Shown: one piece after another, positions 1-64,000 of the stretch
How the letters are laid out: each line of letters opens with the position of its first letter
How positions within the stretch are numbered: position 1 is the stretch's first letter
Origin: Demequina litoralis
Lineage (GTDB): Bacteria; Actinomycetota; Actinomycetes; Actinomycetales; Demequinaceae
NCBI RefSeq assembly: GCF_030418455.1
Contig: NZ_JAUHPW010000004.1
Span: 62,001-126,000 of the forward strand
Length of the DNA stretch: 64,000 nt
Reading direction: 5' to 3'
The notes under the pieces: generated by a model
Told to the model about the DNA's origin: nothing
What the model saw: the letters and a program-made list of their open reading frames with translations, nothing else
Databases searched by the model: none
Position numbers and translations under genes: made by a program

Positions 1-517
1 GGTCGATCTCGAGGTGGTCCATGAGCGCGATCTCCGCGCGGGCCATGTCGCGCATCGTCACGTACGGGAAGCGCGAGCCCCACGGCCTGCCGTCCTCGGG
101 GTGCGGGCTTGCCGGGCCGGTCGAGCCCTGGCAGCCGCCGACGACGTTCGCGCAGACGATGAAGTGCTTGTCGGGGTCGATCGGCTTGCCGTGGCCGACC
201 ATCGCGTTCCACCAGCCGCCGGTGTGGTGGCCGGGCTCGGCCGGGCCGAAGACGTGGCTGTCGCCCGTGAGCGCGTGCGCGACATAGACGGCGTTGTCCT
301 TCGTGGGGGAGAGGGTGCCCCAGGTCTCGTAGGCGAGGACGACGTCGGGGAGGGTGCCGAGGGGGTCGGCTTCGAGAGGTAGGTCACCCAGCGCGAAGAA
401 GAGGCGGCGGCCCGGGTGCTCGCCCTCCCGCCACGCGGCGCTCGCGGGGATGGGCGCGCCGGGGCCGGGGCCCTGGTCCGCGGCGAGCGCGTCGGTCTCG
501 ATGCCGTCGTCATCCAT
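1..517 (-). CDS. metX: Homoserine O-acetyltransferase MetX, N-terminal part (cut by window edge)
   Basis: Transfers an acetyl group from acetyl-CoA to homoserine in cytoplasmic methionine synthesis. About 172 codons are visible, with no stop before the edge. The alpha/beta-hydrolase N-terminal half shows the family blocks LAYETWGTLS (residues 61-70), VAHALTGDSHV (79-89), GWW (101-103) and GGCQGSTGP (128-135), then FPYVTMRDM. The nucleophile serine and the His/Asp of the triad lie outside the window. The ATG at 517 is chosen because TACGCT (525-530) lies 7 nt upstream, so the mRNA is probably leaderless. Family identity is clear; acetyl versus succinyl specificity cannot be read from this part. 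Confidence 0.9.
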   Translation of the reverse strand, partial: MDDDGIETDALAADQGPGPGAPIPASAAWREGEHPGRRLFFALGDLPLEADPLGTLPDVVLAYETWGTLSPTKDNAVYVAHALTGDSHVFGPAEPGHHTGGWWNAMVGHGKPIDPDKHFIVCANVVGGCQGSTGPASPHPEDGRPWGSRFPYVTMRDMARAEIALMDHLEID

Positions 518-537
518 GGCGCTCAGCGTATTGGACG

Positions 538-547
538 GGACGATGCG
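538..547 (+). repeat. Dispersed decamer GGACGATGCG (first of 52 exact copies)
   Basis: First copy of a decamer found by eye 52 times. Plus-strand copies start at 538, 4018, 10075, 10816, 11068, 14411, 15389, 15756, 19380, 25240, 26126, 27748, 30542, 34811, 36625, 38455, 39924, 41603, 44054, 47146, 48202, 50229, 53660, 56148, 57209, 62982. Reverse-complement copies (CGCATCGTCC) start at 3068, 3175, 4690, 5763, 7182, 14474, 16434, 16798, 18367, 18657, 21004, 26426, 27788, 36290, 38837, 41666, 46264, 47116, 48185, 48363, 52885, 52918, 55036, 58656, 60604, 61926. About 21 are intergenic and 31 lie in genes. One-mismatch copies also occur, for example 19314, 22625, 30595, 45389, 56121 and 61897. 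Function unknown; an uptake-sequence or HIP1-like role is an inference. Confidence 0.9.
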
Positions 548-585
548 CGAGGGGCCGGGTGGCTCGGGGCGGGTGCGCGCTGCGG

Positions 586-1329
586 CTAGTCCGCGTACTC
601 GCGCAGGATCGCGCTGAAGTGGCCCGCGAGGTAAGTCTGGCCGGCGTCGTTCGGGTGGATCCCGTCGTCGCCGATGAGGCCCGCGCGGCCGTCGAACCAG
701 CCGGACTCGATGGGGTCGATGAAGACGACACGGGCCTCCATCGCGGCGGCCGCGACGGCGTCGCGCACCTCGATCAGCTCGTCCGGCACGGGCCATTCGG
801 GCGACGCGGGCCCGACGACGACGATGTTCGCTCCCGGAGCCTTCACCTCCGCGATGTCGACGGCTTCTGCTGCGGCGGCGGTGACGTCCTCTGGGCTGGC
901 GCCGACGTCGTTGATGGAGCCGAAGAACAGGACGAGGTCGGACTCCGGATCCACCTCGGCGGCGCGGGTGACGTAGGTCGACGGCTCGCCGTCCTGCTGC
1001 GCGGGTGTCACGTATCCGCTGCCGCCGACGTGGAAGGTGGTGATCGCGTAGTCGTCACCGAGCAGCGCGGGCCAGCGCGCCTCGCGGCCGGAGTCCATGT
1101 TCGAGCCCCCGGTGTAGGAGTCGCCGACCACGGAGACCACCGGAGGGATCGCCGGCGGGGGTGGAGTCCAGGTGCGTACCGGCGTGGGTTGACGGTCGTG
1201 CCAGACCCACGCGCCGGCGCCCGCGATGGCGAGGAGGATCAGGACGATGAAGCCCCACATGGGCATCCCGCCCCACTCGCGGGTCAGCCACGGCTGCCGC
1301 GTGTTGCGGACGCGCACGCGTGTGTCCAT
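586..1329 (-). CDS. Membrane-anchored SGNH/GDSL-type hydrolase
   Basis: 247 aa. One transmembrane segment (about residues 24-43) with a short basic N-terminus is followed by a proline-rich linker (55-62) and an exported SGNH esterase/lipase domain. The four blocks are visible: GDSYTGG with nucleophile Ser71, the oxyanion Gly in VGGSGY (101-106), GSIND with Asn140, and DDGIHP with Asp222/His225. Substrate unknown; such proteins often act on acyl groups of cell-envelope glycans or lipids. The ATG at 1329 is preferred over the longer frame because GGGGA lies just upstream and a TACATT -10 (1354-1359) fits a short leader. Confidence 0.8.
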   Translation of the reverse strand: MDTRVRVRNTRQPWLTREWGGMPMWGFIVLILLAIAGAGAWVWHDRQPTPVRTWTPPPPAIPPVVSVVGDSYTGGSNMDSGREARWPALLGDDYAITTFHVGGSGYVTPAQQDGEPSTYVTRAAEVDPESDLVLFFGSINDVGASPEDVTAAAAEAVDIAEVKAPGANIVVVGPASPEWPVPDELIEVRDAVAAAAMEARVVFIDPIESGWFDGRAGLIGDDGIHPNDAGQTYLAGHFSAILREYAD

Positions 1330-1490
1330 TTTGTCCCCATTCCCCCCGAGGTCAATGTACCGAGGACCGGGGCGTTCGGGGCCGGGAATCTCGCTCAAGG
1401 CGCCCGCTCCGCCCGCCGATATCCCGTACGGGTCCCCTGCGTCGCCGCTCGGCTCGCGCTCGCGCGCGTGAGAGATACGGCACAGGGGGC

Positions 1491-1519
1491 TTCACGTATG
1501 AACGGCGCCCGCCTAGTAT
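1491..1519 (+). promoter_or_regulatory. Likely promoter of the NlpC/P60 gene
   Basis: TTCACG (1491-1496), a 17-bp spacer and TAGTAT (1514-1519) match a sigma-70-type promoter, with transcription expected near 1526. The downstream gene then has a roughly 40-nt leader if it starts at 1566, or almost none if it starts at GTG 1530. Confidence 0.55.
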
Positions 1520-1565
1520 CGGTGCGGACGTGACTCGTGTGACAGATGTGACAAGGGTGGTGAAG

Positions 1566-2981
1566 GTGACGGCTGGGTTCAAGCGGGTGCTCGCGCTCGC
1601 GGCGATGTTCGCGCTGGCGAGCGTCGTCGTCGTGGCCGGGCCCACGCATCGTGCCCTCGCCGAGGACTACCCCGGCCAGGCCGAGATCGACGAGGCCCGC
1701 AAGGCCGCCAACGACCTCGCCGCCGGCATCGACGAGCTCGACAACGCGATCGTCGCCCTCGGCGAGGCCCGCGAGAAGGCCACCGCCAACGCGCTGCTCG
1801 CCGGCGAGGACTACATCCAGGCCCAGGAGGCCTCGGACGCCGCGCAGGACACCCTCGAGGCCGCGAACAAGCGCGCCCGCCAGGCCGAGAAGGAGCTCGC
1901 CGAGGCCCGCGAGAACCTCGCGTCCGTCGCCCAGGCCGCCTACCGCGACTCCGGCTCGATGAGCCAGATCGGCGCGGTCGTGGGCGCCGACACCGTCGAC
2001 GAGGTCATCGCCCGCTCCGAGGCCTTCGCCCGCGGCTCCGACGAGGCCGACATGTGGGTCCAGCGCGTCAAGGCCGCCGAGCTCGTCGCCTCGACGATGC
2101 GCTCGTACGCGGACGATGCGGCGACCGAGGCCGCGGAGGCCGCCGCCGAGGCGCAGGCCAAGTACGCGGAGGCGCAGGACGCGCAGGCGCACGCGGAGGA
2201 GGCCGTCGCGATCGCGAACGAGACCCGCGCCGACGCCGTCACCCGCCTCGCCGAGCTCCGCGGGGTCACGATCGCCCTCGAGGAGGAGCGCCAGGCAGGG
2301 CTCGAGGCCGAGCGCCAGGCCGCCGCGCAGGCCGAGGCCGAGGCCCGCCAGAAGGCCGCCGAGGAGGCCGCGAAGGCCGAGGAGGAGGCGTCGCGCCCGC
2401 GGCCGACCTCGACGCCGACCAAGACCTCCACGCCGAAGCCGAGCGCGACCAAGACGTCGACGCCCAAGCCGACGGCCACCAAGACCTCCGAGCCGGAGGA
2501 GACGAAGACCTCCGAGCCCGAGCCCACGACCACCACGTCGACCCCGAAGCCGACCACCACCTCGACCCCCAAGCCCGAGCAGCCCGGCACCAGCTGGAAC
2601 TCGACCGCGGCACAGGGCAAGAAGGCGGCGGAGTACTCGCAGACGCTCATCGGCGCGGAGTACCTGCTGGGCGGCTCGGGCCCCAAGTACGACTGCTCGG
2701 GCGTCACGTCGGTGTCGTGGCTCGAGGCGGGGCAGTGGATCACGCGCTCGTCGCGCACCCAGTACCAGGCGACCACGCACCTGTCCTACTCGCAGATCCG
2801 CGAGGGCGACCTCGTCTTCTACGCGACCGACACCTCGGACCCGTCGACGATCTACCACGTGGCGATCTACATCGGGAACGGCCAGGTCATGGAGGCGGTC
2901 AACTACTCCAAGCCCGCCGGCGTCCGCGGCCTCTACGCGTGGATGACGTCGAACATGATGCCGTTCATCGGCCGCCCCTGA
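1566..2981 (+). CDS. Secreted NlpC/P60 peptidoglycan hydrolase with coiled-coil N-terminus
   Basis: 471 aa, probably a D,L-endopeptidase that cuts peptide stems of peptidoglycan outside the cell. A signal peptide (1-32, ending near HRALA) is followed by a long Ala/Glu-rich coiled coil (about 36-270), a Thr/Pro/Lys/Glu linker with repeated STPKP units (275-345) and a C-terminal NlpC/P60 domain with catalytic Cys377 (YDCSG) and His431 (YHVAIYIG). The coiled-coil plus NlpC layout resembles RipA or PcsB-type division hydrolases, whose coiled coil usually restrains the catalytic domain. GTG 1566 is chosen because AAGGG (1553-1557) lies 8 nt upstream and the signal peptide starts cleanly; GTG 1530 is the alternative. 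Confidence 0.85.
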   Translation: MTAGFKRVLALAAMFALASVVVVAGPTHRALAEDYPGQAEIDEARKAANDLAAGIDELDNAIVALGEAREKATANALLAGEDYIQAQEASDAAQDTLEAANKRARQAEKELAEARENLASVAQAAYRDSGSMSQIGAVVGADTVDEVIARSEAFARGSDEADMWVQRVKAAELVASTMRSYADDAATEAAEAAAEAQAKYAEAQDAQAHAEEAVAIANETRADAVTRLAELRGVTIALEEERQAGLEAERQAAAQAEAEARQKAAEEAAKAEEEASRPRPTSTPTKTSTPKPSATKTSTPKPTATKTSEPEETKTSEPEPTTTTSTPKPTTTSTPKPEQPGTSWNSTAAQGKKAAEYSQTLIGAEYLLGGSGPKYDCSGVTSVSWLEAGQWITRSSRTQYQATTHLSYSQIREGDLVFYATDTSDPSTIYHVAIYIGNGQVMEAVNYSKPAGVRGLYAWMTSNMMPFIGRP

Positions 2982-3045
2982 GGCGGCGGCACCCGGGTCG
3001 CCCGCCGGCGCGCGTCGTGTTCTGTCTCGCGTGTATCCGCGGGAG

Positions 3046-3184
3046 CTGAAATAGCACCAGCGCTCCGCGCATCGTCCCTGGAAAGAGGACTGCGAATCGT
3101 GCGATCGCTCGGCTGTTTGAGGAAATCCTGAAATAGCGAAACGCGACGATGAGTGTCGCGCGGATCGGAACCCGCGCATCGTCC
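3046..3184. repeat. Intergenic tract with CTGAAATAGC direct repeat and two decamers
   Basis: The 269-bp gap between convergent nlpC/p60 and ppa holds CTGAAATAGC twice (3046-3055, 3128-3137), each followed by a CGCATCGTCC decamer (3068, 3175) in the same orientation. The tract is less GC-rich than its surroundings. No reading frame with coding character was seen. Confidence 0.5.
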
Positions 3185-3211
3185 CGTCCCGGCGCGGGGG
3201 ACATGCAGAAA

Positions 3212-3237
3212 GGGCCGGAGCCCCTCGGCTCCGGCCC
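3212..3237 (-). terminator. Rho-independent terminator of ppa
   Basis: An 11-bp perfect stem of GGGCCGGAGCC with its complement and a 4-nt loop, followed on the minus strand by TTTCT. It lies 14 nt after the ppa stop codon. Confidence 0.8.
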
Positions 3238-3250
3238 CTCCCAGGAAGAC

Positions 3251-3775
3251 TCAGTGGCTGCTCGGCGGGAGCAGCGGGTTCATGTTCGCGAACGGCGTGC
3301 CCTTGGCGCGCTCGAACGACGTGCGGATCTCGTCCTCGGCCTCCTCGCGCGACACCCAGTGCGCGCCCTCGACCGACTTGCCGGGCTCCAGGTCCTTGTA
3401 GACCTCGAAGAAGTGCTGGACCTCGAGGCGGTGGAAGTCCGACACGTCGGTCAGCTCCTGGCGCCACGTCTGACGCTGGTCGCCCACGGGCACGCACAGC
3501 ACCTTGTCGTCGCCGCCGGCCTCGTCGCGCATGCGGAACATGCCGAGCGCGCGGCAGCGGATCTGGCAGCCGGGGAACGTCGGCTCCTCGAGCAGCACGA
3601 GCGCGTCCAGCGGGTCGCCGTCCTCACCGAGCGTGCCGTCGATGAAGCCGTAGTCGTCCGGGTAGCGCGTCGAGGTGAAGAGCATGCGGTCGAGCACGAT
3701 GCGGCCGGTGTGGTGATCCACCTCGTACTTGTTGCGCGAGCCCTTGGGGATCTCGATGGTGACGTCGAATTCCAT
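3251..3775 (-). CDS. ppa: Inorganic pyrophosphatase
   Basis: 174 aa, the usual length of a family I bacterial enzyme that hydrolyses pyrophosphate in the cytoplasm and pulls biosynthetic reactions forward. The metal-binding signature DGDPLDALV and the substrate residues in [11 protein letters not shown] and YPDDYGFI are present. The ATG at 3775 is fixed by an AAAGGA ribosome-binding site 8 nt upstream. It is divergent from the D-alanyl-D-alanine carboxypeptidase gene, with only 72 bp between their starts, an arrangement often seen in actinobacteria. Confidence 0.95.
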
Positions 3776-3847
3776 TCCTGGCGTCCTTTGGGGTCTGATG
3801 AGCCTGGTGAGTTCGGTACTAGTGTGGCCCATGTTCGGAGGTCGTGG

Positions 3848-5269
3848 GTGCGAAGAATCATCGCAGGCGTGAGCGTCGGCGTGCTGGCGCTCGCCGGCGG
3901 CTACCTCTATCTCGACGCTCAGGACGTGGTCCCGGGCTTCCTCACGGCCGAGCCGGCCGACGTCCCGCAGGCCCCCTTCATCACCCAGGCGCCCGTCGTC
4001 GCGGCCTCGCCGGGGGTGGACGATGCGGCTTCTAGTTTGTCGGCGGACGCGCCTCGGCCGTCGGTCTCCGAGGTTCAAGAACTCGCGGAGGCGCTGCGGG
4101 CCGACGACCGCACGGGGACGTCGACCAACGTGTCGATCGTCGACTACCTCGACGGCACCGTCTACGCCGACGTCTCCGCCGCCGACCCCCAGGTGCCCGC
4201 CTCCACCACGAAGCTCGTCACGGCGATCGCGGCGGTGTCCGAGCTCGGCGTCGACTTCACCACGCAGACCACCGTCACGTGGGACCGCTCCACCCGGACC
4301 CTCACCCTCGTCGCGGGCGGCGACTCCATGCTCGCCGCCGACGAGGGCCACCACGGCGACGTCGAGGATGCCGAGGACGCCGCCGAGGGTTGGGCCGGGC
4401 TCGGCGACCTCGCGGACCAGGTGCTGTCCTTCCTTGGAGAGGACGGGCGCGCCCTCAAGGTCCGCGTCGACGACTCCGACTTCCCCGGTCCCGCCTGGCC
4501 CAAGGAATGGCCCGAGTACGCCTTCACCATGGGATACGCGGCCCCCGTGACCGGCCTCGCGGTCCGCGGCGGCCGCCTCACCGAGGGCAACTACGTCGCC
4601 CGGGCCTCCGATCCCTCCCTCCACGCCGGCGAGCTCTTCGTCGAGGCCCTCGAGGCGCGCGGGCTGCGCGTCCAGGGAGAGGTGAGCCACGCATCGTCCA
4701 CCGCGAAGGCCGTGGAGGTGGCGTCGGTGGACTCGGCGCCGCTGTCCGAGGTCGCGCGCCACCTGCTATCGGTGTCCGACAACACGGTCGCCGAGCAGGT
4801 GGCGCGGGTGCTCGCGCTCGAGTCGGGCTACAGGGCGACGCCGGCGGGGGAGGCGAAGGCGGTCGCCGCGGCGCTCTCGGATCTGGGCGTGACCACAGCC
4901 GGCCTCGAGCTGTACGACGGCGCCGGCTTCTCCGACCGCAACCAGATCTCCCCGGCGACCATGACGAGCGCGCTGCTCGCCGCCAAGGACGAGCCGTCGC
5001 TGTCGGGGCTCCTCGACTGGCTGCCGCTCGCGGGCCTCGAGGGCACGGTCGAGACCAGGTACGACGGCCTGCCGCCCGCCGGCTACTGGCGCGCGAAGAC
5101 CGGCTCGCTCACGGGCGTCACCGCGATCGCAGGCGTGCTCGTCACCGCGGACGGTCGGCCGCTGGCCGTCGCGCTGCTCGCCGACGGCATGCCGTACGGG
5201 CAGGCGAACCCCATGGCCGCGTTCGACGACCTCCTCGGCGCGCTGGCAGAATGCGGTTGTGAGGGATGA
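3848..5269 (+). CDS. dacB: D-alanyl-D-alanine carboxypeptidase/endopeptidase, PBP4 (S13) family
   Basis: 473 aa, an exported penicillin-binding protein that trims terminal D-Ala or opens cross-links in peptidoglycan. An N-terminal hydrophobic segment (residues 3-20) acts as signal or anchor. The three active-site motifs are seen: STTK (Ser119, Lys122), SDN (310-312) and KTG (417-419), with the large insertion between the first two that marks class C PBPs. GTG 3848 is chosen because GGAGG (3837-3841) lies 6 nt before it. Two decamer repeats lie inside (4018, 4690). The end overlaps tilS by 11 nt, so the two are translationally linked. Confidence 0.92.
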
Positions 5270-6293
5270 GGGCAATCCGTTGACGGGACCTCATCCCGCC
5301 GTAGCCGCGTGCCGGGTGGCCGTGCGCGACGCCCTCGGGGATCTCGAGCTCGGCACCCGCGTCTGGGTGGCCGTCTCCGGCGGGCCCGACTCGCTGGCCC
5401 TCGCCGCCGCCGTCGCCTTCGTCGCCCGCAAGCAGGGCCTGTTCGCCGGCGCGATCATCGTCGACCACGGGCTGCAGCCCGACTCCGCCGTCGTCGCCGA
5501 GCGCGCCGCGCACGAGGTCCGGCGTGCGGGCATCCACACCGTCTTCGTCGAGAAGGTGACCGTGGGCCGCGCGGGCGGCATGGAGGCCGCGGCACGCGAC
5601 GCCCGCTACGCCGCCCTCGAGGCGCGCATCGACGCCGAGGGTGGGCTCGCGCCCCTGCTGCTCACCGGCCATACGATGGACGACCAGGCCGAGACCGTCC
5701 TGCTCGCCCTCGCGCGGGGGAGCGGCGCACGGGCGTTGTCGGGCATCCCCGCCCGGCGCGGGCGCATCGTCCGGCCGTTCCTCAACGTGCGACGCAAGGA
5801 CACCCTCGCCGCGTGCCAGGCCCTGGAGCTGGACCCGTGGCACGACCCGACCAACTACACCGAGGACGGGCCGCGGCGGTCGGCGCTGCGGACGAAGGTG
5901 ATGCCGTCGTTGGTGGAGGTGCTGGGGCCGGGCGTGGTGTCGGGGCTGGCACGGTCGGCGGCGCTGCTGCAGGCCGACGCCGACGAGCTCGATCGCCAGG
6001 CCCGTTCCGCGATGGGCGGCTCCGCGTCGACGGTGCGCAGCGACGAGTGGCGCTGCGACATGCTTGCCGCCCTGCCCGACGCGATCCGCACCCGCATGCT
6101 CAAGATGCTCGCCGAGAACCGCGGCGCCGCTCCCATGACGGCGACGCACGTCGCGGCCCTCGATTCGCTCGTCACGGCGTGGAAGGGCCAGGGCGCGATC
6201 TCGCTCCCGGGCGGCTACGAGGCCCGGCGCGAATATGGCAGGCTGGTCATCAGCCACCCGGATGCCCCGAACACTGAGGAGAGGCCAGCGTGA
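5259..6293 (+). CDS. tilS: tRNA(Ile)-lysidine synthetase
   Basis: 344 aa. Modifies C34 of the minor tRNA-Ile to lysidine using ATP and lysine, changing its codon from AUG to AUA. The ATP-pyrophosphatase loop SGGPDS is at residues 40-45, followed by the N-type domain with the TGHTMDDQAET block near 130. Its length suits the short C-terminal region of actinobacterial TilS. GTG 5259 overlaps the end of dacB; TTG 5280 is a possible later start. Its stop overlaps the hpt start by 4 nt (GTGA). The dacB-tilS-hpt-ftsH-folE order is conserved in Micrococcales. Confidence 0.93.
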   Translation: MRDEGNPLTGPHPAVAACRVAVRDALGDLELGTRVWVAVSGGPDSLALAAAVAFVARKQGLFAGAIIVDHGLQPDSAVVAERAAHEVRRAGIHTVFVEKVTVGRAGGMEAAARDARYAALEARIDAEGGLAPLLLTGHTMDDQAETVLLALARGSGARALSGIPARRGRIVRPFLNVRRKDTLAACQALELDPWHDPTNYTEDGPRRSALRTKVMPSLVEVLGPGVVSGLARSAALLQADADELDRQARSAMGGSASTVRSDEWRCDMLAALPDAIRTRMLKMLAENRGAAPMTATHVAALDSLVTAWKGQGAISLPGGYEARREYGRLVISHPDAPNTEERPA

Positions 6294-6844
6294 GCTTCCA
6301 GTACGACATGAGCGACTTCTCCGAGGTGCTCGTCTCCGAGAACTCGATCGGGCGCAAGCTCGACGAGATGGCGGAGGCCATCCGCCGCGACTACGAGGGA
6401 CAGGACCTGCTGCTCGTGGGCGTCCTCAAGGGTGCGGTCATGGTGATGGCGGACCTCGCGCGCCGCATGCCGCCGCACGTCCAGATGGACTGGATGGCTG
6501 TCTCTTCTTATGGGAGTGGGACGAAGTCGTCGGGTGTGGTGCGGATCCTCAAGGACCTCGACGCCGACCTCACCGGCCGTCACGTGCTGATCGTCGAGGA
6601 CATCATCGACACCGGCGTGACCCTGTCGTGGCTGCTGGGCAACCTGCGCACCCGCGGCGCGGCCTCGGTCGAGGTGGCGGCGCTGCTGCGCAAGCCCAAG
6701 GCCGCGGTGGTCGAGGTGCCGTGCAAGTACGTCGGCTTCGACATCCCGCCGGACTTCGTGGTCGGCTACGGCCTCGACTTCGCAGAGAACTACCGCACGC
6801 TCCCGTTCGTGGCAGTGCTCAAGCCCGAGGTCTACGAGAAGTAG
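6290..6844 (+). CDS. hpt: Hypoxanthine phosphoribosyltransferase
   Basis: 184 aa. Salvages hypoxanthine (and usually guanine) to the nucleoside monophosphate with PRPP in the cytoplasm. The PRPP loop VEDIIDTG is at residues 102-109, the LKGAVMVMADL block near 47-57 and the flexible SSYGSGTKSSG loop at 72-82. GTG 6290 overlaps the tilS stop, so translation is coupled. A family A repeat begins 13 nt after the stop and may end the operon. Confidence 0.95.
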   Translation: MSFQYDMSDFSEVLVSENSIGRKLDEMAEAIRRDYEGQDLLLVGVLKGAVMVMADLARRMPPHVQMDWMAVSSYGSGTKSSGVVRILKDLDADLTGRHVLIVEDIIDTGVTLSWLLGNLRTRGAASVEVAALLRKPKAAVVEVPCKYVGFDIPPDFVVGYGLDFAENYRTLPFVAVLKPEVYEK

Positions 6845-6857
6845 CCCCGCCCTGCGA

Positions 6858-6964
6858 GCGCCCATCCACGCAGGTGAGTCACTCTCCCACCGGGGCTCGG
6901 GCGTGTCGCGGTACGGAGGCGCCTCAGCGCGGCTGTGGCGCGTGGTCGGTGTGGAGGGGTAATC
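6858..6964. repeat. Family A intergenic repeat, copy A1
   Basis: Begins CATCCACGC and has a second half-site CACTCTCCCAC about 24 nt later; ends with GTGTGGAGGGGT in inverted orientation. It is the most diverged full copy. It starts 13 nt after the hpt stop codon. Confidence 0.65.
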
Positions 6965-7073
6965 GGCGCCGGTCGGCGAGGGTGATGTCCCCGCACCGTC
7001 GGTGGGCTCGCGCCTATCCCCGGGTGCTCTGATCGGGCTTCCGGCTGAGGTCCCGAGGCGCGATCGTCGGGCC

Positions 7074-7901
7074 ATGGATCCCGTCACTGCGCTGAACTCG
7101 CTCGGCCGCGCCGCGCGGCTGGGAGAGCTGAAGGAAGCAGGCGTCGCGAGCCGGGCGCTCGGACGAGCGGTGGCCACCCAGCGCATCGTCCGCCCTCTGT
7201 ACGGATGCTACGCGCTGCCCAACGCCACGCGCGCCGACATCCTGCGCGCCGCCTACAGGGCCGAGCTGTGCTGCACCAGCCTGTGCGAGGCGCTCAAGCT
7301 GCCGGTGATCGAGCGTGACGGCGCGATCCACCTGGTGGTCCCGCGCGACCGTGGGCGGCGGGTCGACGACCGCCGCCCGCGGAAAGGCGTGGTGCTGCAC
7401 CGCCACGGCGAGGAGGTCGTGTCCGATGAGGCGCGCGTCGCGGTCGCGCTCGACATGCTCGGGGTCTGTGCGGACCGGATGCAGCAGCTCGTGGCGATCG
7501 ACGCGGCGCTCAACCAGCGGCTCATGACCATCGGTGATCTGGCGGCGTTCGAGATCACGGACGAGGCGCGCCTGCAGTGGCTCCGCGACCACGCCGACCC
7601 CGCGGCCGATTCGTTGCTCGAGACGATCACCCGCGTCGGCCTGGTCGACGAGGGATGGCGCGTCCGGTCGCAGGTGCCCATCGCCGATGCGGGCCGCGTC
7701 GACCTCCTCGTCGAGGACAAGGTCGTGGTCCAGACCGACGGTCGCGAGCATCATGACAACCCGGTCGCGTTCGTCGAGGACCGCCGCAGGGATCGCGCAT
7801 GCGTCGCGGCCGGGTACCGGGTGCTGCGCTTCACCTACGACGACGTGATGAGCGCGATGCCGCGCGTGATCCGCGACGTACGCGCCGCGCTCGCCTATTG
7901 A
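7074..7901 (+). CDS. DUF559 (VSR-like nuclease fold) protein
   Basis: 275 aa. The C-terminal part (about 195-275) has the DUF559 pattern of a very-short-patch-repair-like endonuclease fold: [21 protein letters not shown], then [17 protein letters not shown]. The N-terminal half resembles the winged-helix region often fused to it and related to AbiEi-type antitoxins. These proteins are numerous in actinobacteria and their role is unproven; a transcription-factor-like or nuclease function are both possible. ATG 7074 fits the start of similar proteins; there is no strong ribosome-binding site. One decamer lies at 7182. Confidence 0.75.
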
Positions 7902-8000
7902 CCGCTCCTGCAAGTGGTGCGGTGGCTGGCCCACGCGGCCGTGCCCGTGGAGCCCAGATCTGGACCGTTGGGGCGCGACTCGCCGACGACACGCCCGAAT

Positions 8001-8042
8001 GCTGGTGGGGGAGTGCCTCACCTGCGTGGATAGGTAACCACG
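8001..8042. repeat. Family A repeat, single-arm copy A2
   Basis: Only one end of the family A element is present: GGGGGAGTGCC followed by GCGTGGATAGGT. Its reverse complement closely matches the left end of copy A4. No opposite arm was found in 7902-8000, so it may be a remnant. Confidence 0.6.
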
Positions 8043-8088
8043 TGGATACGTGCCCGCTATCAGGAGGGAAACGCCCTGAGCGAAACCT

Positions 8089-8118
8089 TTACCTCCTGTC
8101 AGACCCAGCGCGTAGAGT
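8089..8118 (+). promoter_or_regulatory. Likely ftsH promoter
   Basis: TTACCT (8089-8094), an 18-bp spacer and TAGAGT (8113-8118). The start codon is 10 nt after the -10 box, so the leader would be only a few nucleotides. Confidence 0.5.
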
Positions 8119-8128
8119 CGACCACACG

Positions 8129-10165
<2,037 letters not shown>

Positions 10166-10167
10166 CC

Positions 10168-10734
10168 GTGACCGTAGACAAGCCCCGCATCGAGGCGGCG
10201 GTGAGGGAGATCCTCGCCGCCGTCGGCGAGGACCCCGACCGCGACGGCCTCAAGGACACCCCCAGCCGGGTGGCCCGCGCCTACGAGGAGTTCTTCAAGG
10301 GGCTCCACCAGGACCCCGCGGACGTGCTGAGCGCCGTCTTCGAGCTCGGCCACGAGGAGATGATCCTCGTCAAGGACATCGAGCTGTACTCGATGTGCGA
10401 GCACCACCTCGTGCCCTTCCACGGCGTCGCGCACGTCGGCTACATCCCCGGCCCCGACGGCCGCATCACGGGCCTGTCGAAGCTCGCACGCCTCGTCGAC
10501 GTCTTCGCCAAGCGCCCGCAGGTGCAGGAGCGTCTCACCACGCAGATCGCCGATGCGCTGGTCGACGAGCTCGGCGCCCGCGGCGTCATCGTCGTCGTCG
10601 AGGCCGAGCACCTCTGCATGTCCATGCGCGGCATCCGCAAGCCAGGCTCGCGCACCGTCACCTCCGCCGTCCGCGGCATCATGCGCGACGTCGCGACCCG
10701 CGCGGAGGCCATGAGCCTCATCGCCGTCAAGTAG
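10168..10734 (+). CDS. folE: GTP cyclohydrolase I
   Basis: 188 aa. Converts GTP to 7,8-dihydroneopterin triphosphate, the first step of folate synthesis. The zinc ligands Cys77, His80 and Cys150 are present in [10 protein letters not shown] and EHLCMSMRG. Length is typical of the type IA enzyme. GTG 10168 is used because AAGGA (10154-10158), inside the end of ftsH, lies 9 nt upstream. The gap to ftsH is 2 nt, and the folP ribosome-binding site begins at its stop codon. Confidence 0.95.
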
Positions 10735-10744
10735 GGGAGGCGAC

Positions 10745-11563
10745 GTGACGCTCGTCATGGGCATCCTTAACGTCACGCCGGACTCCTTCTCCGACGGCGG
10801 CCTCTTCGCCGAGGTGGACGATGCGATCGCCCGGGGCGTCCGGCTCGCCCAGGACGGCGCAGACCTCGTCGACGTCGGCGGCGAGTCCACCCGACCCGGC
10901 GCCGCGCGCGTGAGCGTCGAGGAGGAGCAGCGCCGCGTCGTCCCCGTCATCCGCGCCCTCGCCGAGGCCGGCATCGCGACCAGCATCGACACGATGAACG
11001 CCGCCACCGCGCGCGCCGCCGTCGAGGCCGGCGCGAGCATCGTCAACGACGTCTCCGGCGGCCTGGCGGACGATGCGATGGCCGCCACCGTCGCCGACCT
11101 CGCCGTCGACTTCATCGCCATGCATTGGCGCGCCCACTCCACGGAGATGGACCACCGGGACGAGTACGCGGACGTCGTGCGCGAGGTGGGCGCCGAGCTC
11201 GCGGCGCGCGTCGACGCCCTGGTCGCCGCCGGCGTCGGCGAGGACCGCATCGTCCTCGATCCAGGCCTGGGCTTCTCCAAGGTGACGGACTCCAACTGGC
11301 CGCTGCTCGCGCACATGGACGGGTGGGCCGGTGGCCGGCGCGTCCTGGTGGGCGCGAGCCGGAAGCGCTTCCTGGGCGCCGCGATCGCGCGCCCGGGCGT
11401 GGACGCCGCCGACCCGACCGCCCGCGAGGCCGCCACCATCGCGGTCACCACGCTCGCCGCCCGGGCAGGTGCCTGGGGTGTCAGGGTGCACGACGCACGT
11501 GCCGCCGTCGACGCGATCCGCGTCGTGTCGGCTTGGGAGAACGCCGCACGAGGGGAAGGATGA
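10745..11563 (+). CDS. folP: Dihydropteroate synthase
   Basis: 272 aa. Condenses p-aminobenzoate with dihydropterin pyrophosphate; the target of sulfonamides. The first signature NVTPDSFSDGG is at residues 9-19, the second, DVGGESTRPGA, follows at about 40-50, and the SRKRF motif near 200 is present. GTG 10745 has a strong GGGGAGG site just upstream. It overlaps the next gene at ATGA if that gene starts at 11560. Two decamers (10816, 11068) encode Asp-Asp-Ala within it. Confidence 0.95.
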   Translation: MTLVMGILNVTPDSFSDGGLFAEVDDAIARGVRLAQDGADLVDVGGESTRPGAARVSVEEEQRRVVPVIRALAEAGIATSIDTMNAATARAAVEAGASIVNDVSGGLADDAMAATVADLAVDFIAMHWRAHSTEMDHRDEYADVVREVGAELAARVDALVAAGVGEDRIVLDPGLGFSKVTDSNWPLLAHMDGWAGGRRVLVGASRKRFLGAAIARPGVDAADPTAREAATIAVTTLAARAGAWGVRVHDARAAVDAIRVVSAWENAARGEG

Positions 11564-11568
11564 CAGGC

Positions 11569-12600
11569 ATGACGACGCCTTCGATCAGCCCGTATGTCAA
11601 GGACGGGGTCGAGCTCGACCAGATCATCGTCCAGGGGATCCGGGTCACCGGCTTCCATGGCGTGTACACGCCCGAGAAGGAATCGGGCCAGCTCTTCCTC
11701 GCGGACGTGGTCGCGCATGTCTCGACGCAGAGCGCCGCGACCAAGGATGACCTCGGGCGCACCGTCAACTACTCCGACATCGCCGACCGCGCCGCCGAGG
11801 TGCTCGGCGGCGACCCGAACGACCTGCTCGAGACCGTCGCCGAGCACATCGCGCGCGCGATCCTCGAGATGGAGGGCGTCCACTGCGTCGACGTCGTGGT
11901 GCACAAGCCGCAGGCGCCGCTGCACGTCGAGTTCCGCGACGTCATGGTGAAGATCCGCCGCGACCTCCGGTCGGGGACGCTGTGGGCGGACAAGCGCATC
12001 GGCTCCTCGGCCGGCATGCCGGGCGACCCGTTCGCGCCGCGCGTGCACTCCGAGAACCCCGCCGACAACCCGCCGCTCCAGCCGGTGGTCGCGTACCTCG
12101 CGCTCGGCGGCAACATCGGCGACGTCGACACCACCTTCCGCGAGGCGCTGTGGGAGCTGCACAAGATCCCCGGGATCATGGTCCAGCGCGCGTCGTCCCT
12201 GTTCAAGACCACCCCTGTGGGCGGTCCCGAGCAGGACGATTTCCTCAACGCCGTCGTCGAGATCATGACCGCGCTCGCGCCGCGCGAGCTGCTGGCCGCG
12301 TGCCAGGGCGTCGAGGTGCTGCACGGTCGCGAGCGGCACGAGGAGAACGGGCCCCGCACGCTCGACCTCGACATCGTCGCGTACGGCGACCTCACCATCG
12401 ACGCCGACGACCTGGTGGTCCCGCACCCGCGCGCCACCTCGCGCGCGTTCGTGCTCAAGCCGTGGGCGACAGTCGCGCCCAACTACGAGATCCCCGGCGC
12501 GGGACGCGTGGGCGACCTCGCCGACGCGATCGGCGACGAGGGCGTCCAGCTGGTCCAGGAGCGGTGGCCGCAGCAGGACGCCGCGCCCGCGCAGCCGTGA
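11569..12600 (+). CDS. folB/folK: Bifunctional dihydroneopterin aldolase / HPPK (FolB-FolK fusion)
   Basis: 343 aa. The N-terminal FolB domain (about 15-130) carries IRVTGFHGVYTPEKE and converts dihydroneopterin to 6-hydroxymethyl-dihydropterin. The C-terminal FolK domain (about 170-330) has AYLALGGNIGD, VGGPEQDDFLNAV and the GPRTLDLDIV signature, and adds pyrophosphate from ATP. Fusion of these two steps is common in actinobacteria. ATG 11569 is preferred, with GGGGAAGG 9 nt upstream; the in-frame ATG at 11560 that overlaps the folP stop is the alternative. Confidence 0.93.
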   Translation: MTTPSISPYVKDGVELDQIIVQGIRVTGFHGVYTPEKESGQLFLADVVAHVSTQSAATKDDLGRTVNYSDIADRAAEVLGGDPNDLLETVAEHIARAILEMEGVHCVDVVVHKPQAPLHVEFRDVMVKIRRDLRSGTLWADKRIGSSAGMPGDPFAPRVHSENPADNPPLQPVVAYLALGGNIGDVDTTFREALWELHKIPGIMVQRASSLFKTTPVGGPEQDDFLNAVVEIMTALAPRELLAACQGVEVLHGRERHEENGPRTLDLDIVAYGDLTIDADDLVVPHPRATSRAFVLKPWATVAPNYEIPGAGRVGDLADAIGDEGVQLVQERWPQQDAAPAQP

Positions 12601-12622
12601 CCCCGTCCCGCCGGAGCGCCGC

Positions 12623-13090
12623 ATGGAGCCGCTGAGCCGCATCCGCCTGCTGGTGCTCGCGGCGATCATGGGCGTGGTCGCGTGGGGCGTGTCGCGCACC
12701 GCGGTGAACTCGGGCGCCTCGCCGCTGTCGGTGCCGTGGACAGTCCTCGCGATCGCGGTCGCGGTCGGGGTGGTGGTGGTGTGGCTCGGCTGGACGGTGC
12801 GCCAGTACAGGCGCGGCAAGAACCCGGGCCTGAGCGGCCTGCGTGCCGCCCGCACCGCGGTGTTCGCGCAGGCGGCCGCGTACACGGGCGCGATCATCAC
12901 GGGCGCGTTCGGCGGCTACGGCCTCGCGATCGCGGTCGAGTGGTCGCACAGCCCCCGCCGCGAGGTCGCGATCTCGGCGTTCATCGCGGCGGTCGGCGGG
13001 ATCGTGCTCGTGGTGGCGGCGCTGCTGGCCGAGCACTGGTGCAAGGACGACTCCTCCGACGACAACGAAGGCGGCAAGGCGCCGGCCTGA
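12623..13090 (+). CDS. DUF3180 membrane protein
   Basis: 155 aa with about four predicted transmembrane segments (residues 7-25, 37-57, 85-105, 117-137) and a short acidic C-terminus. It matches the actinobacterial DUF3180 family, which usually follows folK. The function is unknown; position suggests a link to folate, pantothenate or the neighbouring PH-domain proteins, but nothing in the sequence proves it. CCGGAG lies a few bases before the ATG. Confidence 0.75.
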   Translation: MEPLSRIRLLVLAAIMGVVAWGVSRTAVNSGASPLSVPWTVLAIAVAVGVVVVWLGWTVRQYRRGKNPGLSGLRAARTAVFAQAAAYTGAIITGAFGGYGLAIAVEWSHSPRREVAISAFIAAVGGIVLVVAALLAEHWCKDDSSDDNEGGKAPA

Positions 13091-13116
13091 GCGTCCGCCC
13101 CGCCGCCGCTCTCGCG

Positions 13117-13301
13117 AATTGGGTAGATGGTGGTCGCTTTCCCGGGGTTGCTGCGCGCCATGGGTAGACCAGTGTCGGTCGGTGCGGGTCACACGCGGCA
13201 GCCCCTCGCCTCCCGCTCCGCGATCCTCCTAGCCCCGCAGCGACAAGCGTCTACCCATGCGAGGCAGAGACCTCCGCAGACCGACAACCATGCACCCATT
13301 G
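13117..13301. repeat. Inverted repeat element C with double ends (CATGGGTAGAC)
   Basis: A 185-bp non-coding element fills most of the gap after DUF3180. The outer pair is GGGTAGATGGTGGTCG near 13121 against CGACAACCATGCACCC near 13282. The inner pair is CATGGGTAGAC (13160) against GTCTACCCATG (13250). The plan of two related motifs at each end, in inverted orientation, matches repeat family A although the sequence differs. No coding frame is seen inside. Confidence 0.6.
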
Positions 13302-13377
13302 CGGGAGGGGGCGGGTGGGAGGGCGAAACCCCGGAGCGGCCGTCCACGCGCGAGCCGGACCCTGGCAGACTGGAGGC

Positions 13378-13860
13378 ATGTCCTGGTACGACAACGCCGC
13401 CGCTCCGTGGAATTTCGTCTCGCGCAAGCTCATCACCGCCCGCCTGGTGACGATGTGGATCTGGCTGGGCATCCTCATCCTGGGCGGCCTGGTCGCCTCG
13501 CTCCTCACCGGCGCGCCGCTCCTCCTCCTGGTCCCCGCGGCCGCGCTGCTGCTCGGAGGCTGGGGCAGCTGGCTGATCGTCCGCCAGGTGACCGCGCATG
13601 CGTGGGCCGAGGACGAGGAGGACCTCCTCGTGCGCCGCGGCCGCATGTTCCGCTCGGTGACGGTCGTGCCGTACGGCCGCATGCAGTTCGTCGACGTCAA
13701 GGCAGGCCCGCTCGAGCGCGCGCTCGGCATCGCCAAGGTCCAGCTCCACACCGCCTCGCCCGGCACCGACGCCTCGATCTCCGGCGTCCCCGCCTCCGAG
13801 GCCGACCGCCTCCGCGACCGCCTCACCACCCGGGGCGAGGCCCGCCTCGCGGGGCTCTGA
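13378..13860 (+). CDS. PH domain-containing membrane protein (YdbS/bPH2-like), first of a pair
   Basis: 160 aa. Two close transmembrane segments (about 24-44 and 48-68) followed by a bacterial PH domain (bPH2), with the conserved VRRGRMFRSVTVVPYGRMQFVDVKAGPLERALG block. Such proteins usually occur as a YdbS/YdbT pair and are thought to sit in the membrane; no reaction is known. CAGACT ends 6 nt before the ATG, suggesting a leaderless transcript. The partner starts 18 nt after its stop. Confidence 0.8.
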   Translation: MSWYDNAAAPWNFVSRKLITARLVTMWIWLGILILGGLVASLLTGAPLLLLVPAAALLLGGWGSWLIVRQVTAHAWAEDEEDLLVRRGRMFRSVTVVPYGRMQFVDVKAGPLERALGIAKVQLHTASPGTDASISGVPASEADRLRDRLTTRGEARLAGL

Positions 13861-13877
13861 GGGACGCGCGCGCCACC

Positions 13878-15509
13878 ATGAACGACACGACCGGCTACGT
13901 CTACCACGCACCACGCGAGTGGACCCGCCTCCACCCGGTCTCGCCCCTGCTGGGCGGCTGGGTGTTCCTCGGCCTCATCCTCGCGTACTGGATCCACAAC
14001 CAGCTGCCCGCGTGGGTCGACGGCGGCGACGACAACTCGCTCGCCTTCTTCGACCAGTTCCCGTTCCTGTGGCTGGTCCTCGCGGCCCTCCTCGCCTTCG
14101 CCGCCACCATCGGCATCTCGTTCTGGCAGTGGCGCCGCACCGAGTACCGGATCGGCGACGACGCGGTCTACCTCCGCCAGGGCATCGTCACCCGCCAGCA
14201 GCGCCAGGCCCGCCTCGACCGCCTCCAGGCCGTCGACGTGGTGCAGCCGCTGCTCGCGCGCCTCTTCGGCTTCGCGGCCATCAACGTGCAGGTCGCGGGC
14301 GGCCAGAAGTCCGGTGTCGAGCTCAAGTTCCTCCGCCTCGGCGATGCCGAGGCCCTCCGCAACGAGATCCTCGCCCTCGCCGCCGGCGTCAAGGAGGAGA
14401 AGGCGACGGGGGACGATGCGGCGGGCACCACCGCGCCCACCGCCGCCCCCGACGCGACCACCGCCGACACCACCGCATCGTCCGGAATCCGCGGCCACCT
14501 CGCCGCACGCGCCGGCGCGCTCTCCAACCCCGAGGCGGTCCTGTCCGGCACCGAGCGGGTCCGCACCGCCGTCGCCGCCGCCGAGGAGCGCGAGGTCTAC
14601 ACGCTCCCGCTCAAGCGACTGCTGCTGTCGATCGTGCTGTCGGGCGCCACGTTCTTCCTGCTCACGCTCCCGTTCGTGGGGCTCATCGCGTTCTTCGTCT
14701 TCCGGGTCGACGTCGTGGCGGCGGTCGGCGCGGCCATCGGCACCAGCCTCGTCGCGATCGTGACGGCGCTCGCCGGTCTGCTCGGCTTCTTCTGGACGCG
14801 CCTCAACGGCGGCTTCGGCTTCACCGCCGGCATCTCCGCGGACGGGCTGCGCCTGCGCCACGGCCTCACCGAGACCCGCCGGCAGACCGTCCCGCCGGGC
14901 CGCGTCCAGGCGATCCGCCTCTACCAGCCCTTCCTCTGGCGCGGCCAGGACTGGTGGCGCATCACCATCAACGTCGCAGGCTACGGCGAGGACCAGGAGT
15001 CCGTCTCCGTCCTCCACCCGGTCGCGACGCGCGAGGAGGCCATCCGCGCGGTGTGGCTGGTCCTGCCGGACCTCGGCGACCCCGACCCGTACGGCACCCT
15101 CGGCCACGCGCTCCACGGCCACGGCGCCGACGGCGGCTTCACCGCCAGCCCCGAGGCCGCCCGCCGCGTCGACCCCTTGCAGTGGCGCTTCCGCGGCGTC
15201 CGCGCCACCGACCGCGCGCTGCTCATCCGCCGCGGCCGCTGGGAGCGCGAGCTCTTCGTCGTGCCGCACGAGCGCACCCAGTCCCTCGGCCTCACCCAGG
15301 GCCCGATCCGCCGCGCGCTCGGCCTCGCGAACGTCGTCGTGCACTCCACGCAGGGCCCCGTCACCCCGGTCGCGGCGCACCTCGCGGTGGACGATGCGAT
15401 CGAGCTGCTCGACGCGCAGGCCGCCCGGGCGCGCGAGGGCCGCCGCCGGCAGACCCCCGAGCAGTGGATGAGCGCCGTCGGCCTCGAGACGGGAGCCTCC
15501 GATGAGTGA
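13878..15509 (+). CDS. PH domain-containing membrane protein (YdbT-like), second of a pair
   Basis: 543 aa with a repeated plan: transmembrane pairs near 24-42/56-76 and 250-270/284-304, and bPH2 domains near 90-160, 320-390 and 430-510. The first repeat has YLRQGIVTRQQRQARLDRLQAVDVVQPLLARLFG; equivalent blocks recur at RHGLTETRRQTVPPGRVQAI and IRRGRWERELFVVPHERTQS. An Ala/Thr-rich linker (about 172-205) holds two decamers in inverted orientation (14411, 14474). Function unknown; it forms a unit with the preceding gene. Confidence 0.8.
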   Translation: MNDTTGYVYHAPREWTRLHPVSPLLGGWVFLGLILAYWIHNQLPAWVDGGDDNSLAFFDQFPFLWLVLAALLAFAATIGISFWQWRRTEYRIGDDAVYLRQGIVTRQQRQARLDRLQAVDVVQPLLARLFGFAAINVQVAGGQKSGVELKFLRLGDAEALRNEILALAAGVKEEKATGDDAAGTTAPTAAPDATTADTTASSGIRGHLAARAGALSNPEAVLSGTERVRTAVAAAEEREVYTLPLKRLLLSIVLSGATFFLLTLPFVGLIAFFVFRVDVVAAVGAAIGTSLVAIVTALAGLLGFFWTRLNGGFGFTAGISADGLRLRHGLTETRRQTVPPGRVQAIRLYQPFLWRGQDWWRITINVAGYGEDQESVSVLHPVATREEAIRAVWLVLPDLGDPDPYGTLGHALHGHGADGGFTASPEAARRVDPLQWRFRGVRATDRALLIRRGRWERELFVVPHERTQSLGLTQGPIRRALGLANVVVHSTQGPVTPVAAHLAVDDAIELLDAQAARAREGRRRQTPEQWMSAVGLETGASDE

Positions 15510-16431
15510 CGTCCGCGGGCACGCGGTCAACGGCAACACGCGCCGGCCGGGCCGGCTGCGCATCGGCGTGGTCGGCGCGGGCAAGGTGGGCGCGGTCCTC
15601 GCGGCCGCGCTGCGCGAGGCCGGCCACGACATCGTCGCCGCGTCGGGCGTCTCCGACGCGACCCTCGCGCGCATCGAGGCGATGCTTCCCGGCGTCCCCA
15701 TCGCCGACCCCGACGAGGTGGTCCGCGCCGCCGAGCTCGTCCTGCTCACCGTGCCGGACGATGCGATCGGCCCCGTCGCGGCCGGCCTCGCCAAGGTCGA
15801 GGCCTGGCGGCCCGGGCAGCTCGTCGTGCACACGTCCGGCAGGCACGGGATCGACGTGCTGTCCGAGCACGCGACCCCCGGCATCGTGCCCCTCGCGATC
15901 CACCCCGCGATGACCTTCACCGGCACCTCGCTCGACCGCGCGCGGCTGCACGACACGGTCTTCGCCGTCACCGCGCCGCCCGGGATGCTGCCCATCGCGC
16001 AGGCGCTCGTGGTGGAGATGGGCGGCGAGCCCGTCGTCATCGAGGAGTGGGACCGGCCGCTCTACCACGCGGCCCTCGTGCACGGCGCGAACCACGTGGT
16101 CACCGCGGTCGCGCAGGCCAGCCAGGTGCTGTCGCGCATCGGCATCGAGGAGCCCGCGCGGGTGCTCGGGCCGCTCATCCACGCGTCCGTCGACGGCGCG
16201 CTGCGGGACGCCCCGGGCGCCGTGTCGACCCTCACCGGGCCGGTCGTGCGCGGCGACGCGGGCACGGTCGCCGCCCACATCCGCGCCCTCGATGGGCAGC
16301 CGGAGGCCCTGTTCGCGTATCGTGCCATGGCGCGCGCGACGGCCGACCTGGCTCTCAGCGGCGGCCGCATCGGCCCCGCCCAGTACGCCGACCTCATCGC
16401 GACGCTCGGAACGGAAGGGATGGGGGACTGA
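15502..16431 (+). CDS. panG: DUF2520 Rossmann oxidoreductase, likely ketopantoate reductase PanG
   Basis: 309 aa. The N-terminal NAD(P)-binding Rossmann domain begins with RIGVVGAGKVGAVLAAALREAGH (residues about 19-41); the C-terminal helical domain is DUF2520 (COG5495). The family includes PanG of Francisella, described as an alternative ketopantoate reductase. Here the gene is directly followed by panC with a 1-nt overlap, and no panE or ilvC is visible, so reduction of ketopantoate to pantoate is the best guess. Function rests on family and context, not on visible catalytic residues. Overlaps the PH-domain gene by 8 nt. Confidence 0.7.
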   Translation: MSDVRGHAVNGNTRRPGRLRIGVVGAGKVGAVLAAALREAGHDIVAASGVSDATLARIEAMLPGVPIADPDEVVRAAELVLLTVPDDAIGPVAAGLAKVEAWRPGQLVVHTSGRHGIDVLSEHATPGIVPLAIHPAMTFTGTSLDRARLHDTVFAVTAPPGMLPIAQALVVEMGGEPVVIEEWDRPLYHAALVHGANHVVTAVAQASQVLSRIGIEEPARVLGPLIHASVDGALRDAPGAVSTLTGPVVRGDAGTVAAHIRALDGQPEALFAYRAMARATADLALSGGRIGPAQYADLIATLGTEGMGD

Positions 16432-17303
16432 TGCGCATCGTCCACACCGCGAACGAGCTGCGCGGGACGACCACCCGGCCCGCCCGGCGCTCGGGCGACC
16501 GCCCCAGCCGCGCCGTCGTCATGACGATGGGCGCGCTCCACGAGGGCCACCTCGCGCTCGTGCGCGCCGCGCGCGAGGCCGCCGACGAGGTCGTCGTCTC
16601 CATCTTCGTCAACCCCCTCCAGTTCGAGGACCCCGACGACCTCGACACCTATCCCCGCACCCTCGACGAGGACTGCGCGCTGCTCGAGCCGCTCGGCGTC
16701 GACGTGGTCTTCGCGCCCTCGGTCGACGAGGTCTACCCGACCGGCCTGCCCGTGGTGACCGTCAACGCGGGGCGGATCGGCGAGGTCTTCGAGGGCGCGC
16801 ATCGTCCCGGCCACCTCGACGGCGTGCTCACCGTCGTGTGCAAGCTGCTCCACCTCACGCAGCCGGACCTCGCGTTCTTCGGGCAGAAGGACGCGCAGCA
16901 GCTCATCGCGGTGCGGACCATGGTGCGCGACCTCGCGATGGGCGTCGACATCGTCGCCGTGCCCACGGTGCGCGACGTCGACGGCCTCGCGCTGTCCTCG
17001 CGCAACGTCTTCCTCTCCGGCGAGGAGCGCGCGCGGGCACTCATCCTCTCCGAGGCCGTCATGGCGGCCGATGCGGCGGCCCGGACCGGCGCCGACCTCG
17101 ACGAGGCGCTCGCGGCCGGCAACGCCGCGCTCGCCCGCGAGCCCGAGGTGGAGGTCGAGTACCTCGCGGCGCTCGACCCCGTGTCCGCCGAGGGCCTCGA
17201 GGGGGACTACCGTGGAGAGGCAGTGATCGCCGTGGCCGCCCGCGTGGGCGAGACCCGGCTCATCGACAACGTGGTGACGCGGATCGGGCGCCCGCTGGGC
17301 TAG
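16431..17303 (+). CDS. panC: Pantothenate synthetase (pantoate-beta-alanine ligase)
   Basis: 290 aa. Joins pantoate and beta-alanine with ATP to give pantothenate. The nucleotide-binding MTMGALHEGHL block is at residues 31-41, FVNPLQF near 62, FGQKDAQQLIAVR near 148 and the second signature SSRN near 186. The ATG overlaps the DUF2520 stop codon (TGATG). panD follows after 33 nt, completing a pantoate-to-pantothenate unit. Decamers lie at the very start (16434) and at 16798. Confidence 0.95.
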   Translation: MRIVHTANELRGTTTRPARRSGDRPSRAVVMTMGALHEGHLALVRAAREAADEVVVSIFVNPLQFEDPDDLDTYPRTLDEDCALLEPLGVDVVFAPSVDEVYPTGLPVVTVNAGRIGEVFEGAHRPGHLDGVLTVVCKLLHLTQPDLAFFGQKDAQQLIAVRTMVRDLAMGVDIVAVPTVRDVDGLALSSRNVFLSGEERARALILSEAVMAADAAARTGADLDEALAAGNAALAREPEVEVEYLAALDPVSAEGLEGDYRGEAVIAVAARVGETRLIDNVVTRIGRPLG

Positions 17304-17336
17304 GCGGGCGGGTCCGCGGCCGCGGAAGGAACCCTC

Positions 17337-17807
17337 ATGACCTCGCTCCAGCGCCCGATGATGATCTCCAAGATCCATCGCGCGACCGTCACCCAGGCGG
17401 ACCTGCACTACGTCGGCTCCGTCACCATCGACGTCGACCTCATGGAGGCGGCGGACCTGCTGCCGGGCCAGCAGGTCGACATCGTCGACGTCACCAACGG
17501 CGCGCGCCTCACCACCTACGCGATCCCCGGCGAGAGCGGCTCGGGCGTGCTATGCATCAACGGCGCCGCCGCGCACCTGGTCCACGAGGGCGACATCGTC
17601 ATCATCATCGGCTACGGCATGCTCGCCGACGCCGAGGCCCGGACCTTCGAGCCGCACGTCGTGTTCGTCGACGGGTCCAACCGCGTGGTCGAGCTCTCCG
17701 ACGAGCCGGGTCTGGTCCCGGACTCCGCGGTCGGGTTGGAGCCGTCGGGCCTGCCGGTCCACGAGTTCCACTCCCAGGGCTGGGACGCCTACCACCCCGC
17801 GCGCTGA
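17337..17807 (+). CDS. panD: Aspartate 1-decarboxylase proenzyme
   Basis: 156 aa. Makes beta-alanine from aspartate for pantothenate. It is a pyruvoyl enzyme: the precursor cleaves itself between Gly27 and Ser28 in LHYVGSVTI, and the serine becomes the pyruvoyl group. The C-terminal tail beyond about 120 is longer than in E. coli, as is common in actinobacteria. GGAAGGA lies 7 nt before ATG 17337. A family A repeat begins about 11 nt after the stop. Confidence 0.95.
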
Positions 17808-17817
17808 GCACCCTGCG

Positions 17818-17927
17818 TTCACCTCTCCACGCCACCGGGGCACTCCTCCACCAGAAAGCGCCTCGAACGCACGGAAAAGGCGCCGAATCGGCGCGTTCGG
17901 TGCCTCGTCGCGTGGAGGGGTGCATGG
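17818..17927. repeat. Family A intergenic repeat, copy A3
   Basis: Left end TTCACCTCTCCACGC and GGCACTCCTCCAC, 24 nt apart; right end GCGTGGAGGGGTGCA in inverted orientation. The interior holds a smaller inverted pair, CGAACGCAC and GCGCGTTCG. It lies between panD and nadB. Confidence 0.75.
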
Positions 17928-17964
17928 ATCCGGGCCGGGACTATGCGCCGGTAACCTGACGTTC

Positions 17965-19659
17965 ATGACCGCCTTCGTGCGCAGCCTCGCCGCGCCCCCG
18001 CCCGGCTGGACCATCGAGACCGACGTCATCGTGGTCGGCTCGGGCATCGCCGGCCTCACCACGGCGCTGGACCTGCGCGAGCGCGTCGACCGGGTGCTCG
18101 TGGTGACGAAGGGCGAGCTCTCGTCGGGCTCGACCGTGTGGGCGCAGGGCGGCATCGCGGCCGCGCTCGACCCCGAGGACACCCCCGAGGAGCACCTCGA
18201 GGACACCCTCGTCGCGGGCGTCGGCCTGTGCTCCGAGGAGGCCGTGCGCGTCCTCGTCACCGAGGGTCCGCACTCGGTCCGCAAGCTCCTGCGCCGCGGC
18301 GCGCAGTTCGACACCGGCCCCGACGGCGGCCTCACGCTCACCCGCGAGGGCGGCCACCACCGCGACCGCATCGTCCACGCCGGCGGCGACGCCACGGGCG
18401 CCGAGATCTCCCGTGCCCTCATCGAGCAGCTCGAGGCCGTCCGCAACGACCCGGGCATCGAGGTCATCGAGCACGCCATGGTGGTCGACCTCCTCACCGC
18501 CGCACCCGACGCAGACGGACGCCCCGGCCCCGTCTGCGGCGCGACCATCCACATCATCGGCGAGGGCTCGCGCGACGGCGTCGGCGCCGCGCTCGCGAAG
18601 GCCGTCGTCATGGCGACCGGCGGCATCGGCCAGGTGTTCCGCTCCTCGACGAATCCCGCATCGTCCACCGGCGACGGCCTCGCCGTGGGCCTGCGCGCGG
18701 GCGCCGCGGTCGCCGACGTCGAGTACGTCCAGTTCCACCCGACCGTCCTGTGGCAGGGCGCCAACGCTCGCGGCCAGCTGCCGCTGATCTCCGAGGCGGT
18801 CCGCGGCGAGGGCGCGTACCTGCTCAACGGCGCGGGCGAGCGCTTCATGGTGGGCACGCACCCGATGGCCGAGCTCGCGCCGCGCGACGTGGTGAGCCGT
18901 ACCATCGTCGAGCAGATGCGCGAGGAGGAGTCCGACTCCGTCTTCCTCGACTGCCGCCACCTCGAGCGCGACTTCCTCAAGCGCCGCTTCCCGTCGATCT
19001 GGGCGTCGCTCAAGGAGCACGGCCTCGACATGGCGCACGACCTCATCCCAGTCGCGCCCGCCCAGCACTTCCACTCCGGCGGCATCCTCACCGACCTCCA
19101 CGGCCGCTCCACCCAGCGCGGCCTCTACGCGATCGGCGAGGCGGCCTGCACCGGCGTTCACGGGGCCAACCGCCTCGCCTCGAACTCGCTGCTCGAGGGC
19201 CTCGTCTTCGCGCGCCGCGCCGCGCGCGACGCCGCCGCCATGGTCGCGGACGGCGTGCTCGAGCAGCTCGAGCCCGTCGAGCGCTCCGGCGAGTCGGCGC
19301 TCGTCCCGGCGACGATGCGCCCCCGCGTCCAGGCGATCGCGCACGAGGGCGCCGGCCCGGTCCGCGACGGCGACGGCCTGGACGATGCGGTGGCACGGCT
19401 CGATCGCATCCGCGCCCGCTTCCATACGGAGCCGGCGGCCGAGGTCGTCCCTCAGACCGCGGAGTGGGAGACGACGAACATCGTCGCCGCGGCGTCGGTG
19501 CTGTGCCAGGCGGCGCTGCTGCGCGAGGAGTCGCGCGGTGGGCACCAGCGCGCGGACTTCCCGGACACGGACCCGGAGTGGGCGGTGCGCCTGGCCGCGC
19601 GGCTCGACCCGGACGGCGAGATCGACTTCATGAAGGCGCCGCTCGACCTGGTGGAGTAG
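17965..19659 (+). CDS. nadB: L-aspartate oxidase
   Basis: 564 aa. Flavoenzyme that oxidises aspartate to iminoaspartate, the first step of NAD synthesis. The FAD dinucleotide fold IVVGSGIAG is at residues 22-30, SGSTVWAQGGIA near 54-65, and the catalytic-domain HFHSGGI and EAACTGVHGANRLASNSLLE blocks follow. TAACCT (17952-17957) lies 7 nt before the ATG, suggesting a leaderless mRNA. Its partner nadA is not in the window, and nadC is 2.7 kb away behind an opposite-strand module. Three decamers lie inside. Confidence 0.94.
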   Translation: MTAFVRSLAAPPPGWTIETDVIVVGSGIAGLTTALDLRERVDRVLVVTKGELSSGSTVWAQGGIAAALDPEDTPEEHLEDTLVAGVGLCSEEAVRVLVTEGPHSVRKLLRRGAQFDTGPDGGLTLTREGGHHRDRIVHAGGDATGAEISRALIEQLEAVRNDPGIEVIEHAMVVDLLTAAPDADGRPGPVCGATIHIIGEGSRDGVGAALAKAVVMATGGIGQVFRSSTNPASSTGDGLAVGLRAGAAVADVEYVQFHPTVLWQGANARGQLPLISEAVRGEGAYLLNGAGERFMVGTHPMAELAPRDVVSRTIVEQMREEESDSVFLDCRHLERDFLKRRFPSIWASLKEHGLDMAHDLIPVAPAQHFHSGGILTDLHGRSTQRGLYAIGEAACTGVHGANRLASNSLLEGLVFARRAARDAAAMVADGVLEQLEPVERSGESALVPATMRPRVQAIAHEGAGPVRDGDGLDDAVARLDRIRARFHTEPAAEVVPQTAEWETTNIVAAASVLCQAALLREESRGGHQRADFPDTDPEWAVRLAARLDPDGEIDFMKAPLDLVE

Positions 19660-19698
19660 GCGCCGCCCACCCCGACCGGCCCCACGCCCGCCTCGCTG

Positions 19699-19756
19699 CG
19701 GGGAACTAAGCGACGGTTCTGGAAGGTTTGTCACTCCTACGGGGAACTGAGCGACG
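19699..19756 (+). repeat. Tandem repeat D: two 17-mers CGGGGAACTRAGCGACG
   Basis: CGGGGAACTAAGCGACG (19699-19715) and CGGGGAACTGAGCGACG (19740-19756) differ at one base and are 41 nt apart. They lie in the 327-bp gap between convergent nadB and the CoA-disulfide reductase gene. Apart from the terminator near 19937, I see nothing else in that gap. Confidence 0.7.
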
Positions 19757-19936
19757 CCTCCGCGCCCGCAAGGCGTCCGAGGGCAGGTGTGGGTGCGCGA
19801 TGCTCCCGCTATTCATGCATGTTGCGACACCCGTGCCGCCGCCTCGAGGTTCACGGCGCCCGGCGCCCGGCGCCCGGTGCTCGCCGCGGCCCCGCCGCCG
19901 TCGATGTCCGCTTCTGCATAAATAGCGAGAGGACGA

Positions 19937-19975
19937 CGAAACCCCCCGCCTCCGACGGGGAGGCGAGGGGCTTCG
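19937..19975 (-). terminator. Terminator of the CoA-disulfide reductase gene
   Basis: A long stem pairs CCCCGCCTCC with GGAGGCGAGGGG and extends with CGAA/TTCG at the base. It lies 11 nt after the minus-strand stop codon and may act in both directions. Confidence 0.65.
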
Positions 19976-19986
19976 AGGGTGGGAGA

Positions 19987-21663
19987 TCAGGCGGGCTGGA
20001 ACGCGCCCGTCGCGAGCTCGAGGCCCGGGACCGCGTCGACGAGCGTGAACATGCCGCCGTCGAGCGTAGCCGAGTCGAGGCCGTGCTGCGCCAGCACGCG
20101 GTGCGCGTAGTACGAGCGCACGCCCGAGGCGCACAGCACGCGGACCGGGCGACCGGCCGCGATCTGCTTGACGCCCTCGATGTACTCGCGGATGTGGGTG
20201 TGCGGGAGGTTGACCGCCTCGGGCAGGTGGCCCATGGCGTACTCGCGCTCCGACCGGACGTCGAGGATCAGGGCGTTGTCCCGAGCCCAGTCGAGTTCGC
20301 CCACCGTCCACACCTTGGTGGTCCCGTTCACCACGTTCTGGGCGAGGAAGCCCAGCATGTTGACGGGGTCCTTGGCCGAGCCGAACGGGGGTGCATATGC
20401 GAGCTCGAGCTCAGCGATGTCGTCGGCAGAGAAGCCCGCCCGCAGCGCCGTCGCGAGCACGTCGATGCGCTTGTCGGCGCCGTCCGGTCCCACGGCCTGG
20501 GCGCCGAGGAGCTTGCCCTCGGGCGAGAACACGCCCATGAGGTGCAGCACCTGGGAGCCGGGGTAGTAGCCGGCGTGGTTCGCGGGGTGCGTGTGGACCA
20601 CGAAGTACTCGATGCCCGCCTGGTCGAGCATGCGGGGCGAGGCGCCCGTTGTCGCGGCGGTGAGGCCGAACGTGCGGACGATCGCGGTGCCGAGCACCGG
20701 CTGCGCCTTGTCGGAACGGCCCATGATCGAGTCCGCGGCGCGGCGGCCCTGACGGTTGGCCGGACCCGCGAGCGGGACCGGGCCCACCTGGCCGGTCACG
20801 CCGTGGCGGACGGCGATCGCGTCGCCGGCGGCCCAGATGTGGGCGTCGGAGGTCTGCTGGAACTCGTCGACCACGATCGCGCCGCGGTCGGTGAGCTCGA
20901 GGCCCGCCTCTCCGGCGAGCGCGGTGTTGGGGCGCACGCCCACGGACATCACGACGATGTCGGCGGGCACCTCGGTGCCGTCGCCGAGCGTCACGGTGAC
21001 CGCCGCATCGTCCCCGCCCGCGCGGATGCCGGTCGCGGCGACTCCGGCGCGGACGTCGACGCCGTGCGAGGTGAGCTCCTTCTCGACGAGCGCGCTCATC
21101 TCGGGCGCGAGCGGCGGGAGCACCTGCGGGGCGAGCTCGACGAGCGTCACCTCGAGGCCGCGGTGGCGGAAGGCCTCGGCGGTCTCGAGGCCGATGAAGC
21201 CGGCGCCCATGACGACCGCGCGCTTGGCGTTCGCGGTGCGGCCGGCGAGCTCGCGCGCCTCGTCGACGGTGCGGAGGTGGGTGACCTCGGGGAGGTCGAC
21301 GCCGGGGATCGGCGGCACGATCGCGTCGGCGCCGGGGGAGAGCACGAGCGCGTCGTACTCGAAGGTCTCGGTGCCCTCGGGCGTCGCGACCAGCACGGTC
21401 TGCGCGTCGCGGTCGATCCCGATGACCTCGTGCTCGATGCGCACGTCGAGGTCGAGCTCGGCCTTGAGGGACTCGGGGGAGTGGAGCAGCAGGTAGGAGT
21501 CCTGCTCGATCTCGCCGCCCACGTGGTACGGGAGCCCGCAGTTCGCGAAGGACACGTATCGGCCCTTCTCGAACACGATGATCTCCGCGTGCTCGTCGAG
21601 CCTGCGGGCGCGGGCTGCGGCGCTCATGCCGCCGGCGACACCGCCGATCACCAGGATTCGCAT
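19987..21663 (-). CDS. CoA-disulfide/persulfide reductase with C-terminal rhodanese domain
   Basis: 558 aa. An FAD/NAD(P)-dependent pyridine nucleotide-disulfide reductase (1-445) starts with ILVIGGVAGG and has the single active cysteine Cys42 in FANCGLPYHVGG, typical of CoA-disulfide reductases and NADH oxidases. A rhodanese domain (about 465-558) carries Cys511 in CASGVRS. This fusion (CoADR-RHD) is known to reduce CoA-persulfides and polysulfides. The neighbouring CstR-like repressor and shared operator support a role in sulfide/persulfide handling. ATG 21663 matches the conserved N-terminus. Contains one decamer (21004). Confidence 0.88.
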   Translation of the reverse strand: MRILVIGGVAGGMSAAARARRLDEHAEIIVFEKGRYVSFANCGLPYHVGGEIEQDSYLLLHSPESLKAELDLDVRIEHEVIGIDRDAQTVLVATPEGTETFEYDALVLSPGADAIVPPIPGVDLPEVTHLRTVDEARELAGRTANAKRAVVMGAGFIGLETAEAFRHRGLEVTLVELAPQVLPPLAPEMSALVEKELTSHGVDVRAGVAATGIRAGGDDAAVTVTLGDGTEVPADIVVMSVGVRPNTALAGEAGLELTDRGAIVVDEFQQTSDAHIWAAGDAIAVRHGVTGQVGPVPLAGPANRQGRRAADSIMGRSDKAQPVLGTAIVRTFGLTAATTGASPRMLDQAGIEYFVVHTHPANHAGYYPGSQVLHLMGVFSPEGKLLGAQAVGPDGADKRIDVLATALRAGFSADDIAELELAYAPPFGSAKDPVNMLGFLAQNVVNGTTKVWTVGELDWARDNALILDVRSEREYAMGHLPEAVNLPHTHIREYIEGVKQIAAGRPVRVLCASGVRSYYAHRVLAQHGLDSATLDGGMFTLVDAVPGLELATGAFQPA

Positions 21664-21714
21664 GTGAGGTCCTTCCATCAGGGTCCATCTAGGAGAGTGC
21701 GACCACCGTAACAG

Positions 21715-21731
21715 ATACCCCCCGGGGGTAT
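21715..21731. promoter_or_regulatory. CsoR/CstR-family operator before the CoA-disulfide reductase gene
   Basis: ATACCCCCCGGGGGTAT, an almost perfect palindrome with G-tracts flanked by AT, the known shape of CsoR-family operators. It lies 52 nt upstream of the reductase start. Confidence 0.8.
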
Positions 21732-21783
21732 ATTCCGACCAAGGTCCCTGGACTGCGAAGCCCCTGGTCCGGCCGGGAAAAGC

Positions 21784-21823
21784 GAAGCGCGCCCCACTCC
21801 CGGACGGGAGCAAGGCGCGCTTC
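21784..21823 (-). terminator. Rho-independent terminator of the csoR-family gene
   Basis: A 10-bp perfect stem GGCGCGCTTC/GAAGCGCGCC with a smaller inner stem, followed on the minus strand by GCTTTT. It separates the regulator gene from the downstream reductase gene. Confidence 0.75.
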
Positions 21824-21835
21824 GGCGACGCCGGC

Positions 21836-22340
<505 letters not shown>

Positions 22341-22410
22341 GGAGGGAGTCTGCCAGGGTGGACGCCGCCGCGGTAGACCCGCGGCAACCCGCGCGTGCCA
22401 CGATTGCCCC

Positions 22411-23334
22411 ATGACCTCCACGCCGCATCCCGAGGAGCTGCCGCAGGACGCGCCGCTCGACGCCGACGCCCTCGCGCGCATGGTCCGCACCGCGCTCGAC
22501 GAGGACCTCGGCGCCGCCCCCGGCCGCGACGTCACCACCCAGTCCACGATCCCGGCCTCCGCACGTGTCAGCGGCGTCGTCGCCACGCGCGAGGAGTGCG
22601 TCCTCGCCGGTGTCGACGCGATCGGGGAGACGATGCGTCAGGTCGCCGAGCGCCTCGGCCTCCCGGCCCCGACGGTCGCCGTGGAGGCCGCGGACGGCGA
22701 CCTGCTCGCGCCCGGCGCCGTGATCGCGCGCCTCGAGGGCCCCGGCCACGTGGTCCTCATCGCCGAGCGCACCCTCCTCAACCTCATGTCCCGCGCCTCG
22801 GGAGTCGCGACCCACACGCGCCGCTGGGCCGACGCGCTCGCGGGCACCCCCGCCAAGGTCCTCGACACGCGCAAGACCACGCCGGGCCTGCGCGCGCTCG
22901 AGAAGTACGCGGTCCGCATGGGCGGCGGCGTCAACAAGCGGATGGGGCTCTTCGACTGCGCGATGGTGAAGGACAACCACATCGTCGCGGCCGGCTCGGT
23001 GGTGGCGGCGATCGCCCGCATCGGCGAGCACTTCCCCGACGTCCCCGTCCAGGTGGAGGTCGAGGACGCCGCCCAGGGGGCCGAGGCGATCGCGGCCGGC
23101 GCCCGGTTCCTCATGCTCGACAACATGCCCCCGGCGACGATGCGCGCGCTGGTGGAGCAGGTCCGTGCCGGCGAGCAGGGGCTGGGCGGCACCGGCAAGG
23201 TGTGGCTCGAGGCGACCGGCGGGTTGACCCTGGCGAACGTGCGCGACGTGGCCGAGACGGGCGTCGACTTCATGTCGGTCGGCGCGCTCACGCACTCGAG
23301 CCCGATCGTCGACCTGGGCCTCGACCTGAGCTAG
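22411..23334 (+). CDS. nadC: Nicotinate-nucleotide pyrophosphorylase (quinolinate phosphoribosyltransferase)
   Basis: 307 aa. Converts quinolinate and PRPP to nicotinate mononucleotide, the third step of de novo NAD synthesis. The type II PRTase blocks LNLMSRASGVAT, VLDTRKTTPGLR, EKYAVRMGGG, VKDNHI and LEATGGLTLANV are all seen. ATG 22411 gives an N-terminus 15-20 residues longer than the catalytic core. A family A repeat follows the stop within 6 nt. Confidence 0.95.
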   Translation: MTSTPHPEELPQDAPLDADALARMVRTALDEDLGAAPGRDVTTQSTIPASARVSGVVATREECVLAGVDAIGETMRQVAERLGLPAPTVAVEAADGDLLAPGAVIARLEGPGHVVLIAERTLLNLMSRASGVATHTRRWADALAGTPAKVLDTRKTTPGLRALEKYAVRMGGGVNKRMGLFDCAMVKDNHIVAAGSVVAAIARIGEHFPDVPVQVEVEDAAQGAEAIAAGARFLMLDNMPPATMRALVEQVRAGEQGLGGTGKVWLEATGGLTLANVRDVAETGVDFMSVGALTHSSPIVDLGLDLS

Positions 23335-23339
23335 CCCCG

Positions 23340-23459
23340 AGCACCTATCCACGCACGTGAGGCACTGCTCCACGCGGAGGGCGTGCGACGAGGCCGCTCA
23401 GCCCTGATCTCGGTGCCTTCGGGGCCGATTCGGCGGAGGGTGCGTGGAGAGGTGCTCGG
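23340..23459. repeat. Family A intergenic repeat, copy A4
   Basis: Left end CACCTATCCACGC then GGCACTGCTCCACGC; right end GCGTGGAGAGGTGCTC inverted. It starts 6 nt after the nadC stop and ends 40 nt before lysS, so it sits directly upstream of the lysS promoter. Confidence 0.75.
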
Positions 23460-23486
23460 GCGGGGCGGGTCCCGCGGCACGCCACG

Positions 23487-23492
23487 TAGAAT
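23487..23492 (+). promoter_or_regulatory. -10 box of lysS, leaderless start
   Basis: TAGAAT ends 7 nt before the GTG start of lysS, so transcription is expected to begin at or next to the start codon. No clear -35 hexamer is seen at the usual distance. Confidence 0.5.
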
Positions 23493-23499
23493 CTTCCCC

Positions 23500-25017
23500 G
23501 TGACTGAGCAGACCGCGCCCGCCCCCGAGACCACGGACGACGTCCCCGAGCAGATGCGCGTGCGCCGCGAGAAGCGCGACCGCCTCATCGCGGACGGCGG
23601 CGAGGCCTACCCGGCCACCGTCGACAAGACGCACGAGATCGCCGACGTCAAGGCGTCCTACGCGGGCCTCGAGGACGGCGAGGAGACGCAGGACGTGGTC
23701 GGCGTCGCCGGCCGCGTGGTGTTCATCCGCAACACCGGCAAGCTCTGCTTCGCGTCGATCCAGGACGGCGCCGGCGAGCGCCTCCAGATCATGCTGTCGC
23801 TCGCCGAGGTGGGCGAGGAGTCGCTCGCGGCCTTCAAGAGCACCGTCGACCTGGGCGACCACCTCTTCGCCAAGGGCCGTGCCATCAAGTCGCGCCGCGG
23901 CGAGGTGTCCGTCTTCGCCTCCGAGTGGGCCGTCGCCGCCAAGGCGCTCCGCCCGCTGCCGACGCTGCACAAGGACCTCGCCGAGGACACCCGCGTGCGC
24001 CAGCGCTACGTCGACCTCATCGCCCGCCCGCTCGCGCGCGAGACCGTCCGCAACCGCGCCAAGCTCAACCGCAGCCTCCGCGAGAGCCTCGACAACCGCG
24101 GCTACATCGAGGTCGAGACCCCGATGCTCCAGACGCAGCCCGGCGGCGCCGCCGCGCGCCCGTTCGTCACGCACATGAACGCGTACGACATCGACCTCTA
24201 CATGCGCATCGCGCCCGAGCTGTTCCTCAAGCGCGCGGCCGTGGGCGGCATCGAGAAGGTCTTCGAGATCAACCGCAACTTCCGCAACGAGGGCGCGGAC
24301 AGCTCGCACAGCCCCGAGTTCTCCATGCTCGAGGCCTACGAGGCGTACGGCACCTACGACACGATGGCCGAGCTCACCAAGAGCCTCGTCCAGGGCGCCG
24401 CCGACGACATCTTCGGCACCCAGGTCGTCACCCTCGCGGACGGCTCGGACTACGACCTCTCGGGCGACTGGACCGAGATCACCATGTACGGCTCGCTCTC
24501 CGACGCCCTCGGCGAGGAGATCACCCCCGAGACGCCGCTCGCGCACCTCGAGGCGCTGTGCGACCGCTTCGAGATCTCGGTCGACCCCAAGCGCGTCAAC
24601 CACGGCAAGCTGGTCGAGGAGCTGTGGGAGCACCACGTCGGCGACTCGCTCTACCTGCCCACCTTCGTCCGCGACTTCCCGGTCGAGACCAGCCCGCTCA
24701 CGCGCGACCACCGCACCAAGGCCGGCATCGTCGAGAAGTGGGACCTCTACATCCGCGGCTTCGAGCTCGCGACCGCCTACTCCGAGCTGGTCGACCCCGT
24801 CATCCAGCGCGAGCGCTTCGAGCAGCAGGCCCGCATGGCCGCGCAGGGCGACGACGAGGCGATGCAGCTCGACGAGGACTTCCTCACCGCCATGGAGTAC
24901 GCGATGCCCCCGAGCGGCGGCATGGGCATGGGCATCGACCGCCTGCTCATGGCGCTCACCGGCCTCGGCATCCGCGAGACCATCCTCTTCCCGCTCGTCA
25001 AGCCCACCGAGGACTGA
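23500..25017 (+). CDS. lysS: Lysine-tRNA ligase, class II
   Basis: 505 aa. Charges tRNA-Lys. The OB-fold anticodon-binding domain (about 60-165, [21 protein letters not shown]) is followed by the class II core with motif 1 (about 208-220, IEVETPMLQ), motif 2 ([18 protein letters not shown]) and motif 3 ([14 protein letters not shown]). Length is normal. GTG 23500 is supported by the -10 box 7 nt upstream. A small membrane-protein gene follows after 10 nt, probably in the same transcript. Confidence 0.96.
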
Positions 25018-25027
25018 GGGGACCGGG

Positions 25028-25285
25028 ATGGAGACCTGGCAGGCCGTCGCGATCGGCATCATCCCGTCGATCGGGGTGGGCCTGATCTTCTGGTTCGCGA
25101 TGCGCGCGGTCATCCGCGCCGACCGAAATGAGCGCGCCGCTCTCGCTAAGGCCGACGCCGAGGAGGCGGCCCGCGAGGCCGCGTCCACGTCCGGCCCGGC
25201 GGGCGCGCCCGAGCAGCCCGCTACCAGCGGCGATGCGGGGGACGATGCGGCGGCCGGCTCGGGGGAGCAGCGCCAGGAGGCGTAA
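25028..25285 (+). CDS. Small membrane protein downstream of lysS
   Basis: 85 aa. One transmembrane helix (about 6-28) is followed by a charged, Ala/Glu-rich cytoplasmic tail with RADRNERAALAKADAEEAARE, probably helical. Similar short proteins follow lysS in other Micrococcales, but no function is known. GGGGA precedes ATG 25028. A decamer (25240) encodes Asp-Asp-Ala near its end. Confidence 0.7.
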   Translation: METWQAVAIGIIPSIGVGLIFWFAMRAVIRADRNERAALAKADAEEAAREAASTSGPAGAPEQPATSGDAGDDAAAGSGEQRQEA

Positions 25286-25286
25286 A

Positions 25287-25337
25287 GGGTGGTGATTATC
25301 GGCGCGCGGCAAACATCAACCGCCGATTTCCACCCCT
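25287..25337. other. Inverted repeat upstream of lsr2
   Basis: GGGTGG-N5-ATCGGCG pairs with CGCCGAT-TTCCACCC across about 17 nt. It directly follows the small membrane-protein gene and may be a terminator for lysS or a control site for lsr2. The tract 25286-25434 is visibly less GC-rich than the neighbouring genes, as expected for an AT-binding protein that controls itself. Confidence 0.5.
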
Positions 25338-25376
25338 AAACGCAGGCCGCGTTTTCCATAAACGCCACGGAAGGAA

Positions 25377-25406
25377 TTGACGCGCGCTTCTCCGGAATGC
25401 GAATAT
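25377..25406 (+). promoter_or_regulatory. Likely lsr2 promoter
   Basis: TTGACG (25377-25382), an 18-bp spacer and GAATAT (25401-25406), with a leader of about 22 nt that contains the AAAGGAAA ribosome-binding site. Confidence 0.55.
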
Positions 25407-25434
25407 CGCGGTACCTCCCGTGAAAGGAAATGCT

Positions 25435-25758
25435 GTGGCGCAGAAGGTTCAGGTCGTCCTGGTCGACGACATCGACGGTTCCACCGCCTCGGAGACCGTC
25501 TCGTTCTCCCTCGACGGCTCGTCCTACGAGGTCGACCTCAACGAGCAGAACGCCTCCGCGCTGCGCGACGCCCTCGCGCCGTGGATCTCCGCGGGCCGCC
25601 GCACGGCCTCGCGCAAGGCGACCGCCCGCAAGTCGGCGCGCTCGTCCGGCGGCGACGCCGCCGCGATCCGCGCGTGGGCCAAGGCCAACGGCGTCGAGGT
25701 CCCGGAGCGAGGCCGCATCCCGGCCAAGGTCCGTGAGGCCTACGACGCCGCACAGTGA
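25435..25758 (+). CDS. lsr2: Nucleoid-associated protein Lsr2
   Basis: 107 aa. Binds the minor groove of AT-rich DNA, bridges it and silences foreign genes in actinobacteria. The N-terminal dimerisation domain (KVQVVLVDDIDGSTASETVSFSLDGSSYEVDL) and the C-terminal DNA-binding domain (about 70-107) are present; the AT-hook-like core appears as ERGRIPAKV, with RGR at the groove-binding position. A Lys/Arg/Ser/Ala linker joins them. GTG 25435 is chosen because AAAGGA lies 7 nt upstream. Overlaps the next gene by 4 nt (GTGA). Confidence 0.95.
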   Translation: MAQKVQVVLVDDIDGSTASETVSFSLDGSSYEVDLNEQNASALRDALAPWISAGRRTASRKATARKSARSSGGDAAAIRAWAKANGVEVPERGRIPAKVREAYDAAQ

Positions 25759-26822
25759 CGCTCCTCTGGGGCACCTACCCGGCGGCCGGTCTCGGCACCC
25801 CGGCCGGGCTGGGCGAGGGGATCTGGCGGTCCACGCGACCGGATGACCCCGCCGCGGAGCAGGTCATCGACCTGCCCGCACCGTCCTTCCTGGTCGCGCA
25901 CCCGCGCCTCCCGCTCGTGTACGCGGCCTGCGAGCTGCCCGCGAGCGAGGTCGTGGTCCTCGACGTGCGCCGCCCGGCCGCGCCGCGCATCGTCGCGCGC
26001 CTCGCGACCGGCGGCGCCGACGCCTGCCACCTCCTCCTCGCGCCCGACTCGCGCACGCTCTACGTCAGCCACTACTCGAGCGGCGACCTCGCGGTCGTCC
26101 CGCTCGGGGAGGACGGCGTTCCCGTGGACGATGCGCCGGCCCAGCTGCTCGGCCACTCCGGCTCGGGTCCGAACGCCGAGCGCCAGGAAGGGCCGCACGC
26201 GCACTCCTCGCTGATCGCGCCCGGCGGCCGGCACGTGCTCGTCGTCGACCTCGGCACCGACGAGCTGCGCCGCTACCGCATCCTCGACGGCGGCCTGCTC
26301 GAGCCCGACGGCATCGCCGCGACGCTCCCGCCCGGCGCCGGCCCCCGGCACGCCGCGGTCCGGGGACACCTCCTCTATGTCACGTGCGAGCTCGACCACC
26401 GGCTCCGCACGCTCCGCTGGGACGACGCATCGTCCACCGCGACCGTCATCGCCGAGACGCCCTCGACCCTCGCGCCGCCCCGCAGCGCCGAGCTGCAGGA
26501 CGCCCACGTCGCGCTCGTGCCCGGCCACGGCGGCGACGTGCTGCTCGCGAGCGTGCGCGGCGCGGACGTCATCGCGGTCTTCGACGTGGCCCCCGAGGGC
26601 GAGCTCACCTACCGCGGCGCGTTCGACGCGGGTTACTGGCCGCGGCACTTCGCGGCCGTCGGCGACCGGCTGCTCGTGGGGGAGGAGCGCGGCCACCGCG
26701 TGCGGTCCTTCGCGCTCGCCGACGTGATCGGCATGCCGCCGGAGGGCGGCATCGGCGACGTCGCAGAGCTGCCCTACGCGGCGGGCGAGGTCGTGAGCCC
26801 GGCCTGCATTACTGAGATTTGA
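25755..26822 (+). CDS. Lactonase-like beta-propeller protein (YbhE/6-phosphogluconolactonase family)
   Basis: 355 aa. Repeated propeller blades (SFLVAHPRLPLVYAACE, CHLLLAPDSRTLYVSHYSSG, HSSLIAPGGRHVLVVDLGTDEL, GPRHAAVRGHLLYVTCEL) place it in the lactonase family PF10282, which includes the YbhE type of 6-phosphogluconolactonase. Whether it opens that lactone or another sugar lactone cannot be told. No signal peptide is seen, so it is cytoplasmic. GTG 25755 overlaps the lsr2 stop, so translation may be coupled. Two decamers lie inside. Confidence 0.8.
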   Translation: MTLLWGTYPAAGLGTPAGLGEGIWRSTRPDDPAAEQVIDLPAPSFLVAHPRLPLVYAACELPASEVVVLDVRRPAAPRIVARLATGGADACHLLLAPDSRTLYVSHYSSGDLAVVPLGEDGVPVDDAPAQLLGHSGSGPNAERQEGPHAHSSLIAPGGRHVLVVDLGTDELRRYRILDGGLLEPDGIAATLPPGAGPRHAAVRGHLLYVTCELDHRLRTLRWDDASSTATVIAETPSTLAPPRSAELQDAHVALVPGHGGDVLLASVRGADVIAVFDVAPEGELTYRGAFDAGYWPRHFAAVGDRLLVGEERGHRVRSFALADVIGMPPEGGIGDVAELPYAAGEVVSPACITEI

Positions 26823-26828
26823 CCACCG

Positions 26829-26935
26829 GTGACCTCTCCACGCAACCGAGTCGCTCCTCCACCGAGATGGGCGATGTGAAGGCCCACATCGGGAATCCCG
26901 GGGCGGTATCGCGCCGCGCGCGTGGAGGGGTCAAC
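26829..26935. repeat. Family A intergenic repeat, copy A5
   Basis: Left end GTGACCTCTCCACGC and TCGCTCCTCCAC; right end GCGTGGAGGGGTCAAC inverted. The centre has GCGATGTGAA and CCCACATCGG, a core shared with copies A6, A8 and A9. It starts 7 nt after the lactonase gene. Confidence 0.75.
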
Positions 26936-26994
26936 GGCGGGGAGGTGGGACGTTGGCCACGCGCCGGACGCGAGGTCCGCACTAGGCTGACCGC

Positions 26995-27741
26995 ATGACC
27001 TACACACTGATCCTGCTCCGCCACGGCGAGAGCGAGTGGAACGAGAAGAACCTGTTCACCGGCTGGGTCGACGTCCCCCTCAACGAGAAGGGCTGGGGCG
27101 AGGCCAAGCGCGGCGGCGAGCTGCTCAAGGAGGAGGGCATCCTCCCCGACGTGCTCCACACGTCGCTCCTGCGCCGCGCGATCATGACGGCGAACCTCGC
27201 GCTCGACGCCGCGGACCGCCACTGGATCCCGGTCAAGCGCAACTGGCGCCTCAACGAGCGCCACTACGGCGACCTCCAGGGCAAGAACAAGGCCGAGACC
27301 CTCGAGCAGTTCGGCGAGGAGAAGTTCATGATCTGGCGCCGTTCGTACGACGTGCCGCCGCCGGAGATCAGCGCCGACAACCCGTGGACCCAGGAGGGCG
27401 ACCCGCGCTACGCCGGCGAGCCGATCCCCACGACCGAGTGCCTCAAGGACGTCCTCGAGCGCGCCCTCCCGTACTGGGAGGAGGCCGTGGTCCCGGACCT
27501 CAAGGCCGGCAAGACCGTCATGGTCGCGGCGCACGGCAACTCGCTGCGCGCGATCGTCAAGCACCTCGACGACGTCGCGGACGACGCGATCGTGGGCGTC
27601 AACATCCCCACCGGCATCCCGCTCGTCTACCACCTCGACGAGGAGACCCTGAAGCCCACCAACCCGGGCGGCACCTACCTCGACCCGGAGGCCGCCGCGG
27701 CCGCCATCCAGGCCGTCGCCAACCAGGGCAAGAAGAAGTAG
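26995..27741 (+). CDS. gpmA: 2,3-bisphosphoglycerate-dependent phosphoglycerate mutase
   Basis: 248 aa. Interconverts 3- and 2-phosphoglycerate in glycolysis. The phosphohistidine motif [10 protein letters not shown] holds His10; the other catalytic residues lie in [10 protein letters not shown] and [17 protein letters not shown] (26983-26988) ends 6 nt before the ATG, so the transcript is probably leaderless. It converges with phoU across an inverted decamer pair and a strong terminator. Confidence 0.96.
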
Positions 27742-27747
27742 CAGGGA

Positions 27748-27797
27748 GGACGATGCGCGGGGCGCTGCCCGTCTCAGGCCCGGCCCGCGCATCGTCC
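27748..27797. repeat. Inverted decamer pair forming a hairpin
   Basis: GGACGATGCGCGGG pairs with CCCGCGCATCGTCC over 14 bp around a 22-nt loop, immediately after gpmA. The standard terminator follows 11 nt later. Confidence 0.75.
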
Positions 27798-27807
27798 CCC
27801 TGAACGA

Positions 27808-27839
27808 CGAAGCCCCCGACCGAACGGTCGGGGGCTTCG
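27808..27839. terminator. Bidirectional terminator between gpmA and phoU
   Basis: CGAAGCCCCCGACC pairs perfectly with GGTCGGGGGCTTCG around a 4-nt loop, between two convergent genes. Confidence 0.85.
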
Positions 27840-27856
27840 CTGTCGGTCCTGTCGGC

Positions 27857-28516
27857 TCAGATCTTGGCGTCGGAGCCCGAGTGGTCGCCGGTGACGAGGT
27901 AGACGATGCGGCGGGAGATGCCCACCGCGTGGTCGCCGAACCGCTCGAAGTAGCGCGCGAGCAGCGCGACGTCGAGCGTGTTCTGCGGCGAGCCCGTGTA
28001 GGTGCCGTCGGTGAGGCTCTTGTAGGCACGCTCGTGGAGCGCGTCGAGCGTGTCGTCGTCCTCGACGATCGCGGCGGCGACGTTGAGGTCGCGCGTCTCG
28101 AGCAGGCGGATGATCTCGCCGGCGGCCTCGGTGGCGGCGGCGCACATCCCCTCGATGATCTCGCGGTGCGAGTCCGGGACCGGCGACTCGGGGTACGAGC
28201 GGCGCACGTCCTTCGCGATGTGCGCGGCCAGGTCGCCCATGCGCTCGAGCGCGGCGGAGATGCGCAGCGCGGAGATGATGGTGCGGAGGTCCAGGCCCAC
28301 CGGCTGCTGCTGAGCGATGAGCAGCACGCAGCGCTCGTCGACCTGCGTCTCGAGGTCGTCGAGCTGCTCGTCCTCGGCGATGACCTGCTGGGCCGCGTCG
28401 AGGTTGCCGGTGAGGATCGCCTCGGACGCCTTGGTGATCGCCGTCTCGACGTGGCGCGCCATCCCGACGAGGTCCTCGGCAAGGTCCGCCATCTCGGCGT
28501 TGAACAGGGTGCGCAT
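27857..28516 (-). CDS. phoU: Phosphate signalling/transport regulator PhoU
   Basis: 219 aa, two repeats of a three-helix PhoU domain. The metal-binding E/DxxxD motifs appear as ERMGDLAAHI and ERFGDHAVGI. It links the Pst transporter to the SenX3 kinase, keeping the system off when phosphate is plentiful. It is divergent from senX3, with a PHO box in the 139-bp gap that could serve both. Confidence 0.93.
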   Translation of the reverse strand: MRTLFNAEMADLAEDLVGMARHVETAITKASEAILTGNLDAAQQVIAEDEQLDDLETQVDERCVLLIAQQQPVGLDLRTIISALRISAALERMGDLAAHIAKDVRRSYPESPVPDSHREIIEGMCAAATEAAGEIIRLLETRDLNVAAAIVEDDDTLDALHERAYKSLTDGTYTGSPQNTLDVALLARYFERFGDHAVGISRRIVYLVTGDHSGSDAKI

Positions 28517-28589
28517 GACTCTCCTTGATCTGTAGCGCTCCTAGTCTGGCACCGGAGCCAGGCGCGACGCACTTTCGCCCCACCCACCA

Positions 28590-28628
28590 GGGTGAACAAT
28601 CGGTGGCGGTCCTGAACATTGGGTGAAC
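28590..28628. promoter_or_regulatory. PHO box between phoU and senX3
   Basis: GGGTGAAC (28590-28597), TCCTGAAC (28610-28617) and GGGTGAAC (28621-28628) with a degenerate unit near 28600 form direct repeats at about 10-11 nt. This is the reverse complement of the GTTCACC units bound by actinobacterial PhoP/RegX3. It overlaps the putative senX3 promoter (TTGGGT 28619, GATACT 28642). Confidence 0.75.
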
Positions 28629-28655
28629 TCGGAGCCCCATGGATACTGTGGCGCC

Positions 28656-29768
28656 ATGAGTCCGGAGGTGTGGGTCGCGCTGGCGCTGGGGCTGGTCCTC
28701 GGGGCCGGCGCCACCGCCGTCGCCGGGTACTTCCGCCGCCGCGAGGTGCTGCAGGAGACCACCCTCGTCCCGCATCGGACGCGCCAGCTCATGGCGGCGC
28801 TGCAGGCGGGTGCCGTGGTGATCCGCCGCGACCGGCGCAGCGCGTTCAGCAACCAGGCGGCCACCGCGCTCGGCGTCTCGCGACCCGACGGCGCGCTCAA
28901 CACCGAGCTCGCGGACCTCGCCGAGGAGGCGTGGCGCCGCGAGGAGACGATCGAGTCGGAGATCGCCGTCCAGCGCGGCGTCCTCCACACCCCGCGCTTC
29001 GTCCACGCCCGCGTCACCCCCATCGACGACGAGCTGTGCCTCGCGCTCGTGAACGACAACACCGAGTCCCGCGCCGCCGAGCAGTCGCGCCGGGAGTTCG
29101 CGGTCAACGTCTCGCACGAGCTCAAGACGCCCATCGGCGCGCTCAGCCTCCTCGCGGAGACCATCGAGGAGGCGTACGAGGACCCCGAGGTGGTGCGCAA
29201 GTTCGCCAAGAAGATGCGCAAGGAGGCCCGCCGCCTCACCAAGCTCATCCAGGAGATCATCGAGATCACGCGCCTCCAGTCCGGCGGCTCGGTGGTCGAC
29301 CAGGAGCTGCTCCACCTCGACGGCGTGGTCCACGAGGCGGTCGAGGCGGCCAAGGTCGCCGCCGACGCCAAGGAGATCCGCCTGGTCACCGACCTCAAGG
29401 CGCGTCCCGACGTCTACGGCGACCGCGACCTGCTCGTCATGGCGCTGCGCAACCTCGTCGACAACGCCGTCCAGTACTCGGACGCCGGGACGCCGGTGAC
29501 GATCTCGCTCGACGCGCGCGACGGCATCGCCTCGGTCTCGGTGATCGACCGCGGCATCGGCATCGGGGACAAGGACCAGGAGCGCATCTTCGAGCGGTTC
29601 TACCGCGCAGACCCCGCCCGTGCCCGCGACACCGGCGGCACGGGCCTGGGCCTCAGCATCGTCAAGCACATCGCCCTGCAGCACTCGGGATCGGTCGCCG
29701 TCTGGTCCGAGCCCGGCGTGGGGTCCACCTTCACCTTCAAGCTGGCCGTACATCAGGAGGCATCATGA
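28656..29768 (+). CDS. senX3: Phosphate-sensing histidine kinase SenX3
   Basis: 370 aa. One N-terminal transmembrane segment (about 3-23), a PAS-like region (50-140), the HisKA dimerisation helix with phospho-acceptor His154 in VSHELKTP, and a HATPase domain with NLVDNAVQYS, DRGIGI and GGTGLGLSIV. Phosphorylates RegX3 when phosphate is short. ATG 28656 is chosen over the longer frame because GATACT (28642-28647) lies 8 nt upstream. Its stop overlaps regX3 (ATGA). Confidence 0.93.
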   Translation: MSPEVWVALALGLVLGAGATAVAGYFRRREVLQETTLVPHRTRQLMAALQAGAVVIRRDRRSAFSNQAATALGVSRPDGALNTELADLAEEAWRREETIESEIAVQRGVLHTPRFVHARVTPIDDELCLALVNDNTESRAAEQSRREFAVNVSHELKTPIGALSLLAETIEEAYEDPEVVRKFAKKMRKEARRLTKLIQEIIEITRLQSGGSVVDQELLHLDGVVHEAVEAAKVAADAKEIRLVTDLKARPDVYGDRDLLVMALRNLVDNAVQYSDAGTPVTISLDARDGIASVSVIDRGIGIGDKDQERIFERFYRADPARARDTGGTGLGLSIVKHIALQHSGSVAVWSEPGVGSTFTFKLAVHQEAS

Positions 29769-30460
29769 CCGAGGCGCGGATCCTCGTCGTCGAGGACGAG
29801 GAGTCGTATCGCGACTCCCTGCAGTTCCTGCTCGAGCGGGAGGGGTTCGCCGTCGACCTCGCCGCCTCGGGCACCGCGGGGCTCGACGCGTTCACGCGCG
29901 ACGGCGCGGACCTCATCCTGCTCGACCTCATGCTGCCCGGCATGTCCGGCCCCGAGGTGTTCAAGGCGGTGCGCGAGCGCTCCGACGTGCCGATCATCAT
30001 GGTGACCGCGAAGGACGACCAGGTCGACAAGATCATCGGCCTCGAGCTCGGCGCCGACGACTACGTCACCAAGCCCTACTCGGGCCGCGAGCTCGTCGCC
30101 CGCATCCGCGGGGTCCTCCGCCGCTACGCCGGCGGGCAGCGCGACATCGTCGACGAGCCCGAGCGGCTCACCATCGCGGGCCTCACCCTCGACCCCGAGC
30201 GCCTGCAGCTGACCCGCGGCGGCGAGACGCAATCGCTGCCGCCCAAGGAGTTCGCGCTCCTGCACCTGCTCGCGCAGAACGCCGGCCGCGTGCTCCCGCG
30301 CCAGGTCATCATCGACCGCGTGTGGGGCTCCGACTACTTCGGCGACACCAAGACCCTCGACGTCCACATCAAGCGCATCCGCAGCCGAGTCGAGACGGAC
30401 CCGTCGGAGCCGTCGCTCATCCAGACGGTCCGCGGGGTCGGGTACTCGTTCGAGGCCTGA
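29765..30460 (+). CDS. regX3: Phosphate response regulator RegX3
   Basis: 231 aa, OmpR/PhoB-type. The receiver domain (1-120) has the acidic pair in VVEDEE, phospho-acceptor Asp54 in LLDLMLPGMSG and Lys105-Pro in TKPYSGREL. The winged-helix domain (about 138-231) ends in the recognition-helix and wing pattern KTLDVHIKRIRSRVE ... VRGVGYSFE. It should bind the PHO boxes at 28590 and 30629. AGGAGG before the ATG is the best ribosome-binding site in the region. Confidence 0.95.
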   Translation: MTEARILVVEDEESYRDSLQFLLEREGFAVDLAASGTAGLDAFTRDGADLILLDLMLPGMSGPEVFKAVRERSDVPIIMVTAKDDQVDKIIGLELGADDYVTKPYSGRELVARIRGVLRRYAGGQRDIVDEPERLTIAGLTLDPERLQLTRGGETQSLPPKEFALLHLLAQNAGRVLPRQVIIDRVWGSDYFGDTKTLDVHIKRIRSRVETDPSEPSLIQTVRGVGYSFEA

Positions 30461-30468
30461 CCCCCCCG

Positions 30469-30577
30469 GGTGCTCCTCCACGCGGGTGAGGCGCTGCTCC
30501 ACACGAGCGCCCCGTTGTGAACGGGCACATGGCCCGCGGAGGGACGATGCGGGGGAGCCGGCGTGGAGAGGCAACCG
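30469..30577. repeat. Family A intergenic repeat, copy A6, with a decamer inside
   Basis: Left end GTGCTCCTCCACGC and GGCGCTGCTCCACAC; core GTTGTGAACGGGCACA; right end GCGTGGAGAGGC. A decamer (30542) lies inside, and a one-mismatch inverted decamer follows at 30595. It starts 9 nt after regX3. Confidence 0.75.
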
Positions 30578-30628
30578 GGGGGCCCTGGCCACCTGCGCAT
30601 CGTCACGTTTCGATAACGGGGGCGCCGG

Positions 30629-30680
30629 GTTCACCGGATGTTCACCCCCAGTTCAGAATCCCTCGTGCGGACCGTTACCT
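30629..30680 (+). promoter_or_regulatory. PHO box and promoter of pstS
   Basis: Three direct repeats GTTCACC (30629), GTTCACC (30640) and GTTCAG (30651), exactly 11 nt apart, the classic actinobacterial PHO box. The third unit overlaps a -35 TTCAGA (30652), followed by 17 bp and TTACCT (30675-30680). RegX3 bound here should recruit RNA polymerase under phosphate limitation. Confidence 0.85.
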
Positions 30681-30747
30681 GGTCTGCCTACCGTGATGGT
30701 CATCCGGCAAGCAGCCGGCCCCTGTGATCAAACGTGAGGAATTCGAA

Positions 30748-31872
30748 GTGAAGGCTTTCACCCGTAGCGGAGTCGTCCTGACCGCCGCCGCTCTCTCGCT
30801 GTCGCTCGCCGCCTGCACCGCGTCGAACGAGGCGCCCGCCGGCGACTCGTCGGCCGAGTCGACCGATGCCGCGATGACCGAGCTCTCGGGCAACCTCCAG
30901 GGCGCCGGCGCCTCGTCGCAGGAGTCCGCCATGGACGCGTGGCGCGCCGGCTTCCAGTCCGCCAACGCCGACGTCACCGTCGGCTACGACCCGGTCGGCT
31001 CGGGCGGCGGCATCGAGCAGTTCCTCGCCGGCGCCGTGCCGTTCGCCGGCTCGGACGGCCTCCTCGACGAGTCGGAGTACGCGACCGCGGTCGAGCGCTG
31101 CTCGGGCGACGGTGGCGCGTACCACCTCCCGATGTACATCTCGCCCGTCGCCGTGATCTTCAACCTCGAGGGTGTCGACTCGATCAACCTCGACGCCGAG
31201 ACCATCGCGAACATCTTCGACGGCAAGATCACCACCTGGGACGACGAGGCCATCGCGTCGCAGAACGCGGGCGTCGAGCTCCCGTCGACCAACATCACCG
31301 TGGTCTACCGCTCGGACTCGTCCGGCACCTCGGACAACTTCACCGACTACCTCGAGCAGGCGTCGAACGGCGCCTGGCCGTACGAGGCCACCAAGGAGTT
31401 CGCGACCGCCGCCGACCAGTCGGTCGGTGCGGACGGCACCTCCGCCGTGGTCGACACCGTGAGCACGACCGACGGCGCGATCGGCTACGCCGACGCCTCG
31501 CGTGCGGCCTCGCTCGGCACCGTCGCCCTCAAGGTCGGCGAGGAGTACGTGCCCTACTCGGCCGAGGCCGCCGCCGCGATCATCGCCGCGTCGCCGCTGT
31601 CGGAGTCCGCCAACGGTGAGAACGACCTCGCGTACGCGATCGACCGCACCACGACCGACTCGTCGGCGTACCCGCTCACCCTCGTCTCGTACCACATCGT
31701 CTGCTCGCAGTACGAGGACGAGACCGAGCGTGCGCTCGTGACCGCGTTCGAGAAGTACGTCGCGTCGGAGGAGGGCCAGGCCGCCGCCGCCGAGGCCGCC
31801 GGCTCGGCCCCGCTGCCCGCGGACCTCTCGGCCCAGGTCACCGCGATCCTCGACGAGATCGCGGCGGCCTGA
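30748..31872 (+). CDS. pstS: Phosphate ABC transporter substrate-binding lipoprotein PstS
   Basis: 374 aa. A lipoprotein signal peptide ends at LAAC with Cys23; the PBP-like domain binds phosphate with GAGASSQ, VGSGGGIEQF and YRSDSSGTSDNF. It captures phosphate outside the membrane and hands it to PstCA. GTG 30748 is chosen because GAGGA lies 7 nt upstream. A strong hairpin after the gene separates it from pstC, which should give more binding protein than permease. Confidence 0.95.
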   Translation: MKAFTRSGVVLTAAALSLSLAACTASNEAPAGDSSAESTDAAMTELSGNLQGAGASSQESAMDAWRAGFQSANADVTVGYDPVGSGGGIEQFLAGAVPFAGSDGLLDESEYATAVERCSGDGGAYHLPMYISPVAVIFNLEGVDSINLDAETIANIFDGKITTWDDEAIASQNAGVELPSTNITVVYRSDSSGTSDNFTDYLEQASNGAWPYEATKEFATAADQSVGADGTSAVVDTVSTTDGAIGYADASRAASLGTVALKVGEEYVPYSAEAAAAIIAASPLSESANGENDLAYAIDRTTTDSSAYPLTLVSYHIVCSQYEDETERALVTAFEKYVASEEGQAAAAEAAGSAPLPADLSAQVTAILDEIAAA

Positions 31873-31891
31873 CGCGCCTCGTAGGACAGTG

Positions 31892-31932
31892 AAGGTGGTG
31901 GGCCCGCCCTCGACGGGTGGGCCCACCACCTT
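31892..31932 (+). terminator. Hairpin between pstS and pstC, probable partial terminator
   Basis: AAGGTGGTGGGCCC pairs perfectly with GGGCCCACCACCTT around a 13-nt loop, 19 nt after the pstS stop. As pstCAB must be transcribed too, it probably lets some transcripts through. Confidence 0.75.
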
Positions 31933-31971
31933 GCCCATTACGATGGGTGCGCAACCAAGGGAGACCCGCGC

Positions 31972-32970
31972 GTGACCACCACACAGCAGTCGCCAGAGAC
32001 TGAACCCGCGGCCGACTACGGCACCCACCCCGGCGCCGCGGCCAACCGCTTCTTCAAGTGGCTGTCGACCGGCGCCGGCCTTCTCATCCTCACCACCCTC
32101 GCCGCCGTCGCGACCTTCCTTCTCGTCGAGGCCTGGCCCGCGATCTCGATGTCGGCCGCCGAGCTCGGCGAGAAGGTCTCCTTCATCAAGCCGGAGAACG
32201 GCCAGAGCCTGCTCGAGATCGTCGGCTTCCTGGTCTACGGCACGGTGCTGATCTCGGTGATCGCGCTGCTGCTGGCCACGCCGGTCTCCATCGGCATCGC
32301 GCTCTTCATCTCGCACTTCGCCCCGCGCCGCCTCGCGCAGGGCCTGGGCTACCTCATCGACCTGCTCGCCGCCGTGCCGTCCGTGGTGTACGGCCTCTGG
32401 GGCGTCGCGGTGCTGGTGCCCTTCCTCCAGCCGTTCTACCAGTGGCTCGCCGACTACTTCGGGTGGATCCCGATCTTCGCGCCGCCGCAGTCCGGCGAGG
32501 TCTTCACGGGCCGCGTGGCCCTCTCCGCGGGCATCGTGCTCGCGATCATGATCATCCCGATCATCTCCGCGGTCTCCCGCGAGGTCTTCCTCCAGACGCC
32601 CAAGCTGCACGAGGAGGCCGCGCTCGCCATGGGCGCCACCCGCTGGGAGATGATCCGCATGGCGGTCTTCCCGTTCGGCCGCTCCGGCATGATCGGCGCG
32701 ACCATGCTGGGCCTCGGCCGCGCGCTCGGCGAGACGATGGCCGTGCTGATGATCATCAGCCCCGGGCTCACGTTCTCGGCGCACATCCTCCAGCCCAACC
32801 AGCACAACACCATCGCCGCGTACATCGCGCTGCAGTTCCCCGAGGCCAACGCGCTCGGCGTGAACTCGCTCATCGCGATGGGCCTCGCGCTGTTCGTGAT
32901 CACCCTGCTCGTCAACATGCTCGCGCGCTGGGTCGTGTCCCGCCGCAGCGAGTTCTCGGGAGCCAACTGA
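31972..32970 (+). CDS. pstC: Phosphate ABC transporter permease PstC
   Basis: 332 aa with six predicted membrane segments; the binding-protein-dependent permease loop reads EEAALAMGATRWEMIRMAVFP. Forms the channel with PstA. GTG 31972 follows AGGGAG. Its stop codon overlaps the pstA start (TGATG). Confidence 0.95.
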   Translation: MTTTQQSPETEPAADYGTHPGAAANRFFKWLSTGAGLLILTTLAAVATFLLVEAWPAISMSAAELGEKVSFIKPENGQSLLEIVGFLVYGTVLISVIALLLATPVSIGIALFISHFAPRRLAQGLGYLIDLLAAVPSVVYGLWGVAVLVPFLQPFYQWLADYFGWIPIFAPPQSGEVFTGRVALSAGIVLAIMIIPIISAVSREVFLQTPKLHEEAALAMGATRWEMIRMAVFPFGRSGMIGATMLGLGRALGETMAVLMIISPGLTFSAHILQPNQHNTIAAYIALQFPEANALGVNSLIAMGLALFVITLLVNMLARWVVSRRSEFSGAN

Positions 32971-33932
32971 TGTCGACCACCACCACGCTGTCGCCCCTCG
33001 GCGGTCTCTCGCGGTCGCGCCGGCTGAAGAACGCCGGCATGACCGGCATCATCTACGTCGCGTTCGCGCTCGCCGTCATCCCGCTGATCTGGCTCGCGGT
33101 GACCGTGATCGTCAACGGCATCGACATCTTCTTCATCTCGAACGCCGACGGCCTCGACGCGGGCTTCAACCTCGAGTTCCTCCAGCAGAGCATGCGCGGC
33201 GTGTTCGGCTCCGAGGCGCCCTACGGCGGCATCCTGCACGCGATCTGGGGCACCGTCCTCATGACGATCGCGGCGACCGTCATCTCCGTGCCGATCGGCC
33301 TGCTCACCTCCATCTACCTGGTGGAGTACGGCACGGGTGCGCTCAAGCGCGCGATCACCTTCTTCGTCGACGTGATGACGGGCATCCCGTCCATCGTCGC
33401 CGGTCTGTTCGCCTACTCGCTGTTCGCGATCATCATGGGGCCGGGCACCAAGCTCGGCATCGTCGGCGCGGTCGCGCTCTCGGTCCTCATGATCCCGGTC
33501 GTGGTGCGCTCGTCCGAGGAGATGCTGCGCCTCGTGCCGAACGAGCTGCGCGAGGCCTCCTACGCGCTGGGCGTGCCCAAGTGGCTCACGGTCATCAAGG
33601 TCGTGGTCCGCACCGCGATCGCCGGCATCACCACGGGCGTCACCCTCGCGATCGCCCGCGTCATCGGCGAGACCGCGCCGCTGCTCGTCGCGGTGGGCGT
33701 GACCGACTCGATGAACTTCAACCTCTTCGACGGCCGCATGATGTCGCTGCCGGTGTTCATCATCTCCGAGTACGAGAAGGGTGTCCTGCCCTGCAACACC
33801 GCCACCTGCATCGGTGAGATCACGCAGTACCGCGCCTGGGGCGCCGCGCTGGTGCTCATCCTCATCGTCATGGCGCTGAACCTCATCGCGCGCCTCATCG
33901 CCCGCTACTTCTCCCCCAAGACCGGCCGCTAG
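32970..33932 (+). CDS. pstA: Phosphate ABC transporter permease PstA
   Basis: 320 aa with six predicted membrane segments and the coupling loop [23 protein letters not shown] that contacts PstB. It pairs with PstC. Overlaps pstC by 1 nt and is followed by pstB after 17 nt. Confidence 0.95.
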
Positions 33933-33949
33933 CCAGAACCGGAGCTCCT

Positions 33950-34729
33950 GTGTCCAAGCGCATCGACGTCAACAACCTCAACGTCTACTACTCCAACTTC
34001 CTTGCGGTGGAGGACGTGTCGCTGTCGATCGAGCCCAAGTCCGTCACGGCGTTCATCGGCCCCTCGGGCTGCGGCAAGTCGACCTTCCTGCGCACGCTCA
34101 ACCGCATGCACGAGGTCATCCCCGGCGCCCGCGTCGAGGGCGAGGTCCTCATGGACGGCGTCAACCTCTACGCGGACAGCGTCGACCCCGTGACGGTCCG
34201 CCGCCACGTCGGCATGGTCTTCCAGCGCCCCAACCCGTTCCCCACGATGTCGATCGCGGAGAACGTCCTCGCGGGCGTCAAGCTCAACAACAAGCGCATC
34301 TCCCGCGCCGACGCCGACGACCTCGTCGAGTCCTCGCTGCGCGGCGCGAACCTGTGGGAGGAGGTCAAGGACCGCCTCGACAAGCCCGGCTCCTCGCTCT
34401 CCGGCGGCCAGCAGCAGCGCCTCTGCATCGCCCGCGCGATCGCGATCAAGCCCGACGTGCTCCTCATGGACGAGCCCTGCTCGGCCCTGGACCCCATCTC
34501 GACCCTCGCGATCGAGGACCTCATCCAGGAGCTCAAGAACGACTACACGATCGTCATCGTCACCCACAACATGCAGCAGGCCGCGCGCGTGTCCGACCGC
34601 ACCGCGTTCTTCAACATCGCGGGCACCGGCAAGCCCGGCAAGCTCATCGAGATGAACGACACCCCGACGATGTTCTCCACGCCGTCCGAGAAGGCCACCG
34701 AGGACTACATCTCAGGCCGCTTCGGTTGA
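33950..34729 (+). CDS. pstB: Phosphate ABC transporter ATP-binding protein PstB
   Basis: 259 aa. Walker [11 protein letters not shown]-loop [11 protein letters not shown] (specific to PstB), signature LSGGQQQR and Walker [13 protein letters not shown]. Hydrolyses ATP to drive phosphate import. GTG 33950 follows GGAG. Last gene of pstSCAB, ended by a perfect hairpin. Confidence 0.96.
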
Positions 34730-34750
34730 AACCTCGGGGGTATCCCCCCA

Positions 34751-34794
34751 CACAGAAGCGGGGCCGATGCGTGTGCATCGGCCCCGCTTCTGTG
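34751..34794. terminator. Terminator after pstB
   Basis: A 20-bp perfect stem (CACAGAAGCGGGGCCGATGC and its complement) with a 4-nt loop, between pstB and the convergent lipoprotein gene. Confidence 0.85.
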
Positions 34795-34830
34795 CATCAT
34801 GCCTGGTAGAGGACGATGCGTGGATTCGCT

Positions 34831-34870
34831 TGCGTGGAGGGGTGCACCGGTCGCGTGGAGGGGTGCACGC
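34831..34870. repeat. Family A repeat, tandem single-arm copy A7
   Basis: GCGTGGAGGGGTGCAC occurs twice in direct orientation, 21 nt apart, without an opposite arm. A decamer lies just upstream (34811). The pair sits in the gap between pstB and the convergent lipoprotein gene. Confidence 0.7.
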
Positions 34871-34880
34871 CGGCGGAGGG

Positions 34881-35342
34881 CTAGAGGGAGTCGAGCTCGA
34901 CCGCGTACTCGGGGAGCGTGCCGTCGAGGACGGGCACGAACTCGGCGACGTGGCCGGCCTCGTCGGTCTGGACGGTGATCTCCTGGAGCGAGCCGGGCGC
35001 CGCGGTCGAGGTGCCGGTGATGTGCGCCTCGCCCTCCTCGCCGCCGAGCTTGACGAGCGTGCCGGCCGGGACGTCGACCGTGACGATCCCCTCGCCATCG
35101 ATCGAGGCGGCGACCTGCACGTCCTCGTCGCCCGAGTTGTAGAGCGAGCCGATCAGGACCGCGGGGGAGCCGAGCTCCTCCGTGATGACGATGAGGTTGA
35201 GGCCCGTCACGTCGCCGAACTCGATGCTGAAGCCGTCCGACGCGTCGTACGCGTCCTGGGTGGTGATGGGGTTGACGGCGGAGCAGCCGGCGGCCACGAG
35301 GGCGAGCGCGGCGAGCGGCAGGAGGCGAACGGGGTGCTTCAC
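34881..35342 (-). CDS. Small lipoprotein of unknown function
   Basis: 153 aa. The signal peptide ends in LVAAGC (Cys20), so it is a membrane-anchored lipoprotein. The mature part is acidic, rich in beta-strand-like stretches, with GFSIEFGDVTGLNLIVITEELGSPAVLIGSLYNSGDEDVQV. Related proteins lie between the pst region and carD in other Micrococcales and some are labelled DNA modification methylase in databases, for which I see no motif. GTG 35342 has AAAGG about 9 nt upstream. Confidence 0.75.
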   Translation of the reverse strand: MKHPVRLLPLAALALVAAGCSAVNPITTQDAYDASDGFSIEFGDVTGLNLIVITEELGSPAVLIGSLYNSGDEDVQVAASIDGEGIVTVDVPAGTLVKLGGEEGEAHITGTSTAAPGSLQEITVQTDEAGHVAEFVPVLDGTLPEYAVELDSL

Positions 35343-35606
35343 GGCGGGGACCTTTCCGGGTTGCGTCCCTCGAAGGATAGTGGCTCCCCGTGACGGGCGG
35401 CCACCGTGCGTGGACGCGGCACCGCGGCGGGTGCGGGCGGCCGGAGCGCCGGGCCCGAGGTCCCCCTGCCCGCCCCTTTTGGGCACTTGATGCCGTCAAA
35501 TCGCGTTCGCGAGGACCAACGGCCCGCTGCCAGGCAAGATGCGCCTGTTATTGGGGAAATGCCAAATGGTAGAATAGAACTCCGTCGAGAAGGGGATTAC
35601 TCCACC

Positions 35607-36089
35607 ATGAACTTCGTCGTTGGCGAGACCGTCGTCTACCCCCACCATGGGGCGGCCCAGATCCAGGACATCAAGAAGCGCATCATCCGGGGTGAGGAGA
35701 AGACCTACCTCAAGCTCAAGGTAGCGCAGGGTGACCTGACCATCGAGGTGCCGGCCGAGAACGTCGACCTGGTGGGTGTCCGCGACGTCGTCGACCAGGC
35801 GGGTCTCGAGAAGGTGTTCGGCGTCCTGCGGGAGCCCTACATCGAGGAGCCCACCAACTGGTCGCGCCGCTACAAGGCCAACGTCGAGAAGCTCGCCTCG
35901 GGCGACGTCATCCGCGTGGCCGAGGTCGTCCGCGACCTGTCCCGCCGCGACACCGACAAGGGCCTCTCCGCCGGCGAGAAGCGCATGCTCCACAAGGCGC
36001 GCCAGATCCTCGTCTCGGAGCTCGCGCTCGCCGAGAAGTGCGACGAGGAGGCCGCCGAGGCCCGTCTCGACGAGGTCCTCGCCTCGTGA
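35607..36089 (+). CDS. carD: RNA polymerase-binding transcription factor CarD
   Basis: 160 aa. The N-terminal RNAP-interaction domain (1-60) begins [17 protein letters not shown]; the C-terminal helical domain (about 65-160) has the DNA-contacting tryptophan in [10 protein letters not shown]. Stabilises the open promoter complex, notably at rRNA promoters. ATG 35607 follows AAGGGG (35591-35596); TAGAAT (35570-35575) is the likely -10. The stop overlaps ispD (GTGA), so carD-ispD-ispF are coupled. Confidence 0.96.
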
Positions 36090-36769
36090 CCGTCGCGGCC
36101 GTCGTCACGGCCGCCGGCTACGGGACCCGGCTCGGGTCCGACCTTCCCAAGGCGCTCGTCGCCGTGGCGGGCGAACCGCTCGTCACGCACGCCGTGCGCC
36201 GGATCGCGCGCGTCGCCGCCCACGTGGTGGTGACCGCGCCGCCCACCCATCTCGACGACTTCGCGCGCGCCCTCGCCGGGCTCGACGCGCGCATCGTCCC
36301 CGGCGCCGGCACCCGGCAGGAGTCCGTCAACGCCGGGCTCGCCGCGCTCGCGCCGGAGCCGGCCGACATCGTCCTCGTGCACGATGCGGCCCGCGCCTTC
36401 CAGACCGTCGCCGCCATGCGCGCGGTGGTCGCCGCCATCGAGGCGGGCGCCGACGGCGCCATCCCCGTGGTGCCCGTGGTCGACACGCTCGTCACCGCGC
36501 CGGGGCCCGATGGGGCGCTCGGCGACCCGGTCGACCGCGCCGGCTTCCGCATCGTGCAGACCCCGCAGGCCTTCCGCGCCTCGGTGCTGCTCGACGCGCA
36601 CGCGCGCGGCGGCTCGTCCGCGACGGACGATGCGACGCTCGCCCGCGCGCTCGGCTACCGCGTGGTCGCGACCGACGGCCACGAGAGGGGCGTCAAGATC
36701 ACGCATGCGGGCGACCTCGCGCTCGCCGAGCACATCGCGGCGCTCGCCGCGGAAGAGGAGAAGGTGTGA
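36086..36769 (+). CDS. ispD: 2-C-methyl-D-erythritol 4-phosphate cytidylyltransferase
   Basis: 227 aa. Adds CMP to MEP in the non-mevalonate isoprenoid pathway. The nucleotidyltransferase loop [16 protein letters not shown] is at residues 9-24, with VHDAARAF and VKITHAGDL further on. GTG 36086 overlaps the carD stop. Two decamers lie inside. The stop overlaps ispF (GTGA). Confidence 0.94.
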
Positions 36770-37242
36770 ACCTGCCCCGCACCGGGATCGGCGTCGACGT
36801 CCACGCGTTCGGCGGCTCACGGCCGTTGATGGTCGCCGGCCTCGAATGGCCTGGCGAGCCCGGGCTCGAGGGGCACTCGGACGCGGACGTCGCCGCGCAC
36901 GCCGCGTGCGACGCGCTGCTGTCCGCGGCGGGGCTCGGAGACCTGGGCTCGAACTTCGGCACCTCGCGTCCCGAGTGGGCCGGCGCCGCGGGCGTCGCGC
37001 TGCTCGCGGAGAGCGCGCGGCTGGTGCGCGCGGCCGGCTTCGAGATCGGGAACGTGGCGGTCCAGGTGATCGGCAACCGGCCCAAGCTCGCGCCCCGTCG
37101 CGCCGAGGCCGAGGCGGCCCTGTCGGAGGCGTGCGGCGCCCCGGTGACCGTCGCCGGCACCACCACCGACGGGCTCGGGCTCACCGGCAGGGGAGAGGGC
37201 GTGGCCGCGATCGCGACCGCGCTGATCGTCGCCGTCTCCTGA
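36766..37242 (+). CDS. ispF: 2-C-methyl-D-erythritol 2,4-cyclodiphosphate synthase
   Basis: 158 aa, normal for the family. Closes the cyclodiphosphate ring in the MEP pathway. Metal ligands are in GVDVHAF (Asp and His) and [11 protein letters not shown]; the [16 protein letters not shown] block near the end binds CDP. GTG 36766 overlaps ispD and follows GGAGAAGG. Confidence 0.95.
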
Positions 37243-37318
37243 CGTCCGGCCGGGGGCGACGCGGGAGGCCGGGACCGCCGCATCGTGCCTGCACGCACGG
37301 GACCGGTAGCCTGGGCGC

Positions 37319-38743
37319 GTGACCCTCCGCCTGTACGACACCGCCACCCGCGACGAGCGCGTCTTCGAGCCGCTCATCCCCGGGAAGGTGGGCATCTACC
37401 TGTGCGGACCCACGGTGCAGAGCGCGCCGCACGTAGGCCACCTGCGCAGCGCCGTCGCGTTCGACGTGCTGCAGCGCTGGCTCGAGCGATCCGGCTACCA
37501 GGTGACCCTGGTGCGCAACGTCACCGACATCGACGACAAGACCCTGGTCAAGGCCGCCGAGGCCGGCTGGGACTGGTGGGCCTGGGCGCTGCGCCACGAG
37601 CGCGAGTTCCAGGCGGCGTACTCCGCGGTGGGCGTGCGGCCGCCGGCCGCCGAGCCGCGCGCCACCGGCCACATCCCCGAGATCATCGCGCTCATCGCCC
37701 TGCTCATCGAGCGCGGCCACGCGTACGAGAACGGCGGCTCGGTGTACTTCGACGTGCGCTCGTACCCGCAGTACGGCGCACTCACCCGTCAGGCGCTCGA
37801 CGACCTCTCGCCCGCGCAGGACTCGCCGTCCGAGGACAAGCGCGACGTCCACGACTTCGCGCTGTGGAAGGCCCGCAAGGACGATGAGCCCGGCACCGCC
37901 TCGTGGGACTCCCCGTGGGGCCCCGGACGTCCGGGCTGGCACATCGAGTGCTCCGCGATGGCGCAGCGGTACCTCGGCGACGCGTTCGACATCCACGGCG
38001 GCGGCCTCGACCTGCGCTTCCCGCACCACGAGAACGAGCAGGCGCAGTCCCACGCCGCGGGCTACGGCTTCGCGCACCTGTGGATGCACTCGGCGTGGGT
38101 GACGCAGTCGGGTGCGAAGATGTCGAAGTCGCTGGGCAACGGGCTGCTGGTGTCCGAGGTGCTCGCGACGCACGAGCCCGCCGCGCTGCGCCTCGCGCTC
38201 GCCGCGGTGCACTACCGGTCGATGCTCGAGTACTCGCCGCAGACCCTCGAGGAGGCCTCCGCGCAGTGGGGCCGCTTCCAGGGCTTCGTGACGCGCGCGT
38301 CCGAGAAGGTAGGGGCGCCGTCCGCGGCCGACGTGGCGGCCGCCGAGCTGCCCGCCGCCTTCGTCGAGGCGATGGACGACGACCTGGGCGTGCCCCGCGC
38401 GCTCGCGGTCATCCACGAGACGGTCCGCGCCGGCAACGCCGCGCTCACCGCGGGGGACGATGCGGCGGTCGCCGCGGCGCTCCTCGCCGCCCGCGCGATG
38501 CTCGACGTGCTGGGCCTCGACCCGGCCGCCCCCGAGTGGGCGACCGAGAAGGCCGGCGCCTCGACCGCCGCGATGGCCGCGCTCGACTTCCTGGTCAAGG
38601 CGGACATCGAGGCGCGCGCCACCGCCCGTGCCGAGAAGGACTGGGCGACCGCCGACGCGATCCGCGACCGCCTCGCCGGTGCGGGGATCGTCATCGCCGA
38701 CGCCGCCGACGGTGCGCGCTGGTCGCTCGCGAGCGAGGGCTGA
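37319..38743 (+). CDS. cysS: Cysteine-tRNA ligase
   Basis: 474 aa, class I synthetase. HIGH motif as PHVGHL near residue 37, KMSKS exact (KMSKSLGN) near 266. Zinc ligands include Cys30 in YLCGPTVQ and Cys218 with His243/Glu247 in the HIECSAMA and HHENEQAQS blocks. TAGCCT (37307-37312) ends 6 nt before GTG 37319, so the mRNA is leaderless. A decamer encodes Asp-Asp-Ala at 38455. Isolated MshC is excluded by the C-terminal DALR-like domain and length. Confidence 0.93.
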
Positions 38744-38755
38744 GGTCAGCCCCCC

Positions 38756-38884
38756 GTCACCCCTCCACACCAACCGGGCACCCCTCCACACCGCCGGCCC
38801 GATGTGAACGGGTACACGGCTCGATCGGGTGCCCCGCGCATCGTCCTGTGTGGAGGAGTGAACGGCGGGTGTGGAGGAGTGCTC
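38756..38884. repeat. Family A intergenic repeat, copy A8 (double units at both ends)
   Basis: Left end GTCACCCCTCCACAC and GCACCCCTCCACAC; right end GTGTGGAGGAGTGAAC and GTGTGGAGGAGTGCTC. The core has GATGTGAACGGGTACA, and a decamer lies at 38837. It starts 13 nt after cysS and is the most complete and symmetrical copy. Confidence 0.85.
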
Positions 38885-38924
38885 AGGGAGCCGGTGCCGT
38901 CCCGCGCCGTTTACCCTTGTAGGC

Positions 38925-39881
38925 ATGGCTGGTAACTCGAAGCGCCGCGGCGCGACCCGTAACGCGGGATCCAAGAAGGGCGCGTCGGTCGGCACCGGCG
39001 GCCACGGTCGCAAGGCGCTCGAGGGCAAGGGCCCCACCCCCAAGGCGGAGGACCGGCCCTATCACAAGGCCCACAAGGCCAAGGTGCGCGCCGAGAAGGA
39101 GGCCTCCAAGCGTCCGCAGAAGGTCGCCAGGGCGACCCCGCGCGACCGCACGTCGGCCGCATCGGACCTCGTGGTCGGCCGCAACAGCGTGCTCGAGGCG
39201 CTGCGCGAGGGCATGAAGGCCACGCAGCTGAGCGTCTTCAACCGCATCGACGCCGACGACCGCGTCACCGAGATCGTGTCGCTCGCCGTCGAGCAGGGCC
39301 TCACGGTCCGCGAGGTCACCAAGGCGACGCTCGACACCATCTCCGACGGCTCGCCGCACCAGGGCGTCGCGCTCGAGGTGCCGCCGTACGAGTACGCGCA
39401 CCCGCAGGACCTGCTCGAGGCGCCGTCGCCGGTGCGCATCGTCGCCCTCGACGGCATCCAGGACCCGCGCAACCTGGGCGCCATCGTGCGCTCGGCGGCC
39501 GCGTTCGGCGCCTCCGGCGCGCTCATCCCCGAGCGTCGCGCCGCGGGCATGACCGTCGCCGCGTGGAAGGTGTCCGCGGGGGCCGCGTCGCGCCTGCCCG
39601 TGGCGCGCGCGACCAACATGGTCCGCACGCTCGAGGAGTACAAGAAGGCCGGCTGCTTCGTGCTGGGCCTCGCGGGCGACGGCGAGGTGGACCTGCACGA
39701 GTCGAGCCTGCTCGACGGGCCGCTCGTCATCGTGGTCGGCGCCGAGGGACAGGGCCTGTCCCGCCTCGTGCGCGAGACCTGCGACCAGGTGGTGTCGATC
39801 CCGATCGCGGCGTCCACCGAGAGCCTCAACGCCTCGGTCGCCGCCTCGATCGCGCTCTACGAGGCGTCCAAGGCGGTCTGA
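38925..39881 (+). CDS. rlmB: 23S rRNA (guanosine-2'-O-)-methyltransferase RlmB (SpoU family)
   Basis: 318 aa. A basic, disordered N-terminal tail (1-75) with GNSKRRGATRNAGSKKG is followed by an RNA-binding substrate domain (VVGRNSVLEALREG) and the SPOUT methyltransferase domain with IQDPRNLGAIVRSAAAFGA, GAEGQGLSR and IPIAASTESLNASVAASI. Methylates a 23S rRNA guanosine with SAM. TACCCT (38912-38917) ends 7 nt before the ATG. In actinobacteria it regularly follows cysS. Confidence 0.93.
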   Translation: MAGNSKRRGATRNAGSKKGASVGTGGHGRKALEGKGPTPKAEDRPYHKAHKAKVRAEKEASKRPQKVARATPRDRTSAASDLVVGRNSVLEALREGMKATQLSVFNRIDADDRVTEIVSLAVEQGLTVREVTKATLDTISDGSPHQGVALEVPPYEYAHPQDLLEAPSPVRIVALDGIQDPRNLGAIVRSAAAFGASGALIPERRAAGMTVAAWKVSAGAASRLPVARATNMVRTLEEYKKAGCFVLGLAGDGEVDLHESSLLDGPLVIVVGAEGQGLSRLVRETCDQVVSIPIAASTESLNASVAASIALYEASKAV

Positions 39882-39887
39882 GCCCGG

Positions 39888-40016
39888 GGACCCCTCCACA
39901 CCGCCCGGTGACCCCTCCACACAGGACGATGCGCCGGGCGCCGGATCCGGGCATGTGGCCGTTCACATCGGGTGGCTTGTGTGGAGCAGTGCCCCGGGTG
40001 CGTGGACAGGTGAACG
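39888..40016. repeat. Family A intergenic repeat, copy A9
   Basis: Left end GACCCCTCCACAC and GTGACCCCTCCACAC; right end GTGTGGAGCAGTGCC and GCGTGGACAGGTGAAC. The core appears reversed (CCGTTCACATCGGG) relative to A6 and A8. A decamer lies at 39924. It fills the gap between convergent rlmB and the DUF4032 gene. Confidence 0.85.
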
Positions 40017-40023
40017 CGCGAGC

Positions 40024-41511
40024 CTAGAACCCGGCCTCCTCGCTGGCCTCCGCGGCGTCGCTCTCGGCCTCCGCCGCATCCGCCGCGCGCCGGTTGCGCT
40101 CGTCGATCTCGCCCGAAAGGGGCGAGCGCTCGGGGGCCGCGACGCGGGTGGTGGCGCGGCGCACGGTGGGCGGAGGCGCGGTGCCCGGCTCGGGCGCGGG
40201 CACCTCGCCCCACGCGTAGGTGTTGTCGTTCTCGAACGGGTCGCGCTTGACGAACTCGGTGCCCACCTCGTCGGTAAGGGCGGGCAGCTCCGCGGTCATC
40301 TCGGCGATCGAGCGGCCCAGCACCGCGCGCTCGTCGGGGCGCAGCGGCAGCACGTTCTTCACGTAGGACGCGGTCGCGACCGGCATCGGCACGTCCTTGC
40401 CGGCCGACTCGGCGAGGTACCAGCGGTGGTCGAGCACCTCGTGGAACACCTGCGCCGGCTCGAGCTTGCCGCGTAGCTCGCGCGGCACCGCGCGGACGGT
40501 CGGCTCGAAGATCGAGGTGAGCCACTCGTGCGCGGCGAAGGCCTCGTCGTCGTAGCCGCCCGCGCTGACGACCCGGTACTCGTCGAGGTCGTTGAGCAGG
40601 CGACGCGCCTGGTTCTCCTGCACGTCGAGGCCGGTGAGGCGCATGAGGCGGCGCGAGTGGAAGCCGGCGTCCACCACCTTGGGGCGGATGCGCAGCCCCT
40701 GGCCGTCGGGGGTCGAGAGCATGTCGAGCTCGCCCACGTCGAAGCCGAGCTCGTTGAGCTCGCGCACGCGCTCGGCGACCTTGAACGGCACGTTCGCGTC
40801 GAAGGTCTCGGTCTCCGTGAGCGCGGCCCACAGCTTGTCGTACTTCGACTCGAGACGCTCGCCGATCTTGAACGGGTCGATGCCCTCGTCCAGGTCCTCG
40901 TTGGCCTGCAGGTCGAGGATCTCGCCGATGATGTTGGTGGTCGCGATCTCGAGGTCGTACGCGCGCTGGCCCGACGTGAGGGTCTCGTGGAGGTCACCGG
41001 TCTCGGCGTCCACGAGATAGGCGCTGAACTCCGAGGCGTCGCGGCGGAACAGCGCGTTCGACAGCGACACGTCGCCCCAGTAGAAGCCGTTGAGGTGGAG
41101 GCGCACCAGCAGCACCGACAGCGCGTCGATGAGCCGGTTGAGCGTGCCCTTGCGCAGCGCGGTCGAGAACAGCGCGCGGTAGGGGAGGGAGAACGCGAGG
41201 TGCTCCGTCACGAGCGCGGCGGACAGCTCCTCGCCGGTGGGCGTGAACCGGCGCGTCACCACGGCCACGGCGTGCACGCAGGGCGTCTCCATGCGCTCCA
41301 GCTCGCGCAGCATCTGGAACTCGCGGTACGCGATCTCGCGGTTGGTCTCCTTGACGGCGAGGACGTTCCCGCCGTGGCGGACGAAGCGCACCACGTGGCG
41401 CGACAGTCCCCTCGGCAGCGCGGCGATGCGGTCCTCGGGCCAGGCGGAGAGGGGGATGTCCCACGGGAGCTCCATCAGCGCCGGATCGGCGGCCCCGGTG
41501 ATGTGCGGCAT
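40024..41511 (-). CDS. DUF4032 protein with kinase-like N-terminal region
   Basis: 495 aa. The N-terminal half has features of a lipopolysaccharide-kinase-like fold: VRFVRHGGNVLAVKETNREIAYREFQMLRELER (Lys and Glu) and VLLVRLHLNGFYWGDVSLSNALFRRD, where GDVSLSN replaces HRDLKPxN. The DUF4032 region covers about 230-400. The last 70 residues are Ala/Glu-rich. Found across actinobacteria; the substrate is unknown. TACGCT (41518-41523) ends 6 nt before ATG 41511, so the mRNA is probably leaderless. Confidence 0.8.
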   Translation of the reverse strand: MPHITGAADPALMELPWDIPLSAWPEDRIAALPRGLSRHVVRFVRHGGNVLAVKETNREIAYREFQMLRELERMETPCVHAVAVVTRRFTPTGEELSAALVTEHLAFSLPYRALFSTALRKGTLNRLIDALSVLLVRLHLNGFYWGDVSLSNALFRRDASEFSAYLVDAETGDLHETLTSGQRAYDLEIATTNIIGEILDLQANEDLDEGIDPFKIGERLESKYDKLWAALTETETFDANVPFKVAERVRELNELGFDVGELDMLSTPDGQGLRIRPKVVDAGFHSRRLMRLTGLDVQENQARRLLNDLDEYRVVSAGGYDDEAFAAHEWLTSIFEPTVRAVPRELRGKLEPAQVFHEVLDHRWYLAESAGKDVPMPVATASYVKNVLPLRPDERAVLGRSIAEMTAELPALTDEVGTEFVKRDPFENDNTYAWGEVPAPEPGTAPPPTVRRATTRVAAPERSPLSGEIDERNRRAADAAEAESDAAEASEEAGF

Positions 41512-41602
41512 GGGTCCAGCGTAACGAGAGGCGCCCGGGACCCCGTGTACCGTCCGGGGATCTGCTCCGCACGGCGCCCAACGCGACACGCCGTGTGCGG
41601 GC

Positions 41603-41675
41603 GGACGATGCGCCGGCCGGGCCGGCGTGTCGCCGCCGGGACCGTGCTGAGCGAACCGGTGGGGGCGCATCGTCC
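41603..41675. repeat. Inverted decamer pair upstream of DUF4032
   Basis: GGACGATGCGCC pairs with GGCGCATCGTCC over 12 bp around a 49-nt loop that is itself palindromic in part (GGCCGGGCCGGCG). It lies between the divergently placed DUF4032 start and the ABC ATPase terminator. Confidence 0.7.
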
Positions 41676-41686
41676 CCGGGGACGCC

Positions 41687-41726
41687 GAAGGGGGCGGCCC
41701 CGGCGTGAACCGGGACCGCCCCCTTC
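41687..41726 (-). terminator. Terminator of the ABC ATPase gene
   Basis: GAAGGGGGCGG and CCGCCCCCTTC form the base of a stem continued by CCCGG/CCGGG, 15 nt after the stop codon. Confidence 0.8.
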
Positions 41727-41741
41727 GGGAAGCGGTGAGGC

Positions 41742-42905
41742 TTACTTCGCGAGCGTGCGCGACGCGTCGGTGTGAACCGCGTGCGTCGAGATGCGCTGCT
41801 GCGTGGCGGACGAGAAGACGTGCTGCTCGCCCGGGCGGATGGTGACCCAGATGGTGTCGCCCTTCGCGGGGACGTCGCGCGGGTCGACGCGGACGATGCC
41901 CTCTCCGGAGCCGCCCACCTTGACGTCGCCGGCGGTGGCCAGCGGGGTCGGGAGGGTGCCGTAGACGAACGCGTCCGAGCCGAGCTCCTCGACGACGTTG
42001 ACCTCGACCGGGAACGCGCCCGGCGTGTTCGGGGCGACGCGGTCGAGCGACTCCGGGCGGAAGCCCAGGATGACGTCGCCCTTGTCGTCGGCGGTCATGT
42101 TGGCGACGGTGTCGCGCTCGAGCTGCACCTTCGAGTCGCCGACGAGCGCGTAGCCGTCCTCGACGCGGAAGGTCGACAGGTTCATGGCCGGCGAGCCGAT
42201 GAAGCCCGCGACGAACACGTTCTGCGGGGTGTCGTACATCTCGCGCGGCGTGCCGACCTGCTGGAGGAGGCCGTCCTTGAGGACCGCGATGCGGTCACCC
42301 ATGGTGAGGGCCTCGACCTGGTCGTGCGTCACGTAGACGGTGGTGGTGCCCAGGCGACGCTGCAGCGCGGCGATCTGCGTACGCGTCTGGACGCGGAGCT
42401 TGGCGTCGAGGTTCGACAGCGGCTCGTCCATGAGGAACACCTGCGGCTGGCGGACGATCGCACGACCCATGGCGACACGCTGACGCTGACCACCCGAGAG
42501 GGCCTTCGGCTTGCGGTCGAGGTACTCGGTGAGGTCGAGGATCTTCGCGGCGGCCTCGACGCGCTCACGGATCGTGGCCTTGTCGACCTTGGCGATCTTG
42601 AGCGCGAAGCCCATGTTGTCCGCGACGGTCATGTGCGGGTAGAGCGCGTAGGACTGGAACACCATCGCGATGTCGCGGTCCTTGGGCTGCACGTGCGTGA
42701 CGTCGCGGTCACCCACGTAGATGGCGCCCTTGTCGACGTCCTCGAGGCCCGCGAGCATGCGGAGCGAGGTGGACTTTCCGCAACCGGAGGGGCCGACGAG
42801 GACGAGGAACTCGCCGTCGGCGATCTGCAGGTCGAGCTGGTCGACTGCGGGGCGCTCGGTGCCGGGGTAGATCCTCGACGCCTTGTCATAAGTAACGGTG
42901 GCCAT
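41742..42905 (-). CDS. Sugar ABC transporter ATP-binding protein (MsmX/UgpC/MalK type)
   Basis: 387 aa. Walker [10 protein letters not shown] near 39-47, Q-loop VFQSYALYPHMTV, signature LSGGQRQR, Walker B VFLMDEPLSNLD, then C-terminal TOBE/OB domains (about 245-370). This type serves several carbohydrate importers at once; no permease genes are near, which fits a shared ATPase. ATG 42905 is chosen; an in-frame TTG at 42911 is closer to the AAGGG site and is possible. Confidence 0.9.
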   Translation of the reverse strand: MATVTYDKASRIYPGTERPAVDQLDLQIADGEFLVLVGPSGCGKSTSLRMLAGLEDVDKGAIYVGDRDVTHVQPKDRDIAMVFQSYALYPHMTVADNMGFALKIAKVDKATIRERVEAAAKILDLTEYLDRKPKALSGGQRQRVAMGRAIVRQPQVFLMDEPLSNLDAKLRVQTRTQIAALQRRLGTTTVYVTHDQVEALTMGDRIAVLKDGLLQQVGTPREMYDTPQNVFVAGFIGSPAMNLSTFRVEDGYALVGDSKVQLERDTVANMTADDKGDVILGFRPESLDRVAPNTPGAFPVEVNVVEELGSDAFVYGTLPTPLATAGDVKVGGSGEGIVRVDPRDVPAKGDTIWVTIRPGEQHVFSSATQQRISTHAVHTDASRTLAK

Positions 42906-43054
42906 GGCCAATGTTTCCCTTCACCGGCAGGTACGTGCCGGACGATCCGTTGTGAAGAGTGCCGCTGTGGTGTCCACTTTGACACTGCCGGGTTCTGTCC
43001 GGCCCGCCCATACTCTCACACCCCGACCGGGACCTGGGACCCCCCCGACCGCCC

Positions 43055-43110
43055 ATGACAAAGGTGACGCATGTGACCGGCGGAGCCGTCACATGCGTCA
43101 CCTTTGTCAT
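43055..43110. repeat. Family B inverted repeat, copy B1 (perfect 23-bp arms)
   Basis: The left arm (43055-43077) begins ATGACAAAGGTGACGC and ends ATGTGAC; the right arm (43088-43110) is its exact complement. The 10-nt loop is CGGCGGAGCC-like. It lies 26 nt before the Ser/Thr kinase gene and just upstream of its -10 box (43125), so it may affect transcription there. Confidence 0.85.
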
Positions 43111-43136
43111 TGCGAATCGCCCGGTAGGTTGAGGAC

Positions 43137-44762
43137 ATGGCCGGGCTGCAGCGCGAGGTGGGTGACATCGTCGGCGGCTACCGCGTGCTCGGGCGGCTCG
43201 GCTCCGGCGGGTCCGGATCGGTGTACAAGGTCGCCGACCAGGGCGGCCACCAGGCGGCCCTCAAGCTCGTCGACGCGCGCCAGGACGAGGTCGCCGCCGC
43301 GCGCCTCGAACGCGAGGTGCGGGCGCTGCAGTCGCTGCGCCACCCGGCGGTCCCGCACATCCTCGACGCCGAGCTCGACGAGGACGAGACCTTCGTCGTC
43401 TTCGAGCTCGTGCCCGGCGAGACGCTCTTCGACCATGTGCAACGGCACGGCCCCCTCGCGGGCGACGCGCTCGCGGCCTTCGCGGACCGCACCGCCTCCG
43501 CGCTCGAGGCGGTCCACGCGGCGGGCGTGGTCCACCGCGACGTCACCCCGTCGAACGTGATGATGGGTCCCGACGGCCCCGTCCTCATCGACTTCGGGCT
43601 CGCCCACCGCTCCGACGACGCGCGCCTCACCCGCGAGGGCCTCGTGAGCGGCACGCCCGGCTACGTCGCGCCCGAGGTGATCGACGGCGCCGAGCCCGGC
43701 ACGCAGGCCGACCGCTGGTCCTGGGCCGCCACCGTCGCCTTCGCGATGACCGGTCACGGGCCCTTCGGCTCGGGCTCCGGCGCGATCGGCCGCACCCTCG
43801 AGGACGACGTCACCCTTCCCGAAGTGCCCGGCGCGCCCGCGCTGCGCGCCGCACTCGGCCGCGACGTCGCCGGACGCCCCGGGATGAGGGACGTGGTCGC
43901 GGCGCTGCGCGGCGCGACCGTCGTGATGCCGGCGCTCCCGCCCACCGCGGTCGCGCCGACCGGACTCATGGCCGAGGGCTGGGAGGACCCCGACGCCACG
44001 GCCGTCCTCCCCAGCGGCGAGCAGCGCGTCCCCGCCGTCCCCGGCGACGATGCGGACGATGCGGGGCAGCACTGGGTCGAGCGGCTCCCGTGGGAGGAGG
44101 AGGGGGACGAGGACCGCACGGACCTCGACCACCTCGACCACCTCGACGAGGAGGGCGAGGCCTGCCCGTACGCCCCTCGCCGTCGGCTGCTGCTCGCGCT
44201 CGCGGCCCTCGTCGTCGTGGCGGCGGCGCCGCTCGCCCCGACCCTGTCCTTCCTCGTGATGGCCGGCGTCGCGATCCTCGCCCGGGGCGTGTGGCGCCGC
44301 GCGGTCGCGATCCAGGCGGCCGAGGCCAAGCGCGGCAGGCGGCGCACGTCCGACACCGTGGTGCAGACCATCGGCCTGCCGTGGCACACGCTGCGGGCCG
44401 CCGCCGAGGCCGTGCCCGCGATCCTCACCTCCGCCGCGCTGGGCATCGGCGCCGGCGCGGGGGCGTGGTGGCTCGTGTCGTCGGGGAACGTGATCGGCGC
44501 ATCGGCCGACGCCCAGTACTACGGTCACGCCGCGGCCCTCGCGCTCGGCGCCGCGGTCGCCGTGATCGCGATGGCGTACGGGCCGTTCATGTCGGGCACG
44601 CGCGACGGCGCCCACCGCATGGCCGCCGCGGTCTCGCCCACGGGCGGGCTGCGCGCCGCGTGGACGCTCGTCGCGCTCACCGCGATCCTGGTCGCCGCGA
44701 TCGGCGTCTACGTCCAGCTCGCGCCGTGGTGGTGGCCGCTGCCCGATCTCGCGCTCGGGTGA
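43137..44762 (+). CDS. Hanks-type serine/threonine protein kinase with membrane C-terminus
   Basis: 541 aa. Kinase domain (about 15-265): glycine loop LGSGGSGSVYK, Lys in AALKLV, catalytic loop HRDVTPSN (133-140) and DFG in VLIDFGLAHR, followed by SGTPGYVAPE. In the loop Thr replaces the usual Lys, a change found in some active bacterial kinases. A linker with an acidic stretch leads to four C-terminal membrane segments (about 350-375, 430-455, 465-485, 515-535). No PASTA or other sensor is seen. TAGGTT (43125-43130) ends 6 nt before the ATG. Confidence 0.88.
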   Translation: MAGLQREVGDIVGGYRVLGRLGSGGSGSVYKVADQGGHQAALKLVDARQDEVAAARLEREVRALQSLRHPAVPHILDAELDEDETFVVFELVPGETLFDHVQRHGPLAGDALAAFADRTASALEAVHAAGVVHRDVTPSNVMMGPDGPVLIDFGLAHRSDDARLTREGLVSGTPGYVAPEVIDGAEPGTQADRWSWAATVAFAMTGHGPFGSGSGAIGRTLEDDVTLPEVPGAPALRAALGRDVAGRPGMRDVVAALRGATVVMPALPPTAVAPTGLMAEGWEDPDATAVLPSGEQRVPAVPGDDADDAGQHWVERLPWEEEGDEDRTDLDHLDHLDEEGEACPYAPRRRLLLALAALVVVAAAPLAPTLSFLVMAGVAILARGVWRRAVAIQAAEAKRGRRRTSDTVVQTIGLPWHTLRAAAEAVPAILTSAALGIGAGAGAWWLVSSGNVIGASADAQYYGHAAALALGAAVAVIAMAYGPFMSGTRDGAHRMAAAVSPTGGLRAAWTLVALTAILVAAIGVYVQLAPWWWPLPDLALG

Positions 44763-44877
44763 CCCGCGCCGGACGACGGCGGGCGCCGGAACAGACGGCG
44801 CCGCCGGGACGTTGGGCGGGCAGGCGGCACGCGGTGCCCGCGGTACCGTGAGCGTGCGCGAGACGAGGAGAGCGACG

Positions 44878-45387
44878 ATGAGCACCGAGGCGATCGAGGC
44901 CCAGAGCGAGGCGCCCGCCGGGCGGTGGGCGACGGTGCAGCCGTGGCTGAGCCTCGTGGTGCGCGTGGCGATGGCGGTCATCCTCGTCGCGGCCGCGGTC
45001 CCCAAGATGGTGGACATCCCGCAGTCGATCATCGCGGTGCGCGCCTACCGGATCCTGCCCGAGGCGGTCGTGCCGCTCGTGGGCACCATGCTCCCGTTCG
45101 TCGAGCTCGTCCTCGCGCTGTTCCTCTTCGCGGGCCTGTTCACGCGCCTGTCGGCGATCGTGTGGCTCGTCATGATGGCGGGCTTCGTCACGGGTGTGAT
45201 CTGGGCGTGGGCGCACGGGCTGAGCATCGACTGCGGCTGCTTCGGCGGCGGCGGCGAGGTCGCCGAGGGCACCACCAACTACCCGCTGCACATGCTCGAA
45301 CGCGCCGGCTTCGTCGCGCTGGGCACGTACCTGCTCATCTGGCCGCGGTCGAGGTTCTCCGCGGACGGCTGGATGCGGGCCGCGTGA
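44878..45387 (+). CDS. DoxX/MauE-family membrane redox protein
   Basis: 169 aa with four predicted membrane helices (about 24-42, 66-88, 91-112, 140-158). The CGC pair in IDCGCFGG (Cys119, Cys121) is typical of MauE-type proteins thought to pass electrons to exported thioredoxin-like proteins. The next gene, 54 nt downstream, is a DsbA-like thioredoxin, which supports a joint role in disulfide chemistry outside the membrane. GAGGAG lies 7 nt before ATG 44878. Confidence 0.82.
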   Translation: MSTEAIEAQSEAPAGRWATVQPWLSLVVRVAMAVILVAAAVPKMVDIPQSIIAVRAYRILPEAVVPLVGTMLPFVELVLALFLFAGLFTRLSAIVWLVMMAGFVTGVIWAWAHGLSIDCGCFGGGGEVAEGTTNYPLHMLERAGFVALGTYLLIWPRSRFSADGWMRAA

Positions 45388-45441
45388 CGCGCATCGTCTA
45401 GATTTCTGCTGACCCCGACTTACGAACCCCTGGAGAGATCC

Positions 45442-46245
45442 ATGTCCGCCAAGAACACCAAGGGCGACGCACGCGCGGCCGCCAAGGCCAAGGCGCAGGC
45501 GCAGGTGCGCGCCAAGGAACGCCGCACGACCATGATGATCATCGCGGGCTCCGTGGTGGGCCTCGTCCTCTTCGGCGGCCTCATCTTCTTCATTGTCAAC
45601 CAGAGCAAGGTGCCGGAGCTCGGCGCCGAGGGCGCGACCGCCCCGGCCGCCGCGGACGCGACCGGCGGCATCCCCGTCGGCACCGGCGGCGTGGTCGGCG
45701 AGGACGTGCCGGTCGACGTGCCGCGCGTCGACGTCTACCTCGACTTCATGTGCCCCATCTGCGGCACCTTCGAGGCGATCAACGCGGACGACCTGAACGA
45801 GCTGCGCGAGGCCGGCGACATCGCGCTGTACTACCACCCGATCTCGATCCTCGACCGCTTCAGCTCGGGCACCGAGTTCTCGACCCGCTCGGCGGGCGCG
45901 GCCGGCGTGGTCGCCGACCAGGCGCCGGAGTACTTCAACGACTTCATGGCGACGATGTTCGCCAACCAGCCCGAGGAGAACACCACCGGCCTGAGCGACG
46001 ACGAGATCGCGGACCTCGCGAGCCTCGTCGGCATCCCGGACGACGTGGTCGCGAACCTCGACGACACCGACTTCAAGAAGTGGGCCACCGCGGCGACGCA
46101 GCAGGCCTCCGTCGACGGCATGCAGGGCACCCCGACGGTGCGCGTGTCCGAGTCGGGCGACTTCGCGGACGGCGCGATCCTCGAGGACGTCAACTACTTC
46201 GAGGAGGGCGTGCTCAAGGCCTACCTCGAGGGCCTCGGCTCCTAG
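45442..46245 (+). CDS. Membrane-anchored DsbA-family thiol-disulfide oxidoreductase
   Basis: 267 aa. A charged cytoplasmic N-terminus is followed by one membrane helix (about 31-52) and a thioredoxin-like DsbA domain outside the cell. Active site CPIC at residues 104-107 in DFMCPICGTFE; the cis-proline is in GTPTVRV. Likely oxidises or isomerises disulfides in exported proteins, with electrons exchanged through the upstream MauE-like protein. Length is normal for actinobacterial family members. Confidence 0.88.
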   Translation: MSAKNTKGDARAAAKAKAQAQVRAKERRTTMMIIAGSVVGLVLFGGLIFFIVNQSKVPELGAEGATAPAAADATGGIPVGTGGVVGEDVPVDVPRVDVYLDFMCPICGTFEAINADDLNELREAGDIALYYHPISILDRFSSGTEFSTRSAGAAGVVADQAPEYFNDFMATMFANQPEENTTGLSDDEIADLASLVGIPDDVVANLDDTDFKKWATAATQQASVDGMQGTPTVRVSESGDFADGAILEDVNYFEEGVLKAYLEGLGS

Positions 46246-46263
46246 GACTCTCCGCCCGAGCGC

Positions 46264-46273
46264 CGCATCGTCC
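46264..46273 (-). repeat. Isolated decamer between dsbA and tRNA-Thr
   Basis: CGCATCGTCC, 19 nt after the dsbA-like stop. The flanks GAGCGCCG and CGGTGCGGCGCTC could extend it into a hairpin, which may end the mauE-dsbA transcript. Confidence 0.6.
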
Positions 46274-46338
46274 TCCGGGACGGTGCGGCGCTCGCGCGTC
46301 GGGGGCGGGGCGGCCGCCCGGTATCCTGGCCGCCGCAG

Positions 46339-46414
46339 GCTGGCATGGCGCAATCGGTAGCGCAGCGCTCTTGTAAAGCGAAGGTTGCGGGTTCGAGTCC
46401 CGCTGCCAGCTCCA
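46339..46414 (+). tRNA. tRNA-Thr (anticodon TGT)
   Basis: A full cloverleaf: acceptor GCTGGCA/TGCCAGC, D-loop with GGTA, anticodon loop CTTGTAA with TGT, T-arm GCGGG-TTCGAGT-CCCGC, discriminator T and encoded CCA (46412-46414). Reads ACA codons. Confidence 0.95.
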
Positions 46415-46440
46415 CCTCCTCCCGCGCGCGCCGGGGCCGG

Positions 46441-47127
46441 TCAGAACAGCCCGTCGCCGGCGGGCGTGCCCCAGCGGATCGGGCCCGCGCCCTGCTCCTC
46501 GAGCAGGCGGTTCACCCGCGAGAACGGCCGCGACCCGAGGAAGCCGCGCGACGCGCTCAGCGGGCTCGGGTGCGCGGACTCGACGCGCGGCACGTCCCCG
46601 AGCAGCGGGCCCAGCGCCCGCGCATCGTTGCCCCACAGGATCGCCACGAGCGGACCGCCGTGCGCGGCGAGCGCCTCGATCGCGAGCCCCGTGACCTCCT
46701 CCCAGCCGCGCCGGCGGTGCGAGCCGGCCTCGCCCGGACGCACCGTGAGCACCCGGTTGAGCAGCATCACCCCCTGCGCGTGCCAGTGCGACAGGTCGCC
46801 CGAGGTGAGCATCTCGCCGGTGTCGTCGTGCAGCTCGCGCGCGACGTTGCGCAGCGAGCGGGGCATGGGGTGGTCCGGCGGCACGGAGAAGCTGAGCCCC
46901 ACCGGGTCACCGGGGGTGGGGTAGGGGTCCTGCCCCACGAGCAGGACGCGCACGTCCGCGAGCGGCAGCGTGAAGGCGCGCAGCACCGCGTCGGGGTCCG
47001 GCAGGTAGCCGCGGCCGGCCGCGGCCTCCGCGCGCAGGAAGGCCTCGAGCGCGGCGAGCGTCGGCTCCGCGGGCGCGAGCGCGGCGGCCCAGTCGGGGGC
47101 CACCCGGGTGCGCCACGCATCGTCCAC
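46441..47127 (-). CDS. ung: Uracil-DNA glycosylase, family 1
   Basis: 228 aa. Removes uracil from DNA. Catalytic Asp in [19 protein letters not shown], the uracil-binding [10 protein letters not shown] and the minor-groove loop [12 protein letters not shown] are present. The start is GTG 47127: TAGGGT (47134-47139) ends 6 nt upstream, and codons 1-4 (GTG GAC GAT GCG) contain a decamer repeat. The 3' end faces tRNA-Thr. Confidence 0.94.
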
Positions 47128-47155
47128 GCGGCCACCCTAGCGAGGGGACGATGCG
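47116..47155. repeat. Inverted decamer pair over the ung start
   Basis: CGCATCGTCC (47116) and GGACGATGCG (47146) face each other across 20 nt that contain the ung -10 box. One copy is the first codons of ung. Folding would hide the start region. Confidence 0.7.
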
Positions 47156-47259
47156 CGGGCCGGGCGGCGGGCGGCGGCAGCCGGGCGCGCCCGCCGCGCG
47201 CCTGTCCGGAGCGTCCCGTACGCGCGGTTAGGGTGGAGGCCATCACGAGAGGGGGACGG

Positions 47260-47538
47260 ATGGACGCGGGTGCCGCAGCGGCGGTCGAGCCGGCCGGGCT
47301 GACCGAGCGCGACGCCGACATCCTCTCCTTCGAGCGGGGCTGGTGGCGGTTCGCCGGCGCCAAGGAGGACGCCGTCCGGGAGCGCTTCGGGCTCACCGCG
47401 ACGCAGTACTACCAGGTGCTCAACTCGCTCATCGACGACCCGGCGGCGCTGGCCCACGATCCCGTGCTCGTGCAGCGCCTGCGACGCATGCGGGCGACGC
47501 GCGGCCGCGGCCGCGCCACGCGTGCCGGGGACGCCTGA
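47260..47538 (+). CDS. DUF3263 protein
   Basis: 92 aa. Matches the actinobacterial DUF3263 family: LTERDADILSFERGWWRFAGAKEDAVRERFGLTATQYYQVLNSLID. The predicted helices and the AVRERFGLTATQYYQVLN block look like a small helix-turn-helix DNA-binding protein. GAGGGGG lies a few bases before ATG 47260. The LytR_C gene follows after 23 nt. Function unknown. Confidence 0.8.
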   Translation: MDAGAAAAVEPAGLTERDADILSFERGWWRFAGAKEDAVRERFGLTATQYYQVLNSLIDDPAALAHDPVLVQRLRRMRATRGRGRATRAGDA

Positions 47539-47561
47539 CCTCCGACCGATAGGGTGTGCCC

Positions 47562-48167
47562 GTGACCGACGAGTATCCGCGAGACGAGTTCGACGAGATC
47601 GCCGAGAGCGGCGGCCCCGTGGGCGTGCACCGCGCGCCCCGCCCGTGGTGGTGGATCATCGTGGTCCCCGTGGTCGTGTTCGTCGTCGCCGGCCTGCTGG
47701 CCTTCGGCGTCGCGCGGTTCCTGTGGGACACCGGCAGCGGCTCCGACTCCTCGGCCACGCCCTCCGTGACGGCCTCGACCGAGCCCAGCGCGTCCGCGTC
47801 GGCGACGCCCGAGCCGAGCGTCTCCGCCTCCGCCACCGTGGAGCCGAGCGAGACCGCCGAGCCCGAGCCCAGCGTCACCCCCGAGCCCGAGCCGGTCATC
47901 TCGTACGACGCCCCGATCGCGGTGCTCAACGGCACCGGCGTCTCCGGCCTCGCCGGCGAGCGGGCGTCGATCCTCACGGACGCCGGCTTCACCGACGTCT
48001 CCGCCGCGAACCTCACCGGCTCGCCCTCCGCCAACGTCGTGATCTACGACAGCGAGGAGCGCGCCGACACCGCCCAGGAGGTCGCCGACCTGCTCGGCAT
48101 CGACGCGGTCGAGTTCGGCGACACCGAGACCCTCGCCGACATCGAGGTCCAGATCGTCTCGCAGTAG
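47562..48167 (+). CDS. Membrane protein with extracellular LytR_C domain
   Basis: 201 aa. A short cytoplasmic part, one membrane helix (about 28-52), a Ser/Thr/Glu/Pro linker (55-112) and a C-terminal LytR_C domain (about 115-200, IAVLNGTGVSGLAGERASILTDAGF). The domain is found at the end of LCP envelope-ligase proteins but here stands alone without the LCP catalytic part. GTG 47562 is preferred because TAGGGT (47550-47555) ends 6 nt upstream; GTG 47556 is the alternative. Confidence 0.8.
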   Translation: MTDEYPRDEFDEIAESGGPVGVHRAPRPWWWIIVVPVVVFVVAGLLAFGVARFLWDTGSGSDSSATPSVTASTEPSASASATPEPSVSASATVEPSETAEPEPSVTPEPEPVISYDAPIAVLNGTGVSGLAGERASILTDAGFTDVSAANLTGSPSANVVIYDSEERADTAQEVADLLGIDAVEFGDTETLADIEVQIVSQ

Positions 48168-48184
48168 CGGGACCGCCGGACCGC

Positions 48185-48211
48185 CGCATCGTCCCCGGTG
48201 CGGACGATGCG
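48185..48211. repeat. Tight inverted decamer hairpin
   Basis: CGCATCGTCC and GGACGATGCG form a 10-bp stem with only 7 nt between them, 17 nt after the LytR_C gene. It is placed like a terminator but has no T-run. Confidence 0.75.
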
Positions 48212-48243
48212 CGCCACGCCGTCGGCGAACAGGCTCCACGGCG

Positions 48244-48270
48244 TTTGCACTCGACGGGGGAGAGTGCCAG
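48244..48270. promoter_or_regulatory. Upstream CIRCE element (imperfect) over the groL promoter
   Basis: TTTGCACTC-N9-GAGTGCCAG, three changes from the HrcA operator consensus. It covers the promoter TTGCAC (48245-48250), 17 bp, CAGAAT (48268-48273). HrcA bound here would block polymerase until heat shock. Confidence 0.8.
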
Positions 48271-48278
48271 AATCGGCG

Positions 48279-50049
<1,771 letters not shown>

Positions 50050-50081
50050 GCCCGTCTCGCGCTTCTCGCACGAAGCCAGCG

Positions 50082-50123
50082 CGAAGGCCTCCGTCCCCGG
50101 TTCGCCGGGGGCGGGGGCCTTCG
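50082..50123 (+). terminator. Terminator of groL
   Basis: CGAAGGCC and GGCCTTCG form the base, with CCCCGG/CCGGGG inside. 33 nt after the stop codon. Confidence 0.8.
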
Positions 50124-50137
50124 TCGTCGGCGGGCGC

Positions 50138-50168
50138 GATTCCCAATGACAAGGGTGAAGGATGTGAC
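50138..50168 (+). repeat. Family B repeat, single-arm copy B2
   Basis: GATTCCCAATGACAAGGGTG followed by AAGGATGTGAC, one arm only. It matches the right arm of B3 in inverse orientation and the left arm of B1. It lies in the groL-adh gap (50050-50245), which also holds a decamer at 50229. Confidence 0.75.
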
Positions 50169-50245
50169 TGGGGTCGACGGCGGCTTGCGTCGGTCGGGCG
50201 GGTCCCGTGGCTCCCGTGGGTCGGCGAGGGACGATGCGCGGCCGG

Positions 50246-51193
50246 CTACAGCAGCGCCACGAGCCTGCCCCGTACCTCGCCCCGCTTGAGCCGCTCGATG
50301 CCCTCGGGGATCTCGTCGAAGCCGATGGTGGCGACCTGCGGCTCGACCTCGCCCGAGGCGAACAGCGCGTAGACCTCGGCGACGTCGTCGAGGGTGCCGC
50401 CATTCGAGCCGAGGATCCGGGCCTGCTTGAGAATCACGTCGCGCGTGTTGAGCGTCGCCTCGAGCCGGCCCATGCCCACCACCACGATGGTGCCGTCGCG
50501 ACGGATCGCGTCGACCGCGCCCGCGGTCGTGGTGCCGAAGCCGGCATAGTCGACCACGAGGTCGAAGTCGCCGCCGGCGAGCTCCGCGATGTCCTTGACC
50601 ACGCGGGACGCGCCGATCTCCTGCGCGAGCGGCCAGACCTCCTCGTTGATCTCGACCGCCGTGACGTCGGCGCCCTTGACCACCGCGACGCGCGCGCCGA
50701 TCTGCCCGAGGCCGCCGAGGCCGATCACGGCCACCTTGTCGCCCGCCTTCACCTCGCCGATCGTCGCGATCGCGTGGTACGAGGTCATGCCGGCGTCGGT
50801 GCCCGCGGCGGCGAGGTCGAAGGGCAGGCCCTCGGGCATGCGCACGAGGTCGATCGCGGGTACGCGGTGCAGCGGGGCGAAGCCGCCGTCGCGGCCGTAG
50901 CCGGGAGCGACGCCCGAGCCCCCGGTGGGGCATACGCCCACGCGGTCGCCGACCGCGTAGCCCTCGACACCGTCGCCGATGGCGGTGACGACGCCGGCGA
51001 TCTCGTGGCCCATCGTCACGGGGAGGACCGGGAGGAGGGCGAGCCAGCCCTCGTCCTCGAGCACGCCCACGTCGGAGTGGCACAGTCCGGCCGCCTTGAC
51101 CTCGAGCACGACCTCGCCGGGCCCGGGCGTGGGGTCGGGGAACTCGTTGAGCGCGAGCGGCTGGTGGGTGCCGGTGAACTGCCATGCCTTCAC
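50246..51193 (-). CDS. Zinc-dependent alcohol dehydrogenase-like oxidoreductase lacking the structural-zinc lobe
   Basis: 315 aa. A medium-chain dehydrogenase with the catalytic zinc ligands in AAGLCHSD and GHEIAG and the NAD(P) fold AVIGLGGLGQIGA. The four-cysteine structural zinc loop usual near residue 95-115 is missing: the region reads VGVCPTGGSGVAPGYGRDGGF, with one cysteine. This explains the short length. Substrate unknown. GTG 51193 is supported by GAGGAG 7 nt upstream. A palindromic operator at 51271 suggests specific repression. Confidence 0.85.
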   Translation of the reverse strand: MKAWQFTGTHQPLALNEFPDPTPGPGEVVLEVKAAGLCHSDVGVLEDEGWLALLPVLPVTMGHEIAGVVTAIGDGVEGYAVGDRVGVCPTGGSGVAPGYGRDGGFAPLHRVPAIDLVRMPEGLPFDLAAAGTDAGMTSYHAIATIGEVKAGDKVAVIGLGGLGQIGARVAVVKGADVTAVEINEEVWPLAQEIGASRVVKDIAELAGGDFDLVVDYAGFGTTTAGAVDAIRRDGTIVVVGMGRLEATLNTRDVILKQARILGSNGGTLDDVAEVYALFASGEVEPQVATIGFDEIPEGIERLKRGEVRGRLVALL

Positions 51194-51270
51194 GGCGTCT
51201 CCTCTCGTCGGGTGCGCGAGGCGGAGCACGGCCATCGTGCGCCTCGTCGCGTCACGTGTCCCTCCAGACT

Positions 51271-51286
51271 ATTGACACCTGTCAAT
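51271..51286. promoter_or_regulatory. Palindromic operator upstream of the alcohol dehydrogenase gene
   Basis: ATTGACA-CC-TGTCAAT, perfect 7-bp arms, directly next to a minus-strand -10 box TAGTCT (51266-51271). The shape suits a TetR-, MarR- or GntR-type repressor; no such regulator gene is adjacent. Confidence 0.65.
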
Positions 51287-51322
51287 TAGCGCCAGGGGTG
51301 AGATACGTGGATGCACGGCGCT

Positions 51323-51404
51323 GATTCCCCATGACACAGGTGAAGGGTGTGACCGGCGCGGGCGGCGGCTCGAGTCCCACCTGTCACCCTTGTCATTGGG
51401 AATC
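51323..51404. repeat. Family B inverted repeat, copy B3
   Basis: The left arm starts GATTCCCCATGACACAGGTG; the right arm ends CTTGTCATTGGGAATC. The arms are imperfect complements around a GC-rich centre. The right arm runs into the DUF4031 gene and supplies its stop codon. Confidence 0.8.
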
Positions 51405-51668
51405 CGCGCGGCGCTGTGCCGCCGTCACCCGCAGGCCCGAGGCGCGGAGGCGGCGGATCAGCTCGCGCGTCGACACCTCGACGGCGCCGAGCGCCACGAG
51501 CGCCTCGCGCCGCTCCTCCGGGTAGTCGTAGTGGTCGCGGTCGAAGGCCCGCGGCGGGATCCCGGCACGGTCGGCGAACGTGTGCAGCTCCGCGAGCGAC
51601 TCGTCCGAGACGAGGTGACCCCAGATGCGCCCGTGGTTGGGCCACAGCGGAGGGTCGATGAGGATCAC
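51393..51668 (-). CDS. DUF4031 protein
   Basis: 91 aa. Matches DUF4031: VILIDPPLWPNHGRIWGHLVSDESLAELHTFADRAGIPPRAFDRDHYD, then EVSTRELIRRLRASGLR. Small cytoplasmic protein of unknown function common in actinobacteria. GTG 51668 is chosen because TACGCT (51675-51680) ends 6 nt upstream. The last codons and the TGA stop are formed by the right arm of repeat B3 (GAT TCC CAA TGA), so the repeat may have reshaped the C-terminus. Confidence 0.85.
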   Translation of the reverse strand: MILIDPPLWPNHGRIWGHLVSDESLAELHTFADRAGIPPRAFDRDHYDYPEERREALVALGAVEVSTRELIRRLRASGLRVTAAQRRADSQ

Positions 51669-51684
51669 CCCCCGAGCGTAGGCC

Positions 51685-51972
51685 TCACCGCGCGAACAGC
51701 CGCGACGCGGTCGCCTCCGCCTCCTCGTAGGACCGCGCCGCGTGCGCGAGCGCCGTGGTGATCGCGTCGAGCGCGGTCTCCACATGGGTCTGGGCGCCGC
51801 GCCACTGCTCGCGCACGTCCGCGAATGCCGCGGCGGCGGAGCCCTGCCACGTGGAGTCGAGGCCCGCCAGCTGCCCCATGAGCGCCGCGACCTCGGCTCG
51901 GATCGCGTCCGCCGAGCGGGCGGCGCGGGCGGAGGCGGCCGCGACCTCGGCCGCGTCGACGTGATACTGCAT
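51685..51972 (-). CDS. WXG100-family (ESAT-6-like) protein
   Basis: 95 aa, two helices joined by the WXG turn (Trp42-Gln43-Gly44 in STWQGSA). Such proteins are dimeric substrates of type VII secretion. No second WXG gene, EccC ATPase or LXG toxin is next to it, so it would rely on a secretion system elsewhere. GAGGAGG lies 6 nt before ATG 51972. Confidence 0.88.
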   Translation of the reverse strand: MQYHVDAAEVAAASARAARSADAIRAEVAALMGQLAGLDSTWQGSAAAAFADVREQWRGAQTHVETALDAITTALAHAARSYEEAEATASRLFAR

Positions 51973-52078
51973 GCTTCCTCCTCGGTGGCGAGGGCCGGAC
52001 CGGCGGTCCGACCGGTGCACCGAGGCTAGGCAGGCGGGCGCAGCGCGCGGGGGCGCCTCCCGCGAGGCCGGGGAGGGC

Positions 52079-52789
52079 TCAGCCCGCGTCCGTGGCCGGG
52101 GACATCGCCGCGATCTTCTTGTCGAGGCGCGCGGCCTCGGCGGCGAGGTTCTGTCGTGCCTGCGACTCCCACGTCGCGCCGAGCGGCGTCGTGTAGAGCC
52201 GGTTGCGCGCGAGCAGCTTGCCCACGATCGCGCGGCGGCTGCGCATGAAGCGGTCGTCGGGGACCTCGGCATACTCCTCGCGCACGTCCGCCAGGTAGGC
52301 CTTGTAGCGCTGCGGATCGGCGGCGAGGATCGCGAGGTCCGCGTCGGACAGCACCTGCGCGTCCGGCGTGTCGGGGGTGGCCGCGTGCCGCGAGAGGCCC
52401 TTGACCATCTCCGCGACTGCGTCGATCTTCGCGTCGGGCACGCCGAGGTCGCGGAGCTCGAGCCGCGCGAACTCGGCGCTCGCGTCCTCGTCCTCGCCGC
52501 CGCGCTGCGCGTAGGCGGCCTCGGAGTCGGAGGAGAACACCGCGCCGTGGTACCAGGCCGCGAGCCGCACGCAGTGCGGCAGGCGGGTCTCCTGCTGGAG
52601 CTCGTCGACGCGCTGGAGCAGCTCGACCAGGTGACGGACGTCGTGGAAGCGGCGGGCCGGGTTCTCCCACCGCCGCAGCAGGCGCGAGCCCGCCTCGGCG
52701 ATGTCGTCCTCGGGCGCGGCAGCACCCACCGCGACCGCCTCGCGCACGAACGCGGGTAGCAGCCAGGCTGGCGTCGTAGCCGTGGACAT
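52079..52789 (-). CDS. HD-domain-like metal-dependent phosphohydrolase homologue
   Basis: 236 aa. Matches the predicted HD phosphohydrolase family seen in actinobacteria: RRFHDVRHLVELLQRV near 60 and LAAWYHGAVFSSD near 92. In relatives the second motif is HD; here it reads HG, so one metal ligand is changed and activity is uncertain. ATG 52789 follows GAGGTGAG closely. Function unknown. Confidence 0.7.
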   Translation of the reverse strand: MSTATTPAWLLPAFVREAVAVGAAAPEDDIAEAGSRLLRRWENPARRFHDVRHLVELLQRVDELQQETRLPHCVRLAAWYHGAVFSSDSEAAYAQRGGEDEDASAEFARLELRDLGVPDAKIDAVAEMVKGLSRHAATPDTPDAQVLSDADLAILAADPQRYKAYLADVREEYAEVPDDRFMRSRRAIVGKLLARNRLYTTPLGATWESQARQNLAAEAARLDKKIAAMSPATDAG

Positions 52790-52884
52790 TCTCACCTCGA
52801 CCGGTTCGGGGACTCCCAACCCCACCAGTCTGCCCACAACACCCCTCCGTGCGCAAAGAACGGCCGGGAGCGTTCCCGGAGCCG

Positions 52885-52927
52885 CGCATCGTCCGCGTGT
52901 GAACGCCCGCCAAACGGCGCATCGTCC
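52885..52927 (-). repeat. Two direct decamers upstream of the cold-shock gene
   Basis: CGCATCGTCC at 52885 and 52918 in the same orientation, 33 nt apart, with a one-mismatch inverted copy at 52934. The 248-bp gap between the HD gene and the cold-shock gene holds these and TAGAAT (52984), the likely -10 box of the latter; nothing else is seen. Confidence 0.65.
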
Positions 52928-53037
52928 CGCGGCACGATGCGGCGCCGCGGCCGTGCGCCGGGGCCCGCCGTCGCAGGGTCCGGCTAGAATCGTGCGGGGC
53001 GCCGAACCGCGGTGCCCGCATGACGAACGAGGTAGAT

Positions 53038-53418
53038 GTGCCCACTGGAAAGGTGAAGTGGTTCGACTCCGACAAGGGGTTCGGATTCATCGCGAGCGAG
53101 GACGGCTCGGAGGTCTTCCTCCACGCGTCGGCCCTGCCCGCCGGCACCACCGTGAAGCCGGGCGCGAAGGTCGACTACTCGGTGGCGGACGGCCGCCGCG
53201 GTCCCTCCGCCCTCAACGTCACCGTGCTCGAGCCGGCGCCGTCGGTCGCGGCGAACATGCGCAAGCCCGCCGACCAGATGACCGTGATTGTCGAGGACCT
53301 CATCAAGATGCTCGACGGCGTGTCCAACACGCTCCGCAAGGGCCGGTACCCGGAGCCCGCCAAGGGCAAGCAGGTCGCCGCCGTGCTGCGCGCCGTCGCG
53401 GACCAGCTGGACGTCTGA
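53038..53418 (+). CDS. Cold-shock domain protein with C-terminal extension
   Basis: 126 aa. An N-terminal cold-shock domain (1-67) with RNP1 KGFGFI and RNP2 VFLH, binding single-stranded RNA or DNA, and a helical extension (about 75-126) typical of the longer actinobacterial CspB-like proteins. GTG 53038 matches the usual PTGKVKWF start and has GAGG 5 nt upstream. The stop overlaps the DUF3027 start (TGATG). Confidence 0.92.
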   Translation: MPTGKVKWFDSDKGFGFIASEDGSEVFLHASALPAGTTVKPGAKVDYSVADGRRGPSALNVTVLEPAPSVAANMRKPADQMTVIVEDLIKMLDGVSNTLRKGRYPEPAKGKQVAAVLRAVADQLDV

Positions 53419-54455
53419 TGGCCAAGGACGCCGTGCTGCTCGAAGCCGTCGAGACCGCCCGCGACGCCGCCGTGGAGACGGCCGGCGACGAGGCTCTCGT
53501 CGGCGACCACCTCCGCGCCGTCGTCGAGGAGGACCGCCTCGTCACGCACCTCTTCGCGTGCACCATGCCCGGCTACCGCGGCTGGGTCTGGTCCGTCACC
53601 GTCGCGCGCGCGCCGCGCCAGAAGGCCGCGAGCGTGTGCGAGGCGCACCTCGTGCCCGCGGACGATGCGCTGCTCGCCCCCGCGTGGGTGCCGTGGGCCG
53701 ACCGCGTCCGCCCCGGCGACCTCGAGCCCTCGATGGTGCTGCCGTACATCCCGGACGACGCCCGCCTCGTGCAGGGCTTCGAGTCGGCCGGCGACGAGGA
53801 CGAGGACCGGCTCGCGAACTGGGAGCTCGGCCTGGGCCGGCCGCGCGTGCTCGGCCCCGACGGCCGCGCCGACGTCGCCGACCGCTGGTACCGCGGCTCG
53901 CACGGCCCCACCGCGGCGTCCGCGATCGCGTCGACCTCGCCGTGCTCGACCTGCGCCTTCTTCATCCCGCTCGCGGGCTCGATGCGCATGCGCTTCGGCG
54001 CGTGCTCGAACGAGTGGTCGCCGGACGATGGCCGGGTGGTGAGCGTCGACCACGGCTGCGGCGCGCACTCCGAGACCGACGTCGAGCGCGGCGCCACGCA
54101 GTGGCCCGCCGTGGACCCCGTCTTCGAGAATGACGTCGCGGTCGAGATGGATCTCACGGCCGAGCCGGAGCCGGAGGCTGAGGCCGACGAGGCCCCCGAG
54201 GTGGAGGCAGCGGCCGAGAACGTCGAGCCTGAGGCTGAGGCTGAGGCCAAGGCCGAGGCTGCGCCGGCGGACGAGGTCGCCGAGACCCCCGCGGAGGACG
54301 TCGCCGAGCCGGTCGCCGAGGAGGTCGCGGTCGAGGAGGCCCCCGCGGAGGAGGTCGTCGATGACGCCCCCGCCGACGAGGCGCCTGCCGAGACCGCCAT
54401 GGACGAGGCGCCCACGGAGGCGGACCCCGCCGCGGAGGAGCGCCAGGCTGACTGA
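53418..54455 (+). CDS. DUF3027 protein with long acidic tail
   Basis: 345 aa. The N-terminal 245 residues match actinobacterial DUF3027: HLFACTMPGYRGWVWSVTVARAP, WADRVRPGDLEPSMVLP, and a cysteine-rich segment SPCSTCAFFIPLAGS ... CSNEWSPDDGRVVSVDHGCGAHSE that could bind metal. The last 100 residues are a Glu/Ala/Pro tail. It follows the cold-shock gene by overlap, a conserved pair, so a nucleic-acid-related role is possible but unproven. Confidence 0.82.
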   Translation: MAKDAVLLEAVETARDAAVETAGDEALVGDHLRAVVEEDRLVTHLFACTMPGYRGWVWSVTVARAPRQKAASVCEAHLVPADDALLAPAWVPWADRVRPGDLEPSMVLPYIPDDARLVQGFESAGDEDEDRLANWELGLGRPRVLGPDGRADVADRWYRGSHGPTAASAIASTSPCSTCAFFIPLAGSMRMRFGACSNEWSPDDGRVVSVDHGCGAHSETDVERGATQWPAVDPVFENDVAVEMDLTAEPEPEAEADEAPEVEAAAENVEPEAEAEAKAEAAPADEVAETPAEDVAEPVAEEVAVEEAPAEEVVDDAPADEAPAETAMDEAPTEADPAAEERQAD

Positions 54456-55656
54456 GGCCGACGCCCCGGCGTCACGGAGACGGGCGGCGCGCGCCCTCGC
54501 GGCGCGCGTCTACGTCCCCACCTTCATCGCGGAGATCGGCATCGGCGCGATGCTGCCCGTGCTCGCGCTCAGCGTGATCGACATGGGCCACACGGCCGCG
54601 TTCGGCTCGCTCGCCGTGGTCGCGTACCAGCTGGGCCGCATGCCCGGCTCGGCGCTCGGCGGCGGCCTCGCCCACCGCATCGGCTCCGCGCACGCCGCGC
54701 TCGTCACGCACGGCGTGATCGCGCTGGGCTCGACCGTCGCGGCTCTCGCGCCCGACCTCGCGGTGTTCATGCTCGGCGCGGTGCTCGTGGGGCTGGGCCA
54801 CGCGTCGTACCACGTGGCCCGCCAGGACCAGATCCTCGGCGTCATCTCGAGCGGCTACATCGCGCGCTCGCTCACCTCGCTCGCGGGGGTGTGGCGCATC
54901 TCCAACTTCGTGGGCCCGCTCCTCGGCGCGGGGCTCATCGCGATCTGGGGCGTCGACGCCATCTACTGGCTCGGCACCGCCTGCATCCTGGTGGCGATGG
55001 CCGTCCTCGGGGCCGTCGGCATGCGGGGCGACCGCCGCATCGTCCGCCCCGACCACCGCGTCTCCCTCGCGCAGATGGCCCGCGAGCAGCGCCACGTCCT
55101 CACCACGCTCGGCGTCACGGTGGTCGCGACGGGAGCGCTGCGGCAGGCCCGGATCGCGGTCATCCCGCTGTGGGCCACGCACGTGGGCCTCAGCCCCGAG
55201 GTCGCGACGCTCGTGTTCTCGATCTCGGCCGGCATCGACATGCTGCTCTTCTACCCGGCCGGCCTGACGATGGACCGCCGTGGGCGCCTGTGGACCGCGA
55301 TCCCGTCGTCGCTGCTGCTCGCGGCAGGCTTCATCGCCCTGCCGTTCACCGACGGCGTCGCGCAGGTGACCGCCGCCGCGCTGATCCTGGGCATCGGCAA
55401 CGGCTGGGGGTCGGGCCTCATCATGACGCTCGGCGCCGACGTCGCCCCCGAGCGCGGGCGCTCCGTCTTCACCGGCATCTGGATGATCCTTCAGGACGTG
55501 GGCGGGCTGGCCGGGCCGGCGCTCGTGTCGCTGGGCGCGGTGATCGCGCTGCCGGTGGGTTTCTTCGCGGTCGGCGGGATCGGGCTCGGCACCACGGGCG
55601 GCTTCCTCGCGTGGGTGCCGCGCGTGCGGCCCGCGCACCAGCACCAGGTGGACTAG
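54448..55656 (+). CDS. MFS transporter
   Basis: 402 aa with about twelve membrane segments. Sugar- or drug-exporter-like features: AYQLGRMPGSALGGGLAHRIGS between helices 2 and 3 and YPAGLTMDRRGR in the second half. The substrate is unknown. The reading frame has no ATG, GTG or TTG near its start; CTG 54448 lies 7 nt after GAGGAG (54435-54440) and overlaps DUF3027 by 8 nt, so a CTG start is proposed. The stop shares CTAG with the convergent CAP-domain gene. Confidence 0.82.
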   Translation: MTEADAPASRRRAARALAARVYVPTFIAEIGIGAMLPVLALSVIDMGHTAAFGSLAVVAYQLGRMPGSALGGGLAHRIGSAHAALVTHGVIALGSTVAALAPDLAVFMLGAVLVGLGHASYHVARQDQILGVISSGYIARSLTSLAGVWRISNFVGPLLGAGLIAIWGVDAIYWLGTACILVAMAVLGAVGMRGDRRIVRPDHRVSLAQMAREQRHVLTTLGVTVVATGALRQARIAVIPLWATHVGLSPEVATLVFSISAGIDMLLFYPAGLTMDRRGRLWTAIPSSLLLAAGFIALPFTDGVAQVTAAALILGIGNGWGSGLIMTLGADVAPERGRSVFTGIWMILQDVGGLAGPALVSLGAVIALPVGFFAVGGIGLGTTGGFLAWVPRVRPAHQHQVD

Positions 55657-56453
55657 CGGAAGTTCTCCGTCGCGTACCAGGTGGTGCCGTCCTCGGTCAC
55701 CGCGGCGCCGGCGCCCATCTGCGTGTAGGCGGGGTTCATGAGGTTGGCGCAGTGCCCGGGCGAGTACACCCAGTTGACGTGGAGCTTGCCCATCGCGCTC
55801 GACTCGGCGAGCCCGGTCGAGCGGTAGACGACGCCCACGTTCTCCGCGCCGGGGCGGCCGGGGTTGTGCGTGAGGGCGTCGGCCAGGGCGGACGTGCCCG
55901 AGTCCTGCGCCGCCATCTGCTGCGACCAGCTCGTGGCCGCGGATGCGAGGTCCGACGCCCACGTGAGGGGCGCGATGCCCAGCTTGGCGCGCTCGGCGTT
56001 GGTCGCGGCGAGCAGCCCGCTCACGCTCGACGCGGACGAGGGCGCCTGCGGGTTCGCGCAGTACGAGGTGAAGCTCACGGTGGGGGCGGCCGCCGGCGAC
56101 GAGGTCGCGGGCGCTGCCGGCGCATCGTCTCCCGTCACGGTGGTGGTGGACGATGCGGGGGCCGCCACGGGCGCGGGCTCCGGCTCGGGCGGCGGGACCG
56201 TGACCGTTACCCGGCGGAGGTCCGAGGCGTCCGCGGCGGTGCCGGACGCGTGGATCGACGCGACGGGCTCGGCCCGGACGGGCTCGACGACGGGGGAGGC
56301 GTCCTGCGCGTAGGACGCGGTCGCGGGGACGAACGAGTACGCCCCGGCGAGGGCGGTGGATGCGACAAGCACCGGGAGTCCGCCGAGCAGGAGGGCTGGA
56401 GCGCGTCGACGACGTCGGCGGGTGCGCTCCAGCACCTCCTGCTCTTCGGTCAT
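55653..56453 (-). CDS. Secreted CAP-domain (SCP/PR1) protein
   Basis: 266 aa. A basic N-terminus and one membrane helix (about 19-40) act as signal or anchor, followed by a Pro/Ala/Thr/Glu linker and a CAP domain (about 145-266): LLAATNAERAKLGIAPLTW, LTHNPGRPGAENVG, VNWVYSPGHCANLMNPAYTQMGAGAAV. Function unknown; bacterial CAP proteins are extracellular. ATG 56453 overlaps the serC stop (ATGA), so it is translated from the serC transcript. Confidence 0.88.
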   Translation of the reverse strand: MTEEQEVLERTRRRRRRAPALLLGGLPVLVASTALAGAYSFVPATASYAQDASPVVEPVRAEPVASIHASGTAADASDLRRVTVTVPPPEPEPAPVAAPASSTTTVTGDDAPAAPATSSPAAAPTVSFTSYCANPQAPSSASSVSGLLAATNAERAKLGIAPLTWASDLASAATSWSQQMAAQDSGTSALADALTHNPGRPGAENVGVVYRSTGLAESSAMGKLHVNWVYSPGHCANLMNPAYTQMGAGAAVTEDGTTWYATENFR

Positions 56454-57574
56454 GTCAGCAATCTCTCCACGAGGTAGTCCATGCACTGCACCAGCGACTC
56501 GACGTCCTCGGGATCCACGGCCGGGTAGACGCCGACGCGGACCTGGTTCCGTCCGAGCTTCCTGTACGGGTCAATATCGACAACCCCTTGAGCGCGGAGG
56601 TGTCGGCGGAGCTCGGCGCTGTCGACGCGCGGGTGCAGATCGATGGTCGCCACCACGGGGGAGCGCAGGCCAGGGTCTGTGACGAAGGCCTCAGCCCAGT
56701 CCCTCCCCGCGGCCCAGTCGTAGAGGGTCCCCGACGACCGCGCCGAGCGGCCGGCCGCGAAGCCCAGCCCGCCGCCGGCGAGCATCCAGGCGAGCTGCGC
56801 CCGCATCATCACGAGCGTCGCGACGGCGGGCGTGTTGAGCGTCTGGTCGGCGCGCGAGTTGTCGAGTGCGACCTTGAGCGACAGCGACTCCGGGATCCAC
56901 CGGCCGCTCGCCGCGATCTGCTCGATGCGCGCGATCGCGGCGGGGGAGATGATCGCGAACCACAGGCCGCCGTCCGACGCGAAGCTCTTCTGCGGCGCGA
57001 AGTAGTAGACGTCTGCCTGCGCGATGTCGACCTCGATGCCGCCGGCCGCGGACGTCGCGTCCACCACGGTCAGCGCGTCGCCGATCCCGGCGGGGCGCAG
57101 GACCGGCACCGCGACGCCCGTCGAGGTCTCGTTGTGCGGCCACGCGTAGACGTCGATGCCGTCCTCGGCCTCGGGCAGCACGGCCTCGCCGCCCGGGGCG
57201 GTGCGGATGGACGATGCGGCGAGGTGGGGAGCGAGGTCCGTCGCCTTCGCGAACTTCGAGCCGAACTCGCCGAACGCGCAGTGCTGGGCGCGCTCGCGCA
57301 CGAGGGAGAAGGCCGCGGCGTCCCAGAACATCGTCGAGCCGCCGTTGCCGAGGATCACCTCGTAGCCCTCGGGGAGCGCGTAGAGCTCGGCGAGCATCGC
57401 CCGGACGTCCCGCACGAGGCCCTTGACCGGTGCCTGCCGGTGCGAGGTGCCGAGCACGCCCGGCTGGCTGTCCACCAGGGCCTTCAGCTGGGCGTCGCTC
57501 ACCTTCGAGGGGCCCGAGCCGAAGCGCCCGTCGCGGGGCAGCAGGGCCGCGGGGATGGTGATGATCTCCGTCAT
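56450..57574 (-). CDS. serC: Phosphoserine aminotransferase
   Basis: 374 aa. Makes phosphoserine from 3-phosphohydroxypyruvate and glutamate in serine synthesis. The PLP lysine is in YYFAPQKSFASDGG, and the substrate-binding FGSGPSKV and GTSHRQAPVK blocks mark the actinobacterial SerC type. TACAGT (57581-57586) ends 6 nt before ATG 57574, so the mRNA is leaderless. Divergent from manA with only 40 bp between the starts. Confidence 0.93.
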   Translation of the reverse strand: MTEIITIPAALLPRDGRFGSGPSKVSDAQLKALVDSQPGVLGTSHRQAPVKGLVRDVRAMLAELYALPEGYEVILGNGGSTMFWDAAAFSLVRERAQHCAFGEFGSKFAKATDLAPHLAASSIRTAPGGEAVLPEAEDGIDVYAWPHNETSTGVAVPVLRPAGIGDALTVVDATSAAGGIEVDIAQADVYYFAPQKSFASDGGLWFAIISPAAIARIEQIAASGRWIPESLSLKVALDNSRADQTLNTPAVATLVMMRAQLAWMLAGGGLGFAAGRSARSSGTLYDWAAGRDWAEAFVTDPGLRSPVVATIDLHPRVDSAELRRHLRAQGVVDIDPYRKLGRNQVRVGVYPAVDPEDVESLVQCMDYLVERLLT

Positions 57575-57614
57575 GGCATCACTGTAATGGCGGCCTGCTG
57601 GCATCATTACGGGC

Positions 57615-58820
57615 GTGTACCGCCTTCAGCCTGCCCTTCAGAACTACGCGTGGGGGATGACCGAGGTCCTCGAGGACCTGGTCGGCCGCCCGCGCTCCGG
57701 CGCGCCCGTCGCCGAGGCCTGGTGGGGCGCGCACGCGTCCGCCCCCGCGCTCGCGACCGCCGCGCACCACGACGGCGCCGACGAGGCGGGCCTGCACGCG
57801 GGCGACGCGCTCCCGCTCGACGAGCTCATCTCGCGGATCCCCGAGACGATGCTCGGCCCGGACCTCGCCGGCCGCTGGGAGCGCCTGCCGTACCTGCTCA
57901 AGGTGCTCGCGATCGCGAAGCCGCTGTCGCTCCAGGTGCACCCCACGCTGGACCAGGCCGAGGCGGGCTTCAAGGACGAGGACGCGCGCGGCGTGCCCGC
58001 GGACGCGCCCACCCGCACCTTCAAGGACCGCTCGCACAAGCCCGAGATGATCGTCGCGCTCACGCCGATGACGCTGCTCGCCGGCTTCCGGCCCGCGAAC
58101 GCGGTCGCGCAGGACCTCGTGTGGCTGGGCCAGCCCTGCACGCGGCGCTGGGCCGAGGAGCTCGCGAACGCCACCGAGCCGACGGTCGCGCTGGGCGAGT
58201 ACATCCAGAAGGTGCTGCGCGACCCCGAGGCCCCGGCGGCGCTCGAGGCGCTTGTCGAGGTCGGCGGCCGCTCGGGCGTGCCCGAGTCCCTCGCCGTCGC
58301 GTCCGCGGCCGCGCTCGAGTTCCCCGGCGACCCGGGCGCGCTCGTCGCCATCGCGCTCAACGTGGTCCGCCTCACGCCCGGCCAGGCGTGCTTCACCACG
58401 GCGGGCGTCATCCACTCGTACCAGTCGGGCGTGGGCGTCGAGATCATGGCGAACTCCGACAACGTGGTGCGCGCGGGCCTCACGCCCAAGCCCGTCGACA
58501 TCGACCTGCTCGTCGACCTCACCGACGGCACGCCCACCCCGCCGCCGCGGGTGATCGTCGAGCGCGAGGGCGCGGTCACGCGCTTCCCCACGCCGGTCGA
58601 CGAGTTCGCCCTGTCGATGGTCGAGCGCGGCACCGCGGCCTTCGCTCCCGGCCCGCGCATCGTCCTCGCGGTGGACGGCACCGCGTCGGTCCACGGCGAG
58701 CGCGGCTCGGTGTCGCTGTCGCGCGGCGAGGCCGTGTTCGTGCCCCACGGCGACGGGCGTCTCGTGGTCGACGCGGTCGGGTCGACGTTCGTGGTCGAAG
58801 TGCCTACAACCGAGGTCTAG
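57615..58820 (+). CDS. manA: Mannose-6-phosphate isomerase, class I
   Basis: 401 aa. Zinc enzyme interconverting fructose-6-phosphate and mannose-6-phosphate, feeding GDP-mannose synthesis. The first signature LQNYAWG is at residues 8-14, zinc-binding SLQVHPTLDQAE near 110 and HKPEMIVALTP near 141, with the C-terminal cupin half. GTG 57615 gives the conserved YRLQPALQNYAWG start. The sugar-nucleotide dehydrogenase follows after 21 nt. Confidence 0.92.
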   Translation: MYRLQPALQNYAWGMTEVLEDLVGRPRSGAPVAEAWWGAHASAPALATAAHHDGADEAGLHAGDALPLDELISRIPETMLGPDLAGRWERLPYLLKVLAIAKPLSLQVHPTLDQAEAGFKDEDARGVPADAPTRTFKDRSHKPEMIVALTPMTLLAGFRPANAVAQDLVWLGQPCTRRWAEELANATEPTVALGEYIQKVLRDPEAPAALEALVEVGGRSGVPESLAVASAAALEFPGDPGALVAIALNVVRLTPGQACFTTAGVIHSYQSGVGVEIMANSDNVVRAGLTPKPVDIDLLVDLTDGTPTPPPRVIVEREGAVTRFPTPVDEFALSMVERGTAAFAPGPRIVLAVDGTASVHGERGSVSLSRGEAVFVPHGDGRLVVDAVGSTFVVEVPTTEV

Positions 58821-58841
58821 GACTCCACTAGCCTGGGGCGC

Positions 58842-60176
58842 ATGTCACTTCGCATCTCCGTTTTCGGTACCGGTTATCTGGGGGCCACGCACGCGGCCGG
58901 TATGGCGGAGCTCGGTCACGAGGTGGTCGGTGTCGACATCGACCCGGCCAAGATCGAGCGTCTCTCGCGCGGCGAGGTCCCCTTCTACGAGCCCGGGCTG
59001 CCCGAGCTCCTGAGGAAGCACGTCGAGTCGGGCCGGCTGCGGTTCACGACCGATGCGGCCGAGGCGGCCGAGTTCGCCGACGTCCACTTCATCGGGGTGG
59101 GCACGCCGCAGAAGAAGGGGTCGTATGCGGCGGACATGACGTTCGTCGACTCGGTCATCGAGACCCTCGCGCCGCTGATCACGCGTCCCGCGGTGATCCT
59201 GGGCAAGTCGACGGTGCCGGTGGGCACCGCGGCGCGCCTGGCCGCGCGGGTGCGGGAGCTGTCGCCGGTGGGCGACGACGCGCAGCTGGGCTGGAACCCC
59301 GAGTTCCTGCGCGAGGGCTTCGCGGTCGAGGACACGCTGCGTCCCGACCGTCTCGTCATCGGCGTCGACAAGGACCGTCCGGGTCGCATCGAGGAGGTCG
59401 CGCGCGAGGTCTACGCGGACGCGATCTCGCGTGACACGCCGTTCCTCGTGACGGACCTCGCGACCGCGGAGCTGGTCAAGGTGTCCGCCAACGCGTTCCT
59501 GGCGACCAAGATCTCGTTCATCAACGCGATCGCGGAGGTGTGCGAGGCCACCGGTGCGGACGTGGTCGAGCTGGCGGACGCGATCGGTCACGACGCGCGC
59601 ATCGGCCGCAAGTTCCTGGGCGCGGGCCTGGGCTTCGGCGGCGGCTGCCTGCCCAAGGACATCCGTGCCTTCATGGCGCGTGCGGGCGAGCTGGGCGTGG
59701 ACCAGGCGCTGACCTTCCTGCGCGAGGTCGACGACGTCAACATGCGTCGCCGTGAGCACGTCATCGGCCTGGTCGAGGGTGAGCTCAACGGCCGGCTCCA
59801 GGGCGGCAAGGTCGCGGTGCTGGGCGCCGCCTTCAAGCCCGAGTCGGACGACATCCGCGACTCGCCGGCCCTGGACGTGGCCGGTCGCCTCCACCTCAAG
59901 GGTGCCGACGTGCGCGTCTTCGATCCGGAGGCGATGGCCAACGCCGCCAAGGTGTGGCCCACGCTGACCTTCACCGAGTCCGCCGCGGAGGCGGTCAAGG
60001 ACGCCGAGGTCGTCGTCGTGGCGACCGAGTGGAAGGAGTTCCGCTCGCTCGACCCGCACGCCGTCGCGGACCTCGTCGCCGGCAAGGTCGTCATCGACGG
60101 CCGCAACTGCCTGCCCGCCGAGCGGTGGATCGACGCCGGCTGGCGCTACCTGGGAATGGGGCGCCACTCGTCATGA
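58842..60176 (+). CDS. UDP-glucose/GDP-mannose 6-dehydrogenase family protein
   Basis: 444 aa. NAD-binding fold ISVFGTGYLGATHAAGMAELGH, catalytic Cys269 in FGGGCLPKD, and the C-terminal sugar-nucleotide domain with VAVLGAAFKPESDDIRDSPAL. Oxidises a sugar nucleotide, most likely UDP-glucose, to the uronate for envelope polymers. TAGCCT (58829-58834) ends 7 nt before the ATG. The stop overlaps the dtxR-family gene (ATGA). Confidence 0.9.
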   Translation: MSLRISVFGTGYLGATHAAGMAELGHEVVGVDIDPAKIERLSRGEVPFYEPGLPELLRKHVESGRLRFTTDAAEAAEFADVHFIGVGTPQKKGSYAADMTFVDSVIETLAPLITRPAVILGKSTVPVGTAARLAARVRELSPVGDDAQLGWNPEFLREGFAVEDTLRPDRLVIGVDKDRPGRIEEVAREVYADAISRDTPFLVTDLATAELVKVSANAFLATKISFINAIAEVCEATGADVVELADAIGHDARIGRKFLGAGLGFGGGCLPKDIRAFMARAGELGVDQALTFLREVDDVNMRRREHVIGLVEGELNGRLQGGKVAVLGAAFKPESDDIRDSPALDVAGRLHLKGADVRVFDPEAMANAAKVWPTLTFTESAAEAVKDAEVVVVATEWKEFRSLDPHAVADLVAGKVVIDGRNCLPAERWIDAGWRYLGMGRHSS

Positions 60177-60853
60177 CGGACCTCATCGACACGACGGAGA
60201 TGTACCTCCGCACCATCTACGAGCTGATCGAGGACGGCGTGACGCCCATGCGCGCGCGCCTCGCGGAGCACCTGGGCCACGCCGGCCCGACGGTGTCCCA
60301 GACGATCGCCCGGATGGAGCGCGACGGGCTCGTCGTCGTGACGGAGGACCGCCACCTCGAGCTCACGGCCGAGGGGGAGGCGCTCGCGATGCGGGTGATG
60401 CGCAAGCACCGCCTCGCGGAGCGCCTCCTCACCGACGTGATCGGGCTCGACCTCGCGCACGTCCACGACGAGGCGTGCCGCTGGGAGCATGTGATGAGCG
60501 AGCGGGTCGAGAGGCGGCTCCTCGAGGTGCTCGACGCGCCCACCGTGTCGCCCTACGGCAACCCCATCCCCGGCCTGTCCGAGCTCGGCGTCGAGGATGC
60601 CGGCGCATCGTCCGCCGAACGCCGCCTGACCGACCTCGTGGACGACGGTGTGGCGCAGGTCACACTCACCCGCATCGGGGAGCACCCGCAGGCCGACCTC
60701 CAGCTGCTCGGCGAGATGGTCGAGAACGGCGTCCTGCCAGGAGCGACGGTGGGGCTCGCGGGGGGTCCCGAGACGGTCGAGATCACGCTCGACGGAAGGC
60801 GCGGCATCCTGGGCCGAGATCAGGCGCGCCACATCTTCGGCTTGCCTTCTTAG
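60173..60853 (+). CDS. DtxR/IdeR-family metal-dependent repressor
   Basis: 226 aa. N-terminal winged helix (1-70), metal-binding and dimerisation domain (71-140), and an SH3-like domain (about 150-226). The ligands match diphtheria DtxR by number: Met10, Cys102, Glu105 and His106 for the primary site, His79, Glu83 and His98 for the ancillary site. Its position next to a sugar-nucleotide dehydrogenase is not explained by function. It should repress iron-uptake genes when Fe2+ is bound; a manganese sensor is less likely given Cys102. Confidence 0.93.
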   Translation: MTDLIDTTEMYLRTIYELIEDGVTPMRARLAEHLGHAGPTVSQTIARMERDGLVVVTEDRHLELTAEGEALAMRVMRKHRLAERLLTDVIGLDLAHVHDEACRWEHVMSERVERRLLEVLDAPTVSPYGNPIPGLSELGVEDAGASSAERRLTDLVDDGVAQVTLTRIGEHPQADLQLLGEMVENGVLPGATVGLAGGPETVEITLDGRRGILGRDQARHIFGLPS

Positions 60854-61009
60854 CGAACTTTGATAAATTTTCGATAACAACGAACGGCCACGACGGCATG
60901 GAGACCTCCTCCACGGCGCCCCGACCAAGACGAAACGCTCGAAGATGACGCGAGCGCTGAGGGTGCAGAAACAACGACGCGCACGGGGCGCGGAAGGAAC
61001 GAAAACACA
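60854..61009 (+). promoter_or_regulatory. AT-richer leader region of the NlpC/P60 gene
   Basis: Starts with TTTGATAAATTTTCGATAA (60870-60888), the least GC-rich spot in this half of the window, then about 120 nt of leader. This is probably the promoter region; the repeat GATAA may be a control site. I looked for the c-di-AMP (ydaO) riboswitch motifs common before such genes and did not find them. Confidence 0.4.
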
Positions 61010-61738
61010 GTGAAGTACGGATACATGCGCGCCAAGACGCGCGCGGTGGCCGCCGCCACGGGCGCAGCGCTCGTGGTGGTCCCCCTCACCGGGGCCGCCG
61101 CTGCAGCCTTGGTCACCGATGAGTCCGCCGACTCCGGTGCCCGTCTCGACGCCTCGGCCTACACCGCGTACAGCAACGACATCGCGGACATCCCCGAGGT
61201 CAGCACGGCAGCCAAGAAGGACGCCTACACGATCGACACCCCCACGGTGAAGGTCAAGGTGCCGCCGCCGCCGGAGCCCGAGCCGGAGCCCGTCGTCGAG
61301 GAGGTCACGACCTACGAGTCGACCACCTCCGACAGCACCACGTCGAGCGACGCCACCACCGTGTCGAGCGTCCAGACCACCACCCCCTCGGCCGACGTCC
61401 AGGCCGCGATCTCCGGCTCCGCCGTGATCGCCGAGGCGTCGAAGTACGTGGGCGTGCCCTACGTCTCCGGCGGCTCGACCCCGTCGGGCTTCGACTGCTC
61501 GGGCTTCGTGTCGTACGTCTACGGCCAGCTCGGCATCTCGCTGCCGCGCTCGTCGAGCTCGTACTGGTCCGTGGGCACCCGCGTGTCCTCGCCGCAGCCG
61601 GGCGACATCATCGTCACCCCGGGCCACGTCTCGATCTACGCGGGCCCGAACCTGCAGATCGACGCCGCCACCCCGGGCACGACCATCCAGTTCCGCGCGA
61701 TCTGGCAGTCGAACCCCACCTACGTGCGCGTCACCTGA
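61010..61738 (+). CDS. Secreted NlpC/P60 peptidoglycan endopeptidase
   Basis: 242 aa. Signal peptide (1-33), a Thr/Ser/Pro/Glu linker (about 75-125) and a C-terminal NlpC/P60 domain with Cys163 in FDCSGFVSYVYGQLG and His206 in TPGHVSIYAG. Cuts peptidoglycan stem peptides. GTG 61010 follows AAGGA (60994-60998) after 11 nt. Ended by a strong hairpin. Confidence 0.9.
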   Translation: MKYGYMRAKTRAVAAATGAALVVVPLTGAAAAALVTDESADSGARLDASAYTAYSNDIADIPEVSTAAKKDAYTIDTPTVKVKVPPPPEPEPEPVVEEVTTYESTTSDSTTSSDATTVSSVQTTTPSADVQAAISGSAVIAEASKYVGVPYVSGGSTPSGFDCSGFVSYVYGQLGISLPRSSSSYWSVGTRVSSPQPGDIIVTPGHVSIYAGPNLQIDAATPGTTIQFRAIWQSNPTYVRVT

Positions 61739-61751
61739 TCGCATCCGCGTC

Positions 61752-61785
61752 GCGAGGGCCGTCACCGCAAGGTGGCGGCCCTCGC
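61752..61785 (+). terminator. Terminator after the NlpC/P60 gene
   Basis: GCGAGGGCCGTCACC pairs with GGTGGCGGCCCTCGC around GCAA, 14 nt after the stop. Confidence 0.8.
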
Positions 61786-61814
61786 TGCGTCCCCGGGCGG
61801 TGGCTGACCTCCCC

Positions 61815-61878
61815 CGTCCTGGTGGTACCACTCGCTACGACTGCGGCCGCTATCGTCCCGATTGGTACCACCGGGACG
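61815..61878. repeat. Inverted repeat E (GGTGGTACCA)
   Basis: CGTCCTGGTGGTACCA (61815-61830) pairs with TGGTACCACCGGGACG (61863-61878) over 16 bp with one mismatch; the 32-nt centre is unrelated. An inverted decamer pair (61897 with one mismatch, 61926 exact) follows before the aldo/keto reductase gene. Confidence 0.75.
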
Positions 61879-61968
61879 CCCCGGGGCGCTCGGGGCACGA
61901 TGCGCGGGTCGCCGGGCCTGGCCGCCGCATCGTCCTTCCGCCCCCGGCGACCGGGCTACGGTGGTCCC

Positions 61969-62955
61969 ATGAGGACGACGATGGTGCCGAACCTGGGACG
62001 TGAGATCTCGCTGGTGGGCCTGGGGACCTGGCAGCTGGGTGGCGACTGGGCCACCGTGGGCGACGAGACCGCGCAGGAGGTGCTCAACGCCGCCGCGGAC
62101 GCCGGCACCCGCCTGTTCGACACCGCGGACGTGTACGGCGACGGCCGCTCCGAGAAGGCGATCGGCCGCTTCCTCGCCGGCCGCGCGGACCGCGCCGACT
62201 TCACCGTCTTCACCAAGATGGGACGGCGCGCGCAACCGCACGTGCCCGAGGCGTACACCCTCGACAGCTTCCGCCGGTGGACGGACCGCTCGCGCGAGAA
62301 CCTCGGCGTCGACACGCTCGACCTCGTGCAGCTGCACTGCCCGCCCACGCCGGTCTACTCGGACGGCCGCGTCTACGACGACCTGCGCACCCTGCAGCAG
62401 GAGGGGCGCATCGCGCGCTGGGGCGTCTCCGTGGAGCTGGTGGACGAGGCGCTCGCGGCGCTCGAGCAGCCCGACCTCGCGACCATCCAGATCATCGTCA
62501 ACATCTTCCGCCGCAAGCCGCTTGAGCGGGTCCTGCCGCTCGCGGCCGAGAGGGGCGTGGGCATCATCGCGCGCCTGCCGCTCGCCTCGGGCCTGCTGTC
62601 CGGCAAGTACGACGAGCACACCACCTTCGCGCCCGAGGACCACCGCACGTGGAACCGCGACGGCTCGAAGATGAACATCGGGGAGACGTTCTCGGGCATC
62701 CCGTTCGAGGTCGGCGTGGCCGCGGCGCGCGAGGTCGCCGCGCTGACCCCCGAGGGCTGGACGACGGCGCAGATGGCGCTCGGCTGGCTCGCCCAGGTGG
62801 GCGTCGCGACGATGATCCCCGGCGCCTCCAAGGTGTCGCAGGCGCAGTCGAACGCCGCGGCGGCGGAGTTCCCGGAGCTGCCCGCGGCGACCATGGACCG
62901 GCTCGAGCAGATCTACGAGACGTACTGCCGCGCGCACGTGCACGACGTGTTCTGA
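61969..62955 (+). CDS. Aldo/keto reductase
   Basis: 328 aa TIM barrel. The catalytic tetrad is visible: Asp and Tyr in FDTADVYGDG, Lys in VFTKMG and His in LVQLHCPP. NADP-binding residues lie in MIPGASKVSQAQSNAAAA near the end. The substrate is unknown. TACGGT (61957-61962) ends 6 nt before the ATG, so the mRNA is probably leaderless. Confidence 0.9.
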   Translation: MRTTMVPNLGREISLVGLGTWQLGGDWATVGDETAQEVLNAAADAGTRLFDTADVYGDGRSEKAIGRFLAGRADRADFTVFTKMGRRAQPHVPEAYTLDSFRRWTDRSRENLGVDTLDLVQLHCPPTPVYSDGRVYDDLRTLQQEGRIARWGVSVELVDEALAALEQPDLATIQIIVNIFRRKPLERVLPLAAERGVGIIARLPLASGLLSGKYDEHTTFAPEDHRTWNRDGSKMNIGETFSGIPFEVGVAAAREVAALTPEGWTTAQMALGWLAQVGVATMIPGASKVSQAQSNAAAAEFPELPAATMDRLEQIYETYCRAHVHDVF

Positions 62956-63040
62956 GCGCAGGCGCGGGTGCCGGTGCGGCGGGACGATGCGCGGGTCGCC
63001 TCCCGTGCAGCCGGTACCCTTGTCCGCGTACCCCACGCAC

Positions 63041-63113
63041 GCGCCTGTAGCTCAGGGGATAGAGCACCGCTCTCCTAAAGCGGGTGTCGCTGGTTCGAAT
63101 CCAGTCAGGCGCA
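63041..63113 (+). tRNA. tRNA-Arg (anticodon CCT)
   Basis: Acceptor GCGCCTG/CAGGCGC, D-arm GCTC-AGGGGATA-GAGC, anticodon loop CTCCTAA with CCT, T-arm CTGG-TTCGAAT-CCAG, discriminator A. CCA is not encoded. Reads AGG codons. Confidence 0.95.
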
Positions 63114-63189
63114 CCGAGTTCAGGTGCCTCGACACGCGGTGCCGCGCGCGCCTCCGACCGGCACGCGCCGTCCCCGTAGGATGACCCAC

Positions 63190-64000
63190 GTGACGGACGC
63201 GGCCGAACGACTGCCAGCCCGTGACCGGACCCGGGCGACGCTGCTCGCGGCCATCCGGTCCGGCGACGGCGTCACGCGCGGCGACCTGGTCGAGATGACG
63301 GGCCTGCCGTCGAGCACCGTCACCCACGCCATCGGCGCGCTGCTGCGCTCCGGCACGGTGTACGAGGCGGAGCCGGAGTCCAAGGGCCCCGGCTCGGGCA
63401 GGGGGAGGCCCGGGCGCGTGCTGCGCGCCGTGCCGCGCGGGCGTCACGTGGCCGCGCTCGACATCGGTCACACGCGCATCGTGGCCGCGATCGCCGACGA
63501 CAACGGCACCCCGCTCGACACCGCCACGAGGGAGATGGACGTCGACCTCGACGCGCACGCCGCGCTGGACGTCGCCGCCCGCCTGGTGGCGGCCCTCGCG
63601 TCGCGGTTCGACGTGCACGACATCGTCACGTGCGCCGTCGGGATCGCCCTGCCGATCGAGACGCGCACGGGCAGGGTCCGCGCGAGCCTGGGGCTCTCGA
63701 GCTGGGACGGCCTGTCGCCCGCGGAGGAGCTCGAGCGGCGCACGGGGATCCCGACCCACGTGGAGAACGATGCGCTGCTCGGCGCCGTCGGCGAGACCGC
63801 CCGCGGGGCGGCGCGGGGCAAGGACCATGTGATCTTCCTCAAGATCTCGCACGGCATCGGCGCGGGGCTGGTGCTCGACGGCGAGCCGTACCGGGGGGCG
63901 TCGGGCCTCGCCGGCGACATCGGCCACACGAAGGTCCCCGGCCGCTCGGAGCTGTGCAGGTGCGGCGAGCGCGGCTGCCTCGAGGCGACCGTCTCGATCA
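63190..64000 (+). CDS. ROK-family transcriptional regulator/sugar kinase, N-terminal part (cut by window edge)
   Basis: About 270 codons are visible. An N-terminal winged helix (about 10-70, GVTRGDLVEMTGLPSSTVTHAIGALLRSG) is followed by the ROK ATPase-fold domain starting VAALDIGHTRIVAAIAD, with ASGLAGDIGHTKV and the zinc motif CRCGERGCLEA. The helix-turn-helix makes it a NagC/XylR-type repressor of sugar genes. TAGGAT (63177-63182) ends 7 nt before GTG 63190; the in-frame ATG 63181 overlaps that box and is less likely. Confidence 0.88.
   Translation, partial: MTDAAERLPARDRTRATLLAAIRSGDGVTRGDLVEMTGLPSSTVTHAIGALLRSGTVYEAEPESKGPGSGRGRPGRVLRAVPRGRHVAALDIGHTRIVAAIADDNGTPLDTATREMDVDLDAHAALDVAARLVAALASRFDVHDIVTCAVGIALPIETRTGRVRASLGLSSWDGLSPAEELERRTGIPTHVENDALLGAVGETARGAARGKDHVIFLKISHGIGAGLVLDGEPYRGASGLAGDIGHTKVPGRSELCRCGERGCLEATVSI

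Follow-up and report, generated by a model that had tools for sequence, protein, structure and literature searches.

A gene for a membrane protein with three bPH_2 stretches (PF03703, 1.7e-42) lies on the plus strand of the 64-kb stretch of Demequina litoralis DNA analysed here, which we call the window, and it carries three exact copies of the decamer GGACGATGCG. A preliminary description, made from the letters alone, had placed two of these copies in inverted order in a loose linker. This is what we find: the two copies, both exact, lie 63 bp apart and inverted to each other, in the linker between PH domains. The features of the gene are as follows.

13878..15509, plus strand: bPH_2 membrane protein gene, three stretches, three decamers
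14376..14586, plus strand: variable-length linker between PH domains, approximate extent from comparison of relatives
14411..14420, plus strand: decamer copy 1 in the PH linker, read G-GAC-GAT-GCG (GDDA), exact match
14474..14483, minus strand: decamer copy 2 in the PH linker, read C-GCA-TCG-TCC (TASS), exact match
15389..15398, plus strand: third decamer in the PH gene (VDDA), exact match

The relatives of this gene are found in Demequina species, across which the linker ranges from 52 to 98 aa, yet in almost all of them it has one or two motifs. The motifs match each species' own form of the word (its dialect, see below), and the linker peptide tracks the dialect, reading DDA, ADA or PDA.

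In the whole window, GGACGATGCG is present in 54 exact copies, against about 1 predicted by a third-order Markov model, and none of its single-mismatch variants exceeds 7. The copies outside the PH gene are listed below.

538..547, plus strand: intergenic decamer
2111..2120, plus strand: decamer in gene (ADDA)
3068..3077, minus strand: intergenic decamer
3175..3184, minus strand: intergenic decamer
4018..4027, plus strand: decamer in gene (VDDA)
4690..4699, minus strand: decamer in gene (HASS)
5763..5772, minus strand: decamer in gene (RIVR)
7182..7191, minus strand: decamer in gene (RIVR)
10075..10084, plus strand: decamer in gene (MDDA)
10816..10825, plus strand: decamer in gene (VDDA); GGCCGATGC here in 6/8 C-dialect orthologues
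11068..11077, plus strand: decamer in gene (ADDA)
11246..11255, minus strand: decamer in gene (RIVL)
15756..15765, plus strand: decamer in gene (PDDA); GGACGACGCG in two relatives, a synonymous difference
16434..16443, minus strand: decamer at gene start (RIVH)
16798..16807, minus strand: decamer in gene (AHRP)
18367..18376, minus strand: decamer in gene (RIVH)
18657..18666, minus strand: decamer in gene (PASS)
19380..19389, plus strand: decamer in gene (LDDA)
21004..21013, minus strand: decamer in gene (GDDA)
25240..25249, plus strand: decamer in gene (GDDA)
26126..26135, plus strand: decamer in gene (VDDA)
26426..26435, minus strand: decamer in gene (DASS)
27748..27757, plus strand: intergenic decamer, inverted pair with 27788
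27788..27797, minus strand: intergenic decamer, inverted pair with 27748
30542..30551, plus strand: intergenic decamer
34811..34820, plus strand: intergenic decamer
36290..36299, minus strand: decamer in gene (RIVP)
36625..36634, plus strand: decamer in gene (TDDA)
38455..38464, plus strand: decamer in gene (GDDA)
38837..38846, minus strand: intergenic decamer
39924..39933, plus strand: intergenic decamer
41603..41612, plus strand: intergenic decamer
41666..41675, minus strand: intergenic decamer
44054..44063, plus strand: decamer in gene (ADDA)
46264..46273, minus strand: intergenic decamer
47116..47125, minus strand: decamer in gene (VDDA)
47146..47155, plus strand: intergenic decamer
48185..48194, minus strand: intergenic decamer
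48202..48211, plus strand: intergenic decamer
48363..48372, minus strand: intergenic decamer
50229..50238, plus strand: intergenic decamer
52885..52894, minus strand: intergenic decamer
52918..52927, minus strand: intergenic decamer
53660..53669, plus strand: decamer in gene (ADDA)
55036..55045, minus strand: decamer in gene (RIVR)
56148..56157, plus strand: decamer in gene (PASS)
57209..57218, plus strand: decamer in gene (AASS)
58656..58665, minus strand: decamer in gene (RIVL)
60604..60613, minus strand: decamer in gene (GASS)
61926..61935, minus strand: intergenic decamer
62982..62991, plus strand: intergenic decamer

The 3.02-Mb genome as a whole has 1,564 copies (793 on the plus and 771 on the minus strand), against 5 for the reversed control word, and the window is richer than the genome mean (54 copies vs 33 expected, p = 5e-4). 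An 830-kb sample contains 361 copies where 12 are expected. The decamer is not palindromic, as it differs from its own reverse complement. One-mismatch forms are 1.66-fold over-represented, and the flanks are essentially random, with only weak preferences for T at -7, G at +12/+13 and C at +15. A short, dispersed word in high copy number could be a mobile or insertion-derived (MITE-like) repeat, or the target of one. However, the flanks are near random and conserved genes contain the copies in frame, and the one-base intermediates GGACGACGCG and GCACGATGCG are present at orthologous sites, indicating that decamers arise by substitution and not by insertion. We consider a mobile origin very unlikely.

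Using a 444-kb sample (the window plus 380 kb) in which genes were called by a codon-trained caller, we found a motif density of 1.59/kb between genes and 0.33/kb in coding DNA, a 4.8-fold difference. These densities were taken from the 444-kb and not the 830-kb sample because gene calling is incomplete in atypical islands. Most copies are nevertheless inside genes, where amino-acid identity is 0.57 beside the motif vs a gene mean of 0.63. The intergenic enrichment, together with some convergent pairs at gene ends such as 27748/27788, would suit a regulatory or terminator element spread mainly via gene ends, with the in-gene copies as by-products. Against this, genes hold the majority of copies, and gaps of every type, co-directional, convergent and divergent, contain both orientations. 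The 20 pairs lying within 60 bp of each other (7 convergent, 6 divergent, 7 direct) show no excess of inverted pairs and no orientation preference, and no T-runs of terminators were seen, which differs from Neisseria (PMC3630211) and Haemophilus. A terminator role was rejected on these grounds, and an element of this type remains a highly improbable source of the motif.

We then consider what the decamer costs the genes that carry it. The 132 in-gene copies of the 444-kb sample are read in six frames, DDA (70), ASS (36), RIV (16), TMR (5), HRP (4) and GRC (1), and the 106 copies in the DDA and ASS frames (80%) need a rare codon, GAT or GCA. Outside the motif, GAT makes up 500 of 8616 Asp codons (5.8%) and GCA 548 of 18680 Ala codons (2.9%) in the same sample; in the 23 motif-bearing genes of the window, the corresponding values are 37/538 (6.9%) and 39/1347 (2.9%). 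For GAT, the contrast between motif and non-motif positions is strong (Fisher p about 2e-46), and 81 of the 146 DDA tripeptides in the sample are written GACGATGCG. The preliminary description had proposed that the decamer is kept in genes at the expense of normal codon choice, that GAT and GCA are otherwise unusual here, and that equal frequencies outside the motif would refute the idea. Since both codons are scarce outside, that refutation does not arise. The frames it had named are also borne out: in the 23 window genes all 17 plus-sense copies read GAC GAT GCG, while among antisense copies CGC ATC GTC is found 8 times, GCA TCG TCC 7 times and Ala-His-Arg once. One detail of the description needs correcting: CGC-ATC-GTC is made of ordinary preferred codons and so has no codon cost, which falls on the DDA and ASS frames.

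That two tripeptides are favoured among in-gene copies leaves room for selection on the peptide (a DDA or ASS linker motif) or for a codon-usage artefact. When synonymous codons were shuffled within genes, however, only 15.6 copies (maximum 21) were left of the 132 observed, so that just 12% were retained. Moreover, all six frames are used, the density is higher between genes, and the same linker encodes a different peptide depending on the dialect. The comparison with orthologues points the same way. In ten relatives of the same dialect, and counting only sites where Asp is kept, GAT within the motif stays GAT in 34/47 cases (72%) vs 40/130 (31%) outside; for GCA at sites with a kept Ala, the figures are 11/16 (69%) vs 51/240 (21%). 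Fisher p-values for these contrasts are about 1e-6 and 1e-4, respectively, and are optimistic because the comparisons share ancestry. Rare codons are thus preferentially kept in the motif when the amino acid is kept, indicating that DNA and not peptide is maintained, and we give peptide selection and codon artefact almost no credence.

Motif positions also persist as the surrounding linkers turn over. When 22 kb was aligned to four close relatives, the 21 copies of our genome were shared with D. maris at 14 positions, D. rhizosphaerae at 14, D. soli at 13 and D. mangrovi at 7, and 3 of the 21 had no aligned counterpart at any of the four loci. Several of the missing orthologous copies are one base off, for example GGACGACGCG, which still codes for DDA. 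The proposal that the DNA sequence is what is under selection or spread by biased conversion is hence supported by both checks that the description had suggested, namely the codon contrast and the comparison of orthologues, with its retention of rare codons and persistence in changing linkers. Sequence alone cannot tell selection from biased conversion, and an uptake-sequence system would predict both. Drive alone may suffice for uptake sequences (PMC1939737), a view for which Maughan et al. 2010 is a further reference (cited in PMC10526031).

GGACGATGCG is limited to part of one genus, a clade which we take to be the former genus Lysinimicrobium; genomes of 21 other genera in the order have 3-37 copies, which is background. 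Elsewhere in Demequina we find clade-specific dialects, so that the genus contains GGACGATGCG, GGACGATGCC (the dialect of D. sediminis), GGCCGATGCG/C and GCCCGACGC (GCCCGACGCTG/GCCCGACGCG), all with the common core CGA[T/C]GC. Other Demequina use the GGCCGATGCG or GGCCGATGCC dialect, the 9-mer reaching 2,018 copies per genome, and two further genomes have the GCCCGACGC dialect at about 1,100-1,200 copies. No evident motif was found in G001 and G027, though the pilus described below is present in both. On a tree of the PH protein the dialects cluster, requiring 8 changes vs 21.3 in shuffles, with 0/200 shuffles as low. When GGACGATGCG sites were mapped to orthologues of the GGCCGATGC dialect, that dialect's own motif lay within 18 nt in 18/133 cases vs 2.0% of controls. 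G004 has about 1,113 copies of GGACGATGCG, although by its PH gene it falls among genomes that have a different dialect or lack one; it is the sole exception to the clustering, and its dialect switch may have been independent or transferred. Two other words were noticed along the way: a second over-represented word resembling GTGTGGCGGAGCC (TCCGCCACA) in D. sediminis and D. subtropica, and AACCGGCGA, with 13 copies in 22 kb from D. soli vs 0.3 expected, which may be a local tandem repeat.

The longest two stretches without the motif, of 22.3 and 23.9 kb, are G+C-poor atypical islands. One contains HmaABC defence genes and a tyrosine-recombinase-like integrase gene, and the other glycosyltransferase-like genes and IS-like transposases; the integrase, glycosyltransferase and transposase labels come from inspecting the sequences by eye. 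Any motif that is part of a genome's signature should likewise be absent from such islands. A 20-kb island at G000:C1:450856-471236 encodes an integrase-like protein, HmaA/HmaB/HmaC and a DpdE/DrmD-like helicase and has 0 decamers.

Genes for DNA uptake are present in the genome, although only their presence and not their function is established. A single locus contains the genes for PilB, PilT, PilC, the major pilin, minor pilins, PilD and PilM-O; those for ComEC and ComEA are adjacent to each other on a separate contig, and a DprA gene is also present. PilC was found in all Demequina examined except one incomplete genome. In G008 the pilC gene appears to be split between two frames (G008:C1:2293093-2294311), which would reflect either an error in sequencing or a pilus lost recently, and this genome has 1,206 copies of its own dialect, GCCCGACGC, despite the split. 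In the pil locus (G000:C1:280001-300000), PilC is 93% identical to that of G026 and G022 and 68% to that of G030, in contrast to the PH gene, whose identity is 92% with G030 but 70% with G026. Judging from these identities, the pil locus looks to have been exchanged between species. The type of pil locus was rejected as the determinant of dialect: G000/G022 and G030/G016 share a dialect and differ in locus type, and both types also occur within another dialect.

One candidate for the receptor was an orphan type IV minor pilin, conserved in many Demequina, whose gene is found apart from the pil locus with a GNAT acetyltransferase gene on one side and metE on the other (L149:5393-5812; G000:C19:138438-138812). 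It was found in most genomes first compared but was undetected in the motif-rich G010, G019 and G013, where a profile search gave pil-locus or weak matches only, and it has an acidic globular domain (pI 4.1-5.9). We therefore dropped it as a universal receptor and regard it as no more than a candidate DNA receptor. Known uptake-sequence systems have a dedicated minor pilin that binds the motif, ComP or ComN. The orphan pilin recalls ComP of Neisseria, likewise a single protein, but went undetected in some motif-rich genomes.

The main rival to an uptake sequence is an intracellular architecture or recombination site (HIP1-, Chi-, KOPS- or matS-like), bound by a nucleoid, segregation, repair or recombination protein and held at its density by selection. 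The high density, the copies in and between genes, the conserved orthologous sites and the absence from young islands would all fit, and some relatives have a full pilus without the motif. HIP1 of cyanobacteria is a palindrome, GCGATCGC, iterated genome-wide as a short word inside genes; the Demequina decamer is likewise an iterated short word inside genes but is not palindromic. Chi and KOPS sites are over-represented 8-10-mers in coding DNA that are polar with replication. The decamer is also over-represented in coding DNA, but we found no replication polarity on a 606-kb contig, where strands are balanced (124 plus and 124 minus) and 100-kb bins have no strong skew (origin and terminus were not located), which disfavours Chi- or KOPS-type sites. 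Dialect switching around a fixed core on the time scale of a genus would, in addition, be unusual for the site of a core DNA-processing protein. We regard an architecture site as unlikely, though not to be dismissed.

We have observed the motif and its behaviour in the genome, its upkeep at the level of DNA, its dialects and the presence of machinery genes; preferential uptake, by which such a sequence is functionally defined, a receptor and drive are inferences. Taking these analyses together, we conclude that GGACGATGCG is probably the DNA uptake sequence (DUS/USS type) of this Demequina, and that uptake specificity, which the preliminary description had left unnamed, is the likely cause behind what it had inferred. 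Five traits are published for uptake sequences, and the decamer shows them all: absence of palindromy, occurrence in genes and at higher density outside, and freedom from orientation bias, here both along the contig and in the genome-wide counts of 793/771 (PMC1939737); dialects around a constant core (Frye et al. 2013, PMC3630211); and under-representation in acquired islands (PMC7371117). An uptake sequence in a Gram-positive genus is therefore the best explanation. The decamer also falls within the usual size (9-12 bp) and copy range (hundreds to thousands) of such motifs, but it lacks the frequent inverted pairs serving as terminators that are a common though secondary trait of them. Like the Neisseriaceae DUS, the Demequina word is a 10-mer without palindromy, numbers about 10^3 copies and is found both within genes and between them, its clade dialects differ by a few bases around a conserved core and follow phylogeny, and it coexists with a type IV pilus with PilT, ComEC, ComEA and DprA (PMC3630211). 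It differs in that its core is CGA[T/C]GC and not CTG, an unrelated sequence, and in that the host belongs to the Actinomycetota and lacks an outer membrane, with no receptor identified and no uptake data. With the Pasteurellaceae USS, a 9-mer core of two types, it shares many copies, non-coding enrichment and no orientation bias (PMC1939737), as well as a fixed inner core (PMC12616744); the sequence is again unrelated, and the extended flanks are only weak in Demequina.

Under an uptake-sequence model, a receptor at the surface, most likely one of the pilins of the chromosomal type IV pilus, would bind DNA containing the decamer better than other DNA. Retraction driven by PilT, together with ComEA, would deliver this DNA to the ComEC pore, and DprA and RecA would recombine the single strand into the chromosome. 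As incoming donor fragments would be enriched in intact motifs, every round of uptake and homologous replacement would restore or spread the motif. It would spread where it is tolerated: in intergenic DNA, in linkers and at positions where a change is synonymous or almost neutral, even those that take the rare GAT and GCA, while drift of the receptor might give rise to clade-specific dialects around a fixed core. In the literature we searched, which left out most subscription journals, we found neither an actinobacterial uptake sequence nor any uptake or transformation experiment on Demequina.

Only two proteobacterial families, the Neisseriaceae and Pasteurellaceae, are known to recognize their own DNA by a surface uptake motif (PMC12616744, 2025), and whether their systems have separate origins is debated (PMC12616744). 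We lean towards the view that Demequina has a third, independently evolved system of self-DNA recognition for transformation, the first in a Gram-positive phylum, with at least four dialects, a pilus-borne receptor, a recombination barrier between dialects and a reshaping of codons and linkers. If true, this would be the first self-DNA uptake 'password' reported outside the Gram-negative families of Neisseria and Haemophilus, and it would mean that the strategy evolves repeatedly and works without an outer membrane, here in cultured environmental Actinomycetota. It would also offer an independent test of selection vs molecular drive. The decamer may serve as a practical tag for transforming Demequina, and it exemplifies how a force acting at the DNA level can override codon preference and rewrite linker peptides.

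Follow-up and report, generated by a model that had tools for sequence, protein, structure and literature searches.

Among repeat populations maintained by a domesticated enzyme, the REPIN-RAYT system is the best-known example. According to the available part of one study of that system, repeat numbers are higher in the presence of the enzyme, whose gene is vertically inherited and occurs in one copy (PMC8049555). The repeat family described here from Demequina (family B) resembles REPIN-RAYT in its many short palindromes per genome, its vertically inherited candidate enzyme gene and its location at gene 3' ends. It differs from that system in lacking a match to a Y1 transposase in 44 genomes, the candidate enzyme being an AbiEi-like plus Vsr/DUF559 protein; in its arms of about 31 nt, which form one long stem with a 9-bp TGAC period, as opposed to the tagged 20-40 bp hairpins of REPINs (family B shows neither a GTAG nor a CGTC tag beside such a hairpin); and in the placing of its candidate enzyme gene between two repeats.

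CGTC-tagged REPs, as the available part of PMC3733652 describes them, likewise form head-to-head dimers at gene 3' ends and have no dedicated transposase, and in the closest relative of our strain (G022) CGTC or GTC often precedes the family B arm; in contrast, their stems are 8-9 bp with loops of 4-5 nt, and the five phyla given in that part of the paper do not include Actinobacteria. Correia/NEMIS, RUP, ERIC and RPE elements (PMC2229807, in the part available) are also similar in being about 100-200 bp long, mostly with inverted ends and a stable hairpin, and several of them give codons to genes, but most carry target duplications or TA ends, whereas family B lacks target duplications of at least 4 bp. 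On the side of the enzyme, I-Bth0305I (PDB 3r3p) appears from a weak model match to have a similar catalytic fold, which would suit copying by break repair, while the nuclease considered here is a free-standing gene with an AbiEi-like head, known from sequence and model. MTES_1575 is a Vsr-fold REase according to the available part of PMC3710099, a paper on HEPN fusions. Literature searches, which fell short of most subscription papers, returned nothing relevant on palindromic repeats of Demequina or on DUF559 with inverted repeats, nor, among the matches listed, on AbiEi/DUF559 with palindromes, DUF559/Vsr/homing or REPIN in actinobacteria.

The window is the whole analysed stretch of 64,000 nucleotides from Demequina litoralis, whose 3.02-Mb genome is called G000; other G numbers denote compared genomes. 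Its features around the DUF4031 gene, and its further family B element, are:

51393-51662, minus strand: DUF4031 gene, about 89 aa from its likely start (PF13223; 29 relatives compared)
51323-51404, no strand: B1, a complete family B palindrome of 82 bp, with a GC-rich loop between outward arms of about 31 nt each
51393-51404, minus strand: outer 12 bp of B1, the codons GAT TCC CAA TGA, i.e., DSQ and the stop of DUF4031
50246-51235, minus strand: zinc-type alcohol dehydrogenase gene between B2 and B1 (profile; synteny)
50138-50168, plus strand: B2, a single family B arm after groEL (pattern match)
43047-43118, no strand: the window's third family B element, with a -10-like box (judged by eye) just downstream of it

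The DUF4031 reading frame (51393-51785, minus strand, 130 aa) is assigned by profile PF13223 over residues 41-115 (E 2.4e-33; 114.7 bits against a cut-off of 25.6) and ends in ...QRRA-DSQ-stop; its likely start, 51662, was picked by comparison with relatives. The initial annotation, made from the sequence alone, had proposed that a repeat end, GATTCCCAATGA, gives the gene its last codons and stop, and that B2 holds the same string. Both proposals are borne out: DSQ and TGA lie within B1, and exact copies of GATTCCCAATGA occur at 51393-51404 (minus strand) and 50138-50149 (plus strand), the window holding 5 matches with up to two mismatches against 1.27 expected (at least 5 in 1 of 100 shuffles). 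The two copies differ in kind, however, since B1 is two-armed and complete, with its other end at 51323-51334 (a full second arm 70 bp from the first) and a fold into a single long hairpin (-45.7 kcal/mol, plus strand), whereas B2 is one arm only. B2 may be the remnant of an older element, because diverged arms sit at the groEL end in G049 and G024. As DSQ and TGA come from the element and the PF13223 domain ends upstream, only post-domain residues of DUF4031 are altered. A separate palindrome, TTGACACCTGTCAA, lies at 51270-51290 upstream of the dehydrogenase gene; it is repressor-operator-like, and the G022 copy differs by one base.

By protein search, 35 of 39 genomes have DUF4031, G000 being one of them. 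The C-terminal tails of the relatives' proteins differ, and none of the 29 at loci examined (of 34 other genomes with a match) ends in DSQ; the outcome that would have told against an element-derived tail, the same C-terminal residues in relatives without family B, was therefore not seen in these 29 proteins. The DUF4031 of G022 is 92% identical and ends in ...QRRAG-stop. All nine syntenic relatives compared have their own, element-free stop, the sole family B arm within 300 nt of the gene among them being in G049, 119 nt further on. DUF4031 is seen as an element-ended gene in one species only. The spacer from the dehydrogenase start to the DUF4031 end diverges over its whole length between G000 and G022, so filled and unfilled sites are not joined by a clean insertion. 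The annotation had inferred that insertion replaced the original 3' end and had called this direct evidence that the repeat moves or is exchanged: the element does lie where relatives have another tail, but clean insertion finds no support, and 'direct evidence' is too strong, given a spacer that differs throughout and the absence of target duplications of at least 4 bp in 97 elements. The comparison indicates that B1 came to the end of DUF4031 by exchange or gain in the G000 lineage. The alcohol dehydrogenase gene is present at this locus only in G000 and G022 among 10 genomes compared; its capture by B2 plus B1 was considered and is unsupported, G022 carrying the gene without either repeat.

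The 20-nt arm GATTCCCAATGACAAGGGTG, with up to three mismatches, has 62 matches in the G000 genome, and the same pattern read backwards has none, so family B is not a product of chance. Pattern GAYTSCCAATGACANNNGTGA, with up to one mismatch, occurs in 8 of 44 Demequina genomes (control 0), with 79 arms in G000, 70 in G016, 47 in G043, 22 in G022, 5 each in G002, G024 and G049, and 3 in G044; the G000 total amounts to about 40 palindromic intergenic elements. Against 84,980 species, in a set that perhaps lacks the window's own genome, a stricter arm pattern matched D. mangrovi and D. soli only, i.e., nothing outside the genus. A phage reservoir was discarded, the strict pattern being absent from viral_contigs.

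From parts of four genomes, 102 paired elements were extracted and 3 nested duplicates removed, leaving 33 in G000, 23 in G022, 24 in G016 and 19 in G043, of 57-125 bp. Each consists of two conserved outward arms and a fast-changing loop. The arm consensus is GAYTSCCAATGACAnnnGTGA, with TGAC repeated at a 9-bp period; positions 1-2, 4, 6-7, 9-13 and 18-20 are near-invariant (at least 0.93), positions 15-17 vary by species, and the flank next to the arm is C in 81%, with a partial GTC preference that is strongest in G022. Relative to shuffles, 94 of 99 elements fold with z below -2 (mean MFE z -5.9 to -9.8 by genome), and these show the stable hairpin typical of an intrinsic terminator. Within an element, the match between the arms is no better than that of shuffled pairs in G000, G022 and G043 and slightly better in G016 (76 of 2000 shuffles reach it). 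Such a near-random match suggests that the arms are constrained as DNA sequence, and it speaks against hairpin covariation as the constraint in three of the four genomes. Among the 97 elements with both flanks, matches of 2-3 bp in the flanks are not above shuffles. An RNA-family explanation was also dropped, a scan of six loci giving two tRNAs only. At the site of the third window element (43047-43118), G016 has a different family B element, and G022 and G044 have other sequence with a GGGACGATGCG motif. Two local duplications were noted: on G000 contig C1 (L012, 899-1230) a similar tandem duplication of about 175 bp begins with a family B arm, and in G022 (L165, before the element at 2634) several tandem units of about 20 bp hold the element end (GTCGACTCCCCATGCCGCCCC-like).

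Family B prefers gene 3' ends: 46 elements lie in convergent, 34 in tandem and 7 in divergent spacers, against 38, 77 and 44 background spacers (orthologous sites counted once per genome; 10 elements at the edge of a locus and 2 within ORFs excluded). With a coding-frame filter, 196 of 198 element ends in the four genomes could be scored. The stop lies within the element at 22 of them (20 at +9, the TGA of GATTCCCAATGA, one at +23 and one at +32) and straddles its boundary, as T followed by GA, at 11; elsewhere it lies outside, within about 20 bp (64 ends) or farther (39), or is not found within 400 bp (60). The DUF4031 end is counted among these 60 because its short gene failed the coding filter, and is an extra case. 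The frame-0 TGA of the element, or a T plus its first GA, is thus repeatedly the stop of the abutting gene.

Eighteen element-ended genes of G000 were taken for comparison with relatives, five being without relative sequence and one (C19:224179) not comparable. At C19:208449 G000 ends in KG-stop, as opposed to KGWG-stop in three relatives, two others being one residue shorter and ending in W, and at C16:265747 it has RVRA-DCQ where three relatives have RVRVEV-G/S/R. At C16:80739, C7:8071 and C12:251244 the relatives have their own stop, with the arm 9-24 nt past its first base. Tails can also be common to species (DSQ at C17:285871 in G000, G022 and G016; DCQ at C12:234180 in G000 and G016), and a stop derived from an element can thus be old. 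In these cases non-coding repeats have time and again altered how adjacent genes end, both the C-terminal residues and the stop codon.

Across genomes, 63 pairs of elements occupy orthologous sites. Eighteen of these are G000-G022 pairs, which take in 18 of the 23 elements of G022 and have about 92% identity in their flanks; their arm cores score 0.88 against 0.87 for random G000-G022 pairs, and their aligned loops 0.61 against 0.53. Some pairs are plainly homologous (G000 L016 and G043 L220, loop 0.95). Convergent spacers free of family B also diverge (median 0.64 with G022, 4 spacers), so fast loop turnover alone is no proof of overwriting. Presence also differs between species: the element at C19:208449 is absent from G022, G044 and G043, and other family B slots are empty or hold other palindromes elsewhere. 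A reading as recent insertion agrees poorly with the many family B sites that are common to several species with differing sequences, and with a DSQ tail conserved in three species at one gene (L064, L187 and L208); these alignments are better explained by in-place exchange, accompanied by gain and loss, than by recent insertion. In G044, G043 and G049 (L158, L161 and L159), other palindrome-like sequences were seen at some slots orthologous to G000/G022 family B sites, in C16:257500-277400.

The most informative result is the association with a nuclease gene. In G000, two outward family B arms 1.2 kb apart enclose a single gene, whose 286-aa product has an N-terminal AbiEi_4 winged helix (PF13338, above cut-off) and a C-terminal nuclease domain of MTES_1575/DUF559 type (PF18741, just below cut-off). 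The same enclosure is found in G043 (protein 83% identical) and G016 (73%), and in G024 a 58% homolog lies beside family B arms. In long stretches of four genomes (192 genes, the G043 and G016 nuclease loci lying outside them), the G000 nuclease and the dehydrogenase are the only genes with family B within 300 bp on both sides. A genus-wide search identified orthologs in G000, G043, G016, G024, G054, G042 and G008 (46-100% identity); beyond these there are full-length paralogs of at most 43% identity, and some match in each of 44 genomes. All seven orthologs lie at one locus, between a gene that we take from its translation to be aspartate aminotransferase and the side of what is presumably secE. 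Arms are present at every ortholog, of type CCCAATGACA in four species, CCCAAGGTA in G042, CCCACTGGTCGATG in G054 and GACAATCAAGGGTCTC in G008, and in G024 and G042 they are paired into complete palindromes on both sides. The gene is therefore vertically inherited at one locus with repeats at each copy, in kind the pattern of a REPIN-RAYT system, and by bracketing and by the other arm types at orthologs the family B arms appear to be tied to it.

If the arms at the locus belong to a dispersed family, each species should carry its own type elsewhere. In 400 kb each of G042 and G008, nuclease locus excluded, G042 has 7 matches to its own type including 3 head-to-head pairs and G008 has 2 matches and no pair, the family B type and the reversed control giving 0 in both; conversely, 135 kb of G000 contains neither the G042 nor the G008 type, against 23 family B matches. 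The G054-type pattern gave 2, 1 and 2 matches in three foreign DNA sets and was not used as evidence. Arm counts are 79, 70, 47 and 5 in genomes with the B-type nuclease and 22, 5, 5, 3 or 0 in those without the ortholog. The misfits are G022, with 23 paired elements and no ortholog, and G024, with an ortholog and 5 arms by pattern; gene loss in the former and arm drift in the latter are possible reasons.

Among 16 nuclease sequences, invariant columns include E187, T188, D214, D226, G227, H231, D240 and R243, so that the REase active-site residues (E187, D214, D226, H231 and D240) are all retained, as expected of an AbiEi-like plus Vsr/DUF559 protein. A profile search of solved sequences gave one endonuclease-like protein, 3hrl. 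The window itself holds a paralog, with a second repeat family (family A) around it:

7074-7895, plus strand: paralog of the B-bracketed nuclease, with a DUF559 C-terminus and, by weaker profiles and fold, an AbiEi-like N-terminus; family A arms on both sides
6861-6929, plus strand: family A inverted repeat to the left of this nuclease (inverted-repeat search)
7966-8034, minus strand: family A inverted repeat to its right (inverted-repeat search)
23345-23373, plus strand: dispersed family A arm, one of six (others at 17823, 26834, 34834, 38761 and 39981)

In a two-sequence AlphaFold model of this paralog (mean pLDDT 63.6), both terminal domains are predicted with confidence and the middle poorly; its best Foldseek matches, to Vsr, AbiEi and I-Bth0305I, all have E of 0.02 or higher. 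The flanking 69-nt inverted repeats score 30.5. A degenerate family A pattern (CYWTCCACRCNNNNGRGGCACTCCYCCAC), derived from the arms at the nuclease together with previously noted copies, matches the window 8 times, twice at the nuclease, with 0 expected. Strict 22-mers from five paralog arms have at most one dispersed copy each in the DNA scanned.

Inverted repeats scoring at least 15 occur in the 300-bp flanks of 24 of 29 Demequina nuclease loci (one contig-end locus left out); among 111 other genes sized 600-1300 bp the count is 5, which includes two window genes with dispersed repeats on either side. When the two flanks come from different nuclease loci, 61 of 300 pairs reach this score, probably from repeat families common to the loci. 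The G000 ortholog scores below 15, its arms being recognisable by the family B consensus only, and the threshold is attained at one of three further Demequina nuclease loci. For other genera of the order the figure is 9 of 21 nuclease loci, against 2 of 200 mismatched flank pairs; of the 119 genomes of the order that were searched, Demequina included, 72 have a homolog.

Taken as a whole, we favour, as somewhat probable, a REPIN-RAYT-like partnership of family B with the AbiEi-like plus Vsr-type nuclease. The winged helix would bind the arms, the nuclease would cut at them, and repair of the break would copy a palindrome onto an existing one or place it in a fresh spacer. A cycle of cutting and repair copying would leave no target duplication, would remove adjoining bases including stop codons and would replace old sites, and arms and enzyme would co-diverge. 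Such a partnership would work like REPIN-RAYT, with a restriction-fold nuclease in place of the Y1 transposase. Counting against it are the dehydrogenase gene that is also bracketed by family B, the many elements of G022 without an ortholog and the 5 arms of G024 with one, the 2 unpaired matches in G008, the G054-type matches in foreign DNA, the near-random agreement of an element's two arms in three of four genomes, the inverted repeats scored between flanks of different nuclease loci, the threshold being attained at one alone of the three further Demequina loci, the mostly negative strict paralog 22-mers and the lack of any Foldseek match at E 0.001 or better for the window paralog model. 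We give even chances to the broader possibility that AbiEi-like/Vsr-type nucleases are engines of an undescribed class of repeat populations, each nuclease keeping up and exchanging a palindrome family of its own through cutting and repair copying, with co-divergence, several pairs per genome (as A and B would be here) and portable stop codons. If true, a repeat-enzyme partnership evolved more than once, on an unrelated nuclease, the large AbiEi/DUF559 protein family gains a job, and many actinobacterial intergenic palindromes have a possible source.

Several features of family B could also be expected of stationary, selected bidirectional terminators or 3'-end insulators, with arms bound by a host protein, the nuclease an unrelated neighbour, and small deletions having brought the palindrome onto stops. 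The strong hairpins, the favoured convergent gene ends and the many sites common to species agree with this, as do the relatives' arms that begin 9-33 nt past the first base of an independent stop at several genes. A stationary element, however, sits badly with presence that is species-specific at DUF4031, with the absence from three genomes at C19:208449, with only 3 arms in G044 despite about 90% identity in the stretch compared, with the same sites being empty or occupied by other palindromes elsewhere, with some elements lying between divergent genes, and with nuclease orthologs bracketed by different arm types; we regard this explanation as unlikely.

Mobility of a conventional kind, family B being an ordinary MITE left by an insertion sequence whose transposase has since been lost, would account for terminal inverted repeats on dispersed elements of 57-125 bp with a patchy distribution across species, but not for the lack of target duplications of at least 4 bp (0 of 97), for interiors little more alike than control pairs, or for the nuclease being the only gene enclosed in several species (the transposase census covering PF01797 alone), and we hold it to be less likely still. 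A REP/REPIN family run by a RAYT (Y1) transposase has a like layout, with paired inverted ends near gene 3' ends (PMC3733652, part available); PF01797, however, is found in 0 of 44 genus genomes against 5 of 14 control genomes, which goes far to dismiss this enzyme as the driver, and the family B arms, at about 31 nt, are unlike small tagged hairpins, leaving such a family very improbable. Finally, the DUF4031 tail is variable among relatives and could have drifted into a coincidental 12-mer, an explanation whose chances are negligible beside the genome-wide arm matches and the complete second arm at the other end of B1. The partnership with the nuclease is the reading we retain.

Another short repeat was also noted. 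The 10-mer GGACGATGCG, a string not found in the literature searched, occurs both inside and between genes, in places as inverted pairs, and is DNA uptake sequence-like. There are 54 copies in the window against 0.9 expected (e.g., at 47148, 50231, 52918 and 62984) and 1564 in the G000 genome (793 and 771 by strand) against 5 for the string read backwards. Among 59 genomes, 12 Demequina carry 711-1564 copies, the other 25 Demequina 10-235, and 22 outgroups of the order 3-37.
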